A DNA stretch of 64,000 bases from Synoicihabitans lomoniglobus (GTDB lineage Bacteria; Verrucomicrobiota; Verrucomicrobiia; Opitutales; Opitutaceae). The notes under the pieces were generated by a model. The model was not told the DNA's origin. It was given only the letters and a program-made list of their open reading frames with translations, and did not search any database. The position numbers and the translations under genes were made by a program. This document shows positions 1 to 64,000 of this stretch, piece after piece (positions within the stretch are counted from its first letter, which is position 1; each line of letters begins with the position of its first letter). The DNA is taken from contig NZ_CP119075.1 of the NCBI RefSeq assembly GCF_029023725.1, forward strand, positions 1,483,501 to 1,547,500, in the 5' to 3' direction.

Positions 1-1
1 C

Positions 2-679
2 CTGCGTATGGTTATGACAGAAAAAACAGTCTTTCTTGCTCAATGTGTTTACATGAAGGATGTGCTGGAAAAATACGAGTTCGATCATTTTTACCACGAG
101 CATACGATGATGCACTCCGTAACGCCCCTGAAGCGGGCCTTTGAGCGGCATGGCATGCGGCTGCTAAATGTCGATTATTACGACGTGCATGGCGGATCCT
201 TCGTCCTCGCAGTTGGGTTGGAGAATTGCGTTCATGAGACATTGCCCTCTGTAGCCGAAGCGATCGCTGCTGAAGAGGCGTTCGGCATGAACAAATTCAA
301 TACTTTCGAAAGATTCACCAAAAAGGTGGAAGCCAATCGAGAAGATCTAATTGCTTTACTGCGCGATCTTAAGATGGAGGGAAAATCCGTTTACGCTCTT
401 GGAGCCCCTTTAAAGGGCAGCACTCTCTTAAATTATTGCGGGATCGGTCCTGATCTCGTTCAGCTGGCTACGGAAGTCAACCAGTTCAAAATTGGTAAGC
501 TGACACCCGGAACACACATCCCGATTGTCGAGGAATCGTCATTGGTCAAGCAACCCGATTACTATCTGCTTCTCTCTTGGAATTTCCTTGAATTCTTCCG
601 TCAAAAATATGCGGATTATTTAAAGAGTGGGGGAAAGTTCATCGTTCCGCACCCGGAAGTAAGAGTCATCGAGAATTAA
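2..679 (+). CDS. Sugar C-methyltransferase, C-terminal part (5' end outside window)
   Basis: The frame is open from the first full codon at base 2, so the gene begins upstream and only about the last 226 residues are visible. The visible part matches the C-terminal domain of SAM-dependent C-methyltransferases that act on nucleotide-linked deoxysugars (Methyltransf_14 type). Near its start it has the characteristic stretch FDHFYHEHTMMHSV, followed by RHGMRLLNVDYYDVHGGS. The zinc-binding N-terminus and the SAM-binding Rossmann core are missing only because of the window edge. It ends three bases before the next glycosyltransferase, so the two are probably cotranscribed in a surface-polysaccharide operon. 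Base composition is more AT-rich than the later parts of the window. Confidence 0.8.
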   Translation: MRMVMTEKTVFLAQCVYMKDVLEKYEFDHFYHEHTMMHSVTPLKRAFERHGMRLLNVDYYDVHGGSFVLAVGLENCVHETLPSVAEAIAAEEAFGMNKFNTFERFTKKVEANREDLIALLRDLKMEGKSVYALGAPLKGSTLLNYCGIGPDLVQLATEVNQFKIGKLTPGTHIPIVEESSLVKQPDYYLLLSWNFLEFFRQKYADYLKSGGKFIVPHPEVRVIEN

Positions 680-682
680 CCT

Positions 683-1948
683 GTGGGTTCAGTCCAAATT
701 CAAGCGCAGGATTTCACCGTTCCGCGCCCGAAGCGTATCATGGATCTCTCCGGGAAAAAAATCCTAATCTGCGAAGAAGCTCTCATTGACCAAAAGGGCC
801 ACTTCCAGACTTGGATTCGTGCCATTCGGCAGATGCATCTTGACGCGGGGGCGCAGGTTTTTGTGGCAGGAAATGAAGCGGTGGTGGACGACGTCCGCTC
901 GGATCTGGCTGTGCTGCCGATCTACACGGTGAATAGCTGGGATCAAAAAAAACTTGGAAGCCTGCCAGCGTGGCGGCGGCACTTTCGTGTATTTGCACAG
1001 AATTGGCGAATCTTTTGGCAAACCCGAAAGGCACTACGTGCTGCCGGACCGGTCGACGCCCTTTTTTTTACCGCCGTTCGCGTCCACCATCTCATCGGGC
1101 TCCGGTTGCTTTGCATGTGGGGGCTGGGGCACCGCTTTAAAAAGCTCACCTGCTTTCTTCTTACCAGCCAAGCCGAATACAATGCTGATTTCACCTCCTT
1201 CCAATTCCCACGTCGGTCCGGCTTAATCGCTCTTGTTCTAAAGTCGTTTAAACGGCTTGTTGAGCGTGGCTCCGTTATCTTGGCAGGGGATAGCCATATC
1301 ACCTGCGCCGAATACGAAAAGCTGACGAATATTCCAATGACGTTGTTTCCGAGTCCCGGAAGCGATCTTCGCTACGTGAAAACCGCGCCAACCAAGGGCG
1401 CGACGGTTTTTACCCTCCTCGGGGTTTCCACTTGGGATAAAGGCATCGATAATTTTCAGTCATCAATCCTCAAATTCCTTGAGCGCAATCCGGAAAGCCA
1501 AGCTACTTTTGTGCTGCAATGGAGCGTCCCCTGCCAGCGCCCCGATGGTTCGATTGTTGAAGTCTCGGAAAAATTAAGGTCAGACCACAGAGTAACTTAT
1601 TTGGAAAGACGACTTTCCAACGAAGAATACGCAACCTACTTTCGTGACGCCGACTTTATCGTTCTTCCCTATCGAAAGATGACTTATTTCAACCGCATTT
1701 CAGGTGTCGCCGTTGAGGCGGCCGTTTCCGGTAAACCAATGATTGTTACGGAAAGCACTTGGCTGGAATGGGCCGTTAACGAGTTTGGCTCTGGTATCGC
1801 GGTTCCTGAAGGCGGAATAGAGGAATTGTGCGCCGCCATCGAGCGTTGCTGTGAAGAACGCGACAGTATTCTCGCTAGAGCCCGAGAACGCATGGCCGTT
1901 GCGAGAGACTACAATTCATCTGAGCGCTATCTTTCCCTCCTTTGGTGA
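683..1948 (+). CDS. Glycosyltransferase, GT4-like
   Basis: Predicted cytosolic glycosyltransferase of 421 residues adding a sugar to a lipid-linked polysaccharide intermediate. The N-terminal half opens with a beta strand (KKILICEEALID). The C-terminal half has a GT-B donor-binding pattern: a GVSTWDKG segment near residue 252, then FIVLPYRKMTYFNRISGVAV and an AAVSGKPMIVTE stretch. It diverges from the classical E-x7-E motif, so donor and acceptor cannot be named. The GTG at 683 lies three bases after the previous stop. An in-frame ATG at 740 (MDLSGKK), just before the first beta strand, is an equally plausible start. Neither has a clear ribosome binding site. Confidence 0.8.
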   Translation: MGSVQIQAQDFTVPRPKRIMDLSGKKILICEEALIDQKGHFQTWIRAIRQMHLDAGAQVFVAGNEAVVDDVRSDLAVLPIYTVNSWDQKKLGSLPAWRRHFRVFAQNWRIFWQTRKALRAAGPVDALFFTAVRVHHLIGLRLLCMWGLGHRFKKLTCFLLTSQAEYNADFTSFQFPRRSGLIALVLKSFKRLVERGSVILAGDSHITCAEYEKLTNIPMTLFPSPGSDLRYVKTAPTKGATVFTLLGVSTWDKGIDNFQSSILKFLERNPESQATFVLQWSVPCQRPDGSIVEVSEKLRSDHRVTYLERRLSNEEYATYFRDADFIVLPYRKMTYFNRISGVAVEAAVSGKPMIVTESTWLEWAVNEFGSGIAVPEGGIEELCAAIERCCEERDSILARARERMAVARDYNSSERYLSLLW

Positions 1949-2336
1949 AAGCCGTAATTGGGGAATACTAGACAGTCGATACCCGCGCCTCTCTTTGCCA
2001 AAGTATTTGCTTCAATACCTAGCAGTCTTTCGGACTTAGGCGAGATTTCCGCGTCAGTCTCAATAAAAAGCTAAGGTTCACGTAACCTGAAGTCCGGGTT
2101 TGGACTGAAATTGAATCCTCCTAACATGCAGGTTAAAAGCGAGGTACGATGTAAATTCATTTTTTATGCCGCCACTCGACAAAAGGCTGCGCATCTGCGA
2201 AAATCAGGTTGTCGAGAGGATGAGCATTCAGCCTCGTGAATTTATAGTGGGCCGATTTTACTGATTTTGGCCAAAATGGCTACTTTTAGCCCCATCTATA
2301 ACTCCAAAAGTATCTGTTTACGAGCTATTTGCATTC
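1949..2336. other. Intergenic AT-rich spacer, no gene seen
   Basis: This stretch of nearly 400 bases holds no convincing reading frame on either strand and no tRNA-like fold. A weak AGTCC/GGACT stem near 2091-2107 lacks a T-run. It probably contains the promoter for the acetyltransferase at 2337, but no -35/-10 pair can be defended by eye. Confidence 0.4.
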
Positions 2337-2894
2337 ATGAGACAGGCTCTACCTATGGATAAACGACTTCTCGCCGGCACCGTCCTGACTTACGCCTACA
2401 ACCATTGGCTGAGCAACTGCCCGTCGCGGCGGGTTCGCCGGGCGTTCCTTCGATGCTACCTGGGAGATATGAGACACGGAACTGGAGTGCAAATGGGCTG
2501 CAAGTTTCTCAATGCCCGGAAAGTCCATCTGGGCGAACGCAATGTGATCAACTTCGGCTGCCTGTTCGATGGTCGCAAATTCGTGATTCGCACCGGCAGT
2601 GATGTCTCCATCGGCCCCGAAGCCAGCATCCTCACCCTCGGCCACGACCCCCAATCCCCCGACTTCGCCGACCGAGGCGGCGACGTCATCATCGGAAACC
2701 GCGTCTGGATCGGCTATCGCGCGATCATCCTGCCCGGCGTCAACATCGGTGAGGGCGCCGTGGTGGCGGCGGGTTCAGTGGTTTCGCGTGATGTCGAGCC
2801 ATACTCCATTGTTGCAGGAATTCCCGCACGGTATGTCAAAAACCGCGAGCGGAATCTAGTCTATCTTTCGTCTCATAACCCCTGGTTGATATAG
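2337..2894 (+). CDS. Hexapeptide-repeat acyltransferase (maltose/serine O-acetyltransferase-like)
   Basis: 185-residue left-handed beta-helix acyltransferase, likely transferring an acetyl group from acetyl-CoA to a sugar of the surface polysaccharide. The LbH repeats run from about residue 60 to 165, with imperfect [LIV]-G-x4 rungs such as VIIGNRVWIGYRAIILPGVNIGEGAVVAAGS (in two turns). The family's catalytic histidine is probably in the TLGHDPQ segment. It ends in the usual AGIPARYVK acyl-CoA-binding tail. Two ATGs, at 2337 and 2355, are possible starts. Its codon use is more GC-rich than that of both flanking genes, suggesting a separate origin within the locus. Confidence 0.88.
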   Translation: MRQALPMDKRLLAGTVLTYAYNHWLSNCPSRRVRRAFLRCYLGDMRHGTGVQMGCKFLNARKVHLGERNVINFGCLFDGRKFVIRTGSDVSIGPEASILTLGHDPQSPDFADRGGDVIIGNRVWIGYRAIILPGVNIGEGAVVAAGSVVSRDVEPYSIVAGIPARYVKNRERNLVYLSSHNPWLI

Positions 2895-2907
2895 TCAAAA
2901 CTAGTCT

Positions 2908-2927
2908 CTTATCGATCTGGCGATAAG
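2908..2927 (+). repeat. Short hairpin after the acetyltransferase
   Basis: CTTATCG and CGATAAG form a perfect 7-bp stem around a six-base loop, 14 bases past the stop codon. No T-run follows, so it may stabilise the mRNA end rather than act as an intrinsic terminator. Confidence 0.35.
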
Positions 2928-3004
2928 CTATATGGTATGCCAAACAGTTCCGTATTGCATTGTGCAGCGACGAGATATCAACACTTTACCGCACAAAAAT
3001 CTTT

Positions 3005-4990
3005 ATGAACGCCAGCCCTGTTATCGACGGCTTTAAATATAGACCCGAAATTGATGGACTTCGTGCATTAGCTGTGCTTGCGGTCATTCTCTTTCATGCT
3101 GGCTTAGGATTAGGTGGTGGCTATGTGGGTGTAGACGTATTTTTTGTTATTTCTGGCTATTTAATCACCTCCCTTATTCTTAGGGAATTGCAGATCGGAA
3201 AATTTCGACTTATCGTCTTCTTGGAAAGGCGTTTAAGGCGCATTATGCCTGCTGCTGTAGTTGCTATTTTTGTTACGCTCGTTAGTGGGTCATTCCTACT
3301 ACTGCCCTCGGATCTTGAAGACTTAGGTTATTCCGCGATAAGTCAGATCATCTTCAGCGCAAACATTTATTTTTATAAAACGACCAACTACTTTGCGGTA
3401 GCATCTGAGGAGATACCGCTCCTCCACACTTGGTCTCTCGCAGTTGAAGAGCAGTTCTATTTGATTTTTCCATTGGTTTTAATGACCACCTTCAAGGTTG
3501 CCGCGTTGCGTAGGAGAGGACCACTCTTGGCTATTTTTTGTTTTGGGTTCCTGTGGAGCTTGGCGATTTGTGTATGGGGAACCCAACACTATTCAACTTT
3601 TACGTTTTTTATGCTTCTTACAAGAGCCTGGGAGTTGCTGCTCGGCGCTATTGTTGCTGTTCTTCCACGCCTTCATGCCCGTGCTAATTTTGCGCTTGTC
3701 ATGGATAGCATGGCCTTGGTGGGCTTGTGTGCCATTGTATCTGCTTGCATTGTTTTTAACTCAAACACGCCTTTTCCCGGAATCGCCGCACTCATACCGT
3801 GCGTAGGTGCAGCGGTGTTCATCTACGCTACTGGCCATCAGACGGCACCAACCCTAGTTTCGCGCGTCATGTCCATGCGCCCACTTGTTTTTATCGGGCT
3901 CATTTCTTACTCACTCTATCTTTTGCATTGGCCGTTGTTCGCTTTCACGTCTTACTGGACATTGAATCAGGCTCCTTTGGAAATTCGTCTAGCCCTCGTT
4001 TTGATTGCCTTCGCTTTGGCATGGTTGTCCTACCGTTATGTGGAAACACCATTTCGGCGGAAGAGTATAGGAGCTACGAGGCGTGAGCTATTTAAATATG
4101 CAATCAGCGGACACCTTGCGTGTTTAGCTATTGGAGTCGCGGCGATCATGAATGTAAATTACCAGAGCTGGCTGTCGCCAGAGCTTCTGGCAATCGACTC
4201 AGCAAGAATTGAGTCGAGAGCTGTTTTAGCCAACAGAACTACATTGTCTGATGCTAAAGCTGGTCAATTACAACGGTTGGGACCGCCCGAACCAGCGCCG
4301 GTATCCTTACTCGTTTGGGGCGATAGTTTGGCACGTGTAATCCTCCCTCCAATTCTGGCTCGGGCGGCTGCAAACGAAACCGCCATCCTGAGTGTCTGGT
4401 ATTCTGGATCTCCTCCTGTGCGCAACTATGTGCCAGCCTCTGAATTTTCACTTGGTCGGGATGCTCCAGAGTTCTCCGAAGCTGTGATAGCGAGCGTCAA
4501 GCAAAAGAAGATTCCTAATGTTCTCTTAGCGGGATGGTGGAGCGAATACTTGCGCACGGCGAAAACAAATGGAGAAAAGGAGGCATTTCTAAATTCACTG
4601 CTTGATACAGTAAAAGCCCTGCGAACGGAAGGAGCTAAAGTATGGCTATTGCAGGAAGTGCCTCACCATCAAGAAGACCCGCTCAAAGCGCTACGCATTC
4701 GGAAGTTCCTCGGGCCGCATTATGTAGCGGCAGACTGGCAAGCAACGAGCCAATCCCACGCAAAATCGTGCGCTTTGTTGCGAGAAAACGCTGCACGCTT
4801 TGCGCAGGCCGGTGCCACAATAATTGATGCGTCCAATTATCTGTTCAATAATGATCAAGGCGTTTTCAAAGCTGAACACAATGGTCTTCCTCTTTACTAT
4901 GATCGCATCCATTTAACGAACGGCGGAGCAGAACTAATTGGCGATTCATTCAACGTTATTTTCGAAAAGTCTATATCAAGTACCCGATAG
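3005..4990 (+). CDS. OafA/YrhL-type membrane acyltransferase with SGNH domain
   Basis: 661-residue O-acyltransferase for cell-surface glycans. The N-terminal acyltransferase-3 domain spans about 380 residues with roughly ten hydrophobic helices. It begins YRPEIDGLRALAVLAVILFH, which contains the family Arg and His. A periplasmic SGNH-like domain follows; the block VSLLVWGDSLARV carries GDS and the DRIHLTNGG block near the end resembles the Asp-x-x-His pair. This two-domain layout matches OafA, which acetylates O-antigen. I chose the ATG at 3005 because the longer frame needs a TTG at 2960 and adds 15 residues unlike the family. The gene is AT-rich like its left neighbours. Confidence 0.9.
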   Translation: MNASPVIDGFKYRPEIDGLRALAVLAVILFHAGLGLGGGYVGVDVFFVISGYLITSLILRELQIGKFRLIVFLERRLRRIMPAAVVAIFVTLVSGSFLLLPSDLEDLGYSAISQIIFSANIYFYKTTNYFAVASEEIPLLHTWSLAVEEQFYLIFPLVLMTTFKVAALRRRGPLLAIFCFGFLWSLAICVWGTQHYSTFTFFMLLTRAWELLLGAIVAVLPRLHARANFALVMDSMALVGLCAIVSACIVFNSNTPFPGIAALIPCVGAAVFIYATGHQTAPTLVSRVMSMRPLVFIGLISYSLYLLHWPLFAFTSYWTLNQAPLEIRLALVLIAFALAWLSYRYVETPFRRKSIGATRRELFKYAISGHLACLAIGVAAIMNVNYQSWLSPELLAIDSARIESRAVLANRTTLSDAKAGQLQRLGPPEPAPVSLLVWGDSLARVILPPILARAAANETAILSVWYSGSPPVRNYVPASEFSLGRDAPEFSEAVIASVKQKKIPNVLLAGWWSEYLRTAKTNGEKEAFLNSLLDTVKALRTEGAKVWLLQEVPHHQEDPLKALRIRKFLGPHYVAADWQATSQSHAKSCALLRENAARFAQAGATIIDASNYLFNNDQGVFKAEHNGLPLYYDRIHLTNGGAELIGDSFNVIFEKSISSTR

Positions 4991-5358
4991 CCTGCATTAA
5001 ACTTACGATCCTACCATTGCACAGCAAAACTTGATTGACTCAAGCATACAGCTATAGGCTGAGAAATTGACCCTTGCGGAGGGTTCGCAAGGAGTTTTTG
5101 CGACGATACCTGAGAACAATGAGACATCAAACTAGATTAGAGTCTATCCCGCAGGTGCAATCAATTGGCATATAGCGAGTAGCGTAAAAACAAAGAGGCC
5201 TGAACCGGGAGTAAATCCTGGTTTGAGCCAAAAAACAGCGTCTATGATTGGGTGTGAATCGAAACCAAAGGACCGTTGCCCCGCAAATTGCCTTTACAAA
5301 TCAAATAATGACCCATTTCTCTCGTGATTCTCAGTAAGTTCACACACGTTTTCAACTA
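4991..5358. other. Intergenic region with terminator and second hairpin
   Basis: Apart from the terminator at 5072-5099, the only structure I see is an AACCGGGA/TCCTGGTT hairpin near 5199-5220. No gene, JUMPStart/ops element or recognised riboswitch core is visible. The sequence is AT-rich and probably includes the promoter for the glycosyltransferase at 5359. Confidence 0.4.
5072..5099 (+). terminator. Probable rho-independent terminator
   Basis: CCTTGCG and CGCAAGG form a perfect 7-bp stem with a 7-base loop, followed by AG and TTTTT. It sits about 80 bases after the OafA-type gene, as expected for an intrinsic terminator of the upstream transcript. Confidence 0.55.
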
Positions 5359-6510
5359 ATGAGAAATCGATTAATATATTATTGTGAATTCTCAATCGGA
5401 GGTATTGCTCGAAACTCGATTGAGCAAGCAACCGCGATCGCGCGCAGGCAAGTGGAGGTCTTGTTCCTGTGCCCAAATGATTGGAATCCCGAGATCAAGA
5501 CTGAAAATCTACGGGTAGTCTCCTGCCTCAATCCTGGACCGAAACATGGCCAATACCCGAAAATTGTCAGCCGAATATTCAACGTTCAAAAGATTCTTTG
5601 CAATGCAATTATACTTTCTTATTACATATGGAAAAATAAAGCGAACACAGTCATGTTTGGTTGTTTTTCCGAATATTTGGCTCCCGTCTGGGTTCCGATG
5701 ATCAAGTTGTTTACCAAGCGAGATGTCGTTTTCGGTGCGATGGCGCTTGATCCAGTCAGAGATTATGTGGTGGGTCCGCTTTGGTGGCACCGATGGTCGA
5801 TTGCCACGGCCTATTCCCTCTTCGGCGAGATATTTCTGCACAAGGAAATTGAGCTGGATACTGTTCGCCCGGTATCCGGACAACGGGTCACCGTCATTCC
5901 ACATGGCCCCTACGAGTATCCGCCATGGCCGGATGCTTTAGCCAGCACTCGAAAAGAATGGGGGATACCGAACGATGCCAAAGTTTTTATTTCATTCGGC
6001 CATCTTAGAACCAATAAGAACCTGATTCTGATTTTTGAGGCGATGAAAGAACTCCCTGAGAATGTTTTTTTGTTAGTTGTCGGCAGTGAGGCAGCGCCTG
6101 GTCAAATGACTTCGAGCGGTTATCGAAACGCCGCCAGAAAAGCTGGAGTTGCTGAACGGGTTCGCTTTATCATACGCTATGTGGGAGACGAAGAGGTCAA
6201 TAGGTTTTTTGGCGCCGCAGACTATGCAATAATGGCCTACTCAAAGTCCTTCCGCTCAACAAGTGGTATTCTACATATCGCTGCTCCATTACGCTTGCCC
6301 GTGCTGGTATCATGTGGTGATGCTCCGCTCGGATCAATGGTCGAAAACTACCACCTTGGCATTCGAATCACGCCTGATTCCGTCGATGAAATTGCCTCTG
6401 GCATGTACAAACTAGTCAGCGAGAATTTTCAGGGCGACTGGGATCGTTTTGAAGCAGACTTTAGTTACGACGAAAACGCTCGAATTGTTATCGCCAGAAT
6501 GTTCGATTAA
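5359..6510 (+). CDS. Glycosyltransferase, GT4-like (AT-rich paralogue)
   Basis: 383-residue GT-B glycosyltransferase. The N-terminus RLIYYCEFSIGGIARNS carries the Gly-rich acceptor-side loop. Mid-protein is a distinctive GPLWWHRWSIATAYS stretch, then VTVIPHGPYE leading into the donor-binding half (FISFGHLRTNKNL). The segment YSKSFRSTSGILHIAAPLRLPVLVS takes the place of the usual E-x7-E region. The protein at about 8.2-9.3 kb is a clear paralogue sharing these blocks, although that gene is GC-rich and this one AT-rich. The pair flanks the nucleotide-sugar dehydrogenase. Donor and acceptor are unknown. Confidence 0.85.
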   Translation: MRNRLIYYCEFSIGGIARNSIEQATAIARRQVEVLFLCPNDWNPEIKTENLRVVSCLNPGPKHGQYPKIVSRIFNVQKILCNAIILSYYIWKNKANTVMFGCFSEYLAPVWVPMIKLFTKRDVVFGAMALDPVRDYVVGPLWWHRWSIATAYSLFGEIFLHKEIELDTVRPVSGQRVTVIPHGPYEYPPWPDALASTRKEWGIPNDAKVFISFGHLRTNKNLILIFEAMKELPENVFLLVVGSEAAPGQMTSSGYRNAARKAGVAERVRFIIRYVGDEEVNRFFGAADYAIMAYSKSFRSTSGILHIAAPLRLPVLVSCGDAPLGSMVENYHLGIRITPDSVDEIASGMYKLVSENFQGDWDRFEADFSYDENARIVIARMFD

Positions 6511-6531
6511 CGGGCTAATAATTTAAATGAT

Positions 6532-7824
6532 ATGAAAATATGTATATTTGGTCTAGGATATGTCGGTTCAGTAACAGCAGCTTGCCTAACAGAGCGAGGA
6601 CATCACGTCATCGGTGTCGACCCACAATTGGAAAAGGTAAATGCGATTAATAGCGGCAGATCGCCGATTGTGGAGCCCTTTTTAGAAGAGCTACTTGCTG
6701 CAGCGAAAAGTGCCAAACGCCTTTCGGCGACGAGCGATGTTCAATCAGCCATAGCAGCAACCGATGTCTCCATCGTATGTGTAGGCACGCCATCACTGGA
6801 ATCTGGCGGACTCGATCTAAGGTTTGTGCGCCAAGTTTGTCGCGAAATCGCAGATGCTTTGATTCACAAAGATACGCCACACTTACTCCTTCTGCGTAGC
6901 ACAATGCTTCCGGGAAGTACGCGAAGCTTGCTTGAATCCACCCTTAAGCCCGTATTTGAAAAGGGAAATCTTGAACTTGTTTTTTGCCCTGAATTTCTAC
7001 GTGAAGGATCTGCAGTTGTAGATTTTCGCAACCCCTCATTAACGGTACTTGGCTCGATGGATGGCTCAGAAGTTCCTTCTGCCGCGTCGTTGTTCGGAGA
7101 GTGTCAATGGCTTGCATGGGAGGGAGCAGAGTTGGTTAAATACGCCTGTAATTACTGGCATGCGCTTAAAGTTGGCTTTGCAAACGAAGTCGGTCGTGTT
7201 AGCAAAAGGATAGGAGTCGATGGCCGAGAATTAATGAAAATCGTGTGCTCTGACTCTGTACTCAATATTTCCAAATACTACATGAAGCCGGGAAATCCGT
7301 TTGGCGGTTCATGTCTGCCGAAAGACGTTTCAGCGCTTAATTGCTTTGCCGCTGAAAACGGTCTGATTCTGCCGTTGCTGGATTCGGTTATACCGTCAAA
7401 TCGGGCGCATACCGACCAATTGCGTGCGCTAGTTTCAGCAGGTGGGCGTGGCACTGTTCTTATCCTCGGGCTATCATTTAAGAAAGATACCGACGACCTA
7501 AGAAACAGCCCGATGGTAGCGCTCGCTGAGGGTCTGTTGAGCGATGGCCGTGATGTAAAAATATTCGACCCCCATTTAAGTGCAAGAGATCTTGTGGGGG
7601 CTAATCTCGCACAAATCACCCGCCGGATGCCTCATCTAACAAAATTGCTTGTATCTGACATAGCCGGGGAACTCCGAATTGCTGATGTGATTGTAGCCGC
7701 TCAACCTGTCGTACCTCTAGACACCTTGCGCGATAATGTAGGCCATGACGCCACAGTCATCGACATAAATGGCTGGGATGGCCTAGATAGCCTGCCCTGC
7801 ATATATAAAGGTCTTTGTTGGTAG
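6532..7824 (+). CDS. Nucleotide-sugar 6-dehydrogenase (GDP-mannose/UDP-glucose type, AlgD-like)
   Basis: 430-residue NAD-dependent four-electron dehydrogenase that oxidises a nucleotide sugar at C6 to the uronic acid, supplying GDP-mannuronate or UDP-glucuronate to the locus. The Rossmann motif GLGYVGSV is at residues 7-14 with D30 at the end of strand 2. The central helix has ELVKYACN with K204 and N208, and the catalytic cysteine is C261 in GGSCLPKD. The IVEPFLEELL segment and overall length resemble AlgD more than Ugd/TuaD, favouring GDP-mannose, but substrate choice cannot be settled by eye. It starts 21 bases after the preceding glycosyltransferase, so probably shares its transcript. Confidence 0.88.
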   Translation: MKICIFGLGYVGSVTAACLTERGHHVIGVDPQLEKVNAINSGRSPIVEPFLEELLAAAKSAKRLSATSDVQSAIAATDVSIVCVGTPSLESGGLDLRFVRQVCREIADALIHKDTPHLLLLRSTMLPGSTRSLLESTLKPVFEKGNLELVFCPEFLREGSAVVDFRNPSLTVLGSMDGSEVPSAASLFGECQWLAWEGAELVKYACNYWHALKVGFANEVGRVSKRIGVDGRELMKIVCSDSVLNISKYYMKPGNPFGGSCLPKDVSALNCFAAENGLILPLLDSVIPSNRAHTDQLRALVSAGGRGTVLILGLSFKKDTDDLRNSPMVALAEGLLSDGRDVKIFDPHLSARDLVGANLAQITRRMPHLTKLLVSDIAGELRIADVIVAAQPVVPLDTLRDNVGHDATVIDINGWDGLDSLPCIYKGLCW

Positions 7825-8153
7825 CGGCTTTAAAGTGGATTTTTACATCGAACTTAATCATCATTGCCGAGAGTCACCTCTCGAATCATGGTGGCAACTT
7901 CTTATCTTGTCCATGGAATGCTTATGGCAGGCCCTTAGCTAAAATCTTTATCCAGTAAGACATAGAGTGTAAAACGGGATTGAAACGTAAATAAAAGGAT
8001 TAGAAAACCGGTTCTGATAAGAACTTTAACATGTCGCCACTGTCGGTTCAACCAATTCGATCAATCTATCAAATCGATCGTGTAACAAAATAGTTAGGAT
8101 CCTGAATTTCGATAATTTGCGGCAGACGTTACATTTTACATTCTAATTTCAAC
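7825..8153. other. AT-rich spacer ending at a composition boundary
   Basis: No open frame of note lies here. The sequence is strikingly AT-rich until about 8160, then changes abruptly to GC-rich coding DNA. Homology of the next protein continues back to about 8150 without a normal start codon, so this spacer may be a recombination junction. Confidence 0.45.
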
Positions 8154-8192
8154 ATAAAAACTCTCTACCACAGTCCCGCCCACGAAGGTGGC

Positions 8193-9347
8193 TTGTGTGA
8201 ATACGCATTGCATCAAGGCGAAGCGCTGGCGGCGGTCGCAGGTGTCGAATTACAATGGCAAGCTCCAAAAGGTGTCTCCGGACCGACAGGAGCGCAGTCG
8301 TTTGTCCCCCTTCCCATACCGGTCACACGCCCCGGCCGCCCGCGCTGGCAGCGTTTATGGGATTTTCTTGCTTGGATTCTCGCCACAAACCTGGCCTTGG
8401 ATCGGGCGATTGCGGAGCAACGTCCGGACGCAGTGTTGTTACCCGGTTGGTCGGAATACTTCGCGCCGCTGTGGGCATGGCAGTTGCGCCGGTGGCGTCG
8501 CAGGGGCGTGCGTTTCGGCGCCGTGATTCATGATCCGGTGCGGTCCCACCAGGTCGGTCCTCTCTGGTGGCATCGTTGGTCCATGGCGCAGGCTTATTCA
8601 TTTCTGGATGTAGCTTTTGTACACGAGCCCATTAAACTTGAAACGGGATCCAGATGCTTTCCGGCTTTGCAGACCGTGGTGATACCGCACGGGATATATC
8701 ATTTTGGGAGCGCTCGCCAATCACGCCTCGCAGCACGCGAGCGTTTGGGGCTGCCGGGGGGAAAGCCGGTTTTTCTGAGTTTCGGGCACATCCGTGATGG
8801 CAAGAATCTGGATCTTTTTTTTCAGGCGATGGAACGCTTTCCCGAAGTGCATCTGATTGTGGCGGGCAAGGAGCAATCGAGCGGGCAGCGGCCAGTGGCG
8901 TATTATCAGCAATTGGCAGAGCGGTTGGGAGTAGCCGCACGGGTCCGCTGGGAAGTGCGCTACATCGAGGAAAACGAAGTCGGGCTGTTTTTTGATGCGG
9001 CGGACTTCCTTTTGCTCACGTATTCTGCGGATTTCAGGTCCGCCAGCGGGGTGCTGGCGGCCGCGGCTCACTTTAAGAAGACCGTGCTTGCGTCTTCAGG
9101 CGCTGGTCCTCTGCAAAACGACGTGCGGGCCTTCGCCCTCGGCGAGTGGGTCGAACCGGACTCTCAACGAAGCTTGGAAGTCGGTCTTGCTCGCTTACTC
9201 GCGTCGCCGCTTTCACCGAATTGGGCGGGATATTGCGAGGCGCATTCATGGGAGCGGAATGCGGCTTTGGTTTCACAACATCTCGTAGCGGATAAGGCGG
9301 TTCAAAGCGGCAGCGCGGCGTGCAAATCAACAGAGGCGGAAAGTTAA
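8193..9347 (+). CDS. Glycosyltransferase, GT4-like (GC-rich paralogue, start uncertain)
   Basis: GT-B glycosyltransferase of at least 384 residues. It shares GPLWWHRWSMAQAYS, VVIPHGIY, FLSFGHIRDGKN and FRSASGVLAAAA blocks with the AT-rich paralogue at 5359. The first usual start codon in frame is TTG at 8193, but that removes the first beta strand and Gly-rich loop. The frame stays open back to 8106, and codons 8157-8192 read KTLYHSPAHEGG, aligning with LIYYCEFSIGG in the paralogue. No ATG, GTG or TTG lies in that extension; ATT at 8133 or ATA at 8154 would be needed. Either an unusual start is used or the 5' end was lost at a recombination junction. The next gene begins eight bases after the stop. 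Confidence 0.8.
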   Translation: MCEYALHQGEALAAVAGVELQWQAPKGVSGPTGAQSFVPLPIPVTRPGRPRWQRLWDFLAWILATNLALDRAIAEQRPDAVLLPGWSEYFAPLWAWQLRRWRRRGVRFGAVIHDPVRSHQVGPLWWHRWSMAQAYSFLDVAFVHEPIKLETGSRCFPALQTVVIPHGIYHFGSARQSRLAARERLGLPGGKPVFLSFGHIRDGKNLDLFFQAMERFPEVHLIVAGKEQSSGQRPVAYYQQLAERLGVAARVRWEVRYIEENEVGLFFDAADFLLLTYSADFRSASGVLAAAAHFKKTVLASSGAGPLQNDVRAFALGEWVEPDSQRSLEVGLARLLASPLSPNWAGYCEAHSWERNAALVSQHLVADKAVQSGSAACKSTEAES

Positions 9348-9354
9348 GAGTCGG

Positions 9355-10674
9355 ATGCACACAAAAGATTCGAGGGTTGATGATGCTGGCAGGGCTGCTG
9401 ATTGGCTTTGTCTTCAGTTGGGGTCGCGGGAGCACTATGCGATTCCGCGGGTTTTGGCGAAACAGGAACGCCTGGCCGGATTGCTCACGGATACGTGGAT
9501 CCCGCGTTGGGTGGCACCGGCGGTTCGTCGGTTTCATCCGAGTTTAGGGCAGCGTCGACATGACGGGATATCCGATCAGCACGTGAGGGCCGCCACGTGC
9601 GGGCGTTTGGTACAGGACGTCCGCTATCGGCTGCGCCGACTGGATCCGTGGGACTCGATCCTGGCCCGCAACGACTGGTTTCAAGCTTGGACCGTGCGGC
9701 AGCTGGCTACGTGGCGGCAGGCAGCCGACGCGTCCGTGTGCTTTTCTTACAGCTACACCGCGCGGTTGCCATTTAGGGAGGCCAAGCGCCGGGGCATGCA
9801 GTGCGTCCTGGGGCAAATCGACCCGGGCCCCTTGGAGTCGGTCGTAGTCGCAGAATCGACGGCGGATTATGCGGGGTGGGCCTTGCCGGGGGCGGCGGAA
9901 CCGCCGGCACGCTATTGGGACGCCTGGCGGGAAGAGGTCGAGTTAGCTGACTTGATTTTGGTCAACTCCTCTTGGTCGGCCGACCTGCTGGCCCGCGCCG
10001 GCGTCTCCCTGAATAAGATCGCCGAAGTGCCGCTGGCTCACGAAGGAGGGCAGCGAGCTGCCCGTCCTCGCCGATGCTTGCCTGCCACCGGTAGGGCTTC
10101 GGCGGATTCGACTCGACGTACCACGTCTGGCGAAGAGGAAAGACGACCGAGGATGGACGGGCGAGATATGGTCGTCCTCTTTCTTGGGCAGGTGATTCTG
10201 CGGAAGGGGGTAGGGCAGCTCTTCGAGGCGGTGCGGCTGTTGGAGGGCCACCCAATCCGGTTCGTTTTCGCGGGACCGCTGGGGGTGCAGGTCCCTGCGT
10301 GGATCCGGAGCAACCCCCAGGTCGAATTCACGGGACCAGTGGACCGTGAGGAAGCTGCGCGTCTATATCGTAGCAGTGACGTATTTGTTTTGCCGACGCT
10401 ATCGGACGGTTTTGCCCTCACTCAACTCGAGGCGCAGGCACACGGATTGCCGGTGATCGCTTCAAGTTCCTGTGGACGTGTTGTTAACGATGGCGTGAAT
10501 GGCTTGATTCTGGCAGAGGTGACGCCTCAGGCCATCGCTGAGGCCTTGCGACGGTTGGCTCAAGAACCCGAGTTGCTGGAACGCCTGCAACGTAACTCCC
10601 GGATGGACGAAGCCTTTTCGTTGAATGCGTTGGGCCACAAATTGAGTAAGATTGAAAGTCGCCTGAAACGGTAA
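9355..10674 (+). CDS. Glycosyltransferase, GT4 family
   Basis: 439-residue retaining GT4 glycosyltransferase. The acceptor half includes LVNSSWSADLLARAGV; the donor half starts VVLFLGQVILRKGVGQLFEA and carries the classic FVLPTLSDGFALTQLEAQAHGLPVI region (split here by family) with both glutamate-side motifs. Between the halves, about residues 230-268, lies a 35-40 residue Arg/Ala/Ser-rich stretch that the family usually lacks. Its DNA (about 10045-10160) contains a GGGCAG/CTGCCC palindrome and looks like an in-frame repeat insertion. It is GC-rich and probably cotranscribed with the preceding glycosyltransferase. Confidence 0.87.
   Translation: MHTKDSRVDDAGRAADWLCLQLGSREHYAIPRVLAKQERLAGLLTDTWIPRWVAPAVRRFHPSLGQRRHDGISDQHVRAATCGRLVQDVRYRLRRLDPWDSILARNDWFQAWTVRQLATWRQAADASVCFSYSYTARLPFREAKRRGMQCVLGQIDPGPLESVVVAESTADYAGWALPGAAEPPARYWDAWREEVELADLILVNSSWSADLLARAGVSLNKIAEVPLAHEGGQRAARPRRCLPATGRASADSTRRTTSGEEERRPRMDGRDMVVLFLGQVILRKGVGQLFEAVRLLEGHPIRFVFAGPLGVQVPAWIRSNPQVEFTGPVDREEAARLYRSSDVFVLPTLSDGFALTQLEAQAHGLPVIASSSCGRVVNDGVNGLILAEVTPQAIAEALRRLAQEPELLERLQRNSRMDEAFSLNALGHKLSKIESRLKR
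10045..10160 (+). repeat. Repeat-like insertion inside a glycosyltransferase gene
   Basis: This segment encodes the non-conserved linker of the GT4 gene at 9355. It contains GGGCAGCGAGCTGCCC, a palindrome with a 4-base loop, and an imperfect inverted pair CGTCCTCG / CGAGGATGGACG near its edges. The composition and hairpins resemble the intergenic repeats of this window more than coding DNA. The boundaries are approximate. Confidence 0.45.
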
Positions 10675-10760
10675 GGCGTGACCACGGAATCACGGAACGG
10701 GTGTAGGCAAAACGCCCTCGTCCCGCGTGTTGGTGAGGCGGATCGACTGGCCCGGCCTGA

Positions 10761-10825
10761 ACGGCACGGGGGCGTGCTGACTACATCTAGATCACGGAAA
10801 CGGCACGAGGGCGTGCCCGCTACAT
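10761..10825 (+). repeat. Two direct copies of a CGGCACG-GGGCGTG repeat
   Basis: ACGGCACGGGGGCGTGCTGA at 10761 and ACGGCACGAGGGCGTGCCCG at 10800 are near-identical and both end in CTACAT. A reversed relative (ACGCCCTCGTCCCG) lies at about 10710-10723, and a third direct relative at 14197-14222. This is one of several short palindromic repeat families in the intergenic DNA here. Confidence 0.55.
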
Positions 10826-10898
10826 TTCATTTTCTGCGAGCACGATTCGCGGATCGATTTTGACACCTCCCGCCGGATGGCGACCTACTAAGTTTTTT

Positions 10899-12365
10899 AT
10901 GTTTTTGAGTGCTTCTTTGGTGTTGCTCCTCTTGGGCACTTTCTTGCCTCCGGGCATTGCGGGCACCGGCACCTTGGTTGCCGCGCAAGCTGTCTTGTTG
11001 ATTGGGTTTATCGCGGAGAGGCACGTCACTGCCGTGGGCGCGTTTTTGTTCATGTCGTTTCTGTTTTTCGGTATGCGACCGCTGTATCTCGTGATCGAAG
11101 GAGATACGGATTTGCTCGTCGGTTTGTTTCGGACCGGCGACTCACTCGAAATTCGGCATGTGGCCTTGGCATGGGCCGCAGCCGGCCTCTGGCTGTTGGC
11201 GGCGGGTTGCCACGTGCAGCGACAGCTAGGCGGGTGGCAGATCTCCTCATTACTGAAGCACTCGGCCCGCCCCATGTTGACGGCCCGCTACGCTTTATTA
11301 CGTCCCCAAGCTTATCGAGCGGCCCTGGTGATCCAAGGCGTGGCACTGGCATTGATCATGGTCATCAGCACCGGGGGGCGCGGCATCTACAGTAGCGGCT
11401 TGGGGGCCTATGTCTGGGACATTCCCATGGTGCTGCAGGGTCTCCAACTTTTTGGTGTTGCGGTAGCCGCTGAGCGCTGGCGTACCCAGAGAACCACCCA
11501 AGGTCGCAATTCCTTAGGCCTAGCGTTGGCAATGCTCACGCTCACAGCTTGGTATGCTCGCGACGTAACTCTCTTTCGCGGTGCTTACATCACCCCGCTA
11601 ATGGCGGCGGGCTTCTGCCTTATGTTTCGCTTTAAGGGACGGGTTAGCTACGCTTGGTTGATATTGCCCATTGTGTTACTGCTGCCCATTTTTCGCACGT
11701 TAGGACAAAACCGAAATGTAGGCAATGTCGAGTTCGGATCGGTGGTTATGAATAAAATAGCAGACGCGCTCAGTCCTTCCAGTTATTGGACTTTTTTCGA
11801 AGCGGGGGGCGATATAAATATTTTCGATACTTTTATTGCAGCGATTCAGTATGAACCGGTTTACAAACCCTATATCCTATCATGGATCTACCCACCGTTT
11901 CACATTATCCCCCGGGCGATTTGGTCCGGAAAACCCGACGCGGGAATATTGCAGGATTTGAGCTATACCAATGGTGCTCCTTATAGTCCCGGCCTTGTGG
12001 GCTTCTTTTGGGGGGACGGTGGTCCGTTGTGGATGCTGGGAAGTATGTTCGTATTGGGCGGATTGCTTTCGTGGGTGGACATGAAGGTGTTGCGCCTGGC
12101 CCCAGGGTATCTCAAAATATGCACCTATGCCATCGTGGTGGTAAACGCGCTCTACCTGACTCGCTTCTTCTTGTGGCAGTCGCTTTGGCAGACCTTTTAT
12201 TTTTTAGTTCCGTGCTGGCTAATCGCCCGCTACGTGGTGAGGCAGCGAACGGGACCGCCGACGGGCAGCCCCATCATGCCCTTGAGTAGACCGGCGAGCG
12301 GAGATCGGTTGCGGCAGTCAAACAACCAAGCACGAAGGCGCGGGCGGGGCCAAGCGGGCCGGTGA
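10899..12365 (+). CDS. Wzy-like polysaccharide polymerase (multi-spanning membrane protein)
   Basis: About 488-residue inner-membrane protein with at least ten hydrophobic segments. Between late helices is a large soluble loop containing YWTFFEAGGDINIFDTF, IYPPFHIIPRAIW and YSPGLVGFFWGDGG. This topology and its place among glycosyltransferases fit an oligosaccharide repeat-unit polymerase that joins lipid-linked units in the periplasm. Wzy proteins share little sequence, so the call rests on topology and context. I chose the ATG at 10899 (MFLSASLVLLLLG), which opens directly into the first membrane helix; a longer frame would use TTG at 10860. The tail is Arg-rich and cytosolic. Confidence 0.65.
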   Translation: MFLSASLVLLLLGTFLPPGIAGTGTLVAAQAVLLIGFIAERHVTAVGAFLFMSFLFFGMRPLYLVIEGDTDLLVGLFRTGDSLEIRHVALAWAAAGLWLLAAGCHVQRQLGGWQISSLLKHSARPMLTARYALLRPQAYRAALVIQGVALALIMVISTGGRGIYSSGLGAYVWDIPMVLQGLQLFGVAVAAERWRTQRTTQGRNSLGLALAMLTLTAWYARDVTLFRGAYITPLMAAGFCLMFRFKGRVSYAWLILPIVLLLPIFRTLGQNRNVGNVEFGSVVMNKIADALSPSSYWTFFEAGGDINIFDTFIAAIQYEPVYKPYILSWIYPPFHIIPRAIWSGKPDAGILQDLSYTNGAPYSPGLVGFFWGDGGPLWMLGSMFVLGGLLSWVDMKVLRLAPGYLKICTYAIVVVNALYLTRFFLWQSLWQTFYFLVPCWLIARYVVRQRTGPPTGSPIMPLSRPASGDRLRQSNNQARRRGRGQAGR

Positions 12366-12870
12366 ATGAGATATCGTGGTGGTCGATCCTTGGATTCGAA
12401 AACCCGAGGCAAGGCGTAGATCGGAAGTGTTCGAGAAGGAGGGAGGTTTGGTAGGCGCGGTTTACTGTTCTCAGACCTAACCCGGCGGAGCCGGAAATCC
12501 TAAATTTCAAGCGACCAAATCCCAAGAATCAGAGCGCCCCAGAGGCACCGTTTTTCGTCGAGACCGGGGAATTATCGTCTCAAATATGATCGTTGGTCAC
12601 GAGTGAGGGACTAAATCGACGACTCCGTTACAAAAGTGATAATGTTGAGGGACGCGGCTTGATGGAAATGAAAACCAGGACCTGTCTGGCGAGGCCACGA
12701 AATGTCGGGCGTAAAGCCCAACCCACAATTGGATTACGTAGCTTGGCCTGTGGGTCGGGCTTTATGCCTGACGTGGTTTCAATTGAGCAAGCTCTGCCTC
12801 GATTCGAGCGATCATTAGATTCGGTTTCGGCTCTTTCACAGACTCGATCAAATGGACAGGGGCATAGGAA
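12366..12870. other. Intergenic stretch with a long inverted repeat
   Basis: About 500 bases with no gene I trust. A 93-codon frame (12593-12874) has no family features and runs through the inverted repeat at 12704-12772. The sequence just before 12871 (AGGGGCATAGGAA) provides a ribosome binding site for the next glycosyltransferase. Confidence 0.45.
12704..12772 (+). repeat. Inverted repeat, GGGC-TAAAGCCC family
   Basis: The left arm 12704-12727 (GTCGGGCGTAAAGCCCAACC plus four bases) pairs with the right arm 12749-12772 at 21 of 24 positions. A 21-base spacer separates them. Each arm itself contains a GGGC/GCCC mini-palindrome, so the unit looks like two repetitive palindromes in opposite orientation. 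Confidence 0.65.
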
Positions 12871-14097
12871 ATGAACAAATTATCGGAGTCACTGCTCGAC
12901 GACAGTCAGGGCGATCAAAGATTGGGCAAGGTCTGCTTGGTATGGGATCAATTCGGCCCTTATCATGCCGCACGATTGCAGGCCTTGCAGCAGGTGATGG
13001 GGCGCGATGAGGTGGTGGGGGTGCAGATAGCCGATGCGACCTCTACGTACGATTGGAACGCGCCCACGGGCCTTGAAGTTGTGACCTTGTTTCCGGGCAA
13101 CGTGGTGGAGCAGACGAGTGCTTGGGCCATCTTTCACCGGTTTCGGCGTTTTCTGATCGAACATGAAATCAGGGTGGCTTTTTTGCCCAGCTACTGGCCG
13201 GCGCGGAGTTTAGCTTTATTACTCGCCGGGGGGATATCCGGGGTGCGGTTGGTGATGATGAATGAGAGCCACGCGGGCACCGCGCAGGCTTCCGGTTGGC
13301 AGCGTTGGATCAAGCGACGGTTGTTGGGGTTTTTTCAAGCGGCCTTGGTGGGAGGCGAGCCTCACCGGCGACATTTCATAACGGAGGGCATGCGACCCGA
13401 GTCGATCTTTACGGGCTACGATGCCGTGGATAACCCCTATTATGCAGACCGTACCGACGTTTGGCGGTCGAAGGGCCGGCCGGCCGGGCTGCCGCGGCGC
13501 TACCTACTCAGCTTGGGGCGTTTTGTGGCTAAGAAAAACCTTTCCGCGCTCATCCAGGCCTACGCGGCCGCCTTTGTGGGAGCGCTGGAGCCACCCGCAC
13601 TGGTGATGGTTGGCTCCGGTGAGGAGCAACTCAAACTGGTCGAGCTTGCGACGCAATGCGGAGTATCGGTGGTCCAAGCGCAGGAGGTCGATCTTGAGCA
13701 GGATTGCGTTGAAGCACGGAACGGCCCCGTGGTCTATTTTTATGGCTTTCGTCAAATCCAAGAGAGCGCTCTGTTCTATGCCTTCGCCGACATTTTTGTC
13801 CTGCCCAGTCTTTATGAAGAGTGGGGCTTGGTGGTAAACGAGGCCATGGCCTGCGGCTTGCCGGTCTTGGTCTCAAAGTCGGTGGGTTGCGCGGAGGATC
13901 TCGTCGAGTTTGGAGGCAATGGATATACGTTCGATCCCGCTAACGCTTTGGAACTCGCCGAAAAACTGCGTTTGGTATGCGACGACCATGAGTTGCGTGA
14001 ACGCATGGGCCAACGCTCGCGCGCGCTCGTCGCACGCTGGGGCTGCGACAATTTTGCCCGGCAGGCAGTAAAGGCGGCGAGATATGCGTGTATATGA
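12871..14097 (+). CDS. Glycosyltransferase, GT4 family
   Basis: 408-residue GT4 glycosyltransferase. The N-terminal half has LVWDQFGPYHAARLQAL; the donor half begins YLLSLGRFVAKKNLSALIQAY. The family signature is textbook: FVLPSLYEEWGLVVNEAMAC, with the two catalytic-region glutamates, followed by GLPVLVSKSVGCAEDLV. The enzyme should transfer a hexose from a nucleotide sugar onto the growing lipid-linked unit. The ATG at 12871 has a good Shine-Dalgarno-like AGGAA eight bases upstream. The next gene starts 143 bases later, after a repeat. Confidence 0.9.
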   Translation: MNKLSESLLDDSQGDQRLGKVCLVWDQFGPYHAARLQALQQVMGRDEVVGVQIADATSTYDWNAPTGLEVVTLFPGNVVEQTSAWAIFHRFRRFLIEHEIRVAFLPSYWPARSLALLLAGGISGVRLVMMNESHAGTAQASGWQRWIKRRLLGFFQAALVGGEPHRRHFITEGMRPESIFTGYDAVDNPYYADRTDVWRSKGRPAGLPRRYLLSLGRFVAKKNLSALIQAYAAAFVGALEPPALVMVGSGEEQLKLVELATQCGVSVVQAQEVDLEQDCVEARNGPVVYFYGFRQIQESALFYAFADIFVLPSLYEEWGLVVNEAMACGLPVLVSKSVGCAEDLVEFGGNGYTFDPANALELAEKLRLVCDDHELRERMGQRSRALVARWGCDNFARQAVKAARYACI

Positions 14098-14196
14098 CGG
14101 CTTTGAAGACGCCTACGGTGCCTTCAAAGGTCGAAGGTCTGAAAGTCGAAGGTGGAAAAGTCGAGTCCGGCGGCTTTGCCGCATATCGGTCGCAAA

Positions 14197-14222
14197 CCGG
14201 CACGGGGGCGTTCCGACAACAT
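14197..14222 (+). repeat. Third copy of the CGGCACG-GGGCGT repeat
   Basis: CCGGCACGGGGGCGTTCCGA followed by CAACAT matches the pair at 10761-10825 at most positions and lies just upstream of the acyltransferase start at 14241. Confidence 0.5.
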
Positions 14223-14240
14223 TTGGATTGATGGACAATT

Positions 14241-15437
14241 ATGAAAAAGGGCCTTTCTCCGCCTAAGGAATATTTTCCGTTGCTGGATCTTTTGCGCGGT
14301 CCGGCGGCGTTACTGGTCTTTCTCGAACACTGGCGTAATTTATTCTTCGTTGACTTTGTCGACCTGGAACAGCCGGGGATGCTCCTTAAACTGTTTTATC
14401 TGGCGACCGGGGCGGGCCACCAGGCCGTCATGGTTTTCTTCGTATTGAGTGGCTGTGTGATTGCCCACGTCGTCTTTACTTCTCATCAGCGCTCGAGTTG
14501 GAGTGAATATCGCTACCTTCTGGCGCGCGTCACGAGACTTTGGGTGGTTTTGATTCCCGCGCTGTTACTCACCGCCTTTTGGGATTGGGCGGGAATGCGG
14601 AACGCGGGTGGCGGGGCGTCCATCTATGATGGGACAGGCTTCGGCCATATTCTTTCAACTCCGCTGGCGGAAGTGACTTCACCGGGGATATTCTTGGGTA
14701 ATTTGTTGTTCTTACAGAAGGTGTTTGTCCCGACCTTTGGGTCAAACGGTCCGTTATGGTCAATTTCCTACGAGTTTATCTACTACTTGGTCTACCCCGC
14801 TTTGATTACGGTGAGGCTAGCCTCTCAAACTGCGATCAAACGCACGGGAGCAGCCTTATTTGCGCTGGGCCTATTGGCGGTGGCGGGCGGGCAAATTGCG
14901 GCTCATTTTCCGGTCTGGCTGGCGGGAGCGGGAGCCTACTATTTATTTAGGCGGCGGAAAATTGCATCGCCGGTCGCATTGTGGAGCTTTGGGCTTGGTT
15001 TGGTCGCGTTGGCGGGAGTTATTGCGACCAGCAGGACGGGGTTTGACATTCCCGGGATTGATTGGTCGTGGATCATTTGTTTGATCACGGCCGTGGGCGT
15101 ATTCTTCGGATTGCAGGCGCAACTTTCCCCGAAGACGATCCGCCTCGTGCGTCCGATGTATCATCTATCGGCGATCTCATATTCCTTATATCTTTTACAC
15201 ACGCCTCTTTTTGTTTTTATAGCCTCGCTCTTTTTTCGTTCCAATCGCGATAGGTGGATTCCGGACTTGTGGCATCTAGCCATAGCGACGTTGATCGCGG
15301 TGATCGTTTTCGGTTACTGTGTTTTGATTTGGAGTTTCACCGAACGTAAAACGGATAGGTTGCGTCGCTGGTTGGTGAATGTCGGCGTGATCAAACCTGT
15401 TGTCGTCCAAACGGGAACGAACTCTGCCGACGGATGA
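14241..15437 (+). CDS. Acyltransferase-3 family membrane protein
   Basis: 398-residue integral membrane O-acyltransferase. The N-terminus reads YFPLLDLLRGPAALLVFLEH, the family's Arg-to-His spacing, and about ten hydrophobic segments follow. SNGPLWSISYEFIYYLVYP and the late SYSLYLLHTPLFVF segment are typical of acyltransferase-3 proteins. Unlike the protein at 3005 it has no C-terminal SGNH domain. Its stop overlaps the start of an esterase (ATGA at 15434), so addition and removal of an acyl group may be encoded together. Confidence 0.9.
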   Translation: MKKGLSPPKEYFPLLDLLRGPAALLVFLEHWRNLFFVDFVDLEQPGMLLKLFYLATGAGHQAVMVFFVLSGCVIAHVVFTSHQRSSWSEYRYLLARVTRLWVVLIPALLLTAFWDWAGMRNAGGGASIYDGTGFGHILSTPLAEVTSPGIFLGNLLFLQKVFVPTFGSNGPLWSISYEFIYYLVYPALITVRLASQTAIKRTGAALFALGLLAVAGGQIAAHFPVWLAGAGAYYLFRRRKIASPVALWSFGLGLVALAGVIATSRTGFDIPGIDWSWIICLITAVGVFFGLQAQLSPKTIRLVRPMYHLSAISYSLYLLHTPLFVFIASLFFRSNRDRWIPDLWHLAIATLIAVIVFGYCVLIWSFTERKTDRLRRWLVNVGVIKPVVVQTGTNSADG

Positions 15438-16549
15438 ATCGGCGGATCATTGTGGTCATCGGTATAGCGGCACTGCTTGCGTTAGGTTTTATTCTCACTG
15501 CGGATCTGCGGCCCGGCATCTGGCTGCGGGACCGAATGGCTGGGATTGCGGTGGAGCATCCAGCGGGTGAGTCCATTGTGCAGCAACGCCCCGGAAGTCA
15601 TCACGTGACTTTCGAAGGCACTCTGGGTTTAGGTTGTGTTGGTGTAGAGGGATTTACCCGCTCATCCGATCGGGATGAAGGGTATCCGGCCCGAAACGAT
15701 TGGACACCCGGCGTGACAAATTGGGGGAAGTTTCGGGTGGAACTTCCGATGGAAGTTGGCTGGAACTCTGTTTGGCTGAGGACAAAATTTAGGGATCATC
15801 AGACCATCGATGTTAGTCGGGTGGCGGTGGGAGAGCTTTTTATCGTCGCGGGACAATCTAACGCGGCGGGGGCTTCAGACGCTCTTTTTACCACCGAGTC
15901 GAATCACGTTCGAAGGGGAACCCTAAATTCCGCCGGAACCTTGGTGTGGGGACGGGGGGATGATCCCCAGACGCCGTTCTCCGGCGGATCGCCCTGGCCA
16001 TTGGTAGGGGATGCGTTGGTCGATAAGCTGAGTCGCCCGATCGGTTTCATCAATGTGGCCGAAGGAGGAAGCTCCATCCTTGATTGGAATGAGGAGGGAC
16101 GATTATTTCAGCGGCTGGTGGCCGCGCTGAACGCGACCCGACCGCACTACGTCCGTGCGATCCTTTGGGCTCAGGGTGAGAGCGACAGCGAGCTGTCCAG
16201 TGAGCAATACCGTCGCCATCTGAGTGAGCTCATCGCGAACGTAGATCGCGCCTTGGAAAGGGGCTTATCCGTCCCGTGGTTGGTAGCGGTCAGCACGCAG
16301 AAGGGGAATCAGTCGTTTCATGCGGTCAGGCGGGCGCAGGAATCGGTCATAGCGAGTGGGGCGGCGCTACCGGGGCCCGATACCGATTCGCTTGGGCGGG
16401 AATTCAGAGCACGGGACGGAACTCATTTTAATCAGGAAGGAACCATCAGGCTGGCCTCACTTTGGACGACATCGATTTGGGAAAACCTTTTTAGGGAAAC
16501 GATGGCACCGGAAAAACCCGGAGCGGAGGGTTCGCCGGGTGAAATATAG
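15434..16549 (+). CDS. Membrane-anchored or secreted GQSN esterase (sialate O-acetylesterase-like)
   Basis: 371-residue protein with an N-terminal hydrophobic segment (residues 5-22, signal or anchor) and a sialate O-acetylesterase/CE6-like hydrolase domain. The nucleophile serine is in IVAGQSNAAGAS near residue 142. Further blocks are INVAEGGSSILDW, ILWAQGESDSELS and DGTHFNQEGTIRLA, the last containing the probable catalytic Asp/His. It probably removes acetyl groups from the extracellular polysaccharide. Translational coupling to the preceding acyltransferase by ATGA overlap supports a decoration/trimming pair. Confidence 0.8.
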   Translation: MNRRIIVVIGIAALLALGFILTADLRPGIWLRDRMAGIAVEHPAGESIVQQRPGSHHVTFEGTLGLGCVGVEGFTRSSDRDEGYPARNDWTPGVTNWGKFRVELPMEVGWNSVWLRTKFRDHQTIDVSRVAVGELFIVAGQSNAAGASDALFTTESNHVRRGTLNSAGTLVWGRGDDPQTPFSGGSPWPLVGDALVDKLSRPIGFINVAEGGSSILDWNEEGRLFQRLVAALNATRPHYVRAILWAQGESDSELSSEQYRRHLSELIANVDRALERGLSVPWLVAVSTQKGNQSFHAVRRAQESVIASGAALPGPDTDSLGREFRARDGTHFNQEGTIRLASLWTTSIWENLFRETMAPEKPGAEGSPGEI

Positions 16550-16588
16550 TTTGGGGTCTTGCTTGCGAGGACCGCACCCACCACGCGG

Positions 16589-16610
16589 CGGTATTCGCAA
16601 GCGAACACCC
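16589..16610 (+). repeat. CGGTATTCGCAAGCGAACAC repeat, copy 1
   Basis: A 22-base sequence, CGGTATTCGCAAGCGAACAC plus CC, occurs identically at 16589-16610 and 18787-18808, and reversed at 25684-25705. It has GTATTCGC/GCGAACAC arms. The rest of 16550-16775 shows no gene. Confidence 0.7.
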
Positions 16611-16775
16611 TACCATGAGTTCCGACAACTTGTAGGATCGTTGCTCGTTCCGACGCTGACTCAGCGAATAATCCGGTATTACTGTCTACTAGTCGGTGGT
16701 GGTTGAGATGAATTATTTACAACGACTGTTCTGCATTGCATCCGCTACTGGTGCATTGATTTTGATTTCCTGACC

Positions 16776-17888
16776 ATGCGGCATCTGCACTTTGTTCAAT
16801 CGATCGAACCTCTGCAAGGCGGGGGGTTGGGGCGATCCGCGTTGGATTTGCATTTGGCGCTGCTGGAGCGAGGGGTCGTATCAAGGCTTTTGGCCACTCG
16901 TGAGAAGCGTTTTATGGTGGAGTGGCCGGAAACGGTGCAGGGCCGCCGCAAGGGGATCTCCAAGGCCTATTATTCTCCGGAGATTGCGGGGCTTCTCGGG
17001 GCGGAGGTAAGGTGCGTGGATGTCGTGCACGGTCACGGATTCTATACGGCCCTGAACTGGATGGTCGGTGGCGCAGCCCATAAGTTAAAGCTGCCCTTGG
17101 TCTATCATCCGCATGGAATGCTCGATCCGTGGATTCTGAAGCGATCCCGGGTTAAAAAACGGTTCGTACGTTGGTGGTTTGAAGACCGTAATTTTCGCGC
17201 GGTTCGCTGTTGGCGAGCGCTCACCAGCAAGGAAGCGGATCAAATCCGCGCCGCAGGTCACAAGGGCGCGATCGAGGTCGTGCCGAATGGCGTCGACCCG
17301 GCGGCATTAACGCCATCAACGCTCCCTCGATCGTCACGGGATGGACGGAAGCGGATTTTGTTCTTGGCTCGGCTACATCCCAAAAAAGGAGCGGCGCTGC
17401 TAGTGGAGGCGTGGGCGAAATTGGCAACTCGGTTTCCGGATTGGGAAATCGCCATTCACGGTCCGGACGAGGGCGGGCACGCGGCTGAAATAGCTGCCGC
17501 CATTAAACGATTTGGATTAGGGGCAACTTGCCAACTGCATGTCGGTGCCGTGCGTGATGAAAAATGGACGCTTTTCGACGCTGCGGATATTTTCGTGCTT
17601 CCTTCCTACTCAGAGGGATTTCCGGTGGCCGTGCTGGAGGCTGCAGCGCGCGGACGTCCGGTTGTGATGACCACGGAGTGCAATTTTCCAGAATTGGGGA
17701 CGGCGGGTGGAGCGTGGATTTGTCGACCGGAGGCATCGGAGCTCGGGGCGAGTTTGGAGGCGGCTATGAATGCGAGCGATACCGAACGGCGTCAAAGAGG
17801 TGAAATTGGGCGGAAGCTGATTCAGCAGTCTTACACCTGGGACCGGCTCGCGGAGAAAGTGGATGAGGCCTGTCGGTTGCATTGCTGA
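16776..17888 (+). CDS. Glycosyltransferase, GT4 family
   Basis: 370-residue GT4 glycosyltransferase with complete family hallmarks. At the N-terminus the acceptor loop reads LQGGGLGRSALDL. Further on are VYHPHGMLDPW and IEVVPNGVDP, then the donor half ILFLARLHPKKGAALLVEAW and FVLPSYSEGFPVAVLEAAAR with both catalytic-region glutamates. It probably adds a hexose to the lipid-linked unit. The ATG at 16776 directly precedes the first beta strand. The acetyltransferase at 17958 follows after 69 bases on the same strand. Confidence 0.92.
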   Translation: MRHLHFVQSIEPLQGGGLGRSALDLHLALLERGVVSRLLATREKRFMVEWPETVQGRRKGISKAYYSPEIAGLLGAEVRCVDVVHGHGFYTALNWMVGGAAHKLKLPLVYHPHGMLDPWILKRSRVKKRFVRWWFEDRNFRAVRCWRALTSKEADQIRAAGHKGAIEVVPNGVDPAALTPSTLPRSSRDGRKRILFLARLHPKKGAALLVEAWAKLATRFPDWEIAIHGPDEGGHAAEIAAAIKRFGLGATCQLHVGAVRDEKWTLFDAADIFVLPSYSEGFPVAVLEAAARGRPVVMTTECNFPELGTAGGAWICRPEASELGASLEAAMNASDTERRQRGEIGRKLIQQSYTWDRLAEKVDEACRLHC

Positions 17889-17957
17889 TGTTCGAGTGAG
17901 CCCACGCTGTCGGTTGCCGCGCTTGCTTTTCCGCTGGGGGGCTTTGATCTGAGCATT

Positions 17958-18551
17958 ATGACAACTCGGGTTCGCAATGATCATTTTGACCCAAGTTTGG
18001 GATTGGAACGGGGGCGCGGTAAGGCAATCGAGATACTTTGGTATAGTGTTAAGTGTATCTTCTTTTTGGCGGCCTTGCCGTGGCCATCGCGGCTGAAGTC
18101 GATTTTACTGAGATGCTTTGGCGCGAAGATCGGACGGGGGGTCGTGATCAAGCCTCGCGTTAATATCCACTTTCCGTGGAAATTGGTGATCGGTGATCAT
18201 GCGTGGATCGGTGAGGAGGTATTTATTCTCAATTTTGAACGGGTGACCATCCGCGCTCACGCCTGTGTGTCCCAACGTGCTTTTTTATGCACGGGAAACC
18301 ATGATTTCAGGGATCCTACCATGCCTTTCCGTAATCGTCCCATTGTCATCGGAGACGGGGTGTGGGTAGGCGCACAGGTTTTCGTGGCACCCGGGATTAC
18401 ATTGGGAGAGGAGGCCATCGCAACGGCTGGCAGCGTCGTGGTGCGGGATCTACCGCCGGCGATGGTGTGCAGTGGCAATCCATGTGGTCCGATCAAGCCG
18501 CGGTGGAAGGTTAACCGAGCGGGGCGATCCTTGGGTCTCGAAGAAAAGTAG
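17958..18551 (+). CDS. WcaF-like hexapeptide acetyltransferase
   Basis: 197-residue acetyltransferase resembling WcaF of colanic acid synthesis. An amphipathic N-terminal part (about residues 20-50, KCIFFLAALPWPSRLKS) precedes the left-handed beta-helix. LbH rungs run through KIGRGVVIKPRVNIHFPWKL and VIGDHAWIGEEVFI. The CTGNHDFRD loop carries the presumed catalytic histidine. The C-terminal turn has VIGDGVWVGAQVFVAPGITLG in two rungs, then SGNPCGPIKPR. It would acetylate a sugar residue in the cytoplasm before export. It is the last recognisable gene of the plus-strand polysaccharide cluster before the insertion element. Confidence 0.88.
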   Translation: MTTRVRNDHFDPSLGLERGRGKAIEILWYSVKCIFFLAALPWPSRLKSILLRCFGAKIGRGVVIKPRVNIHFPWKLVIGDHAWIGEEVFILNFERVTIRAHACVSQRAFLCTGNHDFRDPTMPFRNRPIVIGDGVWVGAQVFVAPGITLGEEAIATAGSVVVRDLPPAMVCSGNPCGPIKPRWKVNRAGRSLGLEEK

Positions 18552-18786
18552 TGGCTGGGTCCCGGAAGGATCTAAACACAAAGGCGCGGAGAATCGGAGA
18601 GACCACGTTGAACCTTACAGAAGTCAACGAAGGGCGCGAAGTCGGATTCCAATCGCGTGCCGGGTGGGTGCGGGTGAGAACTTGGATGTTAACGCCAAGG
18701 AGCGAAGGGGCAAAGGGAGAGAACGAGAAAGATTACGATGTCGTAGCAACAAGGGAGCGTGCTATCTGGCGGCCACTCCACTGGGG

Positions 18787-18808
18787 CGGTATTCGCAAGC
18801 GAACACCC
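18787..18808 (+). repeat. CGGTATTCGCAAGCGAACAC repeat, copy 2
   Basis: Identical to the 22-base repeat at 16589-16610. The surrounding 18552-18845 region contains no gene I trust; it holds fragments such as TTAACGCCAAGGAGCGAAG and CGCCTTGGCGGCTTGACG that resemble the TTTTAACGC hairpin elements seen elsewhere. Confidence 0.7.
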
Positions 18809-18886
18809 TACATCCATCCGGCCTCCGCGCCTTGGCGGCTTGACGGTAAGCGTCCGTTCTACCGCGTATGCGGAAGGGGTTGACGC

Positions 18887-20437
18887 TCAGGCCGCGGGTT
18901 TCCAGTCGCGCGGGGTAAGTTTGGCGGCAGCGACTTGGTGATTGGTCATGCCGGGCAGGCGATGGAGCACGTCGTTGAGGTAAGCGAGAGGTTCGACGTT
19001 ATGGCGGCGGCAGCATTCGAGGATGGTGTAGATGATCGCAGCGCGCTTGCCCGCACCGGGGTGCCCAATGAACAACCAGTTCTTGGCCCCGAGTTTGGTG
19101 GGGCGGATGGCTTGTTCGGTGAGGTTGTTGTCGATGCGCGTTTGCCCGTGCTGCACGTATGCGGTCAGCTTGCTCCACTGGGATCGGGCGTAACCGATGG
19201 CATCAGCGATGGCGGTTCTGGGCATGTGCGTGTCGATATCTTCGTCCAATGACTGCCTGATCTGTGCGAGGACTGGCACACTGCGTTCGGCCCGGATCTC
19301 CGCGACCTGCGCCACGCTCGCCTCGGCCGGCAATGACGCTTCGATCGCGTAGAGATCGCGGATGAGCACCAAGTAATGCGCCGCCCCGGATTCACCGGCT
19401 TGGTAGGCGTCGTAGAACCGTCGACGCGCGTGCGCCCAGCATCCGAGTTGCGTGATCTCGCGACCCTCGCTCACCCGGTCGTAGACTTGGTAGCCGTCGC
19501 TTTGCAGCAGACCGGTAAACTCGCACACGATGGCCTCGGCCGCGGCTTTACCCCGGCCCAGCGACCAATCAAAGCACAGGTCTCCTCCTGGATGTCCATA
19601 AACCCAGAGGTAACCGCGGCTACTTTGTCCTTTGCGATCCGGGTCAAGATAACGGATCGGCGTCTCATCGATCTGCAAGTAGTCGCCTCCGATCAATCCC
19701 TGCCGGATCGAGTGGTAGATGATTAACAGCCAGTTCTCGATGGCGTATCCGGTCCAGTCGCACAGGCGCTGACGCGGTAGCTTCACGCCGAAGCGTTGCT
19801 TGAAGCTTTTCTCCAATCGGTAGAGAGGAAGGTGGTCCACATATTTGGCCACCAAGAGGAACGCGATCAAACCGGCGGCGGGTAGTCCGCCCGGGATCAC
19901 CCGGGCCGGTAGCGGCGCAATGAAGGGCGCCGCTGCGGCTTGCCCCTTGCGTTTAAACTTCGGTCGCACGATCCGGCGACGGATCACCTTCATCGGCTGG
20001 ACATCGAGTTCTTCGGTCACTTCTTCACCGATGCGCTCGTAGGCCTCCGGTTCGGCCCGCACCTCCTCCGGGATGATTTCCTCGGTGATCGTCTCCAGGT
20101 CTTCGGGCAGTCGGGCCTGCGACTCCTCCGCCTGAGGTCGACGGCGGGCGTAGCCAATCACCTCCTTGGGCACCTCCTCCTGCTGCGCGCGTTCCCGCTC
20201 CATCTCGTCGAGAGCCAAGTTCAACTGCGCCTCGCTGACCTGCTCACCCCGCGACTGTCCGAACAGCTTGCGTTTCAGGGCCTCCAACTGGCGCTGCATG
20301 TAAGCCATCTCCGCATTGAGCGCCTTTAGCTCCGTGCCTAATACATGGTTTTCTTGCTCCAGTCGTTCGCATTCAAGACGCAGAACCTGCGCCTCATCAT
20401 CCTCCTGAAGATCGGTTGGTGGATTAACTGTCGCCAC
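18887..20437 (-). CDS. tnpC: IS66-family transposase (TnpC)
   Basis: 516-residue DDE transposase that cuts and joins the element's ends. An N-terminal coiled coil (about residues 15-60, LECERLEQENHVLGTEL) precedes a linker lacking the CxxC zinc finger of many IS66 transposases. The catalytic core has the first Asp in QIDETPIRYLD, the second in LQSDGYQVYD followed by GCWAHARRRFYDA, and the glutamate in DNNLTEQAIRPTKLG. The C-terminal tail YLNDVLHRLPGMTNHQ and KLTPRDWKP is the usual IS66 ending. It lies 27 bases downstream of tnpB on the minus strand and is full length. Confidence 0.95.
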   Translation of the reverse strand: MATVNPPTDLQEDDEAQVLRLECERLEQENHVLGTELKALNAEMAYMQRQLEALKRKLFGQSRGEQVSEAQLNLALDEMERERAQQEEVPKEVIGYARRRPQAEESQARLPEDLETITEEIIPEEVRAEPEAYERIGEEVTEELDVQPMKVIRRRIVRPKFKRKGQAAAAPFIAPLPARVIPGGLPAAGLIAFLLVAKYVDHLPLYRLEKSFKQRFGVKLPRQRLCDWTGYAIENWLLIIYHSIRQGLIGGDYLQIDETPIRYLDPDRKGQSSRGYLWVYGHPGGDLCFDWSLGRGKAAAEAIVCEFTGLLQSDGYQVYDRVSEGREITQLGCWAHARRRFYDAYQAGESGAAHYLVLIRDLYAIEASLPAEASVAQVAEIRAERSVPVLAQIRQSLDEDIDTHMPRTAIADAIGYARSQWSKLTAYVQHGQTRIDNNLTEQAIRPTKLGAKNWLFIGHPGAGKRAAIIYTILECCRRHNVEPLAYLNDVLHRLPGMTNHQVAAAKLTPRDWKPAA

Positions 20438-20464
20438 TATACGGATACAGTATCCGGCCTCCCG

Positions 20465-20791
20465 CTATTGGCCAGCCAAAGTGCGCTTTAGACGTAACTT
20501 TTTCACGTCTCCACCCGCGATCAGCCACGCAAGTTCATCACGCGTCAGCCGCTCCTGACCGTCCGGACTTTCCGGCCACGCAAACCGCCGGTGATGCAGA
20601 CGTCGCGTGCCGCACCAAACACCCGTCGCATCGACGACGAGGAACTTCAGCAGGCCTCTTGACCGGTTTGAAAACACGTAAAGCGCTTCCGGCTCCGGCC
20701 GGCCCACCAACGTCCGCAAGCTGTTCGCTCCTTTGCGCAAATCCACCACGCCGCCATACACGTAAATCTGTTCCGCTTCGATTCGAGCCAT
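20465..20791 (-). CDS. tnpB: IS66 accessory protein TnpB
   Basis: 108-residue IS66 Orf2/TnpB protein, needed for transposition of IS66-type elements though its biochemical role is unclear. Family features are VYGGVVDLRKGANSLRTLV near the start, ALYVFSNRSRGLLKFL and RRLHHRRFAWPE. It begins 59 bases inside the right inverted repeat and is followed by tnpC. Confidence 0.92.
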   Translation of the reverse strand: MARIEAEQIYVYGGVVDLRKGANSLRTLVGRPEPEALYVFSNRSRGLLKFLVVDATGVWCGTRRLHHRRFAWPESPDGQERLTRDELAWLIAGGDVKKLRLKRTLAGQ

Positions 20792-20860
20792 CCCGCCACT
20801 CTACCAACCCGAAGCCCTCCCGACTACCACGTGCTAGGACGGACGCTTACGCTTGACGAC

Positions 20861-23800
20861 TTAGCGTAAAAAATTCTGATCCCTGATACTGCTCGATTCC
20901 AACTGACTGACATTTGGGTTTTCAATCTCAATCACGGTCGGTAGGGTGCGCGGGCGGACCATGATGACCAGGGAGCGGATGTCGATGGTTGCGAGTCGGT
21001 TAGATGATGATGTTGAGGTGGCATCGGTGTCCGGGGGACTTCCTCCTTTGTCAAGACTGCCGCGGATCACCCGGGAAGCTCGTGAGAAGAACATGGGGGT
21101 GAAGTTGGGGGCGGCTTCGAGATAGTTTTGAGATTTGGCCTTTGCGTGTAGGCGAGGGATAACCGTCCAGAGGGTTCCGTCGGCGTCGCGGAAGTTGATG
21201 TCGAATTCTTCGATGCGGTTCTCGGCGGTTGCCGATGCGGGAAGGGGCGAAGGTTCCAGCTTCGTCCCGCCTTGCGGGACTTCTGCGGACATGCTGGTTT
21301 GTCGTGGTAAGACGAGTCGGTATTTGAAGCTTAAAGCGGCGTTCTGGGCTAATCTTAAGTCGGCGGGGAAGGGGAGTTCGATTTCTGCGGGGCGGAGAGA
21401 CTCGGAGGGAAGATCATTGACCGTGATGAGCCAGCTGTTGGGAGTTTCTTCAATATTTACACCCGGAGTGGTGAGCCAGCGTTTTGCAGTCGGGTGCTGC
21501 GTGAGCTGCGCTTCCCCATCGGCGAGCGGGCGGGCGAGTTGATCGGCGCGGGACTTGGCATTGTCGGCGGCACTGAAATCGAAGCTTTCGAGTCGCTCGA
21601 AACGGAATGCGGCGGGACTGGGATACAGCTGGGTGGCAAGGAGGGAGACTGCCGGTCTCTTGATCTTAACGTGTGAAGGTGTGAAGGAGTGAAGTTGCGA
21701 GGGGGCGTCCTCCTTCGCTGAAGCCCCCGCCGTAACCGAGTTTAAGGCGGGCGATTTGGCGGATTCGTCCGGGTGTTTTTCGTCAGGCGAAATGGAATCG
21801 GTCACTTTGGATTTCCAAGTCGCTACGAAGCGATGCGCGCGGAAGTTATCGTTGGGCAGCGTCGCAGTGAATTCAAGTCCGCGGCGCTCCATGGGGGCGA
21901 GGGTGATAGGGGGCGATTCGAATCCTGTTTCGAGGTCGGAAAGTCTGGTTGTTTTTGGAATGAAGTCGGTGATCGGAGGTGAGGTCGGCAGGGCTCCCTT
22001 ACTAATCTGGTCTTTTACTGACGCTTCGACAGGCACGGCCATCTGGGGGGCGATGGATTCGGTTTTCCCTTGGGCTAGAAGAAACTCTAGCGCCGGCGTT
22101 ATGGCGTAGATTTTGCCTTGGTTGGTGGCGATAATTGGGGTGTAAGCGTGAGGCCAATTCCGCTGGGTGGGCGGGCGGATTGACGAGCGGGCGGTGTCGG
22201 GACGGCGGTAGGGGATTGGTTTTTGCGTCGGTTCGCTTGTCGAAGATTTTATAAGCGCGGGCCTAGGGTCATATCTTCGAGTTGAGGATTGTGAGTCCGA
22301 GTCCTCTGTTGAAGCGTCAGCAAGCTGACGGCCTACCAAGGTGATCGTGCCGGCACCTAGCGAAAGAGAAAGGTTTCCGGTGACGGGGTTGTCGCTGAAG
22401 TTGTAGAGGATGATTTGGAAAGACCCTGTACTTGTTTGTTTTTCAAGGGAAGGAGACGGGAGCGTTAAATTACTGTTCTCAGGGGAGGCGAACGACGCAG
22501 AAGTCGTGCCTCGGTGGTTTACGCGCCGCAGGACATGCCCGTTGTAGCGTTTGATGGTTCGCGAGTCTTCACCAGCGATGAAGTCGAGAACGATCGGGTT
22601 CAAACTTTCGGTTTCAAGGCGTTTTAGCAGGGGCGAAAGGAGAGGACCACGGTCGGAACGTTTCTCTTTCGTCCCGCCCGGCGGGACTTCGGTGGACAAG
22701 GACGGTGAGCTGTGAGAAGGGATTGTATCACGATCCTGAGTTCGCGGGGCAGAGTCTGGGCCACTGCCGGAAGTTTGACGTTTAGATTCTCGCAGGAACG
22801 CGTCAGGGACTTCTGCTAGGAGTCCGAATTCGTTGATGCCTCTTTCATAATACGGCATGAAAACGAAGGCCATGGCTCCAGTGATGGTGCCATCGGTGAT
22901 GAAGGGCATCGTCAGCTCAAAGAAACGCTTTTGGCGCTCTCGACCTTCGACGGTATGGCGGTCGAAACGATCAAGAAGTCCGTAGCCGTATTCCGTCAGA
23001 AAAACCGGGAGGGGCGTTATTTTAGGTGGAAGTTCCAAAATCCAATTATCAAGTTCCAAGTTCTTTTCGGACTTAAAGTCGTCTAATCTTGGGTGGCTGG
23101 TGGCATGGCGCAGAGCCTCGATCCAGGCGTCGCGGACGCCACAAAAGTCTTCTGGGTAGCCATAGTAGTGGTAGTTGAAGGCTTCGGTATAACGCAACGT
23201 ATCATTGGCGACGAGTTCGTCCCAATAGGGGCCGGGAGGTAGGGCCATGGGCGAATGCATGACGGCCGAATCTCCAGATTCGGTCGAAGTAACAAAGTTC
23301 AAGTTTTCAAGTAACAGGTCGGAGGCCGGAGCTTTGGAGGTCTTAGCATCCCGGTGGCTTTGCGTTAAGATCGTCAGGTTTTCCTCGCGTCCGGCGATGA
23401 TGCCGCGACTACAGGCCTTGTAGAATGCGGCGAATGTTTCGGCGTTTTCGGGGATGAACCCAATGTCCGGCTCGTTCTCGATTTCCCAGGCGTCAATGAG
23501 ATCACCGTAGGTGCGGGCGAGCGCCCGACATCGTTCGAAGCTCTCCCGTAAGTCGAGCGGGAGCTTGGCCGGCTGGGAACGCATGCCCATATTCCAGGAC
23601 GAGGTCAGCCATCCGAGTTTGGCCACCAACCTATGACCGCGCGTACGCATAGCCATGAGAGCGGAACGACGCTCACGGATGGAAACGAGGTGAGGGGCGT
23701 CGGCCCACGGCCGTGACTCAATGCCCTCGAGGGTCGTGACTGCTGACGTAGCCATCCCCCGGACCCGAATCCAAGTACCGTCGTTACCCTCCATCCCTGC

Positions 23801-23938
23801 GTCATGCAGAACGCTCTCGGTTCGTTCGGGCGACCAGCCGGTGTCAAATCCCAATGGATTCGCTCCCGTGGCCGAAGGACCTATTGCAACGCAAAGCGCC
23901 AAAATACTAACGCGTAGCGATTGGAAGCGGAGGTTCAT
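20861..23938 (-). CDS. Large secreted glycoside-hydrolase-like protein with repeat-derived insertions
   Basis: 1,025-residue secreted protein. The ATG at 23938 opens a signal peptide (MNLRFQSLRVSILALCVAIG); a longer frame to 24007 would put 23 extra residues before it. The first ~370 residues look like a (beta/alpha)8 clan-A glycoside hydrolase: WEIENEPDIGF gives a candidate acid/base E156 and PVFLTEYGYG a candidate nucleophile E316. The family (GH5, GH39 or other) is not clear. The rest is low in conserved motifs, probably beta-sandwich domains. Several segments look repeat-derived: EVPPGGTK (about 413-420), EVPQGGTK (about 883-890) and NLELDNWILEL. Next to an O-antigen ligase, it may cut or trim the exported polysaccharide. 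Confidence 0.65.
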   Translation of the reverse strand: MNLRFQSLRVSILALCVAIGPSATGANPLGFDTGWSPERTESVLHDAGMEGNDGTWIRVRGMATSAVTTLEGIESRPWADAPHLVSIRERRSALMAMRTRGHRLVAKLGWLTSSWNMGMRSQPAKLPLDLRESFERCRALARTYGDLIDAWEIENEPDIGFIPENAETFAAFYKACSRGIIAGREENLTILTQSHRDAKTSKAPASDLLLENLNFVTSTESGDSAVMHSPMALPPGPYWDELVANDTLRYTEAFNYHYYGYPEDFCGVRDAWIEALRHATSHPRLDDFKSEKNLELDNWILELPPKITPLPVFLTEYGYGLLDRFDRHTVEGRERQKRFFELTMPFITDGTITGAMAFVFMPYYERGINEFGLLAEVPDAFLRESKRQTSGSGPDSAPRTQDRDTIPSHSSPSLSTEVPPGGTKEKRSDRGPLLSPLLKRLETESLNPIVLDFIAGEDSRTIKRYNGHVLRRVNHRGTTSASFASPENSNLTLPSPSLEKQTSTGSFQIILYNFSDNPVTGNLSLSLGAGTITLVGRQLADASTEDSDSQSSTRRYDPRPALIKSSTSEPTQKPIPYRRPDTARSSIRPPTQRNWPHAYTPIIATNQGKIYAITPALEFLLAQGKTESIAPQMAVPVEASVKDQISKGALPTSPPITDFIPKTTRLSDLETGFESPPITLAPMERRGLEFTATLPNDNFRAHRFVATWKSKVTDSISPDEKHPDESAKSPALNSVTAGASAKEDAPSQLHSFTPSHVKIKRPAVSLLATQLYPSPAAFRFERLESFDFSAADNAKSRADQLARPLADGEAQLTQHPTAKRWLTTPGVNIEETPNSWLITVNDLPSESLRPAEIELPFPADLRLAQNAALSFKYRLVLPRQTSMSAEVPQGGTKLEPSPLPASATAENRIEEFDINFRDADGTLWTVIPRLHAKAKSQNYLEAAPNFTPMFFSRASRVIRGSLDKGGSPPDTDATSTSSSNRLATIDIRSLVIMVRPRTLPTVIEIENPNVSQLESSSIRDQNFLR
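21261..21287 (-). repeat. GTCCCGC-CTT-GCGGGAC palindrome inside CDS
   Basis: TTCGTCCCGCCTTGCGGGAC, continuing TTCTGCGGACA, is a perfect 7-bp stem with a 3-base loop inside the glycoside-hydrolase gene. It is repeated in the same orientation at 22668-22694 and read in the same frame, giving SAEVPQGGTK. Confidence 0.7.
22668..22694 (-). repeat. GTCCCGC-CCG-GCGGGAC palindrome inside CDS
   Basis: TTCGTCCCGCCCGGCGGGAC, continuing TTCGGTGGACA, differs from the copy at 21261-21287 mainly in loop bases. It is translated as STEVPPGGTK. Both copies look like repetitive palindromes captured by the reading frame. Confidence 0.7.
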
Positions 23939-24037
23939 GTGGGCACGGGGAGACAAAACTCCATGGCCCGGTTCGGATACGGTTTCATAAATGATCGCAC
24001 ACTCCACTTCCTTGCGTCACTGCAAAAATCTCCAGAT

Positions 24038-25579
24038 TCATCGCATTCGCATTTCGAGACGAGGCAGAAGTAGGGCGAGAGTGAGAGATGTTATCAATGT
24101 GACGAGAATGGCAGGATTTTGGAGCGGAAAATCGACGGTGGCGTGAACGAGTGTAATCATACATGCACCCGATATCGAAACAGCCGCTAGATTTCGGAGC
24201 CCGCCATGGCGCAGGAATGAAACCAGTGCTACCACTAGTGCGGTCGCCATCCACACCAAGCCGGTTCGCCCGGTTTCTATCAATAGCTGCAAGTAGTCAT
24301 TGTGAACATGTTGCCAGAATGAATATCGATTTCCAATTTTGACAATATTCCCATCGATTTCCGAATAGCTTTGCTGAAATTTAGGAAAGAGGAATCTGAA
24401 TCCGCCTGCCCCCCAGCCAAAGATGGGATGTTCGAGCGACATATCGTAGCCGGCTAGCCACGCGTATTGCCGTCCCTTTATCGTGGCGTCGAATTTTTCT
24501 TTTTCCGTGAACACACTAAGACGATCGACCGTGCGATCGATATCGACAAGTTTTGTGCCGATGAAGGCAGTCGTCATCAATCCCACGAGGAGTACCGCAA
24601 TAAGAAGCGGCGCATGACTCGCGGTCCCTCTCACAATGACTCGCAAGGCGGCGTATATGACAGCGAGAAGGAGGAAAATCGCTAAAATGATTATCGCAGC
24701 CCGTGAGTACGACAATAGAACCGCAATAAGGAGAATAATAGAAAAGAATACGCACAATCCTGCCGGATTGCTTTTTATTCGTGTTCGCGTTGCCTGTTCA
24801 TGATAGTGAACCGCGAGGCTGAGGGTCAGTCCCGTGGCTAGAGCGAAGAAGCTTCCGGCATGGTTTTTATAAATGAAGGAAGAAAAACAGTAGTCTCGAA
24901 TTCCATCGACCAGCCAAAGAATTTTTGCCGGCGCGGTATAACGTGCAAGGACTCCCACGACGGCGAGAACACACGCATTCACGACAATGGCAGTCAGCAC
25001 GGTGATTACGGAGCGTCGGCGCGTAAAGCCGACCCAAAGCGCACAGGCGAGGAGGAAAGGGGCACCCCAAATCATCATCTGGCGCCAGATGTTCATGTGG
25101 CGGAAGGGGGTGATCATGCCGGCGGGGAGCCAATCCACATGGTCGATGCGGCGCATGGTCCAGGTCTTGCCTTTATCGATGTATTCCCAGGCGGGGTTGA
25201 GCGCTTGGATCAGCACATAGGCGAAGAAGACCACACCGATCCAAAATAATGGCCAACGGATCAGTTTGCGCCAAGGGTGGAGTGTGAAGGCATTTCCCCG
25301 GGTATAGTTGTCGGCATACTGGCGGGGTAAAAGAGCGAGGCCGAAGGCGGTGAGCGATAGTCCGAGGGAAATGAATTGGGCCCAAGCACGCATGCCGCCC
25401 AACATCCACGGCAGTGAGCATACGTTGATTGCCGCTACCCAGATCAAGGCGATTTCCAGCGGGTGAAGCGGGAGCGGCGCGCGCAGGTCGCCTTTGAAGT
25501 CGCGCAGCAGCTGTTCGTTTCTCGAAGATTTAGAAATTTTTAAATCGGTCTCCGCATCGTTCGGTGGGTAATCCGGCAT
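24038..25579 (-). CDS. O-antigen ligase family (Wzy_C) membrane protein
   Basis: 513-residue inner-membrane protein with about twelve hydrophobic segments and a large periplasmic loop before the last helices. That loop holds the family hallmarks: GRQYAWLAGYDMSLEHP, IFGWGAGGFRFLFP and FWQHVHNDYLQLLIETG, containing the conserved His and Asn-Asp-x-L-Q. Such proteins either ligate a polysaccharide to an acceptor (WaaL) or polymerise repeat units (Wzy); sequence alone does not separate these. The longer N-terminal cytosolic tail, about 45 residues and charged, is unusual. Its neighbours are the secreted glycoside hydrolase and a polyprenyl-phosphate sugar transferase, which fits polysaccharide assembly. 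Confidence 0.88.
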   Translation of the reverse strand: MPDYPPNDAETDLKISKSSRNEQLLRDFKGDLRAPLPLHPLEIALIWVAAINVCSLPWMLGGMRAWAQFISLGLSLTAFGLALLPRQYADNYTRGNAFTLHPWRKLIRWPLFWIGVVFFAYVLIQALNPAWEYIDKGKTWTMRRIDHVDWLPAGMITPFRHMNIWRQMMIWGAPFLLACALWVGFTRRRSVITVLTAIVVNACVLAVVGVLARYTAPAKILWLVDGIRDYCFSSFIYKNHAGSFFALATGLTLSLAVHYHEQATRTRIKSNPAGLCVFFSIILLIAVLLSYSRAAIIILAIFLLLAVIYAALRVIVRGTASHAPLLIAVLLVGLMTTAFIGTKLVDIDRTVDRLSVFTEKEKFDATIKGRQYAWLAGYDMSLEHPIFGWGAGGFRFLFPKFQQSYSEIDGNIVKIGNRYSFWQHVHNDYLQLLIETGRTGLVWMATALVVALVSFLRHGGLRNLAAVSISGACMITLVHATVDFPLQNPAILVTLITSLTLALLLPRLEMRMR

Positions 25580-25879
25580 GGGGGAAATAAACGACGAAAC
25601 CTGAAAAACTGGAAAGCTAAATCATGGGTGACGCGCGGCGATAGTGTCGGGTGCGATCAGGAGGGAACGCGGATGTCGGTGTCGGGTGTTCGCTTGCGAA
25701 TACCGTGGCGTGGTCGGGATGGCGCGCCGGACCGGATGGGTGTTGCTCGGTCGTCGCAAGCAACGCCCCTACAACGAGCGCCTTTGCGACCTTCCGCAAA
25801 ACGCTGACCGCTTACTACTCATTTACCTTCCACGGTCCATTGACACGCGTTCCACCACTTCTCTTGCTGACCGAGCCCA
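25580..25879. other. Divergent intergenic region with repeat
   Basis: This 300-base gap separates the O-antigen ligase (minus) from a sugar transferase (plus) and probably holds both promoters. It contains the reversed 22-base repeat at 25684-25705 and a related TTGC-loop palindrome near 25740-25775 (CGTCGCAAGCAACGCCCCTA). No gene is evident. Confidence 0.5.
25684..25705 (-). repeat. CGGTATTCGCAAGCGAACAC repeat, copy 3 (reversed)
   Basis: The exact reverse complement of the 22-base repeat at 16589 and 18787. Confidence 0.7.
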
Positions 25880-27295
25880 ATGATTACCTATCGTTTACGT
25901 GGTTTGGTAACGGCTTACGCTCTGTTCACGATTGTTTCCGCCAGCCTGCTATTGCTGGGCCTGGCGGAGCTGGTGCCCCACCTGCCTTATGTGGACTTGA
26001 GTGAGACCGTGAACCTCACGCCTTACATGCTGGCCGTTATGGCGGGAATGTTGATGGGGGCCCGTGATTTGTCGCTGGAGGCTCAGCGTTTGCATCGATT
26101 GCAAAGGCTGGACGCCGCGATGTTGGCATTGCGGCAGGTATTCGTCGTTGCGGCGTGCATTTTTACTCTGATGTTCGCGATCAAGGATCGGGCGATCAGC
26201 CGGGTGTTTCTGGGAGTCTATTTGACTGTCCTCTTCGGGTATTTAGCTTGGAGTCATGCGCGAATTCCGCGGGGACTGGCGCGCATGCTTTTCCCGCAGC
26301 AGCGTTTGATGCGCACGTTGTTTGTCGGACGATTTCAGGCCTTGGAGCGCTTGAATGATTGGGTTGCGAATCGCGAACATCTCGGTATTCGACCCATCGG
26401 CCTGTTGTGCGATGAGGTTCCCACTCGGGCCGACCATCTCATTGCGCCGCCGTTGGGTAAAATTGCGGACGCCAAGCGAATTATTGGGGGACATGGCGTG
26501 CAGCAGGTGATCATGCTGGAACTCATGGAAGATGTCAGCGCGGTGGAACATTTGGTCGATGCGTGCCAAGCTGAGGGAACCCGGCTGCTGATTTACAATA
26601 ACTATGCGGATCGATTGGCGCAGTCGTTCGTGCCATTGGAGGAAGGCGGACACCAATTTTTGGCTTTGCAGGAAGAGCCGCTGGAGGATCCGATCAATCG
26701 GGTATTCAAGCGGATCTTGGATATCTGCATTTCTCTTCCGGTCGTGCTCGTCGTGCTCCCGCCGCTGACGCTGTTCGTTTGGCTCGTGCAACGCTGGCAG
26801 GCACCCGGGCCGGTGTTCTTCGCCCGTCCCCGAGGCGGACAATATCGCAAGAGTTTCAACATGTTTAAATTCCGTTCCATGTTCACCGCGGAGCGGGACG
26901 ATCAGAAGGAGGCCCAGCAAGCGTCCTCGGGGGACGATCGGATTTATCCGTTGGGGCGTTGGTTGCGCCGGACGAGTTTGGATGAATTTCCCCAGTTCAT
27001 CAATGTGCTGCGCGGGGAGATGAGTGTGGTGGGGCCGCGGCCGCATTTACCTCGTCACGACGACGAATTTGCCGAACAGGAGCGTGCTTATCGTCAGCGC
27101 ATGCTGGTTAAGCCGGGTATTACGGGGATGGCGCAGACCAAGGGATTTCGCGGCGAAATCGACGATCCGGCAAAATTGAGTCGGCGCGTGTATTGGGATT
27201 TGCACTACGTCAATCATTGGACGCCATCGCTGGATATCGTTATCATTCTGCGCACGTTCTGGCAGGTGTTTTTTCCGCCCAATTCAGCATACTAG
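25880..27295 (+). CDS. Polyprenyl-phosphate sugar-1-phosphate transferase (WcaJ/WbaP-like)
   Basis: 471-residue initiating enzyme: it moves a sugar-1-phosphate from a nucleotide sugar to undecaprenyl phosphate, starting each repeat unit. Four N-terminal membrane helices precede a Rossmann-like domain (about residues 140-255). A further helix (residues 280-310) enters the catalytic bacterial sugar transferase domain. Signatures are FARPRGGQYRKSFNMFKFRSM, RRTSLDEFPQFINVLRGEMS and VVGPRPHLPRH. The C-terminus has LVKPGITGMAQTKGFRG. Sugar specificity (glucose or galactose) is unknown. A second enzyme of this class lies at 35.3-36.7 kb, so the genome may prime two glycans. Confidence 0.92.
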   Translation: MITYRLRGLVTAYALFTIVSASLLLLGLAELVPHLPYVDLSETVNLTPYMLAVMAGMLMGARDLSLEAQRLHRLQRLDAAMLALRQVFVVAACIFTLMFAIKDRAISRVFLGVYLTVLFGYLAWSHARIPRGLARMLFPQQRLMRTLFVGRFQALERLNDWVANREHLGIRPIGLLCDEVPTRADHLIAPPLGKIADAKRIIGGHGVQQVIMLELMEDVSAVEHLVDACQAEGTRLLIYNNYADRLAQSFVPLEEGGHQFLALQEEPLEDPINRVFKRILDICISLPVVLVVLPPLTLFVWLVQRWQAPGPVFFARPRGGQYRKSFNMFKFRSMFTAERDDQKEAQQASSGDDRIYPLGRWLRRTSLDEFPQFINVLRGEMSVVGPRPHLPRHDDEFAEQERAYRQRMLVKPGITGMAQTKGFRGEIDDPAKLSRRVYWDLHYVNHWTPSLDIVIILRTFWQVFFPPNSAY

Positions 27296-27791
27296 GACAC
27301 GGCGCTACCGCGCCGTGTAAGTTTCAACCGAACAAGTGACAAGTTCCAAGGGCGCGGCTGCGCCGCGAATGTGGCAACCGAGCACGTCTCAAATCTCAAT
27401 ACGCGACAGCGGTCGTCGATTTCGGACGAGGAAACCTGACCGCTGACACCTGAAGGCTGATCGCTCCGGAAGCGTAGGAGCGAGTTTACTCGCGACCGTT
27501 TGGTTCTCTCCGTTAAGTGGTCTCCGCGCCCTTTGCGCTGAAATCGTATCCGGATTTATCGCCGCAAAAAGCGCAAAAAGCGCAAAATCTGAATGATCGA
27601 ATCGGAGGTTTAAATTGGAGGTTTAACGCGAAGGCGCGAAGGTCGCGGGGTCCAACTAACGCGTTCCTTACTGGATGCGGACGACGTGGAAGTCGTCCCT
27701 CCGAGGCTTGGCGACCTTTGCGCCTTGGTGACTTTGCATTGATACCTTATAACTGAATGCTGACACTTGGCGACCTGGTCGCTTTCCCACG
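27296..27791. repeat. Repeat-filled intergenic region
   Basis: Nearly 500 bases without a gene, made of short repeat fragments. They include the hairpin at 27297, GGCGCGGCTGCGCCGCG near 27352, GTAGGAGCGAGTTTACTCGC at 27474-27495 (identical 22 bases at 28683-28704), a GGACGAC/GTCGTCC palindrome near 27679, and a TTTAACGCGAAGGCGCG...TTTGCGCCTTGG pair. The region separates convergent genes. Confidence 0.55.
27297..27318 (+). repeat. Hairpin just after the sugar transferase
   Basis: ACACGGCGC and GCGCCGTGT form a perfect 9-bp stem with a TACC loop, two bases past the stop codon. Only AAGTTTC follows, so it is at best a weak terminator and could protect the mRNA 3' end. Confidence 0.5.
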
Positions 27792-28577
27792 TTACACTCT
27801 GGACTTCGCTTGCAGGGGCGGTAAGTGCTCGCGGTAGCGGAAGAGGATCGGCGCGAGTCGGATGGAGTTCCAGTAGCGGGGGCCAAATTTTTTAGGATCG
27901 GAGAGGATGCGGAGCAGCCAGCCCAAGAACACTTTGTCGCCCCACGGCGGAATGTTGGTTTGGCCACCGGTCAGGAACGCAATCGCCGCGCCCAAGCAGG
28001 CGATCCCGGGTTTGCAAGAGAGGGATTCTCGGAGAAAAAGGCCTACACGTTCCTGCACGCCACCGCCGATGCACATCATAACAATCTGCGGTTTTCGTGT
28101 CTCAATCCGGCTGAGCAGTTCCGGGTCGTTTATCGCGTCCTTGCCATAAAACGGGGCAATGTAGATGTCGTCGTCGGTGATGGGATAACCCTGCTCTTCG
28201 AGCCAAGTCCGGTTGCGGACAGACTCCGCCTCGCTGGGCATGACCCAAAAAACGGATCCGGGGGACTTCAGCTGCGAGCGTTCGAGCAACACCCGCAAAA
28301 AGCGCAACCCCGACAGTCGCGGTAACTTTTGCCGCTGGAAGAGACGCCACAACAGAATCATGTAGCCCGAATCCGTGATCGCGAGATCCGCCGTTTGTAG
28401 GGCCTGGCGATACTCGGAGGAACGCATCAGATCGACCGCCAGTCCCGGACCGGATGGAGCTACCACAAGTCCGCCTTCAAGAATGCAATCCACGGCGGCG
28501 TCCATCGAGCCTACGAAAAAGTCGATACCGAGAATCCGTTGGGTGGGATGCGAAGTGAGAGGGGAAGCGGTAGCCAT
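27792..28577 (-). CDS. WecG/TagA/CpsF family glycosyltransferase (GT26)
   Basis: 261-residue GT26 enzyme. The family transfers ManNAc or a related sugar to a lipid-linked primer early in teichoic acid, ECA or capsule assembly. Recognisable blocks are VVAPSGPGLAVDLMRS, LQTADLAITDSGYMILLW, RLSGLRFLRVLLE, IETRKPQIVMMCIGGGVQE and ACLGAAIAFLTGGQTNIPPW, ending in RYWNSIRLAPILFRYRE. The conserved early Asp is within DLAITDSGYM. It is separate from the main cluster but fits the same polysaccharide pathway. The ATG at 28577 gives the expected family length. Confidence 0.9.
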   Translation of the reverse strand: MATASPLTSHPTQRILGIDFFVGSMDAAVDCILEGGLVVAPSGPGLAVDLMRSSEYRQALQTADLAITDSGYMILLWRLFQRQKLPRLSGLRFLRVLLERSQLKSPGSVFWVMPSEAESVRNRTWLEEQGYPITDDDIYIAPFYGKDAINDPELLSRIETRKPQIVMMCIGGGVQERVGLFLRESLSCKPGIACLGAAIAFLTGGQTNIPPWGDKVFLGWLLRILSDPKKFGPRYWNSIRLAPILFRYREHLPPLQAKSRV

Positions 28578-28682
28578 CAGAGTTTAGACGCACAATTTGA
28601 GCCACACGCGTCAAACTCGGAATTGGGGGAAGGCGCGGCGGCTTCCCGTTGAAAACGACTGATCTTGGAATACCCCGAAAAC

Positions 28683-28704
28683 GTAGGAGCGAGTTTACTC
28701 GCGA
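28683..28704 (+). repeat. GTAGGAGCGAGTTTACTCGC repeat
   Basis: GTAGGAGCGAGTTTACTCGC plus GA is identical to 27474-27495. The stretch 28578-28844 otherwise holds only related fragments (CTTCGCAAGCGAAGCCCCTA near 28781) and no gene. Confidence 0.65.
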
Positions 28705-28844
28705 TGAATGCGGTGGCGCTTTGCACGCGACGACCGCTTCGTCGACCAACGCACAGAACCTCCCTCGCGAGTCACGGTCTTCGCAAGCGAAGCCCCTACA
28801 ATTCGGAACAAGTAGAACCGTTCCCTCTCTGTGTCCCGTCGCCC

Positions 28845-29120
28845 TTAATTTTCGAAGCGGAAGACGAGTTCGTTGGGTTTGGCGTAGCCGAGGCGGCGGC
28901 GGATGATGAGCTCGACATAGGTCGGGTCGGTGCGGAGGCGTTGCAGCATTTCCTCTTGTTCGCGCAGGCGGGTCTCGGCGATGCGAAGGCGTTCGGCGGT
29001 GAGGCGTTCGGTTTCCAGGCGTTGGTCGTATTCGGCTTTGGTTTGCAGGAAAAACGTCGTTGAGCCCGCAGCCATCGCCACGAACACCAAAGCCAATACG
29101 ATCGTTACCAGTCGCTTCAC
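28845..29120 (-). CDS. Septum formation initiator family protein (FtsB/DivIC-like)
   Basis: 91-residue single-pass membrane protein with an N-terminal transmembrane helix (residues 4-23, LVTIVLALVFVAMAAGSTTF). An acidic/Arg-rich coiled coil follows at about 27-66 (LETERLTAERLRIAETRLRE), then RTDPTYVELIIRRRLGYAKPNELVFRF. This architecture and the closing RRRLGYAKPNE pattern match FtsB/DivIC proteins of the divisome. Assignment to FtsB versus DivIC is not possible by eye. It is flanked by repeat-rich spacers on both sides. Confidence 0.82.
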   Translation of the reverse strand: MKRLVTIVLALVFVAMAAGSTTFFLQTKAEYDQRLETERLTAERLRIAETRLREQEEMLQRLRTDPTYVELIIRRRLGYAKPNELVFRFEN

Positions 29121-29575
29121 GGTAATAGTCGAAGGGGGGATGGCGTCGGTCGCAAGTCGAGGATTGGGAATACCGAGTTTTTAACGCAAAGGCGCGAAAG
29201 CGCGGTTGGACCGCGCACGTATCAACCGATCAAGTTTCAAGTTCCAAACGCGGACGGAGGCCATGCGGTTTCGTTGGAAACCACAGATGAACCCAATTAA
29301 CGCAGTTCACAGAAGGTAACAAAGTTAACAAAGCGTTGTAATAAAGTGAGTTAAATCGATTAAACTGCATGGCATGCAACTCACCTTACAGGTGAATGAA
29401 TCGATGCCCATAATCGCCTGCAACTCGTTCCAGCTTCGTGCTCTTCGTTGCCTTCTGTAAAATCCAACTGCGGAATCTCGGATGAACGCAGATGGACACG
29501 GATTGAGTGTTCTTCTTGGCGCCCTTACCGGCTTCGCGGCTTTGCGTTAAAAATTCCGCTCGAATCGAGCACGTT
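29121..29575. repeat. Intergenic region of nested inverted repeats
   Basis: No gene is seen. The outer arms are TTTTTAACGCAAAGGCGCG at about 29177 and GCGGCTTTGCGTTAAAAATT at about 29535. Inside, ACAGAAGGTAACAAAG (about 29311) pairs with CTTCGTTGCCTTCTGT (about 29444). The layout looks like one hairpin element nested inside another. Confidence 0.55.
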
Positions 29576-29965
29576 TTAACCGGCGCGGAAGGTGAGGCCT
29601 TTGATGGTGCCGCAGCCGGGGACGGCTTTGATCTTGGGGAGGAATACGCGGCGGTTATTCGAGAGTTCCTGTTTGGCGACTGAGTTGGTCACCATGACGA
29701 CGAGCCAGCCGGATTTGCTGATCTCCACGACGTGAGAGTAAGCGGCTAACGTCGGTGTCACCAGCTCCGCCCAGCGGTCGCGGAGAGACTGTTCAGGGGA
29801 GCCTTGGCCGATGCCGTATTTGCCGACGATGCCTTCGATGATGTTGGCCGCCGACTGCGTGGGACGCTTGATTTGCCGCCGGGGTTCGTCGTTGGGCAAT
29901 CCGCGAAAATCGGCAATGAGATCATTGGCGAGTTTACTGAAATGGTCGGGATCACGACGGGGCAT
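29576..29965 (-). CDS. DUF721 (DciA-like) protein
   Basis: About 129 residues with the DUF721 pattern: a basic N-terminus (MPRRDPDHFSKLAND) and a core containing SPEQSLRDRWAELVTPTLAAYSHVV. A conserved ISKSGWLVVMVTNSVAKQEL stretch follows and the protein closes with a short GTIKGLTFRAG tail. In other bacteria DUF721 includes DciA, the ancestral loader of the replicative helicase DnaB; many members have unproven roles, so this is a possibility only. I chose the ATG at 29965; the frame extends ten codons further to 29995. Confidence 0.75.
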   Translation of the reverse strand: MPRRDPDHFSKLANDLIADFRGLPNDEPRRQIKRPTQSAANIIEGIVGKYGIGQGSPEQSLRDRWAELVTPTLAAYSHVVEISKSGWLVVMVTNSVAKQELSNNRRVFLPKIKAVPGCGTIKGLTFRAG

Positions 29966-30011
29966 GGCGGAGAAGTAACAAGGATCAAAGTCCAAGTTTC
30001 AAGACAGGCGG

Positions 30012-30206
30012 AGTTTTAACGCAGAGACGCGAAGACGGGAAGGTCGCTAAGTTATTTTATCCATCAAGCTGGCCTTTGCGGCTCAGCGACTTTGCGTTAA
30101 AATTCGGCGGATGTTTTTACACCAAGAACGCTAAGTTCGCAAAGCGATGCGGTGTGGTGCTTGGCGGTCTTTGCGGCCTTCGTGTAAAGTCTGCCTTCGA
30201 TCCGGT
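30012..30206. repeat. Two TTAACGC/TTTACAC hairpin elements
   Basis: The first element pairs TTTTAACGCAGAGACGCGAA (about 30013) with ACTTTGCGTTAAAATT (about 30089). The second pairs TTTACACCAAGAACGCTAAG (about 30115) with TCTTTGCGGCCTTCGTGTAA (about 30168). Both sit end to end between convergently spaced minus-strand genes and contain no frame. Confidence 0.55.
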
Positions 30207-31958
30207 TCACTCGGTCAGCGTCGCTTGGCGTTCGTAGAGGGTGCGGTAGAGGGGGTTGTCGGCGATGAGTTCGGCGTGGGTGCCGGAGGCGGCGAGTTCG
30301 CCGCGGTCGAAGACGAGGATTTTCGACGCGTCGCGGATGGTGCTGAAGCGGTGGGCGATGATCAGCACGGTTTTGCCGACGACGAGTTTGCGCAGCGCTT
30401 GTTGGATGAAGGCTTCGCTTTCGCTGTCCAGCGCGCTGGTGGCCTCGTCGAGAATGAGAATGGGCGCGTCGCGCAGGAAGGCGCGGGCCAGGGCGAGGCG
30501 CTGGCGTTGTCCGCCGGAGAGGGCGGCGCCGCGTTCTCCGACCATGGTGTCGTAGCCGTTGGGCAGCGCCGTGATAAAGTCGTGCGCAAAGGCGGCTTCA
30601 GCGGCGGCCTGCACTTGTTGGCGGGTCGCCTGTGGACGGCTCAGCAGGATGTTGGCGTAGACCGTATCGTTGAAGAGAACGGCTTCCTGCGAGACGATGG
30701 CGATCTGTTGGCGCAGGTCGTTGAGGCGGAAGTCGCGCACATCGATACCGTCAATTTTGACCGCACCGCTGCCGACTTCGTAGAAGCGGGGCACGAGGTT
30801 CGCGAAGGTGGATTTGCCGGCCCCACTTGGTCCGACGAGTGCGCATACCGTGCCGGCCGGGATACGCACGTCGACGTCGCGCAGAACGAGCTCGCCGTCG
30901 CGGTAGGCGAAGGCGACATTCTCGAAGGCGAGGTCACCGCGCGCTCGGGTGAGTTCGGTGGGCGTCTCGGGATCGGTAATCGCCACAGGTTCGTTGAGCA
31001 CGACTTCGAGGCGTTCGAGAGCGGCGGTGCCGCGCTTAAGTTCGTTGTTCAGGTTGCCGATTTTTTTGATCGGATCATACGCCATGTAGAGGGCGATGAT
31101 GATGGCGTTAAAAGTGCCGACGCCGACGCCGGTTTCGTAGGCCAATACGAAGGTGAGGCCAATGCCGGTGGCGGCCAGAAACTCGATGGCGGGACTGAGC
31201 GCTTGCGCGTATTTCACGATCTTCATCTGTGAAATCACGAGGGCGGAGGTGAGGGCGCTGAAGCGTTGGGTTTCGCGTTCTTCGAGGCCGAACGCGCGGA
31301 CTTCGCGGGCGGCGGAAAGGTTTTCTGAAAAGATGCCCGTGACCGAGCCCAGCTGGGCTTGGAACTGCTGCGCGCGCTTGATGACTTTGCGACCGATGTA
31401 GCGGATGGGGAGCACGGAGAGCGGCACGACGAGCATCCCCAGCAGAAGAATCGGCACCCCTTCTTTGGTGAAGCCGAGGTAGGTGAGATAACCGAGCGCG
31501 GCGACGAGCACGACGGGTTGTTTGACGCCGTCGTTGGCCAGTTGGGTCAGCGTGAACTGCAGTTGAGCGGTGTCGGCCAGGCCACGGGAAATGAGATCGC
31601 CGGTCTGACGGTTTTGCACGAACGAGAGCGGTAAACGTTGCAATGCACCGAAGTAATCGAGTCGCAGAAACTCCAGGATACGCACGCCGGCCGATTGCGT
31701 GAAATAGGTTTGGAGGTAGCCGCTGACCGCCCGCAAGAGGAACGCGAGCGGGATGGCCGCCGCGATCAGGATCACCTGACCCATGGGGAGCCCGCCGGTG
31801 TCGCTGAAGATCTTGGGGAAAACGTATTCCGTCAGGGCCGGCAGGGCGGCGCCGCTGCTGACGCCGTAGACGATCGCACAAAAGATCGCGATGGCGATCT
31901 GTTGCCGCACCGCCTTCAGGTAGCGGAAGTAGGGCCGGAGGCGCTGGAATTGGCCCAT
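30207..31958 (-). CDS. ABC exporter, MsbA-like (fused permease and ATPase)
   Basis: 583-residue half-transporter expected to dimerise and flip a lipid or lipid-linked glycan across the inner membrane. Six membrane helices occupy about residues 15-310. The nucleotide-binding domain has Walker A GPSGAGKST (about 377), Q-loop VSQEAVLFNDT, signature LSGGQRQRLALARA (about 480), Walker B ILILDEATSALD (about 500) and the H-loop IIAHRFSTI. The overall layout is MsbA/lipid-A-exporter type, but the substrate is not certain; a polysaccharide-linked lipid is also possible given the neighbourhood. The ATG at 31958 gives full family length. Confidence 0.9.
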   Translation of the reverse strand: MGQFQRLRPYFRYLKAVRQQIAIAIFCAIVYGVSSGAALPALTEYVFPKIFSDTGGLPMGQVILIAAAIPLAFLLRAVSGYLQTYFTQSAGVRILEFLRLDYFGALQRLPLSFVQNRQTGDLISRGLADTAQLQFTLTQLANDGVKQPVVLVAALGYLTYLGFTKEGVPILLLGMLVVPLSVLPIRYIGRKVIKRAQQFQAQLGSVTGIFSENLSAAREVRAFGLEERETQRFSALTSALVISQMKIVKYAQALSPAIEFLAATGIGLTFVLAYETGVGVGTFNAIIIALYMAYDPIKKIGNLNNELKRGTAALERLEVVLNEPVAITDPETPTELTRARGDLAFENVAFAYRDGELVLRDVDVRIPAGTVCALVGPSGAGKSTFANLVPRFYEVGSGAVKIDGIDVRDFRLNDLRQQIAIVSQEAVLFNDTVYANILLSRPQATRQQVQAAAEAAFAHDFITALPNGYDTMVGERGAALSGGQRQRLALARAFLRDAPILILDEATSALDSESEAFIQQALRKLVVGKTVLIIAHRFSTIRDASKILVFDRGELAASGTHAELIADNPLYRTLYERQATLTE

Positions 31959-32045
31959 GGTTTATAAAGTCGAGCGGAGGGTGGCGCGGCGAGGTATCTC
32001 GCAACGGGTCGGATAGTTTCGGGCGGGTTCCGGCGCGGTCACCAT

Positions 32046-32125
32046 GTAGGAGCGGGCTGGCGCGCGATGGCATTTTCCTTTCAGGACCAACGCACTGGGT
32101 TCATCGCGCGCCAGCGCGCTCCTAC
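32046..32125 (+). repeat. GTAGGAGCG inverted repeat element
   Basis: The left arm GTAGGAGCGGGCTGGCGCGC (32046-32069) and the right arm (32102-32125) match at 23 of 24 positions in opposite orientation around a 32-base spacer. Each arm contains a GCGC-rich mini-palindrome. It lies between the MsbA-like gene and the toxin gene. Confidence 0.65.
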
Positions 32126-32181
32126 GTTTTAGGTCTGAAAGAGAGGGCATGGGTCAAGCGGAGGAGAAGGCGGCGTTGCCT

Positions 32182-32601
32182 CTATCGGTCGGGATGAATG
32201 AGAGAGATCACGCTGCGACCATTGCGCCGGTAGTGAAAGAAATCTGAATCGGTGGTGAACACCGAGGCGTGAGAGTGGAGTTCGCTCATGCGGACAATAC
32301 AGGCGTCGGCCAAGGACATCGGGGTGTCCTGATACTTCGCGAGGAGTGAAACCAGCGATTCAAACTGGTCGGACATCGAGAATGATAGCTGCACAATTTC
32401 ATCAGTTACCAACGCGGCCCATCGGCGCAATCCCCGGTCATGCTGACGGAGGAGAAAGGCGGTTTCAGCCAGAACCGATTCGCAGGTAAGCATGGGAGCC
32501 TGCATCGTCATTAATTGAGATTTGGCCCACGTGTGATGGTGGTCACGCCGATCAAGCAGAGCCACCAACGGTCCGGTATCAACGATGATCGGGGAGGCCA
32601 T
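32182..32601 (-). CDS. PIN-domain toxin (VapC-like ribonuclease)
   Basis: 139-residue PIN-domain protein, probably an RNase acting as the toxin of a type II system. The acidic metal-binding residues are visible: D8 in IIVDTGPL, E46 in ESVLAETAF, D99 in SLADACIV and D118/D120 in FTTDSDFF. Its start overlaps the end of the upstream antitoxin gene by 23 bases, the usual layout of a VapBC operon. The RNA target cannot be predicted from sequence. Nothing suggests degeneration. Confidence 0.85.
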   Translation of the reverse strand: MASPIIVDTGPLVALLDRRDHHHTWAKSQLMTMQAPMLTCESVLAETAFLLRQHDRGLRRWAALVTDEIVQLSFSMSDQFESLVSLLAKYQDTPMSLADACIVRMSELHSHASVFTTDSDFFHYRRNGRSVISLIHPDR

Positions 32602-32827
32602 ACCCTGTCATGGATTTGGACTGCAAAGACAAGTCGCCGGGACCCTCGATTGAGCCTATCAGGTGGGCCGCTTTTTGGGCCAATGATCGGGGCTGGTTGG
32701 AAGCGCTCGGGTTCCATTGTTCAAATGCTTCACGCAATAACGCCGAGTGAGTGGTATGGCGTTTCTTGGCTTCCTGTTGCAGCCGAGAGTGCTGCGCCGG
32801 AGTCATTTTTACGGTTACCGTAGGCAT
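32579..32827 (-). CDS. Antitoxin, ribbon-helix-helix type (VapB-like)
   Basis: 82-residue protein preceding and overlapping the PIN toxin. The N-terminal part PTVTVKMTPAQHSRLQQEAK followed by HTTHSALLREAFEQW fits a ribbon-helix-helix DNA-binding fold that would dimerise and repress its own operon. The C-terminal Ser/Gly-rich tail would be the toxin-neutralising segment. I chose the ATG at 32827, where the RHH strand begins; the frame continues to 32863. The family assignment is by fold pattern and partner rather than strong sequence identity. Confidence 0.72.
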   Translation of the reverse strand: MPTVTVKMTPAQHSRLQQEAKKRHTTHSALLREAFEQWNPSASNQPRSLAQKAAHLIGSIEGPGDLSLQSKSMTGYGLPDHR

Positions 32828-32877
32828 GCCTGATTGCGTATTACGCAAGTGGCAGAATGTCAATACGTCGGGGCGAA

Positions 32878-33789
32878 TCAGTCTTTGGAAGAACGGACAT
32901 CCAGCGCGTCGCGCAGGCCGTCACCGAGGAAGTTGAGCGAGAACAAGGTCAGCGAGAACACCGCGCCGGGGAACATGAGCAGCCACGGGTATTCTTCCAT
33001 TTTCTCGGCGCCGTCCTTGATGAGCACGCCCCAGGAGCTGAGCGGGGGCTGCACGCCGAGGCCGAGGAAGCTGAGAAACGCTTCGAGCAACATAACCGCT
33101 GGGATCGTGAGCGTAGTGTAGACGATGATCGGGCCCAGCACGTTGGGAATCATGTGGCGGAAAATGATGCGCCGTTTGCCGATGCCGAGCGAACGGGCGG
33201 CCTCGATGAATTCCATCTTCTTAAGCGACATGATCTGGCCGCGCACGATGCGCGCCATGGTGAGCCATTCCACTGCGCCGATGGCGAGGAACAGCAGCCA
33301 GATGTGACGCCCGAAAAACACCATCAGCAGGATCACGAAAATCGTGAAGGGCAGGGCATACATGATGTCGACGATGCGCATCATGACGGAGTCGGTTTTG
33401 CCGCCGAAGAAGCCCGCCACTGCGCCGTAGACGACGCCGATGGTCAGCGCGACGAAGGTGGCGCAAAGGCCGACGCCGATGGAAATGCGGCCGCCGACGA
33501 GGAGACGCACGAGCAAGTCACGTCCGAGTTGATCGGTGCCGAGCCAGTGCGCGGCGGAGGGTGGTGAAAACGTGTTGTTGAGGTTATTGTCCTCGTAGCC
33601 ATAGGGGCTGAGCCAAGGACCGACGATACACGCGACCGCCAGCACGATGAGGGCGGTGCCGCCGAAGACGGCGATTTTGTTTTTGGCCAAACGATGCCAG
33701 GCGTCGCGCCAGAGGGAGCTGCCTTGTTCGAGATCTTCGACGGCGGGAATCCCGGCGGGAAGTTTGTCGGCGGTGGGAGAGAGCGTCAT
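32878..33789 (-). CDS. oppC: Oligopeptide/dipeptide ABC permease, OppC-like
   Basis: 303-residue inner-membrane subunit of a peptide importer. After a cytosolic N-terminus the first helix is KIAVFGGTALIVLAVACIV; then comes the OppC signature HWLGTDQLGRDLLVRLLVGG and five further helices. The EAA loop reads EFIEAARSLGIGKRRIIFRH, which contacts the ATPase subunit. QPPLSSWGVLIKDG is also typical. It lies 50 bases downstream of oppB. No ATPase (OppD/F) or binding protein (OppA) gene is in the neighbourhood. The last helix and FLGDGLRDALD ending indicate a complete protein. Confidence 0.92.
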   Translation of the reverse strand: MTLSPTADKLPAGIPAVEDLEQGSSLWRDAWHRLAKNKIAVFGGTALIVLAVACIVGPWLSPYGYEDNNLNNTFSPPSAAHWLGTDQLGRDLLVRLLVGGRISIGVGLCATFVALTIGVVYGAVAGFFGGKTDSVMMRIVDIMYALPFTIFVILLMVFFGRHIWLLFLAIGAVEWLTMARIVRGQIMSLKKMEFIEAARSLGIGKRRIIFRHMIPNVLGPIIVYTTLTIPAVMLLEAFLSFLGLGVQPPLSSWGVLIKDGAEKMEEYPWLLMFPGAVFSLTLFSLNFLGDGLRDALDVRSSKD

Positions 33790-33839
33790 TTCAAGTAGGA
33801 AGTAAGAAGTAGGAAGTAAGAAGCGGATCGGTTACCGGC

Positions 33840-34757
33840 TTACTCGAACTTGAGTTTGGGGTTCAGCAGCACCTGCACGACATCGACGATCAGGTTCAGT
33901 GTGATGATGAGGGTCGCGTAGAGGATCACCGTTCCGAGCACCAGGGTGTAGTCGCGATTGAAAGCGCTGTTCACGAACTCGCGGCCGAGGCCCGGGATTT
34001 GGAAAATCGTCTCAATCACAAACGAACCGGTGAGAATACCGGCGATGGCTGGGCCGAGAAACGACACGACGGGGAGCAGACCGCCGCGCAGGGCATGACG
34101 CAGAATCACGCGGGTCTCGCTGGCACCTTTGGCGCGGGCGGTGCGAATGTAGTCCTGGTTGAGGATTTCCAGCATGCCACCCCGGGTGAGACGGGCGACG
34201 TAGGCGGAATAAACGAGCCCCAACGTGGCGGCCGGCAGCACGCGGTCGTAGCTCGTATACCAACCGGAGGCGTTGAACCAACCCAGGTAGATCGCAAAAA
34301 ACAGCACCAATACGGGGCCCAATACGAACGTTGGGATGCATATTCCGGTCATGGCGATGGAGGAGCTCAGGTAATCCCACCAGGTGTTGCGCTTCACGGC
34401 GGCGATGACGCCGAGGGTGATGCCGAGAATCAAAGCGACGGCGAGCGACGTCAGCCCCAACTCCAGCGAGACCGGCAGTTTGTCGAAAATGATCTCGTTG
34501 ACGGTGCGGTTGGGATACTTGAACGACGGGCCGAGGTCACCTTTCAGCAAGCTGCCCAGATAGTCGAAATACTGGGCGTAGAGCGGTTTGTTCAAACCGT
34601 AATGCGCTTCGAGATTGGCTTTGATTTCCGGAGTGACCGCTTTTTCGGAGGTGAAAGGGCCGCCCGGCACAAACCGGATCATGAAAAAAGTCGCCGTGAT
34701 GATGATGAGCAGGACCGGGATGGTCTCGAGCAGACGGCGGGCGATGAATCTAAACAT
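33840..34757 (-). CDS. oppB: Oligopeptide/dipeptide ABC permease, OppB-like
   Basis: 305-residue permease partner of OppC. The N-terminus FIARRLLETIPVLLIIITAT and FFMIRFVPGGPF is classic OppB, followed by YGLNKPLYAQYFDYL and GDLGPSFKYPNRTV. The EAA motif is DYIRTARAKGASETRVILRH, and the closing NLIVDVVQVLLNPKLKFE is characteristic. Together with OppC it would form the transmembrane channel for short peptides. Upstream of the start lies a repeat-rich spacer rather than a binding-protein gene, so the importer is incomplete at this locus. Confidence 0.93.
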   Translation of the reverse strand: MFRFIARRLLETIPVLLIIITATFFMIRFVPGGPFTSEKAVTPEIKANLEAHYGLNKPLYAQYFDYLGSLLKGDLGPSFKYPNRTVNEIIFDKLPVSLELGLTSLAVALILGITLGVIAAVKRNTWWDYLSSSIAMTGICIPTFVLGPVLVLFFAIYLGWFNASGWYTSYDRVLPAATLGLVYSAYVARLTRGGMLEILNQDYIRTARAKGASETRVILRHALRGGLLPVVSFLGPAIAGILTGSFVIETIFQIPGLGREFVNSAFNRDYTLVLGTVILYATLIITLNLIVDVVQVLLNPKLKFE

Positions 34758-34892
34758 AATGGAGGGTGAAGGTGACGAAACCGTAAACCAAGGCGATTAG
34801 ATAGCCATGTTGAGCCACCAAAAGCACAAAAACACGTTATGGGGCGATTAGGCCCGCGGGCTCGGCGGGCGACGAGCCACACCGATGCCGTT

Positions 34893-35325
34893 TTTTTTCA
34901 ACGCAAAGGCGCAAAGGCGCGGCGAGTGGTGCGCTGCCTCGGAGTCCGCTTTGCGAGCTTACCGGCTTACCGGCTTGGCGTTAAAATCTTGGGGCGGAAT
35001 TGCGGGTAGGGCGGTTTCGCCGAAACCGCCGTTTCCAGGCACCGTGGTTTCGCTCTGCGGTCCGTCAATCAAGGCGCGCTCGGCGAGCACGCCCTACCTT
35101 GAAAAAGGATTCTTTTTCAACGTAAAGGCGCGAAGGCGCGGCGAGTGGTGCTCTGCCTCGAAGTCCTCTTTGCGAGCTTAGCGGCTTGGCGTTAAAATCT
35201 TGGGGCGGAATTGAGGGTAGGGCGGTTTCGCCGAAACCGCCGTTTCCAGACACCATGGTTTCGCTCTGCGGTCCGTCATCGGCGGCGCGCTCGGCGAGCA
35301 CGCCCTACCTTGAATCTGGGATTCG
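34893..35325 (+). repeat. Tandem pair of ~215-bp composite repeat units
   Basis: Two similar units run about 34893-35111 and 35112-35325. Each starts with TTTTTCAACG[C/T]AAAGGCGC, has CTTGGCGTTAAAATCTTGGG in the middle, and ends with a palindrome doublet. The doublet is GGCGGTTTCGCCGAAACCGC (35010-35030; 35221-35241) then GGCGCGCTCGGCGAGCACGC (35073-35093; 35284-35304). The outer edges GTAGGGCG and CGCCCTACC are inverted. Apart from this, 34758-35335 contains no gene. Confidence 0.75.
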
Positions 35326-35335
35326 ATCGTCAATT

Positions 35336-36706
35336 TTACGACGCTCCCCGGCCGAAGATGGCTACGGGGATCGTGCCGAGCAGGATTTTGCAGTCCAACC
35401 AGAGACTCCATTGGTCGATGTAGGCGAGGTCCAGCCGCACCCAGTCGGCGAAGTCGGCGATGTCACTGCGTCCGCTGATTTGCCAAAGTCCGGTAATTCC
35501 CGGTTTGACGCTCAATCGGCGGCGGTCGGCGCCATCGGCAATGGCCGCCACTTCGCTGACCGGCAGCGGGCGCGGGCCGACCAGGCTCATTTCCCCGCGC
35601 AGCACGTTCCAGAGTTGGGGCAATTCATCCAAGCTGTGGCGGCGCAGGATGCGTCCGAGGGGCGTTACTCGGGGGTCGTCGGTCAGCTTGAAGGCCGGGC
35701 CGTTCAATTGATTGCGGTCGGCGAGGTCGGCTCGTTCGGACTCCGCTCCTTCGCGCATCGAGCGAAATTTGAGCATGGCAAAGGTCCGACCGTTGCGACC
35801 GCCACGCGGTTGGCGAAAGAGGATGGGGCCGCCGGAGGTGAGTTTGATGGCGACGGCAATGACCGCCATGAGAGGCGCTGCCACCACGATCGCGATGAGG
35901 GCGATGAGATAGTCAAAACCTTGCTTAATTACCAAGGCGGTCGGGGCAACGTCCTGTGGGCGCACGTAGAGCACGGGTTCGCCGCCAAATTCGTCGACCG
36001 TCAGCCGCCAGGCCGATCCCAGCGGCAGGCCGGGCCGCACGAGCAGTTCGATGCCCTCCCGTTCGCAGGCTTCGAGCAGCGGCGCCACGCTCGCGCGATC
36101 GACCTCGCCGAGACTGGCGATGACGGCGTCGATTTCCTGCTCATGAAGCAGCTCCACGAACGCCGAAGCCGCCGTTTGACCGGGATCAGCGGTGGCGACC
36201 GTGATGAGTGCTTCGCGTTCCATGGCCGAGAGCGATGCTTGGGCGCGTTGGTTTTCGACGGCGGTGCCGAGCCACAGAACGCGTCGTTGCCAACGTGGGT
36301 CGCCGGTGCTCCAGCGGGTCAACTCGTGGCGCCCGTAAATCAAGAGTCCGCCGAAACCGCCCACGAGGATGACGACGGACCGGGCAAACTGGGCGCGCAG
36401 CAGGAACAGCAACAGAATCGTGCCGAGCACCGTGAACAAGCACGCCCGCACGATGATCAGCATGATGCCGAGGCGGGACGTAAGACGGGGCTGAGCATAG
36501 AGTCCCTGCTGGCGCAGCATGATCGCGCCGAGTCCGCCGACCCAGGGGAAGAGCCACAAGTAATCCTCGATGCCCTCCAACGCCGGCAGGTTTCCCCACG
36601 GGAAATACGCCCGCAGCGTGTAGGCGGAGGCCAGCGCCAGCATGAACAACCCGGCGTCGGCAATCTGGCCGAGAGAGGAGCGGGTGCGACGGGAGTGGGT
36701 CAGCAT
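35336..36706 (-). CDS. Polyprenyl-phosphate sugar transferase (second copy, EpsE/WbaP-like)
   Basis: About 456-residue priming sugar transferase: four N-terminal helices, a Rossmann-like regulatory domain (about residues 130-255) and a membrane helix (LIALIAIVVAAPLMAVIAV). The catalytic domain follows, with FRQPRGGRNGRTFAMLKFRSM, RRHSLDELPQLWNVLRGEMS, LVGPRPLPVSE and VKPGITGLWQISGRSD. WQISGRS is the form typical of WbaP/EpsE enzymes and differs from the MAQTKGF version at 25880. I chose the ATG at 36706; the frame extends 26 codons to 36784, where it would overlap the divergent kinase gene. Confidence 0.9.
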   Translation of the reverse strand: MLTHSRRTRSSLGQIADAGLFMLALASAYTLRAYFPWGNLPALEGIEDYLWLFPWVGGLGAIMLRQQGLYAQPRLTSRLGIMLIIVRACLFTVLGTILLLFLLRAQFARSVVILVGGFGGLLIYGRHELTRWSTGDPRWQRRVLWLGTAVENQRAQASLSAMEREALITVATADPGQTAASAFVELLHEQEIDAVIASLGEVDRASVAPLLEACEREGIELLVRPGLPLGSAWRLTVDEFGGEPVLYVRPQDVAPTALVIKQGFDYLIALIAIVVAAPLMAVIAVAIKLTSGGPILFRQPRGGRNGRTFAMLKFRSMREGAESERADLADRNQLNGPAFKLTDDPRVTPLGRILRRHSLDELPQLWNVLRGEMSLVGPRPLPVSEVAAIADGADRRRLSVKPGITGLWQISGRSDIADFADWVRLDLAYIDQWSLWLDCKILLGTIPVAIFGRGAS

Positions 36707-36774
36707 GGCGAATTCAGGGCGGCGAAAGCCACGAGCATTTCGGGCAAACGTGGGGGCGTTCCCTCGTTCTGGCA

Positions 36775-39700
36775 ATGATTGCATTTTGGGTCACTCCGGC
36801 CAAATTCCCCAGATTGATGCTGCTGCCCCGTTTGAGGATTGATGGATTCCAGTTCCGGGTGGCGGCGGCGATGGGGGGAATGGTGGTCGTGGGCTGCCTC
36901 GCAATGGCGATGCTCAACCGTCATAGTGAGGAGCGTATCGGACGCACGTTTGCCGAGACGTTGGTCGAACAAGAACTGCAACAAACCGTCAGGGAGGCGC
37001 GGGAGCTAACCGACCGGGTGATTCGATTCCGCGAGGCGATGGCAGCGCTAAGCGCGGATGAGGCGGTCGGTGAGAGCACGCCGCGCGATATGATGCTCGC
37101 CTTGGCCCCGCGGTTTCTCGTCGAGCCATCGCTGAGCCAGGTGGGCTATACCGTGAGCACGTCCGGCGATTATGCGTTTCTACACCGGGGAGCCGATGAC
37201 CGTGTGATGCTGCGCAGCTACGAAACCGCGGCGGACGGAACCGTGAGAATTTTTGAAGCAGCGGTGAACACCTCCGGTCGCCTCACCGCGGAAACCCTCG
37301 CTCGCGGGGGGGAGTTTGATGCGCGCGAACGTCCGATTTACCAAGAGGCGATAAAAATGGAGCGGGCGGGGTGGATCGATTCTGATGGGTCGGCGGGCGA
37401 CGAGGAAGCGACGGCGTCCTTCGGGGTGCCTTTGGCTGCTCCGTTGCGCGACTCCACGGGAGCAGTGATCGGTGTTGTGGATGTAAGCCTCGACCCGGCC
37501 GCACTTGCCGCGTTCGGGCGGGAAATGCAGCGCGACATTTTGGGCCATATGTTTGTCATCGAAGAACGCACGGACGGCAGCTGGCGCGTGATTGCTCATG
37601 CCGAGAACCTTGCCGTGGCGGGAGCGAGACGAGGAGACCTGGATGTTGATTCAATCGTGGCCGGTATGTCGGAAACAAAGGAGGGCAACTTCGACGCTTC
37701 AGAAACGATTGAGGGATCGGTCTCCTTGTTGGCTCTGGGCGATGAGGATTATCTGGTCAGCTCTCGGCTGCACGGCGGACCTCAACAACCCCGTTGGTTG
37801 GTGGTTGCGGCCATGCCGATGACGGCCGTGCGTCACGGGCTCGGGTTCGAGCCCCGCCGCACCTGGATCGCGTTGAGTCTGGTCGCGTTGGGGGGGCTCG
37901 TGGTGTCGTGGGTCGTATCGGTTAGGCTTACCCGACCGCTGCGTAGACTCACACGCGAGGTCGCAAATTTGGAGGGAGACGAGGGCGAAGTGTTCGCTTC
38001 CACCGGCGCGCCGGTCGAGATCGCGTCTCTGGCTCAGCAGTTCACGGCCATGGCGCGACGGGTGCGCGGGCGGAAAGTGGCCTTGCGGGAGGCGCAGCGT
38101 GAATCGGGCCAGCGGGCGGATCGTATTCGGCGAGCCAATACGGCGATGATTCGAGGGGCGGAACTGGTGGCCCGCACGGGGGGCGAAGCCACCGCGATTT
38201 TTCGCGAATTCACCCGGGACTGTTGTGACGCGATGGAAGTCAGCACCGCCGCGGTGTGGAGCTTCGATGGTGTCACGCAGCAGTTCCGATTGGTCGTCGG
38301 TTACAATCGGGAAGAAAAGCAATATTTTGAACTGCCGGATTTCGGGTCGGAGGCTTTTCCCGAGTATACGGAGGCGATGAGGCGGGACGGACGCGTCATT
38401 GTCGAAGATACGAGGACGGACCCGCGCACTCTGAGCCTCCACCGCGATCGCGTGCCTTTGACTACGCGTTTGGCGCTGCTGGATGTCGGTGTATTTGCCG
38501 CAGGCAAACTGAACGGTTTTTTCTCGTTTCAGATGATCGAGCCGAAGCGCCGATGGACGACGGAGGACGAAATCCTCGCCGGCGGCATGGCCGACATTGT
38601 CGCGCTGCAACGCGAGCGTGAGGCGCGCTTTCAAGCGGAAATTAAATTGCATGATCAAACGCGTCGTCTGGCCCGTCAGGGGAGATCGATCGCGAGGATC
38701 GCGGAGGAGTTGGGCCGCTCGGACGAAGTCGAACGCTGGTTTCGACCGGTCACCAAGCTGTGCGCCGAAGCGCTGGAGGCGGAATTCGCGGTGCTGCGGC
38801 TCGTGGGAACGCGGGACGAGGGAGATGGATTTGAGCGGGTCGCCGTATATCTGGCTCGGAAAAACAAGCATGCGCCCGGCGTGGCGTTGCGAGGTGATCC
38901 GTCCCTCAACCTGATTCGGCGGTTGCGACACGAGCGCACGATCGTGGTCCCCGACACCACGCGCGACGAAGACTATCGCAACTATCTGAACGGTAACATC
39001 GACGAGTTGCCGGCCCTGACGTTGCTCAACACCGCCATCGTGTCGCGGGATCGCATCGTGGGGATGTTGGAAGTGCAGGAATCCGACCTGGCGCGAAATT
39101 GGACGGAAGACGATCGGCTGTTTTTGGCGGCGGTGGCGGATGTGATTTCCCTGCAATTGGAGACGATCGCGCGGCGCCAGGCCGAGGCGCAGATGATGGA
39201 GCGGTCACAGCGTTTGCATCGGTTCAACACCGCGCTGCGCGGACTCGCGACCAATCCGTTGATCAAGGAAAACCCGGATATTGCGTTGCGCGAGTTGACC
39301 AAAATTTGTGCGCAGGCGCTGGACGTGGAGCGCAGCAGCGTGTGGCTGTTCCGTGAAGACCCGGAACGGATTGATTTGCACAACCTGTTCGTGCGCGGGG
39401 AGGACCGGCATGAATTTGTGGGGTCCATCCTGCGCGAGGGACACGAACCCTATTTCGAGGCGTTGGAAACGGAACGCGTGCTTTCGCTACCCCATGCGCG
39501 GACCGATGCCCGCGCGGAAGTGTTCACCGCGAGCTATTTCAAACCACACGATATTTGGTCGCTGTTGGATGCGCCGGTCAGGATGCGGGATCGCGTCGTG
39601 GCGGTTATTTGCGTCGAAGCGGTGGGTGCCCCGCGAACGTGGAGCGAAGACGAACAGATATTTCTGGGGGCGCTGACGGATTTGGTTTCCTCCATTTTGG

Positions 39701-41304
39701 AGGCTCAGTCCCGCAATCTGATCGAGATGGAAATCGAAGCGTCGCAGGAGCGCGTGCGCTTGCTGATTCAAAACGCTCCCTTGGCCGCCATCGATTGGGA
39801 TCGCAAAGGATGCATTCGGGCGTGGAACCCGGCGGCCGTCCGTATTTTTGGATACAGCGAAGCGGAGGTCGTGGGCAAGCAGGGGTGGTTCATGGTGACG
39901 GAACGGAATCGGGCATTCGTGCGGCGAACGATGAAGGAAACCTTGAACATGGCGCGGGCGCGCCTCGATCGACTCGAGTGTCGAACCAAGGACGGTCGAA
40001 CCATTTATTGCAACTGGCACAACACCGCGATCAAGGATGCCGACCAACGCATCAACGGGGTGATTTCGTTGATCGAAGATGTCACCGAGCAAGTGCGGGC
40101 GGAACAGGCTTTGGACCGATCCCGCGAACGACTGCGCTTGTTTGTGGAAGGGGCACCGCTGGGGGTGGTGGATTGGGATCGAAGCATCAAAATCATCGGA
40201 TGGAATCGAGCGGCCGAGCAGATGTTTGGCTATAGCCAGGAGGAAGCCGCCGAACTGCCCGGACACCTGTTGGTGCCCGAACGTGATCGCACCCGGATGC
40301 GCCGGATCTGGCGTGATCTTGCCCGCAATCGCATCGGCCACGTGCCGCAGGTGGTGAACCTGACCCGGGACGGTCGGGAGATCGTGTGCGATTGGTATAG
40401 CACGGTGTTGCGCGACGACCGGGGACGGATGATCGGGGTGATCTCGATTATCGAGGACGTGACGCAACGGGTGACGGCGGAGCGGGAGATTCGTGCCCTC
40501 AATGCCGGGCTCGAACGGCGGGTGGCCGAGCGCACAAAAGAACTGCTGCAGGCCAATGATCGCCTGCGTGAAGTCGACCGGTTGAAGACGGAGTTTCTGG
40601 CGACCATGAGTCACGAGCTCCGCACGCCGCTCAACTCGATCATCGGCTTCAGCACCATTTTGAAGGAAGGCATGGCGGGTCCCCTGAATGCGGAACAGTC
40701 GGCGCAGATCAAACGCGTGCACGCCTCGGGCAAACACCTGCTCACCCTCATCAATGATTTGTTGGACCTATCGAAAATCGAGGCCGGCCGCATGCGCTTG
40801 AACATCGAAACGTTCGATCCGGGGGAAGTGCTGCAGGAACTGGCGGACACCCTTCAACCGATGGTCATGGTCAAAAATCTGGCGTTTGTCGTCGTGAACG
40901 ACGTATCCGATTTAAGGATAATCAGCGATCGCGGGCGGATTTATCAGGTGCTCGTCAACCTCGCCAACAACGCGGTGAAGTTCACGGAGTCCGGTCAGGT
41001 GACCGTGCGTTTAGGTGTGGAGGGCGAGGGCGTGAAGTTTGAGGTGCGGGACACTGGTCCCGGCATACCCATGGACAAACGCGATCGTTTGTTCGAAGCG
41101 TTTCGCCAAGTCGACGGATCGGCCCAGCGCCGATTTGAAGGCACCGGGTTGGGGCTGTATCTGAGCCGAAAACTGGTGACCATGTTGGGCGGGCGGATTG
41201 GCGTCGACAGTGAGACCGGTCAGGGCTCGAACTTCTATTTTTGGATTCCGCAGCATTTGCCCGAGTCCTACGGAGAGTCGACGCCACCCATCCTGCCATC
41301 ATGA
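36775..41304 (+). CDS. Very large sensor histidine kinase (extracytoplasmic sensor, HAMP, three GAF, two PAS)
   Basis: 1,509-residue membrane sensor kinase. Helix 1 (residues ~28-48) and helix 2 (~363-383) bracket a ~310-residue periplasmic domain, probably Cache-like (FGVPLAAPLRDSTGAVIGVV). A HAMP region follows at ~384-433. Three GAF-type domains lie at about 455-600, 640-800 and 825-980, then two PAS domains near 992 and 1116. The HisKA box MSHELRTPLNSIIGF has phospho-His H1280, and the ATPase domain has NLANNAVKFTESG and GTGLGLYLSRKLV. There is no fused receiver; the separate receiver gene overlaps by ATGA at 41301. A later ATG at 36817 is also possible. The signal is unknown. Confidence 0.9.
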   Translation: MIAFWVTPAKFPRLMLLPRLRIDGFQFRVAAAMGGMVVVGCLAMAMLNRHSEERIGRTFAETLVEQELQQTVREARELTDRVIRFREAMAALSADEAVGESTPRDMMLALAPRFLVEPSLSQVGYTVSTSGDYAFLHRGADDRVMLRSYETAADGTVRIFEAAVNTSGRLTAETLARGGEFDARERPIYQEAIKMERAGWIDSDGSAGDEEATASFGVPLAAPLRDSTGAVIGVVDVSLDPAALAAFGREMQRDILGHMFVIEERTDGSWRVIAHAENLAVAGARRGDLDVDSIVAGMSETKEGNFDASETIEGSVSLLALGDEDYLVSSRLHGGPQQPRWLVVAAMPMTAVRHGLGFEPRRTWIALSLVALGGLVVSWVVSVRLTRPLRRLTREVANLEGDEGEVFASTGAPVEIASLAQQFTAMARRVRGRKVALREAQRESGQRADRIRRANTAMIRGAELVARTGGEATAIFREFTRDCCDAMEVSTAAVWSFDGVTQQFRLVVGYNREEKQYFELPDFGSEAFPEYTEAMRRDGRVIVEDTRTDPRTLSLHRDRVPLTTRLALLDVGVFAAGKLNGFFSFQMIEPKRRWTTEDEILAGGMADIVALQREREARFQAEIKLHDQTRRLARQGRSIARIAEELGRSDEVERWFRPVTKLCAEALEAEFAVLRLVGTRDEGDGFERVAVYLARKNKHAPGVALRGDPSLNLIRRLRHERTIVVPDTTRDEDYRNYLNGNIDELPALTLLNTAIVSRDRIVGMLEVQESDLARNWTEDDRLFLAAVADVISLQLETIARRQAEAQMMERSQRLHRFNTALRGLATNPLIKENPDIALRELTKICAQALDVERSSVWLFREDPERIDLHNLFVRGEDRHEFVGSILREGHEPYFEALETERVLSLPHARTDARAEVFTASYFKPHDIWSLLDAPVRMRDRVVAVICVEAVGAPRTWSEDEQIFLGALTDLVSSILEAQSRNLIEMEIEASQERVRLLIQNAPLAAIDWDRKGCIRAWNPAAVRIFGYSEAEVVGKQGWFMVTERNRAFVRRTMKETLNMARARLDRLECRTKDGRTIYCNWHNTAIKDADQRINGVISLIEDVTEQVRAEQALDRSRERLRLFVEGAPLGVVDWDRSIKIIGWNRAAEQMFGYSQEEAAELPGHLLVPERDRTRMRRIWRDLARNRIGHVPQVVNLTRDGREIVCDWYSTVLRDDRGRMIGVISIIEDVTQRVTAEREIRALNAGLERRVAERTKELLQANDRLREVDRLKTEFLATMSHELRTPLNSIIGFSTILKEGMAGPLNAEQSAQIKRVHASGKHLLTLINDLLDLSKIEAGRMRLNIETFDPGEVLQELADTLQPMVMVKNLAFVVVNDVSDLRIISDRGRIYQVLVNLANNAVKFTESGQVTVRLGVEGEGVKFEVRDTGPGIPMDKRDRLFEAFRQVDGSAQRRFEGTGLGLYLSRKLVTMLGGRIGVDSETGQGSNFYFWIPQHLPESYGESTPPILPS

Positions 41305-41690
41305 AGCATCCGAATATTCTGGTTGTTGAAGACAACGAGACGAACCTGTATCTCGTTCGTTTCCTGCTCGAACAGGCTGGTATGACCGTGACCCACGTCG
41401 AAAACGGCTTGGAGTGCCTGGCTGCCGTCGCTTCTCAGGAACCGGACCTGATTTTGATGGATCTGCTCATGCCGGTGATGGATGGGTTCGAAACGGCGCA
41501 GCGATTGCAACGTGACGAAAAAACTCGGTCGATCCCGATCATCGCTTCGTCGGCCTACGCGCAACGCGACCATCAACAACGGGCGATGGAAAGTGGCTTC
41601 TGCCATTACATCGCCAAGCCCTTTGATCCGATGACGTTCGTCGATACGGTGCGGCGGTATTTACCCGAACGACCGGAATCGGCGGAGTGA
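41301..41690 (+). CDS. Single-domain response regulator
   Basis: 129-residue CheY-like receiver with no output domain. The acidic pocket is in LVVEDNETN; phospho-acceptor D54 lies in LILMDLLMPVMDGFE, the Ser switch in PIIASSAYA and the conserved lysine in YIAKPFDP. The ATG overlaps the kinase stop (ATGA), so the two are translationally coupled and this is almost certainly the kinase's partner. With no DNA-binding domain it probably passes phosphate onward or acts by protein contact. I start at 41301 because the residues before it belong to the kinase frame region. Confidence 0.92.
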   Translation: MKHPNILVVEDNETNLYLVRFLLEQAGMTVTHVENGLECLAAVASQEPDLILMDLLMPVMDGFETAQRLQRDEKTRSIPIIASSAYAQRDHQQRAMESGFCHYIAKPFDPMTFVDTVRRYLPERPESAE

Positions 41691-41862
41691 CGCGCTTTCG
41701 GCGCGGGAACTGTATCCAAGGCGACGCAGCGCGCGGTGGCGCATGACGAACGCGACGGAGCTTGGGTCGTGAGTTGATGACGGTCAGCACGCGGGGAGGC
41801 AGGATTATCGCGCGCGAGCGCCGCTCCTACGGGTGATGGGGCGGCGGGTTCTCGCAAGTCGC

Positions 41863-42852
41863 TCACTTGCCACCATACCACACACCGCGACGCCAGTTGT
41901 GTTGGCGTAGCTTGACCAGCAATTCGTCAGGCATTTCCGGCAGGTCGCTGACACCGCAGTTGGCCTCGGCTTGGGCGACGGTGCGAATACCAGGAATGAC
42001 CAAACTGACTGCCGGGTGGGACAACACGAATTTTAAAGCGGCCTGCGGCATGGTGTAGCCCGAGTCCGCGACGTCGGCCTTGATGGCTTCGACGCGTTTG
42101 ACGACGCGCGCCATCCGGTCCCCCGCAAAATAGTCGGCGCGAAAATCGTCGGCATCGAACGTGGTGTCGGCACTGAATTTCCCGGTCAAGGCACCTTCGT
42201 CAAACGCGACGCGAACGATGATGCCGACCCCGCATTCCGCGGCGACTTCGAGCAGCTCGGCCGCCGGTTCTTGTTCGAGAATATTGTAGATGACCTGCAC
42301 GGAATCGACCCAGCCGCCGCGCATGAGATCAATCACGCTGTTTTGATCCTGTTCCGGCGTGGAGACCCCGATGAGCCCGACTTTACCCTCGGTCTGCAAT
42401 TGTCGCAGGATCTTGAACGGCGTGGGATTACGGTTCCACGCTCGCGTCCAAGTGTGCAGTTGCAAGAGATCGATTTTGTCGGTGCCCAGGCAGTCGAGTC
42501 GTTCCGCGATATTGGCGCGCAGATACGCTTCGGAATAGCGGTCCTCGGCTTGGCAATACGGGGAGGGCGGCCACTCGCCATCGGCCGGAGGCGTTTTGGT
42601 GGCCACGAAAATGGACTCCGTTTTACCGGCGGCTTTTCGTTCGCGCAGCACCTGCCCGATCAGCTTTTCGCTGCGGCCGTTGCCGTAACCGGCGGCGGTG
42701 TCGATGAACGTGCAGCCCAGGTCGAGCGCCCGATGCAACGCGGCAAGGGAGTCGGTGTCGTCCTGAGCGCCCCAGGAGCCGCCGATGGCCCAGGCGCCGT
42801 AGCCGATTTCGGATGTCGTGAGGTCGTGGTGGCCGAATTTGCGGTATTTCAT
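41863..42852 (-). CDS. Aldo/keto reductase
   Basis: 329-residue TIM-barrel NADPH-dependent oxidoreductase. The full catalytic tetrad is present: D51 and Y56 in FIDTAAGYG, K86 in VATKTPP and H133 in LLQLHTWTRAW. The C-terminal cofactor region has VSLVIPGIRTVAQAEAN. It resembles the broad YajO/YdjG-like families; the substrate is unknown. I chose the ATG at 42852 (MKYRKFG), where family homology begins, rather than 42873. The gene is isolated and convergent with the response regulator, across a ~170-base gap that holds a GCGCGCGAGCGCCGCTCCTA repeat fragment near 41810. Confidence 0.9.
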   Translation of the reverse strand: MKYRKFGHHDLTTSEIGYGAWAIGGSWGAQDDTDSLAALHRALDLGCTFIDTAAGYGNGRSEKLIGQVLRERKAAGKTESIFVATKTPPADGEWPPSPYCQAEDRYSEAYLRANIAERLDCLGTDKIDLLQLHTWTRAWNRNPTPFKILRQLQTEGKVGLIGVSTPEQDQNSVIDLMRGGWVDSVQVIYNILEQEPAAELLEVAAECGVGIIVRVAFDEGALTGKFSADTTFDADDFRADYFAGDRMARVVKRVEAIKADVADSGYTMPQAALKFVLSHPAVSLVIPGIRTVAQAEANCGVSDLPEMPDELLVKLRQHNWRRGVWYGGK

Positions 42853-42977
42853 CTTTGCCGAGAGTTTAATCACGGCGCACTTGCCTCCCGCACGACTTTT
42901 TCGGTCTCACCGCCGCCAACTGTTAAACACGGTGGTTCGCTCGCTGGTTGGTCCGCTCGCCGGCAATAGTTTCATTC

Positions 42978-43964
42978 ATGCGTGACATCACGACATTCGT
43001 TTGCAGTTTGGACGGAGTGAGCGTTTACCCCTTTCGTAACTTTGCTCTATTCTGCGGCTTAACATCCGTCGCTTGGGGACAGCTAACGTTCGAGTTCGAT
43101 TTCGCCGACGTCAATACGGGCTTCAATGACCCCACCCTCGGCGCGGAGCGGAGAGCGAGTTTGGCGAGTGGAGCTAATTTGCTCGCGAACTATTTCACGA
43201 CTGCCGCGCCTCGCACGGTTAAAATAACCGTCAATGCCTCGCAGAGCGACGGCAGCGGATTTTTGGCCTCGGCGGGCGGGATCACTTACGTGGGGGCCGG
43301 GTTTCAGGCCAATTTCCCCATGCAGGTGATTCAGTCAGGCGATCACTCCGGACAGTCCTCCCATGGATCGATGACGTGGGATTTCGGATACACATGGGAT
43401 TACGATAATTCGATCTCTTCCGGGGCCTACGACTTTCAACGGGTGGCCATGCACGAACTCACCCATGTGCTGGGATTTTCCTCCTACATCGGCAGTGACG
43501 GCGCCGGGTTGTTCGATGGCAATCCCACGACCTATTCGTATTTCGACCAGTTCCTCACCGATGCGAGTGGTAACGCATTGGTCGATTCCTCCGGCAATTA
43601 TCAGGGCGGCACGATTTTGTCCGACGGGGTGAGCAGTGATGTTTATTTCAACGGCGCCAATGCCGTGGCCGCCAACGGAGGTGAGCGGGTGCACATGTAT
43701 TCTCCATCCAGCTACAACGGAGGCAGTAGCTTGAGCCATTTGGACACGGATTTTTACGGCAGTGTCGGCTACATCATGACCCATGCGGTGAGTTCCGGTG
43801 CGTCCGTGCGGGAGTTCAGCGCCATCGAGTTGGGTATCCTGACGGATTTGGGTTACACGGTGTCGGCAGTGCCGGAACCGTCGACGCTGGCGTTGTGGTG
43901 GGGCGGGGTGTGCTTACTGAGCACGACGATGCGTCGGCGGGCGGTCAGAGCCGATCGAGCTTAG
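42978..43964 (+). CDS. Secreted zinc metalloprotease with PEP-CTERM anchor (NF038122-like)
   Basis: 328-residue exported protein. A hydrophobic signal segment lies at about residues 19-34 (FRNFALFCGLTSVAWG). The zinc motif is MHELTHVLGF (H159, E160, H163). Conserved stretches shared with the protein at 58038 are FDFADVNTGFNDPT, FNGANAVAANGG and LSAIELGILTDLGY-like FSAIELGILTDLGY. The C-terminus SAVPEPSTLALWWGGVCLL followed by RRR is a PEP-CTERM sorting signal, processed by exosortase in organisms that make extracellular polysaccharide. ATG 42978 is preferred; a TTG at 42948 would add ten residues. It overlaps the convergent gamma-glutamyltransferase gene by four bases. Confidence 0.82.
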   Translation: MRDITTFVCSLDGVSVYPFRNFALFCGLTSVAWGQLTFEFDFADVNTGFNDPTLGAERRASLASGANLLANYFTTAAPRTVKITVNASQSDGSGFLASAGGITYVGAGFQANFPMQVIQSGDHSGQSSHGSMTWDFGYTWDYDNSISSGAYDFQRVAMHELTHVLGFSSYIGSDGAGLFDGNPTTYSYFDQFLTDASGNALVDSSGNYQGGTILSDGVSSDVYFNGANAVAANGGERVHMYSPSSYNGGSSLSHLDTDFYGSVGYIMTHAVSSGASVREFSAIELGILTDLGYTVSAVPEPSTLALWWGGVCLLSTTMRRRAVRADRA

Positions 43965-45706
43965 AAGCCCATCGCGGCGGCACTGGGCCGACGCGGGTCG
44001 GCCACGCCGATGAAGTGGTCGGAATCCTTGACCATGATGCTGTTGGCGGTGCCGATGCGGGGCGCGGCGGCTTCGCTCTCCAGCGCGTAGAATTTTCGCA
44101 ACGCGAAGGTATGTCCCATCGCTTCCAACGTCGCCAAGGTCTCCTCGGTCGCCAATCCGGCTTCGTTGGTGATGCGATCGGGTTGCCACTGGTGATGGAG
44201 GCGCGGCGCCGCCACGGCCTCCGCCAAGGTCATGTCGTGGTCGATGACGTTGAGCATGACCTGTAACACCGTGGTGATGATGGAGGGGCCGCCGGGGGAC
44301 CCCGTCACCAAAAAGGGACGACCGTCCCGCAGCACGATTGTTGGCGTCATCGAGGAAAGCGGACGTTTGCCGGGCTTGATGGCGTTGGCCTCACTTTGCA
44401 GCAGACCGAACATGTTTTTCACCCCGACTTTGGCGGTGAAATCGTCCATCTCGTTGTTGAGCAGAAAACCGGCCCCCGCCACGGTCACACCGCTGCCGTA
44501 ATTGCCATTGAGCGTGTAGGTGCAGCTGACGACGTTTCCGGCCGCATCCACCGCGCCAAAGTGCGTCGTCTCGGTCGACTCGACCCACGTAGGCAGGCCG
44601 CGTCGGAGCTCGCCGCTGGGCGTGGCTCGATCGGGGTCGAAGTCGGCCATCAATCCCCGAATGTAGGCGGGGGCCGTCAGACGGTCTTGCGGGACGGCAT
44701 GAAAATCGGGGTCGCCCAAATATTCCGCCCGATCCCGAAACGCACGACGCATGACCTCGATCACCACATGGATGCGGTCGGCTGAGTTGGCCCCCATGGC
44801 CCGCAGGTCATACGGCTCCAGCATGCCCAGCATCTGCTGAAGGGCGATGCCGCCCGAACTCGGCGGCGGCATGGTGATGAATTCAAAACCTCGATACGTG
44901 CCTCGCAGCACGGGGCGTTCGATCACGCGATAGGCGCCGAGGTCCGCCAAGGTGATCACTCCGCCATCGCGGGTCTGGGAATTTGCGATCAAGGCAGCGG
45001 TTTCACCGTGATAAAAATCTGACGCCCCTTCGTGCTGCAGTCGTTCCAGGGTCGTCGCCAAGTCCGGTTGCGCGAAGCGCTCGTCGGGTTGATAGAAGTC
45101 ACCGCCGCGGAGGAATATCCGGCGGGACTCGGCATGGGAAGCGAGCCATTCACGGTGGTCGCGCAGGTGTTGGGCAAGGTCGGCGGACAGCGGGAATCCG
45201 TCGTGGGCGAGCCGGCGGGCCGGTTCCAATACTTGGTCCCAAGTGATGTTGCCGGAACCATATTTTCCCCAGGCGTGCACCAGCCCGGCGACGGTTCCCG
45301 GGACGCCACTCGCGAGGGCTCCTGCGGTGGAAAGACCTGGCGCGACCGCGCCGTTCTCGTCGAGATACATGTTACGATGAGCCGCAGCCGGGGCCACCTC
45401 ACGAAAATCCAGCGCGACCGCTGCACCGTCGGCCGGGTGGATCACCATGAATCCACCGCCACCCAGATTGCCCGCTCGGGGCACAGTGACCGCGAGGGCG
45501 AATCCGGTGGCGACGGCGGCGTCGATGGCATTGCCTCCGGCTCGCATGATCTCGATACCGGCCGCCGAGGCGAATCCGTCGGCCGACACCACCATGCCGC
45601 GGGACGACTCCACGACCGTGGGTGGTTGGGCGACGCTCGTCGAAGTCCACGCGCAGCCCCCCAGCACCAGCCCATAGCACAACCGTTTCAACCCATGACG
45701 CATCAT
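43961..45706 (-). CDS. ggt: Gamma-glutamyltransferase
   Basis: 581-residue periplasmic enzyme that hydrolyses or transfers the gamma-glutamyl group of glutathione. After a signal peptide (ending near CAWTSTSVAQ) comes the large-subunit start GMVVSADGFASAAG and the GGNAIDAAVATGFALAV block. Autocleavage should occur before T380 in ESTETTHFGAVDAAGN, making T380 the nucleophile of the small subunit. The oxyanion/Gly loop is VTGSPGGPSIITTV and SSMTPTIVL is also conserved. All key residues are present. It is the last gene of a minus-strand run with two sugar dehydrogenases and an aldolase. Confidence 0.95.
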   Translation of the reverse strand: MMRHGLKRLCYGLVLGGCAWTSTSVAQPPTVVESSRGMVVSADGFASAAGIEIMRAGGNAIDAAVATGFALAVTVPRAGNLGGGGFMVIHPADGAAVALDFREVAPAAAHRNMYLDENGAVAPGLSTAGALASGVPGTVAGLVHAWGKYGSGNITWDQVLEPARRLAHDGFPLSADLAQHLRDHREWLASHAESRRIFLRGGDFYQPDERFAQPDLATTLERLQHEGASDFYHGETAALIANSQTRDGGVITLADLGAYRVIERPVLRGTYRGFEFITMPPPSSGGIALQQMLGMLEPYDLRAMGANSADRIHVVIEVMRRAFRDRAEYLGDPDFHAVPQDRLTAPAYIRGLMADFDPDRATPSGELRRGLPTWVESTETTHFGAVDAAGNVVSCTYTLNGNYGSGVTVAGAGFLLNNEMDDFTAKVGVKNMFGLLQSEANAIKPGKRPLSSMTPTIVLRDGRPFLVTGSPGGPSIITTVLQVMLNVIDHDMTLAEAVAAPRLHHQWQPDRITNEAGLATEETLATLEAMGHTFALRKFYALESEAAAPRIGTANSIMVKDSDHFIGVADPRRPSAAAMGF

Positions 45707-45743
45707 CGGCCCACCTTGCGACCCGCTTGGCGGCGAGGCAATG

Positions 45744-47819
45744 TCATGGCATGGTTTTAATCTGGTAAACTTCGATCAAAGCGACGCCACCGCTGCCCGA
45801 GGCGCTGGTCGCCTGCAGGGTGTAGGCACCGGGAGCGAGCTCGATGAGCAGGGCGCTGTCCGAGTTTGATTCATCCAAGGGAAACGCACCGACATCGGCG
45901 GCGGCCGTCCGCACGGCTTCGGCCTGCGCCGATTGAAACCATCCCTGGTTACGCGCGATAATTTCGCTGCCGACGAGCAAAGTAAGCACGGGGTCGGTGA
46001 GCGCATCCGCGACGCCATGCGTGAGTAATCCCGGACCGACGGCGCGCAGCAGCACCGTTTGGGGGGCGGAACCGGAAACGACCAAACCGGCGGTGAGCAC
46101 ATCGTTACCGCCGCCGACCCGCCCCCGCACGGCGAGATTGGCGAGGTTGCCGGCGTTGGTCGCGCGGTCCAAGTCGTAGACTTCGACGAGACCTACACCA
46201 GTTTCGCCGCCGCCTCCCTCCATTACCGCCGTGTAGGCACCGGGGTCCAGCGTGGTAAGAATCGCGCTGTCGCCGCCGTCGTTCGGCAGGGCAAAGGCGC
46301 CCGCAGCTCCGGCCGCAACGCGGAGTGCGATCGCATCCGGCGACGCGGTCCAATCGGAGTTGGACGAGAGGGGCGTGGTGCCCTGAAACAACGAGAGTTG
46401 AGGAACGGTCAACGCGTCGCCGATGTTGAAAGGAGCGGATCGGAGCGCCGGCCCCACGCCGCGAATCAGGACGCGTTTGGGGCCGTCGTTGATCACGAAC
46501 CCCGGGATGAGCACGTCGTCATTCTGGCCGACGCGGGCCCGGGCGGAGAGATTGACCAGTCCGCCGGAAGGCGCAGTGCGGGCGAGTCGCTGCAACTGGC
46601 TTTGATTCAGATCACAAATAAGCACGTCGCCGGTGAGCGGATCGGTGGTGAAATCCACAATCCAGTCTTCTTGCGCGATCTCGATGACGTTGCGATCAGG
46701 CACGGGCGACTCGCCGGTTTGAAACAGCGCCCAGATCCGACCACTGACGAAATCGGCGCACAAATACGCGCCCTCGAACTCCGGAAACTTGTCGCCGCGA
46801 TACACCACGCCGCCGGTAAGGGACAGTCCCTGATCATGCGCGTAATCCCAGATGGGTTCCGTCAACGGCGCGTCGGCCGTGGCGGGCGCGGTCTCCGGAC
46901 CGGGCACGAACCCTTCGCGATACGGCCAACCGTAGTTGCCGCCCGCCGTGATGATATTCACCTCTTCGCGCTCATCCAAACCGACGTCGGCGACCCAAAT
47001 GGCGCCGGTCGCGGCATCGCGTGTCATGCGGAACGGATTGCGCAGGCCCAAGGCAAAAATCTCGGTGCGCCCGGCGTCAGCGTTGAACGATTCCCCCTGA
47101 TACGTGGTGACGCCCACGAACGGGTTGTCGGCGGGAACGCGGTAGGTGCCGGGATGGACCGAAGGGTGGGGATGAGGTATCAGATTTTCAGGGCGTTGGT
47201 CGACGTCGATCCGCACGACCATGCCGAAGAAGTCGCGATCAATGCGTTGGCGGCTGGCACGGGTGTCGGTGTTGCCGTGGGCGTCGCCGTCTCCAATTGC
47301 CAAATACAGATAACCGTCGGCGCCGAAAAACATTTGGCCACCGTCGTGACTGCCCATGCGGGTGGGCCGACTGATCAGGGGAACCTCGGAGTCGAGCGAA
47401 GCCACCCCGTGCGCCGGATCATCCACCGTGAAGCGTCCGAGCCGTTGCACGAAGCCGTTGCCGGTATCGACGGAATACCACAGGAAGAATTCACCGTTCG
47501 ACGCGAAGTCCGGATGAAAGGCCAGCGCGAGCAGGCCGAAATCCGTGGCGGAGTCGCCCAACCGCGCGGAGATATCGATGAACACGTCTCTTTTCGGGAC
47601 GTAACGATCGCGCACCACGGCGACGCGCCCCGCCCGTTCGACGACGAAAAAGCGTTCGGTTTCACCCGGTGCGAAAACCAGTTCGACCGGGTTGGTGAAT
47701 GAAACCTCCGCGAAGGCGGGTTCGGTCTGGTAGAGCGGGGTGTTGGCCTCGGCGCTGGTCGTCCCGATCACGCCCGCTGCCGCAGTTAAAAATAACAGAG
47801 GTGACAGCGAGCGATTCAT
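45744..47819 (-). CDS. Secreted GSDH-type sugar dehydrogenase with two C-terminal repeat domains
   Basis: 691-residue exported protein. A signal peptide (MNRSLSPLLFLTAAAGVIG) leads into a glucose/sorbosone-dehydrogenase six-bladed propeller (about 30-410). Family blocks are LGLRNPFRMTRDAATGAIWV, ITAGGNYGWPYREG and GLSLTGGVVYRGD. Such enzymes oxidise sugars using PQQ, though cofactor use is not proven here. The C-terminal ~270 residues are two copies of a ~130-residue domain (VLIRGVGPALRS...DPGAYTAVMEG...LVEVYDLD; VLLRAVGPGLLT...APGAYTLQATS...LIEVYQI). The same domain ends the metalloprotease at 58038. I start at ATG 47819; the frame runs 41 codons further without a signal sequence. Confidence 0.85.
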   Translation of the reverse strand: MNRSLSPLLFLTAAAGVIGTTSAEANTPLYQTEPAFAEVSFTNPVELVFAPGETERFFVVERAGRVAVVRDRYVPKRDVFIDISARLGDSATDFGLLALAFHPDFASNGEFFLWYSVDTGNGFVQRLGRFTVDDPAHGVASLDSEVPLISRPTRMGSHDGGQMFFGADGYLYLAIGDGDAHGNTDTRASRQRIDRDFFGMVVRIDVDQRPENLIPHPHPSVHPGTYRVPADNPFVGVTTYQGESFNADAGRTEIFALGLRNPFRMTRDAATGAIWVADVGLDEREEVNIITAGGNYGWPYREGFVPGPETAPATADAPLTEPIWDYAHDQGLSLTGGVVYRGDKFPEFEGAYLCADFVSGRIWALFQTGESPVPDRNVIEIAQEDWIVDFTTDPLTGDVLICDLNQSQLQRLARTAPSGGLVNLSARARVGQNDDVLIPGFVINDGPKRVLIRGVGPALRSAPFNIGDALTVPQLSLFQGTTPLSSNSDWTASPDAIALRVAAGAAGAFALPNDGGDSAILTTLDPGAYTAVMEGGGGETGVGLVEVYDLDRATNAGNLANLAVRGRVGGGNDVLTAGLVVSGSAPQTVLLRAVGPGLLTHGVADALTDPVLTLLVGSEIIARNQGWFQSAQAEAVRTAAADVGAFPLDESNSDSALLIELAPGAYTLQATSASGSGGVALIEVYQIKTMP

Positions 47820-47851
47820 GAGCGTGGAGACACCCGGCGAGGCTAAAACCG

Positions 47852-49279
47852 CTACTCTACGGGAACCAGTCGCACGACGCGGTTGGGTCCATTGAGAGCG
47901 ATGTAGATGGTGCCGTCCGGACCGGATGCGACGTCGCGGCAACGACCGAAACCTTCAAAAATCACTTCCTGTTCGACCACCTGCCCGGCTTCGATGACGA
48001 CCCGACGCACGTGTTGCTGGGCGAGGGCGGTGACGAGGAGATTGCCCTTCCAGGCCGGGAACGCGTTGCCTTCGTAGAAATCGATGCCGCACACCGCGAT
48101 CGAGGGCGTCCAATGCGTGACGGGCTGGTCCATGCCGTCCCGGGCGGTCTCAGCCGTGATGGGCGTGCCGTTGTAATTCATGCCGTAGGTGATTACGGGC
48201 CAGCCGTAGTTGTGACCTTTTTCGATTATGTTGAGTTCGTCGCCGCCGCGGGGGCCGTGTTCGGTATCCCAAAGTCGACCATCCTGGGGATCGATGTCCA
48301 AGCCCTGGGGGTTGCGATGGCCGTAGCTCCAGATCGAGGCGATCGCGCCGGGTTCATGCACGAAGGGGTTGTCAGCCGGGACGCGTCCGTCGTCGTGTAA
48401 ACGATGAATTTTGCCGTTGGGCCGGCCGAGATCCTGGGCGTGCTCGCTGGAGCCGCGATCGCCGATGGAGAAGTAAATGTAACCGTGGTCATCGAACGCG
48501 ATGCGGCTGCCGTAGTGCGGTCCGCCCGGTCGGCGGTAGAGTTCCACGTCGGCGGCAAAGATGACTTCCTCGTCGGTCCAGGTTCCGTCACTGATACGGC
48601 CGCGCACGACCTTGGTGAAGCTGACGTTATCTCCCGCGGCGTTCACCTGCGGGTCGCTGAAGGTGAGGTAGATCCAACCGTTGCGTGCGTAGTCCGGATG
48701 CGGCGCGACTTCCAGCAGACCGGCTTGGCCGCTGCTGTCGACCCATGGCGTGTCCATGATCGCGGGCGAGAGTTCACCATCGCGGAAAAGGCGCAGCGTG
48801 CCCGATTTTTCGGTCACGAGCATCGTGCCGTCGGGCAACCAATTGAGCGACCAGGGCGTGTCGATGTCGTCGATCACGGTTTCGATCCGATAGCGTTGTG
48901 CCGACGTGTTGAATACATGCTCCGAATCGGGCATGGGCAAAGAATCCGGCCGGCGCACGTAACCGGCCCGGCGTTCGCGCAGGTAAACGACCAATGCCCG
49001 AATTTCGGCATCGGTCAGCGCCGGGCCCCACGCGGGCATGCCTTGGTCGAGCGCCCCCTCGGTAATGACGCGGGCGATATCGGCATCGGTGCCGCCGTGC
49101 ACCCACTCGTCGTCGAGCATGCTGGGAGCGCTGCCGCCGGCGAGATTGGCGCCGTGGCAACTCGCGCAGAATTGAGCATAAATATCCTCAGCGTCGCGCG
49201 ATTGCGCACAGGCGGGGCTCGTGAACAAAAGTGCGCCGACACTGATGAGGAGTGAGGCAGGCGGAAGGGATGATCTCAT
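47852..49279 (-). CDS. Cytochrome c - PQQ-type sugar dehydrogenase fusion
   Basis: 475-residue periplasmic enzyme. A signal peptide is followed by a cytochrome c domain with haem site C38-A-S-C41-H42 and axial M81 in GMPAWGPALT. From about residue 130 a soluble aldose (YliI/GSDH) propeller begins TPWSLNWLPDGTMLVTEK. It includes GPHYGSRIAFDDHGYIYFS, YGHRNPQGLDIDP, DTEHGPRGGDELNI and KGHNYGWPVITYG. The fusion would pass electrons from sugar oxidation via PQQ to haem and then the respiratory chain. It lies 32 bases upstream of the other GSDH gene on the same strand. Confidence 0.9.
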   Translation of the reverse strand: MRSSLPPASLLISVGALLFTSPACAQSRDAEDIYAQFCASCHGANLAGGSAPSMLDDEWVHGGTDADIARVITEGALDQGMPAWGPALTDAEIRALVVYLRERRAGYVRRPDSLPMPDSEHVFNTSAQRYRIETVIDDIDTPWSLNWLPDGTMLVTEKSGTLRLFRDGELSPAIMDTPWVDSSGQAGLLEVAPHPDYARNGWIYLTFSDPQVNAAGDNVSFTKVVRGRISDGTWTDEEVIFAADVELYRRPGGPHYGSRIAFDDHGYIYFSIGDRGSSEHAQDLGRPNGKIHRLHDDGRVPADNPFVHEPGAIASIWSYGHRNPQGLDIDPQDGRLWDTEHGPRGGDELNIIEKGHNYGWPVITYGMNYNGTPITAETARDGMDQPVTHWTPSIAVCGIDFYEGNAFPAWKGNLLVTALAQQHVRRVVIEAGQVVEQEVIFEGFGRCRDVASGPDGTIYIALNGPNRVVRLVPVE

Positions 49280-49308
49280 GATGGGGGAAAGCGCGACAGC
49301 GAAGTGAG

Positions 49309-49959
49309 TTACCGCTCCGACGCAACCGGGGCCAACGCAATCACCAGCTCACGTGCCCGAGTAGACAGTTGGGTTGGGTCGAAATCCACCGGAGCGTCCA
49401 ACGGCCGCAGCCCGCTCGCGACAAAGACCGCATCGGCGCCCACGTGGATGAACTCGACTGCATTGGCCGCAGTGACGCCACCGACCGGAAACAATTTCAC
49501 GGTGGGAAACTCCGCTCGGATGTCGCGCACGTAGGCCGGACCAAAGTCGTCCTGGGAGGGGTAGAGTTTGATCGCATCGGCGCCGGCCTCGATGGCCGCG
49601 GCTATCTCGGAGCGCGAATTTACGCCACAGATCACCGGCACATGATGGCGCCGACACAATAGAATCACCTCGGGGCGGACGGCGGGAGTGCTGAGAAAGC
49701 GCGCCCCGGCCAGGATCGCCCGGCGGGCGGTGTCGGTATCGACGATCGTGCCGACTCCGAAAAAGAAATCGGGCATTGCCTTCGTGGTGGCCGCGATGAA
49801 GTCCGGGACGGCCGGACACGTCATCGACAGTTCGAGGCAATGAATTCCCCCGGCGGCCAGAGCTTCGGCTCGGACCTGCAATTGCTCCGCGTTATCGACC
49901 GACGACAGAGCAATGATGCGTTGGTCGCAGATACGAGCGAGGACGTCGGCTTTGAGCAT
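49309..49959 (-). CDS. KDPG/KHG-type aldolase with an altered active site
   Basis: 216-residue class I aldolase of the Eda family, a trimeric TIM barrel splitting 2-keto-3-deoxy-6-phosphosugars into pyruvate and glyceraldehyde-3-phosphate. The Schiff-base lysine is K131 (ADAIKLYPSQ) and the general acid/base glutamate E43 (HCLELSMTCP). GVGTIVDTD corresponds to the GAGTV loop and PVGGVTAANA to the phosphate loop. The arginine of E. coli Eda (R49, in TLRTP) is replaced by threonine at position 47, so specificity may differ, for example toward other KDO-type sugars. It heads the minus-strand run with the sugar dehydrogenases, consistent with a role in sugar-acid breakdown. Confidence 0.85.
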   Translation of the reverse strand: MLKADVLARICDQRIIALSSVDNAEQLQVRAEALAAGGIHCLELSMTCPAVPDFIAATTKAMPDFFFGVGTIVDTDTARRAILAGARFLSTPAVRPEVILLCRRHHVPVICGVNSRSEIAAAIEAGADAIKLYPSQDDFGPAYVRDIRAEFPTVKLFPVGGVTAANAVEFIHVGADAVFVASGLRPLDAPVDFDPTQLSTRARELVIALAPVASER

Positions 49960-50020
49960 GGCGCTGAAGTTGGACGGTCAGTGGATGGCTCGCAACGGCG
50001 CGTTTGAGTGCCGTGCGATT

Positions 50021-50481
50021 GGGAAGGTAGGGCGGTTTCGCCGAAACCGCCGCTCAGGTGGGCGTGGCAGGAAGGAACGGTGGCGGTGGGGCAACGCAGC
50101 GGCGCGCTCGGCGAGCACGCCCTACCGGATTGCTTCGTTGAATCCGATTCAGCGGGGCGCTTCGTCGAGTGCGGCGGTTCTCGTAATCGCGCGATTGGGA
50201 AGGTAGGGAGGTTTCGCCGAAACCGCCGCTCACGTGGGCGTGGCAGGAAGTGACGGTGTCAGGCGGGGCAACGTGGCGGCGCGCTCGGCGAGCACGCCCT
50301 ACCGGATTGCTTCGTTGAATCCGATTCAGCGGGGCGCTTCGTCGAGTGCGGCGGTTCTCGTAATCGTGCGATTGGGAAGGTAGGGCGGTTTCGCCGAAAC
50401 CGCCGCTCAGGTGGGCGTGGCAGGAAGGAACGGTGGCGGTGGGGCAACGCAGCGGCGCGCTCGGCGAGCACGCCCTACCTT
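50021..50481 (+). repeat. Three-unit tandem array of palindrome doublets (~176-bp period)
   Basis: Units start at 50021, 50197 and 50374 (GGGAAGGTAGGG[C/A]GGTTTCG), giving periods of 176 and 177; the third lacks the trailing spacer. Each holds palindrome A (GGTTTCGCCGAAACC core: 50031-50051, 50210-50224, 50384-50404) then palindrome B (GGCGCGCTCGGCGAGCACGC: 50101-50121, 50278-50298, 50454-50474), ending CGCCCTACC. It fills most of the 560-base space between the aldolase and the tRNA. Confidence 0.85.
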
Positions 50482-50523
50482 GCATCATTACCGGAACTCG
50501 AACGTTCTGCTTGGAGCGTAACA

Positions 50524-50608
50524 TGGTGCCCAGGGCGGGACTCGAACCCGCACACCTTTCGGCACAGGCTTCTGAGACCTGCGTGTCTACCAATTCCACC
50601 ACCTGGGC
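50524..50608 (-). tRNA. tRNA-Leu (anticodon CAG)
   Basis: Read on the minus strand from 50608: acceptor strand GCCCAGG pairs with CCTGGGC, followed by encoded ACCA. The anticodon stem CAGGT/GCCTG encloses the loop CTCAGAA, giving anticodon CAG, which reads CUG codons. The T-arm GGGTTCGAGTCCC is canonical. A long variable arm (TGCCGAAAGGTGT) marks it as class II, as expected for leucine. The length is 85 bases including CCA. Confidence 0.95.
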
Positions 50609-50676
50609 GATGACGGGGAGGGAGGACGAGACGATGCACTTCCGGGCTTGGCAAGTCCGGAATTACAGAACCTTGC

Positions 50677-50949
50677 TCAGCGCACGTAGAGGGCGAGATC
50701 CGCACGGGCTTCCTGCATCTCGTTAAGGATGCGGTGCGCGTGGTTCAGGAGCTCCTTGCCGGGCGGAGTGAGGCGGATCTTTCGTCCCCGGCGATCGACG
50801 AGGCGGAGCTGGAGCTCGTCCTCGAGTGATTTAATCGAGTGGCTGACGGCGGATTGCGTCACGTTCAACTCTTTGGCGGCCAGCGTGAAGCTCCCAACTT
50901 TGACCAAAGTGACGAAGGCGAGAAGTTTTCGGCTATCGAGAATCGGCAT
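50677..50949 (-). CDS. Stand-alone LysR-type HTH protein (no effector domain)
   Basis: 90-residue protein consisting only of the LysR N-terminal winged helix and linker: LLAFVTLVKVGSFTLAAKEL, then NVTQSAVSHSIKSLEDEL as the recognition helix region, and RRGRKIRLTPPGKELLNHAHRIL. A normal LysR regulator is ~300 residues; here the effector domain is entirely absent, and the DNA downstream toward the tRNA has no remnant of it. The C-terminus continues the linker helix, which dimerises LysR proteins. It could be a genuine mini-regulator, since I recall similar short LysR-like proteins in Opitutaceae, or a truncated gene. Confidence 0.78.
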   Translation of the reverse strand: MPILDSRKLLAFVTLVKVGSFTLAAKELNVTQSAVSHSIKSLEDELQLRLVDRRGRKIRLTPPGKELLNHAHRILNEMQEARADLALYVR

Positions 50950-51094
50950 GAGTCGGTTTGATGAGGTCGCGCATATTTCGATGTGGCAGCCTCTTCGATA
51001 GCATCAACCGAGCCAGTTTGATTCTTAATACCGTAAAATCGCCGCCAATTGACTGTTAACGGATTGGCGGCAGGCCGGGCGCGGTCATTCGCGC

Positions 51095-51736
51095 TCAGGC
51101 GTAGCGCTCTTCTTTCCACGGATCGGCCCCGTTCGAGTAACCCCGAATTTCCCAAAATCCGAGTTTGTCCGCGGTAAGAAAATGCACGCCTTTGACGAAC
51201 TTGGTGCCTTTCCACGCATACAGTTTCGGAATGATCACGCGCGCGGGGCCGCCGTGTTCGCGACTGACGGGCTCACCCTCAAAATGCGTGGCAATCATCA
51301 CATCATCGTCGAGGCATTGGGCCAACGGGACGTTGGTCGAGTAGCCGTCGTAGCCGGTGAAATAAACGAACTGGGCGTCGGCGTGGGGCTTCACGCGTTC
51401 GTAGAGTTCGGTGAAGGCGACGCCGCCCCAGCGGCAGTCGTATTTGCTCCACGTGGTCACACAATGAAAGTCGCTCACGTCCTCGACCCGCGGCAGCGCG
51501 TTGAAGGCGGTCCAATCCAGCGTCACCGGTTGTTCGACTTCGCCGTCGATCGTGATCGTCCATTCGGCGAGGGGCACATCGGGCTGGATACCGAGATCGA
51601 GCACGGGAAACCCGGTGGTCAACTTTTGCCCCGGCGGCAGACGGTCCTCCGCGCGGACCTCGCGGGGGCGCACCCCTTTGGCGACTTGTTTTTCGGCCCA
51701 GGCTTGTTTGGCGGCAATGTAGCGCTCTTTTGACAT
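51095..51736 (-). CDS. Sulfite oxidase-like molybdopterin oxidoreductase
   Basis: 213-residue protein with the oxidoreductase molybdopterin-binding fold, of the short YuiH-like type without haem or dimerisation domain. The presumed molybdenum-ligating cysteine is C92 in VSDFHCVTTWSKYDCRWGGV. FTGYDGYSTNVPL, REHGGPARVIIPKLYAWKG and FLTADKLGFWEIRGYSNGADP are typical. There is no twin-arginine signal, so it is probably cytoplasmic. It may form an operon with the membrane protein upstream (51795-52367), which could receive or supply electrons, but that protein shows no haem motif. Confidence 0.88.
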   Translation of the reverse strand: MSKERYIAAKQAWAEKQVAKGVRPREVRAEDRLPPGQKLTTGFPVLDLGIQPDVPLAEWTITIDGEVEQPVTLDWTAFNALPRVEDVSDFHCVTTWSKYDCRWGGVAFTELYERVKPHADAQFVYFTGYDGYSTNVPLAQCLDDDVMIATHFEGEPVSREHGGPARVIIPKLYAWKGTKFVKGVHFLTADKLGFWEIRGYSNGADPWKEERYA

Positions 51737-51794
51737 GGGCGAGAAATTAGGCGGCGTCGGCCGACGTGCAAGTGCGCCGATGCATCCCGCCTGG

Positions 51795-52367
51795 CTACTC
51801 GCCGAGCACCAGTTTGGCCGTCGCCGTGCGCCGATGATAGTAGAAGGCCAAGCCGCCTTGGTAAATCACGGTGACGAACGCCACCACCGAGTAGGCGACC
51901 CGATTCACGAAGCGCCAAAACGTGGGAAATTCGTTTTCGCTCAACCCGGCATTCCGCAAGTCGTGCTCCATCCGTTGCATATACCATTCGGGCAGTTGTT
52001 GTTGAAACACCACGGGGTCAAAGTGGGTGGCCATCCACCCGGCATAGCCGACGACTACGAGCAGCAGGCCCAGTTCGCCGCCCACCATCCAACGAATGCC
52101 GCCTGCGCGGCCATGACGAAGTTCACTCGCTCCGTGCAGCTCACAAGCGCCCATGCCGATGGCCAACGCTCCGGCGATGGCGGGAGGTCCCTGATGACCC
52201 ATGGCGGCCAAAATGGCGAAAAATCCGGAGAAAATCATGATCATCCGTCCATGGGTTCCGGCGAACCGCACGACGCGATCGAGAGTTTCTTGAGGGAGAG
52301 GAGGTGGTTTCACGGTCTTGCCAGTCTTGTGATGCGGAGTGATCACTTTGGGTTCCCGAATCCACAC
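51795..52367 (-). CDS. Hypothetical membrane protein
   Basis: 190-residue protein I do not recognise. There are hydrophobic segments at about 43-58 (MIMIFSGFFAILAAMG), 62-76, 93-110 (GGELGLLLVVVGYAGWM) and 155-175 (YSVVAFVTVIYQGGLAFYY). Between the last two is a soluble part with PEWYMQRMEHDLRNAGLSE. The start is uncertain: GTG at 52367 gives the full frame, which stops two bases short of the divergent GTG start of hrpA. It precedes the sulfite-oxidase-like gene on the same strand, 58 bases upstream, suggesting joint expression. Confidence 0.6.
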   Translation of the reverse strand: MWIREPKVITPHHKTGKTVKPPPLPQETLDRVVRFAGTHGRMIMIFSGFFAILAAMGHQGPPAIAGALAIGMGACELHGASELRHGRAGGIRWMVGGELGLLLVVVGYAGWMATHFDPVVFQQQLPEWYMQRMEHDLRNAGLSENEFPTFWRFVNRVAYSVVAFVTVIYQGGLAFYYHRRTATAKLVLGE

Positions 52368-52368
52368 C

Positions 52369-55300
52369 GTGCCAGACGAAAAGCCTTATCCCTTCCGAAT
52401 TGAGTTCCCCCCCGACCTGCCGATCAGTGCGCGGGCCGGCGAAATCGTGGACGCCTTGCAGGAGCATCCGGTGCTGATTCTCGCCGGTGAAACCGGATCG
52501 GGCAAAACCACCCAAATTCCCAAACTCTGCCTCGCGGCGGGGCGGGGACTCAAGGGGCGCATCGCCTGCACCCAACCGCGTCGGGTCGCGGCGTTGTCGG
52601 TTTCGAAGCGGGTGGCGGAGGAAATGGGCGTGCGATACGGACGCGAAGTGGGCTGCAAGGTGCGGTTCAGCGACCAGACCACCAAACAGACCGTGGTGAA
52701 ATTCATGACCGACGGTATGTTGCTCGCCGAGGTGCAGTCGGACCCGATGCTCCGCGAATACGACACGGTCATCATCGACGAAGCCCATGAGCGTTCGCTG
52801 AACATTGATTTTCTGCTCGGCCACCTGCGCCAGTTGCGTCACCGCCGCCCGGATCTGCGCATTGTCATCACCTCGGCCACGATCGACACCGCTGCTTTCA
52901 GCCAAGCCTTCGACGATGCGCCCATTATAGAAGTGTCCGGCCGCACGTATCCGGTGGAGGTCGTTTACGCCCCGCTTGATGAACTCGGGTCCGACGCGGC
53001 CGAAGGCGACGCCCCGACCACGCGCTCGGAGGCGTTGCACTACGTCGATGGCGCGGTGGAAGCGGCGAAACGCATTCTGGATACCACCTCCACCGGCGAC
53101 GTGCTCGTATTCATGCCGGCGGAGCGCGACATTCGCGAGACGATCGACCTGCTCGGCGGCAGCGCGCGGGGGTGCGATCTCATTCCGTTGTTTGGTCGCT
53201 TGTCCAACAGCGAGCAACAGCGCGTGTTTGCCGCCACGGCCCGGCGCCGGGTGATCGTGGCGACCAACATCGCGGAAACCTCGCTGACGCTGCCGGGCAT
53301 CCGCTACGTGGTGGATACCGGGTTGTCGCGCGTGAGCCGTTACTCGCCGCAAGCCCGCACCCGTCGGTTGCCGATCGAAGCCGTGGCGCAGTCCAGCGCC
53401 GACCAGCGCAAGGGGCGGGCGGGGCGCGTGGCGGAAGGCGTCTGCATTCGGTTGTATTCCGAAAAGGACTACAATGAACGACCGCGCTTCACGCAGCCGG
53501 AGATCCAACGCGCCAATCTGGCGGATGTGATCCTGCGCATGAAGGCGTTCGGGCTCGGTGACATCGAACGCTTCCCGTTTCTCAACATGCCGGCGACCAA
53601 ATCGATTCGCGCCGGTTATGCGTTGCTCGACGAGTTGCACGCCATGGAGAGCACGGGTGATGCGCGGACCTTGACCGCCATGGGCCGCGAATTGGCGCGC
53701 CTGCCGGTCGACCCGACGGTGGGGCGCATGATTCTGCAGGCGAGAGAGGAAAAGGCGTTGCGCGAAGTTGTCATCATCGCGGCGGGACTGAGCGTGCAGG
53801 ATCCGCGGGAGCGGCCACTCGAAAAACAAGCGGAAGCCGACGCCGCGCACCGCCGTTTCACGCACCCGGAATCGGATTTTCTGACGCTGCTGGAAATTTG
53901 GGAGGCGCTGCACGATGAATTCGAAAAACTGTCGCAGGGCCGCATGCGACGGTGGTGCAAGGCGCACTTCTTGAGCTACACGCGCATGCGCGAATGGCGC
54001 GACATCCACGGGCAACTTTTGGATACGCTGCGGGATCGGCGCGACTTTCAACCGAGTTCCGTATGGGATGGCCTGACGCAGGCGCTGAGCCGCGATGAAG
54101 CCGCCGCGAAACTCGGCTTCGACCAACCGGCGTATCGCGCGATCCATCGCAGTATTTTGGCGGGACTGCTGGGTAATATCGCCGCGCGCGACGACGAAAA
54201 AGGAGGCTTCAAAGCGACGCAGGATCGCCGCGTGAATATCTTTCCCGGGTCGGGATTATTCGTGCGTGAAGAGCGCAAGAAGGGCCGGGGACCGAAGCCA
54301 TCAGCTCCCGCCAAACCGCGCGGCCCGCGTTGGTTGCTTGCCGCTGAAATCGTCGAAACGGCGCGTCTCTACGCGCGAACCTGTGCGCGGCTGGATCCCC
54401 TGTGGGCGCTCGATCTTGGGGCGCATCTGGTGAAGGTGGCGCACAGTGAACCGTTTTGGGATGAAGCCAAGGGACGGGTGATGGTTCGGCAGCGCACGCG
54501 GCTGTATGGTTTGGAAATCGAATCGCGGGCGGTGGGCTACGGGAAAATCGATCCCGAGCATGCCACCGAGCTGTTCATTCGCGAGGCGCTGGTGAATGAC
54601 ACCATCACGTGGCCGTTTGATTTTCTGATGCACAATCGAAAGGTGCGGACGGAGTTGGAAAACCAGATGACGCGCACGCGTGATCGCGGCGTAATGAATC
54701 TCGACGAAGCGATTTTCCGCTTTTACGCGGAGGCCCTGTTGGAGGCGAACCACGTGGTATCGGCCGTGCCGGAATTGATTGCGTTGGTAAAGGAACGGCG
54801 TCCGCACGAGCCGCGCTTTTTGGAATTTGATGCGGAAACCCTGCGCGATCCGGAAGCGTTGACCGTCGATGCCGCTGCCTTTCCGGAGTCAGTGCCGCTC
54901 AACAACGAGGTCCTGCCGCTGAACTACAACTACAAGCCGGGCGAAGCCGACGACGGCGTGACGCTTGAAGTCGATGTGACGGGCGCCGACGGCCTGACTC
55001 CGGCGGCCTTGGATTGGGCGGTGCCGGGGCACTTGCCGCAGAAGGTGGAGCACTATTTGCGCGGACTGCCCAAAGAGCTGCGACGCGAAGTCATGCCGCT
55101 GGCGGCGACGGCGAAGTCTCTCGTGCCGCAACTGGCATCGCGGGACCGTTTGACCGGGCGGCGGGAAACGTTGCCCGAGGCCCTGGCTGCGTTGCTGGGC
55201 GAACGGTTTTCACTGCGCATTTCGCCATCGGTTTGGGACGAACGCCCCTTGCCGGATCACCTGCGGGTGCGGGTGCGCGTGACCGATGACCACGGCACGG

Positions 55301-56403
55301 AAATCGTCGGTTCGCGGGAATTGGTAGAAGTGCGGGCGGCGGTGGAAGCGCAAAAACGTCAAGCCAGCAGCGGTATCGCCAAAGAAGCGCCGGGGGTGTG
55401 GAAACGGGCGCGGTGCCAATGGGAAACTGAGCCGCTGGAAGGCTGGACGATCGGGGAGCTGCCGGACGAAGTGACCATCGGTGAAACTGCGGGCGTGCCG
55501 GTGCAGGCGTATCCGGTTTTTGATGTCACGAGAGAGGGCGTGGCGGTGCGTTTATGTCGGACCATCGAGGATGCCGACCGACGGCGCCCCGCCGGGCTGC
55601 GGGCGATGCTGGCGCAGGCGCTGCGTTACGATCTGGCGTGGATGGAGAAAGACCTGCGCTCGATGCGCGATGTCGGCGCGGTGGCGAGCACCCTGGCTCC
55701 CGTGGCGGAATTGTCGGCGGATGCGATGGCCGGATTAACCGCGTGGATCACTGCGCCGGAGCGTCTACCGTCCCGCGATGGCGGACGCACCAAGCAACGC
55801 TTTGATGTCGCCGTGGAGGAAGCGAAACAGACCCTGCGCGGCCTCGTGCCCCGGTTGATCGATCGGGTGCGCGAAGTGCTCGCCTTGCGGCAGGAACTTT
55901 TGGTGCACCCGACGCCGTTCGACGGGATGAAAGCGGATCTGGATGCCCTGGTGTCGCCGCGTTTCCTGCGGGACATTTCGTATTCACAACTCGGGCACGT
56001 GCCGCGCTATCTGCGGGGCATGCAGGCACGGGCGGATCGATGGTCCCGGGATCCCGTCAAGGATGCTCAACGCGCGAAGCTGATCGCGCCCTATTTGAAG
56101 GCCGCGCGGGAGCTGCAGGCCGAGCCGGGTGGAGAGTCCCTGCGTTGGTTGGTGGAGGAATATCGCGTGAGTATCTTTGCCCAAAATCTCGGAACGGCGG
56201 AGCCGGTGTCGGCCAAAAAACTGGACCATGCCGTGGCGACGATTCGCGGCGGTGGCCGGGCAGTCGCGACGTCGCCAACCGCTCCGGCCAAACCGCCCCC
56301 CAAGCCGATGGCGGTCACGCCGCTGCCGGGGAAGACCAAGCAGAAACCGCTCAAGAGTCTGAACGCGTTGGATGGACTCTTCCGTCATCCCGGATCCCGC
56401 TGA
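52369..56403 (+). CDS. hrpA: DEAH-box ATP-dependent RNA helicase HrpA
   Basis: 1,344-residue helicase of the HrpA family (E. coli HrpA is about 1,300), which unwinds RNA and acts on stalled or collided ribosomes. Walker A GETGSGKTTQ is at residue 40, DEAH at 137, motif III SAT near 168 and motif VI SADQRKGRAGR at about 343. A helicase-associated region follows, then the large HrpA-specific DUF3418 C-terminal half (RQRTRLYGLEIESRAVGYGK and later). A Pro/Lys-rich tail ends the protein. I chose GTG at 52369 (MPDEKPYPF); GTG at 52339 would overlap the divergent gene. Confidence 0.95.
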   Translation: MPDEKPYPFRIEFPPDLPISARAGEIVDALQEHPVLILAGETGSGKTTQIPKLCLAAGRGLKGRIACTQPRRVAALSVSKRVAEEMGVRYGREVGCKVRFSDQTTKQTVVKFMTDGMLLAEVQSDPMLREYDTVIIDEAHERSLNIDFLLGHLRQLRHRRPDLRIVITSATIDTAAFSQAFDDAPIIEVSGRTYPVEVVYAPLDELGSDAAEGDAPTTRSEALHYVDGAVEAAKRILDTTSTGDVLVFMPAERDIRETIDLLGGSARGCDLIPLFGRLSNSEQQRVFAATARRRVIVATNIAETSLTLPGIRYVVDTGLSRVSRYSPQARTRRLPIEAVAQSSADQRKGRAGRVAEGVCIRLYSEKDYNERPRFTQPEIQRANLADVILRMKAFGLGDIERFPFLNMPATKSIRAGYALLDELHAMESTGDARTLTAMGRELARLPVDPTVGRMILQAREEKALREVVIIAAGLSVQDPRERPLEKQAEADAAHRRFTHPESDFLTLLEIWEALHDEFEKLSQGRMRRWCKAHFLSYTRMREWRDIHGQLLDTLRDRRDFQPSSVWDGLTQALSRDEAAAKLGFDQPAYRAIHRSILAGLLGNIAARDDEKGGFKATQDRRVNIFPGSGLFVREERKKGRGPKPSAPAKPRGPRWLLAAEIVETARLYARTCARLDPLWALDLGAHLVKVAHSEPFWDEAKGRVMVRQRTRLYGLEIESRAVGYGKIDPEHATELFIREALVNDTITWPFDFLMHNRKVRTELENQMTRTRDRGVMNLDEAIFRFYAEALLEANHVVSAVPELIALVKERRPHEPRFLEFDAETLRDPEALTVDAAAFPESVPLNNEVLPLNYNYKPGEADDGVTLEVDVTGADGLTPAALDWAVPGHLPQKVEHYLRGLPKELRREVMPLAATAKSLVPQLASRDRLTGRRETLPEALAALLGERFSLRISPSVWDERPLPDHLRVRVRVTDDHGTEIVGSRELVEVRAAVEAQKRQASSGIAKEAPGVWKRARCQWETEPLEGWTIGELPDEVTIGETAGVPVQAYPVFDVTREGVAVRLCRTIEDADRRRPAGLRAMLAQALRYDLAWMEKDLRSMRDVGAVASTLAPVAELSADAMAGLTAWITAPERLPSRDGGRTKQRFDVAVEEAKQTLRGLVPRLIDRVREVLALRQELLVHPTPFDGMKADLDALVSPRFLRDISYSQLGHVPRYLRGMQARADRWSRDPVKDAQRAKLIAPYLKAARELQAEPGGESLRWLVEEYRVSIFAQNLGTAEPVSAKKLDHAVATIRGGGRAVATSPTAPAKPPPKPMAVTPLPGKTKQKPLKSLNALDGLFRHPGSR

Positions 56404-56449
56404 TCACCGGCGGTTGACGGGGAACGGTGGACTGCCATCGTCGCGGCTC

Positions 56450-57196
56450 ATGAAACCCCTGCGGCCCTGGGCCGGTATCATCATATTTGTTACGTTGCTC
56501 CAGTCCGGTTGCACCGTGGTTCGACTGGCCAAAGCCGCGAGTTCTCCGGTGGTGTTGGCGGGAGAAGTGGTGAAGCAAACCAGCAAAGTTGCAGCCCAGA
56601 CAGTGCGAGCTGGCGGCAAGGTTTCGGGCAGTGCGGTGATGGGGGCGGGCCGCGTGGCGGCATCGGGCATTCGTTCGAGCTCCCGGGTTTCGGCCGCTTC
56701 CGCCGGGGGCGCCGGCACCGTGGCCGCGGCCGGGGTGCAGGCTTCGACGAGTGTGGCGGGGGCGGGGATTGGAGGCACCGGCAGTGTGGCGGCCGCCGGC
56801 GTGCGCACGACCACGCGCGTGAGTGCTTCCTCCGTGGGCGGGGCGGGGCGCATCACGGCGGCAGGGGTGAGATCGTCGACCAAGGTCGCGGCGGCGTCGG
56901 TGAATGCGGTGGGATCGATCAGTGCCGCGTCGGTGCGATCTTTGGCGCAACTTTCGACGGCAGGCATGATCACGATCGTGGATATTTCGAGCGGGGCGCT
57001 GGTGCGGGTGCCGTGGCGGGCCGGGCTCAACGCTTACGGCAGCACCGCGCTGGCCAATCTGCCGTTGGTGGATCGGGCGATGGTGATCATCCGCGGCGGG
57101 AAGTTGATTTATCAAACGGCCAAGGCCTTGGCCGCGGCGCGGGCCATGCCGCTGGAGCCGGGCGATGTCGTTCGGTTGGCGGATTATCTGGGGTGA
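56450..57196 (+). CDS. Lipoprotein with five degenerate ~22-residue Ala/Gly/Ser repeats
   Basis: 248-residue predicted lipoprotein of unknown function. The signal peptide MKPLRPWAGIIIFVTLLQSG ends in a lipobox with Cys-21. The middle (about 60-165) is built of repeats with a pattern of G-x-[VI]-x-A-[AS]-G-[VI]-[RQ]-[ST]-[ST]-[ST]-x-V, for example GRVAASGIRSSSRV, GTVAAAGVQASTSV, GSVAAAGVRTTTRV, GRITAAGVRSSTKV and GSISAASVRSLAQL. Alternating small and polar residues suggest a regular beta or solenoid-like fold. A conserved-looking C-terminal part (VRVPWRAGLNAYGSTALANL) follows. I start at 56450 because the frame upstream overlaps hrpA and has no signal. Confidence 0.7.
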   Translation: MKPLRPWAGIIIFVTLLQSGCTVVRLAKAASSPVVLAGEVVKQTSKVAAQTVRAGGKVSGSAVMGAGRVAASGIRSSSRVSAASAGGAGTVAAAGVQASTSVAGAGIGGTGSVAAAGVRTTTRVSASSVGGAGRITAAGVRSSTKVAAASVNAVGSISAASVRSLAQLSTAGMITIVDISSGALVRVPWRAGLNAYGSTALANLPLVDRAMVIIRGGKLIYQTAKALAAARAMPLEPGDVVRLADYLG

Positions 57197-57201
57197 GCGA
57201 C

Positions 57202-57222
57202 GGCGCGCTCGGCGAGCGCGCC
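57202..57222 (+). repeat. Perfect B-type palindrome between convergent genes
   Basis: GGCGCGCTCG and CGAGCGCGCC form a 10-bp stem around a single G, in the 48-base gap between the lipoprotein stop and the ABC ATPase stop. It is the perfected form of palindrome B at 35 and 50 kb and could serve as a two-way transcription barrier. Confidence 0.65.
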
Positions 57223-57244
57223 CGACCGTTCGAGCGAAATAGTC

Positions 57245-58048
57245 TTAGCCGGAAACGCTGGTCAGGTGCCAACCTTTGGCCGTGCGGCGAATGCGCAGGG
57301 GCGCGGCGAATGCCGTGCTGAGATTGGTGTTGTTGAGCGTTTCGCGCAGGGGGCCGGCGGCGACGGACTGACCTTTGGCCATGAGCATGGCGTGGGTGAA
57401 CCCTGTGGTGATTTCCTCGACGTGGTGGGTCACCAGCAAAACGGCCGGGCCGTGGACGTCATCCGTGAGACCATTCATGGCGGCGAGGAATTCCGCGCGA
57501 GCCACGGGATCGAGTCCGGCGCACGGTTCGTCGAGAATGAGCAAGCGGGGACGGGCGGCGAGGGCGCGCGCGATCAACACGCGCTGGCGTTCGCCTTGGG
57601 ACAGGTAAGCCCATTCGCGGCGGGCGATCGCGCCGACATGAAGTTTGCGCAACAAGGCCAGGGCGGCGCGTTCATCGGCGGCGGTGGATTCGCCCCAGAA
57701 ATCGAGTTGGTCGTAACGTCCGCTGATGACGGTTTCCAAGGCGATCTCGCCGCCCGGAATGTGGGGTTGCAGCGAGGATGACACCAGTCCGACGGATTGC
57801 CGGACCTCCCGCCAATCGGTTTCGCCGTAAACCGCGCCGAGAAGCGTGATGTCGCCGGACGACGGGGCGATGAAACCGGTGAGGCTGCGCAACAGGGTGG
57901 TTTTCCCACAGCCGTTGGGTCCCATGACCACCCAATGCTCGCCGGGTTGGATCGACCACGTCAGGTCGCGCAGGAGCCGCTTGGTTCCGCGGGCGACGTT
58001 GAGTCGGGAGACGTTGAGGAGTGGGGTGGATTCGGGCTCAGTCGGCAT
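57245..58048 (-). CDS. ABC transporter ATP-binding protein (YlmA-like)
   Basis: 267-residue stand-alone ABC ATPase. Walker A is GPNGCGKTTLLRSLTG; the Q-loop region is VGLVSSSLQPHIPGGE; the signature is LSQGERQRVLIARAL; Walker B is LLILDEPCAGLDPVA and the H-loop VLLVTHHVEEI. The TVISGRYDQLDFW and SSLQPH features match the YlmA group, whose substrates are unknown and which lack a nearby permease, as here. The ATG at 58048 overlaps the end of the upstream metalloprotease gene by 11 bases, implying coupled translation. A longer frame to 58372 is only the shadow of that gene. Confidence 0.88.
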   Translation of the reverse strand: MPTEPESTPLLNVSRLNVARGTKRLLRDLTWSIQPGEHWVVMGPNGCGKTTLLRSLTGFIAPSSGDITLLGAVYGETDWREVRQSVGLVSSSLQPHIPGGEIALETVISGRYDQLDFWGESTAADERAALALLRKLHVGAIARREWAYLSQGERQRVLIARALAARPRLLILDEPCAGLDPVARAEFLAAMNGLTDDVHGPAVLLVTHHVEEITTGFTHAMLMAKGQSVAAGPLRETLNNTNLSTAFAAPLRIRRTAKGWHLTSVSG

Positions 58049-59753
58049 CGTAAACTTCGATGATCCCCACGCCGGTGCCATTGGCGACCCCGGACAACTG
58101 CACGGTGTAGGCACCGGGGGTGAGCGTGACGAGCAAGGCCGAATCCAAACTGCCCGCCGTAATGGCGAATGCACCCAGACGATCGGCGGTAGGGGCAATC
58201 GTCGCGGAGTTCCAGTCGTTGTTGGATTCGACCAGAGTGGACGAACCGCCGCTCTCGGACCGGAAGAGTGAGAGTTGGGGATCGGCGATTGCGCCCGCGA
58301 TGCTGAACTGATTGAGGCCGGGGCCGATGCCGCGGATGAGCAGGGTTTTGGTGCCTTCGCCGGCAATGACAAAGCCGGCGGTCAACACCTCGGCTCCGAT
58401 GCCGACTTGGGAGCGCGCCGATATATTGGTGAACCGGGGACCGTCGGCGCTGGTGGGCGCGGCGGTATCGTAAATCTCGGCGAGCGCGATGCCGGACGCA
58501 CCATTCACGTCCGTGACCTGAACAGTGTAGGCACCGGGAGCCAAACTGGTGACCAAGGCGGAGTCGAAACTGCCGTCGGGGAGACTGAACGCACCGACGG
58601 TGGAGAAGGTGGTTGAAGCGGATGCATCCCAATCGTCGTTGGATTCGAGTTGTAATTGGGCGCTCGAAAAGAGTGCGATTTGAGGATCAGCGATGGCGCC
58701 GGTGATGTTGAACGAGTCGAGTGTCGGACCAACGCCACGGATAAGCATGCCTTTGCTGCCACCGGAAACGGCGAAGCCCACGGAAAGCGTTTGGTCCCCA
58801 CTGCCGGCTGTGGTGCGCACGGAAATGTTGGAAAGATAAGTCAGTGACGTGGTGGTGGGCGGATCCGTCGGCGTGGTGGGGGCGATGTCGTAGCCGATGT
58901 CCCGGAGAATGCCCAACTCGATGGCGCTGAGGGTGCGCACGCCGGGGCCGGTGTCGGTGGCCGCGTTCATGAGCAGGGCGGAGGTGCCCAGGTAAGTGTT
59001 GTCGTCGGTGTGGCTGCCGCTGCTGCCTTCCTCCCAGGGTTCGGGGGAGTAGAACGCGACCGGGTTGCCGCCGTTGGCGGCCACGGCATGGGGGCCGTTG
59101 AAGTAGATGCCGGGATTGTCGTCGAGGTTGCCCACGAGTCCGGCGTCGAAACGAAACTGCGTATCGACAAAGGACTGGCCGGTGGCGGTGACGAGGTATT
59201 GGTCAATCAAATACCAAGCGTTGGGATCGCCGACGGTGCCGACGAACAGTCCCTCGCCGGTGGAGGAGATCGCGCTCACAAACCCCATGGCATGCAGCAG
59301 CTCGTGCATGGCGGTGCTTTTGAAGTCGAAGGCGTCGGGCGCCACGTCGTCGTCGAGGTCCCAGTTGTGGAAGAAATTCCAATTGATCTCCCCGTCGGCG
59401 GCGGCGCCGTTCGCGTCGGTGCCGTTGACGATTTTTTGCGACACCACGGTCGGACTGAAACCGATGTCCTCGGCGGTGCTGTCACTGCCGGCACTGGCGA
59501 GCGTGCTGTCATCGTTGTTGGTGGAAACCACCGAAAAGGTCACCGTCACCGGCGTCGACGTCGGGATCGTGTCGGAGAGAATCTGAGCAGCTTGTTCCAG
59601 GGCGGTGCGGCGGGCAGCGCCATCGGTGGGGTCGTTGAAGCCGGTATTCGCGTCGGTGTAATCGAATTGAAACGAAATTTGAGCGGGAGCCGAAGACGCT
59701 GCGAAAACGGTCCAAACCAAGACCGGCAGTAATGGGAATCGCGAAGATTTCAT
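58038..59753 (-). CDS. Secreted zinc metalloprotease with two C-terminal repeat domains
   Basis: 571-residue exported protein, paralogous to the protease at 42978. A signal peptide (MKSSRFPLLPVLVWTVFAAS) leads into a protease domain with FDYTDANTGFNDPTDGAARR, the zinc motif MHELLHAMGF (H150, E151, H154), FNGPHAVAANGG and LSAIELGILRDIGYD. From about 313 two ~130-residue domains follow (GFAVSGGSKGMLIRGVGPTL and GFVIAGEGTKTLLIRGIGPG; ending ALAEIYD and GIIEVYDAD). These replace the PEP-CTERM signal of the paralogue and match the repeats on the GSDH protein at 45744. Confidence 0.85.
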   Translation of the reverse strand: MKSSRFPLLPVLVWTVFAASSAPAQISFQFDYTDANTGFNDPTDGAARRTALEQAAQILSDTIPTSTPVTVTFSVVSTNNDDSTLASAGSDSTAEDIGFSPTVVSQKIVNGTDANGAAADGEINWNFFHNWDLDDDVAPDAFDFKSTAMHELLHAMGFVSAISSTGEGLFVGTVGDPNAWYLIDQYLVTATGQSFVDTQFRFDAGLVGNLDDNPGIYFNGPHAVAANGGNPVAFYSPEPWEEGSSGSHTDDNTYLGTSALLMNAATDTGPGVRTLSAIELGILRDIGYDIAPTTPTDPPTTTSLTYLSNISVRTTAGSGDQTLSVGFAVSGGSKGMLIRGVGPTLDSFNITGAIADPQIALFSSAQLQLESNDDWDASASTTFSTVGAFSLPDGSFDSALVTSLAPGAYTVQVTDVNGASGIALAEIYDTAAPTSADGPRFTNISARSQVGIGAEVLTAGFVIAGEGTKTLLIRGIGPGLNQFSIAGAIADPQLSLFRSESGGSSTLVESNNDWNSATIAPTADRLGAFAITAGSLDSALLVTLTPGAYTVQLSGVANGTGVGIIEVYDAD

Positions 59754-59907
59754 GGTAGCGGGATGAAGGGCACGAAGAACCGGTTCTTGATGAACGGCGG
59801 AAGAGGGGGCGGCGAGGATGAATTGCGCTTAATCCGGTCTACGACGGACTTACGGATGGAGTCGTGATTGCACTGGCTCGGGGGCGGCGGCGCGCTAGCT
59901 TGCGGGG

Positions 59908-61422
59908 ATGTTGGCCAAATATTTCGTGATGGGCCTGAGCCTGATCTGGGGCGCGGGCGTGGTTTCGGCGGCGCAATCCTTTACCGTGGTCGTCTATAAC
60001 GTGGAGAATCTGCACGACGCGGATGGTGTGGCGGTCTACGACGACTATCAACCGGATCACTACCGGCCCGCCCATGTGGTGACCAAGGTCAGCAACATCG
60101 CGGCGATCCTGCAGAAATTTCGTGGCGGGGCCGGCCCCGACATTGTGATGCTGCAGGAGATCGAGATCGACCAGACGCCGGAATCGCGGGTGGGCGCTTT
60201 GGAGGACTTCGTCATATCAGCTCGCGCGACCCCGCTCTCGGCTTTGAGCGTGGACGATGGGGCGCGATTGGCGCCGGAGTGGAAGGGCGCGCCCGCCGAG
60301 GCCTGGTTGCTCAAGGCAATGGCGGACGCAGGACTGTCCGGTTACCACGTCGTCGTCGGCAGCGACGCGCCCGCGCCGGACCCGTCGGCGGGAGGTCGGG
60401 CCATCAAATGCGTCACGTTGACCAAGTTTCCGGTCCGAGCCGTGCGTGAACATGCCATCTCATCGGCACGCAACATTCTGGAAGTGGAGGTCGAGGTGGA
60501 AGGGCAGACGCTTTTTGTCTTCAACAACCACTGGAAATCGGGCGCGAGTGATCCGTCGATGGAAACGTTGCGCATCGAGAACGCCACGGTGCTGCGGCGT
60601 CGATTGGACGAGATTTTGACCACTGACCCGCAAGCCGACATAGTCGTCGGCGGTGACTTTAACGCGCAGTATAACCAGAAACCGCGCTATCCCGACATGC
60701 CACGGACATCGATCAACGACGTCCTGAAGGCGCAGGGCAGCGAAACAGCGCTGCAAACCGGTGCCGCCGATTTTTATAATCTGTGGTATGAACTCGAGCC
60801 GGAGCAGCGGGGGAGCGATGTCTACCGGGGCGAGTGGGGCACGCTTATGCATCTGGTGGTATCGCGCGGTCTCTACGACGAAGCGGGCGTGCAGTATCAG
60901 GATAATTCCTTTCGGGTCGCTCGGCTGATGGGCGTGAACGCCGATCTGGCGGGCGCGCCCCGCCGGTGGGATAGTAGCGGACCGGGCGGCAGCGGTTTCT
61001 CCGATCATTTACCGACCTATGCCCACTTTCGCACCGTCGACAGTGGGTTGCGCGACAAGTGGATGGCGCTCGATCACCCGTCGGACGCGGTGCCAACGGC
61101 GAACGTTTTGCGGGTCAATTACGCAGGGGCGGACTTGAATCAGGCGATCGACGTCGCCTCGCTGCCGGATTCGGTCGATCTGAAGGACGGTTCGTGGCGC
61201 GGCAAGTTGTTCAAAGTCAGAGGCACTTCGATCAGTGACGGACGTAATCTGAAGGTCCGCACCGGTGGCGTGATCTACGATGTTTACGCCCCGCCGCGCG
61301 ACGTGCGCGATGTTTTGCAGGCTCAGCACACGCGCAACCGGGTTTTCGAGTTCTACGGTGAGCTGGGAACCTACAAAGGGAATTGGCAGTTCGTCGTGCA
61401 CGATATCAGCTGGGTCCGATGA
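59908..61422 (+). CDS. Secreted endonuclease/exonuclease/phosphatase family protein
   Basis: 504-residue exported protein. A signal peptide (MLAKYFVMGLSLIWGAGVVS) precedes an EEP (DNase I-like) domain of about 330 residues. The fold's motifs are VVYNVENLHD at the start, VMLQEIEI with the metal-binding Glu, FNNHWKSG, IVVGGDFNAQYNQ and the closing GFSDHLPTYAHF with the catalytic Asp-His pair. A further ~150 residues (from WMALDHPSDAV) resemble an OB-fold-like extension (KLFKVRGTSISDGRNLKV). Substrates could be DNA, phosphoesters or lipids. The ArsC/Spx-like gene overlaps its stop by ATGA. Confidence 0.85.
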   Translation: MLAKYFVMGLSLIWGAGVVSAAQSFTVVVYNVENLHDADGVAVYDDYQPDHYRPAHVVTKVSNIAAILQKFRGGAGPDIVMLQEIEIDQTPESRVGALEDFVISARATPLSALSVDDGARLAPEWKGAPAEAWLLKAMADAGLSGYHVVVGSDAPAPDPSAGGRAIKCVTLTKFPVRAVREHAISSARNILEVEVEVEGQTLFVFNNHWKSGASDPSMETLRIENATVLRRRLDEILTTDPQADIVVGGDFNAQYNQKPRYPDMPRTSINDVLKAQGSETALQTGAADFYNLWYELEPEQRGSDVYRGEWGTLMHLVVSRGLYDEAGVQYQDNSFRVARLMGVNADLAGAPRRWDSSGPGGSGFSDHLPTYAHFRTVDSGLRDKWMALDHPSDAVPTANVLRVNYAGADLNQAIDVASLPDSVDLKDGSWRGKLFKVRGTSISDGRNLKVRTGGVIYDVYAPPRDVRDVLQAQHTRNRVFEFYGELGTYKGNWQFVVHDISWVR

Positions 61423-61778
61423 AAAACCTCGTCGTCTACACCTACGCGAAGTGTTCCACCTGTCGCAAAGCCACGAAATGGCTGACCCAGCAGGGCCTCG
61501 ATTTTAGCGAAAAACCGATCCGCGAAACACCCCCGACCCGGGCCGAGCTCAAACAAATGCTCGGACATCAAAACGGGGAGTTGAAGAAACTCTTCAACAC
61601 CTCGGGAGGCGACTACCGCGAACTCAAGCTGGGACCAAAACTGCCCGCTATGAGCCCGGACGACGCGCTGGCGTTGTTGAGTGAAAACGGCAACTTGGTG
61701 AAGCGTCCGTTTCTGCTCGCGCCAGGTGTCGGACTGGTCGGCTTCAAGGAAGACGTTTGGCAGGCGGCGTTGGTCTGA
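61419..61778 (+). CDS. ArsC/Spx-family thioredoxin-fold protein
   Basis: 119-residue protein with the ArsC/Spx/MgsR fold. C-x-x-C appears as KCSTCRKATKWL near residue 11, and IRETPPTRAELKQML, KKLFNTSGGDYREL and NLVKRPFLLAPGVGLVGF are family hallmarks. Such proteins are arsenate reductase-like enzymes or transcription modulators (Spx); most of this Gram-negative subgroup (YffB/YfgD-like) have no proven function. The ATG at 61419 overlaps the upstream stop (ATGA). It is convergent with msrB, separated by 12 bases. Confidence 0.88.
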   Translation: MKNLVVYTYAKCSTCRKATKWLTQQGLDFSEKPIRETPPTRAELKQMLGHQNGELKKLFNTSGGDYRELKLGPKLPAMSPDDALALLSENGNLVKRPFLLAPGVGLVGFKEDVWQAALV

Positions 61779-61790
61779 CGTTGCGGAGGG

Positions 61791-62300
61791 TTACTCCGCC
61801 GGCACGAATTTGAGGGCGGCCCCGTTGATGCAGTAGCGAATGCCGGTCGGGCGGGGTCCATCGTTGAATTGGTGACCGAGGTGCCCCCCGCAGCGGGCGC
61901 AGAGGTCTTCCACGCGAATCATGCCCAAACTCACGTCGCGGCGCTCCTCCACATGCCCTTCCGCGATGGGTTGCCAAAAGCTGGGCCAACCCGTGCCGGA
62001 CTTGAATTTCGTTTCCGACGAAAACAACGGCAGCTCACAGCCGGCGCACACGAAGGTGCCGGCGCGTTTCTCCTCCAACAACGGGCTGGTGAACGGGCGC
62101 TCCGTGCCGGCCTGCCGCAGCACGTGGAATTCCTGCGGGGTCAGGCGCTCCCGCCATTGTGATGCGGTGAGGTCGAGTGTTTCGACCATACCGTCCTTCG
62201 CGGGCGGCACGATTTTGGCGGTTTCGTCGGCGCGAGCCGAACATCCGCTGATCAGTCCTGCGACAGCGGCCAAGAGAGCGAGGAATGCGAAACGTTGCAT
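61791..62300 (-). CDS. msrB: Peptide-methionine (R)-S-oxide reductase MsrB, lipoprotein form
   Basis: 169-residue enzyme that reduces methionine-R-sulfoxide in proteins. The signal peptide ends at a lipobox (LISGC, Cys-20), so it is probably anchored in the cell envelope for repair of exported proteins. Zinc ligands C85/C88 (FVCAGCELPLF) and C134/C137 (LCARCGGHLGHQFNDG) are all present. GTGWPSFW (102-109) shapes the active site and C157 in RYCINGAAL is the catalytic cysteine. No MsrA domain is fused. It is divergent from the DUF4097-like gene across 163 bases. Confidence 0.95.
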   Translation of the reverse strand: MQRFAFLALLAAVAGLISGCSARADETAKIVPPAKDGMVETLDLTASQWRERLTPQEFHVLRQAGTERPFTSPLLEEKRAGTFVCAGCELPLFSSETKFKSGTGWPSFWQPIAEGHVEERRDVSLGMIRVEDLCARCGGHLGHQFNDGPRPTGIRYCINGAALKFVPAE

Positions 62301-62463
62301 GGAGGCTGAGAGACTTGAATGCGGAAACTATTCCGCGTGAGGCCCAACGCAACCGCGTCGACCACGGTTTTCACGACCTACGTAGATCCGCTAGGCGGTC
62401 TTGCTGAGTAATACCGATAGGGAACTTCTTGCGAATTACGTCTAGGGTTATTTACCTAGAATC

Positions 62464-63417
62464 ATGAAACCCGCTTTCCGCTCCATTTTTGTGTTGGGAC
62501 TCCTGCTCGGATCGCTCGCTCAAGCGGCCCAGCGCGTCGAATCATTTTCGTGGGCGGTGGGTGATATGCCGCTCATCAACCTGGCAACGTTCCACGGCTC
62601 GATCGATGTCGAACAAGGGGAGTCGGGTCGCGTGGAGTTGATCCTCGAAGCCAATTCCAGCACGGCGAATGACCAGCGGTGGTTGGATGCGATCGTGGTG
62701 CAGGGCAGTCCGTTTGGCGCAGGTCTCGCGATTGGCGTGCGGCAGAATGGCCTGGGCGTGGAGTTTGGCGTGGGCAAGGTTCCGGATCGCAGCGTGAAGC
62801 TCACGCTGCGCGTGCCGCAGACTTGCAGCATGGATGTGATTTCCCAGACCGGCACGGTCTACGTGGGCAACGATTTTCACGGCCGCGTGCGCGCCCGCAC
62901 CATGGACGGAGATATTTTCATCGGTCGCATTGAGGGCGAAGTTTCCGCGGAGACGCGCCGGGGCAATTTGAGTGTGGCTCGCACCACGGGTGATCTCTCC
63001 GCTCGCTCGCACACGGGCGACCTCAACATCGGCACCGTCCAAGGCCGCGCTGATCTGCGGGCGGACAACGGTAACATCGATGTGATGTCGACCGTCGGAG
63101 GCATCACCGCCGAAGCGATTCGTGGCGATATCGTGGCCGGTTTGGAGGGGAAAATCGCCCATGAAGTCCGACTCAAAGCTTCGGCCGGCGATGTGAAAAT
63201 TACCGTCGATCCTGCGACGGCCATGCAAGTTCAAGCCCGCGCCAAATGGGGCCAGGTGAAGAGCGATCTCGCGGTCGCGCCCACCGGCCGGGGTGGCAAC
63301 GGCAAGAACCGGCTCGAGGGTGCGGTCAACGGAGGTGGTCCGTTGGTCGCCCTCGTAGCCAGCGGTGGCAACGTCCTGATCAAAGGCCTCGCGGCACTCG
63401 ATCACTGGGCGTTCTGA
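62464..63417 (+). CDS. Secreted DUF4097-like beta-repeat protein
   Basis: 317-residue exported protein with a signal peptide (MKPAFRSIFVLGLLLGSLAQ). The rest is a series of short beta-strand repeats typical of DUF4097/adhesin-like solenoids: VISQTGTVYVGNDFHGRV, RTMDGDIFIGRIEG, ETRRGNLSVARTTG, RSHTGDLNIGTVQG and RADNGNIDVMSTVGG, each with a G-[DN]-[IL] turn. No catalytic motif is visible and the function is unknown. It ends shortly before a strong intrinsic terminator, so it is likely a single-gene transcript. Confidence 0.82.
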   Translation: MKPAFRSIFVLGLLLGSLAQAAQRVESFSWAVGDMPLINLATFHGSIDVEQGESGRVELILEANSSTANDQRWLDAIVVQGSPFGAGLAIGVRQNGLGVEFGVGKVPDRSVKLTLRVPQTCSMDVISQTGTVYVGNDFHGRVRARTMDGDIFIGRIEGEVSAETRRGNLSVARTTGDLSARSHTGDLNIGTVQGRADLRADNGNIDVMSTVGGITAEAIRGDIVAGLEGKIAHEVRLKASAGDVKITVDPATAMQVQARAKWGQVKSDLAVAPTGRGGNGKNRLEGAVNGGGPLVALVASGGNVLIKGLAALDHWAF

Positions 63418-63443
63418 GTTTTGTTTTGTAGTCGTGTAGTCAG

Positions 63444-63475
63444 GCGGGTCGCTTCCATCGAAGCGGCCCGTTTTT
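63444..63475 (+). terminator. Rho-independent terminator
   Basis: CGGGTCGCTTC and GAAGCGGCCCG form an 11-bp stem with one mismatch around a CATC loop, followed directly by TTTTT, 27 bases after the DUF4097-like gene's stop. Confidence 0.85.
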
Positions 63476-63543
63476 GTGCGGGAAGGTTGCGCCGACGGAT
63501 TTGACTGCTGAGGGTGAGGATTTCCACCACGCTCCCCGTCATC

Positions 63544-64000
63544 ATGTCTGCCACCTACGATACGCTTGTCGCGAAACTTCACCGCGCGCATCACCTGCGC
63601 TCCATCAACGGCCTCCTGGGCTGGGACGAACAGGTCAATCTCCCGCCCGACAGCGCGGATTTGCGCGGAGAGCAGATGGCCATCATGGCCGAACTCGAAC
63701 ATCAGGCGGCATCGGATCCGGCGATTGGCGACGCTCTGACGACGCTCGAGCAGCAACGTGAGACGTTGTCGGCGGATCAGCAGGTGGTGGTGCGCGAGGC
63801 GCGCAAGGACTTCGATCGGGTGGCGTTGCTGCCGGCGGATTTTGTGACGGAGAAGGCCCGGCACTCCAGTGCGGCCTACCATGCATGGACCCGCTGCAAA
63901 CCGGCCAACGATTTTGCGTCCTACGCGCCTTTCATTGCGAAGCACCTCGATCTGGCGAAGCGCGAGGCGGCTTTGCAGGGCTGGGCGGACCGCCCCTACG
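63544..64000 (+). CDS. Metallocarboxypeptidase M32 (Taq carboxypeptidase), N-terminal part
   Basis: The first 152 codons of a gene running off the window's right edge. ATG 63544 opens YDTLVAKLHRAHHLRSINGL, then LLGWDEQVNLPPDSADLRGE, a hallmark of family M32 carboxypeptidases. LPADFVTEKARHSSAAYHAW and NDFASYAPFIAKHLDLAKRE follow, also as in the family. The HExxH zinc motif of the ~500-residue enzyme would lie beyond the window. These enzymes release C-terminal amino acids from peptides in the cytoplasm. Confidence 0.92.
   Translation, partial: MSATYDTLVAKLHRAHHLRSINGLLGWDEQVNLPPDSADLRGEQMAIMAELEHQAASDPAIGDALTTLEQQRETLSADQQVVVREARKDFDRVALLPADFVTEKARHSSAAYHAWTRCKPANDFASYAPFIAKHLDLAKREAALQGWADRPY

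Follow-up and report, generated by a model that had tools for sequence, protein, structure and literature searches.

Short repeats inside protein genes have been described in several groups of bacteria, and the closest case comes from the family studied here. In Opitutus terrae, GTAG-tagged REPs lie inside ORFs that include uvrA, DNA ligase and RNA helicases, and their authors propose that they encode flexible linkers or loops (Di Nocera et al. 2013, PMC3733652). The same report gives GTAG as a REP tag and allows for REP families of 20–100 units "or even less". Rickettsia palindromic elements are likewise in-frame repeats in unrelated protein genes (Ogata 2000, 2002, via PMC10969869), the first of them being about 150 bp long, and enterobacterial intragenic RU elements of 103–168 bp are small mobile sequences within genes (PMC2759123). 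Units of 7 nt that occupy spacers, with a minority in ORFs, have been reported as heptamers in Xanthomonas and Nostoc (PMC4692102) and as TAACTGA in Beggiatoaceae (PMC4679880). All of these sources are cited from part of their text.

Here we describe a repeat-rich gene in a window (the whole stretch of DNA analysed) of 64,000 nt from Synoicihabitans lomoniglobus. Like the REPs of O. terrae, the repeats belong to Opitutaceae and include palindromes within protein genes. They differ from what is set out in the cited part of PMC3733652 in forming tandem 7/8-nt arrays in proteins as well; our hairpin family, F1, was compared with the O. terrae REPs by description. They share the in-frame position of the Rickettsia elements but, again by description, are hairpins of ~24–37 nt and tandem arrays, and in size they are also unlike the RU elements. 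They share 7-nt spacer units, a minority of them in ORFs, with Xanthomonas, Nostoc and Beggiatoaceae; whereas the cited parts of those reports describe one unit type per group, the units here differ between related genomes, and whereas the Beggiatoaceae ORF copies are mainly at protein ends, ours are in internal linkers. In-gene REPs of O. terrae are already published; new here, as far as the cited part of PMC3733652 goes, are F1 as a family of hairpins, arrays with units that are not triplets, and the excess of such arrays in this protein.

The gene and the repeats within it

The gene is an ATG-started ORF whose frame stays open to 24007 and contains no internal stop (Table 1). Its product has a signal-like N terminus and the motifs WEIENEPD and FLTEYGYG, as read directly, and is probably an exported protein of Opitutaceae; matches were present in 15 of 94 relatives. 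The NEP and TE glutamates were invariant across 14 aligned proteins; clan A enzymes have two catalytic glutamates in NEP-like and TEYG-like motifs. By these motifs, the protein is perhaps a clan-A glycoside hydrolase-like enzyme. A first reading of the sequence only had called it a glycoside hydrolase outright; the motifs behind that name are present, but comparison of the protein with curated families returned no match (0 Pfam, 0 NCBIfam, 0 PDB sequence matches) that would place it in clan A. Fourteen homologues likewise had no Pfam match, and a profile search gave two PDB chains (E 0.29 and 0.81), neither of them a glycoside hydrolase. Structure models, with a mean pLDDT of 38 for the whole protein and 36 for the N-terminal part, were discarded as unusable for judging the (beta/alpha)8 barrel of clan A. 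One pair of homologues, G050/L074, was under purifying selection (dN 0.16, dS 0.65).

This one open frame on the minus strand contains two GAAGTCCCGC-NN-GGCGGGACGAA hairpins together with a heptamer stretch (AAGTTCC) and an octamer stretch (TTCACTCC). The sequence-only reading had reported two palindromes in the same orientation and frame, read as EVP-GGTK, and exact GTCCCGCNNNGCGGGAC copies were indeed found at 21264–21280 and 22671–22687, each read as EVPxGGTK; together they form a 43-nt pair with 79% identity. The stretch that it placed near 21670 is the octamer array F6. Its remark that all repeats preserve the frame is also true, there being no stop within the ORF, and the repeats all keep the frame because the whole frame is open. 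The matches to a spacer motif exist as well, although one of them starts at 29238 rather than at 29237: CAAGTTCCAA occurs at 23050 and at the two upstream sites in Table 1, which makes three copies in the window against 0.12 expected, a number reached in none of 100 shuffles. Beyond those already reported, the gene holds the repeats F2b, F3, F4, F5 and F7.

Table 1. Positions of the gene, its internal repeats and related copies in the window
Feature	Position	Strand	Orthologue comparison or basis
Putative exported-type glycoside hydrolase-like gene with repeat-filled linkers, 1025 aa	20861..23938	-	ORF and direct motif reading
F1a, REP-like hairpin, reads EVPPGGTK	22667..22690	-	6 of 8 residues unmatched in 10/10 orthologues tested
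F1b, REP-like hairpin, reads EVPQGGTK	21260..21283	-	matched in 1–5/10 orthologues, depending on the residue
F2, degenerate heptamer array, coding unit GAACTTG, reads KNLELDNWILEL	23030..23063	-	continues into conserved stretch
F2b, CAAGTT-like stretch, reads LLENLNFV	about 23293..23314	-	direct reading and occupancy
F3, ACGCAAAG-family copy, reads LTQSHRDAKT	about 23341..23368	-	partly absent from orthologues
F4, GTAG-tagged hairpin GTAGGCCGTCAGCTTGCTGACG, reads VGRQLADA	22315..22336	-	unmatched in 10/10 orthologues tested
F5, palindrome CCGAATCTCCAGATTCGG / CCGAATCTGGAGATTCGG, reads TESGDSA	23266..23283	-	overlaps conserved residues
F6, octamer array, coding unit CTTCACAC, 3.0 copies, reads LHSFTPSH	21671..21694	-	matched in at most 1/10 orthologues
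F7, GACGAATCCGCC...GGAGGAC (GCGAAGGAGGAC) element, reads HPDESAKSPALNSVTAGASAKED	about 21708..21774	-	matched in 1/10 orthologues
GAATCTGGAGATTC copy, 1 mismatch, upstream of ATG	24026..24039	-	motif search
CAAGTTCCAA copy upstream of gene	27340..27349	+	motif search
CAAGTTCCAA copy upstream of gene	29238..29247	+	motif search

The F1 hairpin across Opitutaceae genomes

The exact F1 palindrome occurs at three places in the 5.93-Mb genome, two of them in the window gene, and the reversed pattern at none. The third copy immediately follows the 3' end of a tRNA-Ala gene, and all three have a longer core, GAAGTCCCGCNNGGCGGGACGAA, in common. Exact F1 gave 10 matches in 4 of 95 genomes (control 0), and at ≤1 mismatch there were 70 matches in 30 of 250 Opitutaceae genomes, with none for the reversed control. 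The palindrome is therefore present elsewhere, both in its own genome and in the family. F1 had three copies in the own genome and at most 12 in any of the 250, and G010 had no match at ≤1 mismatch.

Most copies have the form G(A/T)AG-TCCCGC-NNN-GCGGGAC-GAA within an outer TCCGCC/GGCGGA stem. The outer stem is decayed in the in-gene copies and kept in those of G004 and in the third copy of the own genome. RAYT-associated REPs are marked by GTAG, or a degenerate variant of it, left unpaired at one end, by numerous dispersed copies in a genome and by copies beside a RAYT gene. Among 40 F1 copies read, a sample partly fetched for T at the tag, 22 were tagged GAAG, 11 GTAG, 4 ATAG and 3 otherwise; both in-gene copies carry GAAG. 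F1 is a short palindrome within the 20–40 bp of REPs, and the hairpin is a REP-like element. F4 has a GTAG tag and two copies in 484 kb, the second in a distant spacer. Few hairpins other than F1 came up in a general search for those with a GAA loop. The genome contains 18 Y1_Tnp matches.

F1 also occurs as a clean in-frame insertion in two other genera, namely in rsmB of G022, where it is absent from all nine aligned relatives (G004 and G103, with weaker RsmB matches, were excluded from the alignment), and in ispG of G103, where its 8 aa are entirely missing in 10 of 11 relatives. Thus, such insertion is not confined to proteins that are exported. HrpA of G103 has only three net residues at F1 and was not counted as a clean insertion; other long frames around F1 were not counted either, three TPR proteins being unaligned and several others looking spurious.

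Repeat segments and arrays among orthologues

Most of the repeat segments are absent from most of 10 Opitutaceae orthologues. Residues encoded by repeats had a mean occupancy of 3.3 of 10 orthologues, compared to 6.9 of 10 for the whole protein (p = 0.0035 for independent placement and 0.0028 for a joint shift; both values are rough because F2b and F7, out of nine repeats in the test, were chosen after the alignment had been viewed). F5 was occupied in 8–10 of the 10, F2 extends into a conserved stretch, and F1b and F3 were only partly absent. The alignment does not include the weak matches G027, G052 and G041; G018, which lies at a contig end, was aligned and excluded from the occupancy and array counts, and G002 was excluded from the occupancy count.

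Seven of the 11 orthologues contain arrays of 7/8-nt units, as the window gene does; the four without are G056, G011, G008 and G050. All 11 orthologues together contain 21 arrays in 27,078 bp, where the coding rate would predict 1.02 and the spacer rate 5.77, these rates being taken from six sampled genomes in which coding and intergenic DNA were split by a simple gene caller of our own. Two arrays, that of G056 and one in G010, precede the residue aligned to the start of the window protein and were dropped from the count. Arrays are therefore in excess in this protein when it is set against either the rest of coding DNA or spacers. This count replaces an earlier one (14 versus 0.66, five genomes), which was biased because four of the five genomes had been sampled after repeat-like peptides were seen in the alignment.

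The array units differ between most orthologues, and GACCTTCA and CTCTCAG pairs are present in several genomes. In G010, an array with the unit GGACGGT codes for a linker. Between G059 and G012, two members of one genus, arrays and hairpin blocks show up as gaps in the alignment. Nine units had a sample from their own genome: five recurred outside the gene more than in other samples and four did not, two of these four being seen only in another genome. Refilling from a genome's own repeats is thus only partly supported, as just five of the nine recur preferentially. The link between heptamers and spacers turned out to be local, since the AAGTTCC pair, at two mismatches, gave 4 matches versus 0 for the control in its own genome but 36 versus 49 over 12 genomes. 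The earlier suggestion that repeats seed new peptide segments is supported, and more widely than it was put. Neither of the two tests named as able to refute it, segments shared by orthologues as conserved domain parts and absence of the palindrome elsewhere in the genome, did so.

Origin of the repeat-filled linkers

We consider it likely that a glycoside hydrolase-like protein with a conserved core has had its linkers refilled by REP-like hairpins and 7–8 nt arrays in different lineages. The core is conserved; linkers and loops would accept a wide range of sequences, provided that these bring no stop. Short repeats of two kinds, both also found in spacers, would be added to the linkers, namely REP-like hairpins (F1, F4) and 7–8 nt tandem arrays. 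Insertions that kept the frame and were free of stops would survive, those in linkers would be neutral enough to persist, and the linkers would be refilled repeatedly, by different repeats in each lineage. The hairpins may be moved by Y1 (RAYT) transposases; the arrays may lengthen through slippage, with copying over short distances as their main means of spread; and the repeat-encoded peptides are presumably translated and tolerated.

Duplication within the gene, by slippage or template switching between low-constraint linkers and nearby spacers and with no mobile element, could account for the repeats by itself, and we regard this as a real possibility if not a probable one. It would explain why two of the genome's three exact F1 copies fall inside the window gene, and why three of the four AAGTTCC-pair matches of the genome fall within about 6.2 kb. 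The start word of F7, GACGAATCCGCC, has one copy in the window gene and three in the G002 gene, where it belongs to two whole elements and a partial one, with no copy outside these two genes in 896 kb sampled from both genomes. Similarly, 9 of the 25 CTCTCAG-pair matches in the whole of G043 are at four places inside the orthologue, and two more are ~2 kb beyond it. Duplication alone does not, however, fit the occurrence of F1 in 30 of 250 genomes, the outer stem kept in copies outside the gene, the clean insertions in ispG and rsmB, or the distant spacer copy of F4.

It is unlikely that the repeats are kept for a role in DNA or RNA, such as a hairpin acting in mRNA stability, folding or termination, with the peptide as a by-product. 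Folding is good for two F1 copies that lie outside long frames (z −4.7 and −4.6), one of which directly follows a tRNA gene, and the G002 gene has a different hairpin, with a 16-bp stem, at the F5 site, all of which would suit such a role; against it, folding is poorer for the F1 copies inside the gene (z −2.6 and −1.7), and array units differ between most orthologues.

Short forms of the motifs were near chance. The 17-nt F1 pattern at two mismatches occurred three times in the window compared to 0.8 expected (5 of 100 shuffles reached three), and simple words in 484 kb were not above simulation (F1pal 6 versus 6.7, F2c 8 versus 7.3, F2 1 versus 0.7, F7 1 versus 0.3). Exact 12-mer counting in the same 484 kb revealed no dominant family, and counts of CTGGAG hairpins at three mismatches were too loose to be informative; some sampled stretches contain runs of N. 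Chance, through many words meeting many spacers in ordinary low-constraint linkers, would suit these counts and the AAGTTCC result over 12 genomes, but is very improbable given the longer forms (F1ext 3 versus 0.3, with one stretch fetched for holding F1, and F3 8 versus 0.3), the array excess, the 70 F1 matches against none in the control and the clean insertions in ispG and rsmB.

The origin of new protein segments inside a functioning gene usually has to be deduced from events of long ago. With linkers refilled by lineage, different recognisable repeats fill the linkers of one family, and the source, the frame filter and the site preference can therefore be read directly, so that the window gene offers a natural experiment on the gain of protein segments in bacteria. 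It also carries a warning: low-complexity linkers in Opitutaceae may be repeat debris, and reading them as functional motifs needs a test. More tentatively, local repeat-templated copying in Opitutaceae, with a 7–8 nt "word" that changes, might rebuild the same linkers in this protein and perhaps in RsmB and HrpA, so that new peptide would arise continually, with REP-like hairpins reaching the same permissive segments.

Repeat-encoded segments of the window gene

The sequence-only reading had described a secreted glycoside hydrolase built partly from captured repeats, and each element that it named (both palindromes, the octamer stretch and the CAAGTTCCAA motif) is present in the gene, which holds further repeats as well. 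By its motifs, the product is a putative glycoside hydrolase; the Glu residues of NEP and TEYG do not vary among 14 aligned proteins. Protein matches were found in 16 of 95 genomes, its own genome counted in.

Features of the window, by position
Feature	Position	Description
ACGCAAAGGCGCAAAGG-type repeats	18686-35197	spread over this interval
IS66 transposase gene	18887-20855	
Window gene	20861-23938	minus strand; 1025 aa, no internal stop
F1b	21260-21283	REP-like hairpin
F6	21671-21694	octamer array
F7	21708-21774	element
Block	21932-22339	residues 534-669
F4	22315-22336	GTAG-tagged hairpin
F1a	22667-22690	REP-like hairpin
F2	23030-23063	heptamer array
F5	23266-23283	palindrome
F2b	23293-23314	CAAGTT-like stretch
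F3	23341-23368	repeat-family copy
Neighbouring genes	24038-28577	matches to O-antigen ligase, sugar transferase and WecG-type glycosyltransferase families
Tandem repeat, 211 bp	34894-35314	2 copies
Tandem repeat, 177 bp	50012-50479	2.6 copies

Twelve orthologues were aligned, and ten of them (all but G002, which is closely related, and G018, which is truncated) were used to ask how often repeat-encoded residues are matched. Residues of the nine repeats were matched in a mean of 3.3 of 10 orthologues, compared to 6.9 for the whole protein (p 0.0035 and 0.0028 under two placement schemes), with two of the nine, F2b and F7, picked only after the alignment had been inspected. F4 was matched in none of the ten. 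In F6, F7 and six residues out of the eight in F1a, no residue was matched in more than one orthologue. Occupancy was intermediate for F1b, F2b and F3; F2 extends into a conserved stretch, and F5 overlaps conserved residues. Within linkers, aligned positions may be off by some residues. When the congeneric species G059 and G012 are compared, the arrays and the G012 hairpin blocks show up as gaps, and the rest of the alignment is good. In the G012 orthologue (L033), hairpins such as CATGGGCAGGATGCCCATG encode GRDARAT- or GMGILPM-like peptides at several linkers.

For the 136-residue block of the window protein, no more than 3 of 10 orthologues gave a match, and part of it is common to G002. Its ITPALEFLL end resembles a SPALAWL segment placed earlier in the chain of other orthologues, as if the segment had moved within the chain. 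For one pair, G050/L074, dN was 0.16 and dS 0.65, a sign of purifying selection; the remaining pairs are more divergent (dS 0.8 to above 2, 13 pairs listed).

Tandem arrays across orthologues

Arrays of 7- or 8-nt units were counted with Tandem Repeats Finder (score at least 32) after each orthologue had been trimmed to the residue aligned with the window protein start. Seven of 11 orthologues held them (G043, 7; G002, 5; G059 and G047, 3 each; G012, G010 and G031, 1 each), and none was detected at this score in the trimmed G056, G011, G008 and G050. The window gene, itself selected for its repeats, has two that are left out of the total. The resulting 21 arrays in 27,078 bp compare with 1.02 expected from the rate in other coding DNA (42 in 1.11 Mb) and 5.77 from that in spacers (42 in 197 kb). 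Both rates came from six sampled genomes (0.1-0.5 Mb each, one 20-kb stretch having been fetched for holding F1), divided into coding and spacer DNA by our own gene caller.

Three places hold arrays in two or more genes: query residues ~188-218 (G002, G043 and G031), 279-303 (the window gene, G002, G059 and G043) and 378-397 (G012, G047 and, as a 14-nt period, G010). Every other place was used once. Near residue 220, the hairpin of the window gene differs from that of G002.

The array units are in part the genome's own repeats. Of nine units for which a sample of the own genome was at hand, five (GAACTTG, GACCTTCA, TTTCAGCG, GAGGACA and GGACGGT) were commoner in their own genome outside the gene than in the other five samples, although numbers were small. 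The other four (TTCACACC, AAAGCTGA, GGCTGAA and GGACAGT) did not recur preferentially in their own genome's sample outside the gene, two of them having turned up only in the sample of a different genome. Across the six genomes, in-gene units were species-specific except AAAGCTGA, common to the congeneric G059 and G012. Pairs of CTCTCAG were most frequent in G010 (109; control, 10), with fewer in G043 (25; control, 0), and pairs of GACCTTCA occurred in G002 (6, three of them in the gene), G059 (5), G008 (1) and G047 (1), against 1 for the control pattern. At two mismatches, AAGTTCC pairs numbered 4 in the window's genome against 0 for the control, and 36 against 49 in 12 genomes together. In G043, 9 of 25 genome-wide CTCTCAGCTCTCAGC matches fall inside the orthologue gene, at four places.

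Units of 7 or 8 nt run through all three frames. In eight units, just one of the two strands contains stops. Six of these, one from the uncounted G056 array, are read from the stop-free strand; the two read from the stop-bearing strand, both in G059, combine to 15 nt and keep the frame open. As an open gene demands stop-free reading, this bias is no independent proof of selection.

Heptamer repeats that have some of their copies in ORFs are known in Xanthomonas, Nostoc and Beggiatoaceae. Among the papers listed, titles and opening lines of abstracts made no mention of in-frame 7- or 8-nt arrays in linkers of orthologous proteins.

The F1 hairpin family and the spread of repeats

With mismatches allowed, the bare F1 palindrome occurs at a frequency close to chance. 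The exact palindrome is found at three places in the 5.93-Mb genome (reversed pattern, 0), two in the window gene and one directly after a tRNA-Ala gene, outside any frame of at least 150 codons; all three share GAAGTCCCGCNNGGCGGGACGAA. At up to one mismatch, a search of 250 Opitutaceae genomes gave 70 F1 matches in 30 of them (no more than 12 per genome; none in G010) and none for the control pattern. Scattered across genomes and genes, F1 is distributed as a mobile element would be. The copies inspected suggest a consensus TCCGCC-G(A/T)A-GTCCCGC-NNN-GCGGGAC-GAA-GGCGGA with a variable outer stem. On folding, two copies outside long frames had z of -4.7 and -4.6, and the in-gene copies -2.6 and -1.7.

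The tag was GAAG in 22 of 40 copies, GTAG in 11, ATAG in 4 and other in 3, which, by likeness of tag, would link F1 to GTAG-tagged REPs. These are associated with RAYT transposases, and the window's genome has 18 Y1_Tnp matches, one with an internal stop; we infer that such transposases may move F1. F1 is also present within conserved enzymes. Inside RsmB of G022, the F1 segment is absent from all nine aligned relatives, and the eight F1 residues inside IspG of G103 are entirely absent from 10 of 11; in HrpA, F1 itself adds only three residues.

By eye, RsmB and HrpA each have peptides resembling arrays, placed alike in two species at a C-terminal or linker site; those of RsmB, in G010 (L193) and G022 (L160), are serine-rich and share one C-terminal site. 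Three TPR proteins of G132 (L171, L172) combine the F1 peptide RSPAxRDxG with in-frame repeat-like peptides, QVSGLRSQVS and FQVSGFKFQV.

According to Di Nocera et al. (2013, PMC3733652), O. terrae has the most in-gene GTAG REPs of the genomes compared there, RNA helicases are among its REP-tagged proteins, and two Xanthomonas recB genes carry different REPs at about the same site. Rickettsia palindromic elements, described in a review (PMC10969869), are the classic parallel for in-frame repeats.

Other repeats are clustered. The F7 start word, which also precedes an F1 copy of G004, occurs within 896 kb of two genomes only in the window gene and the G002 orthologue; all eight TTAACGCAAAG-type matches of a 484-kb sample fall in the window; and three of four AAGTTCC-pair matches are confined to a stretch of about 6.2 kb. 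Given this clustering, the simplest account would be that these repeats arise by short-range copying or slippage. The 177-bp and 211-bp tandem repeats both hold GGCGGTTTCGCCGAAACCGCC and GGCGCGCTCGGCGAGCACGCC hairpin units.

Neighbourhood of the window gene

The matches of its neighbours make it look as if the window gene adjoins a polysaccharide locus. On its other side, the sequence up to about the stop codon resembles what we take to be an IS66 end, which suggests an IS66 insertion just 3' of the gene.
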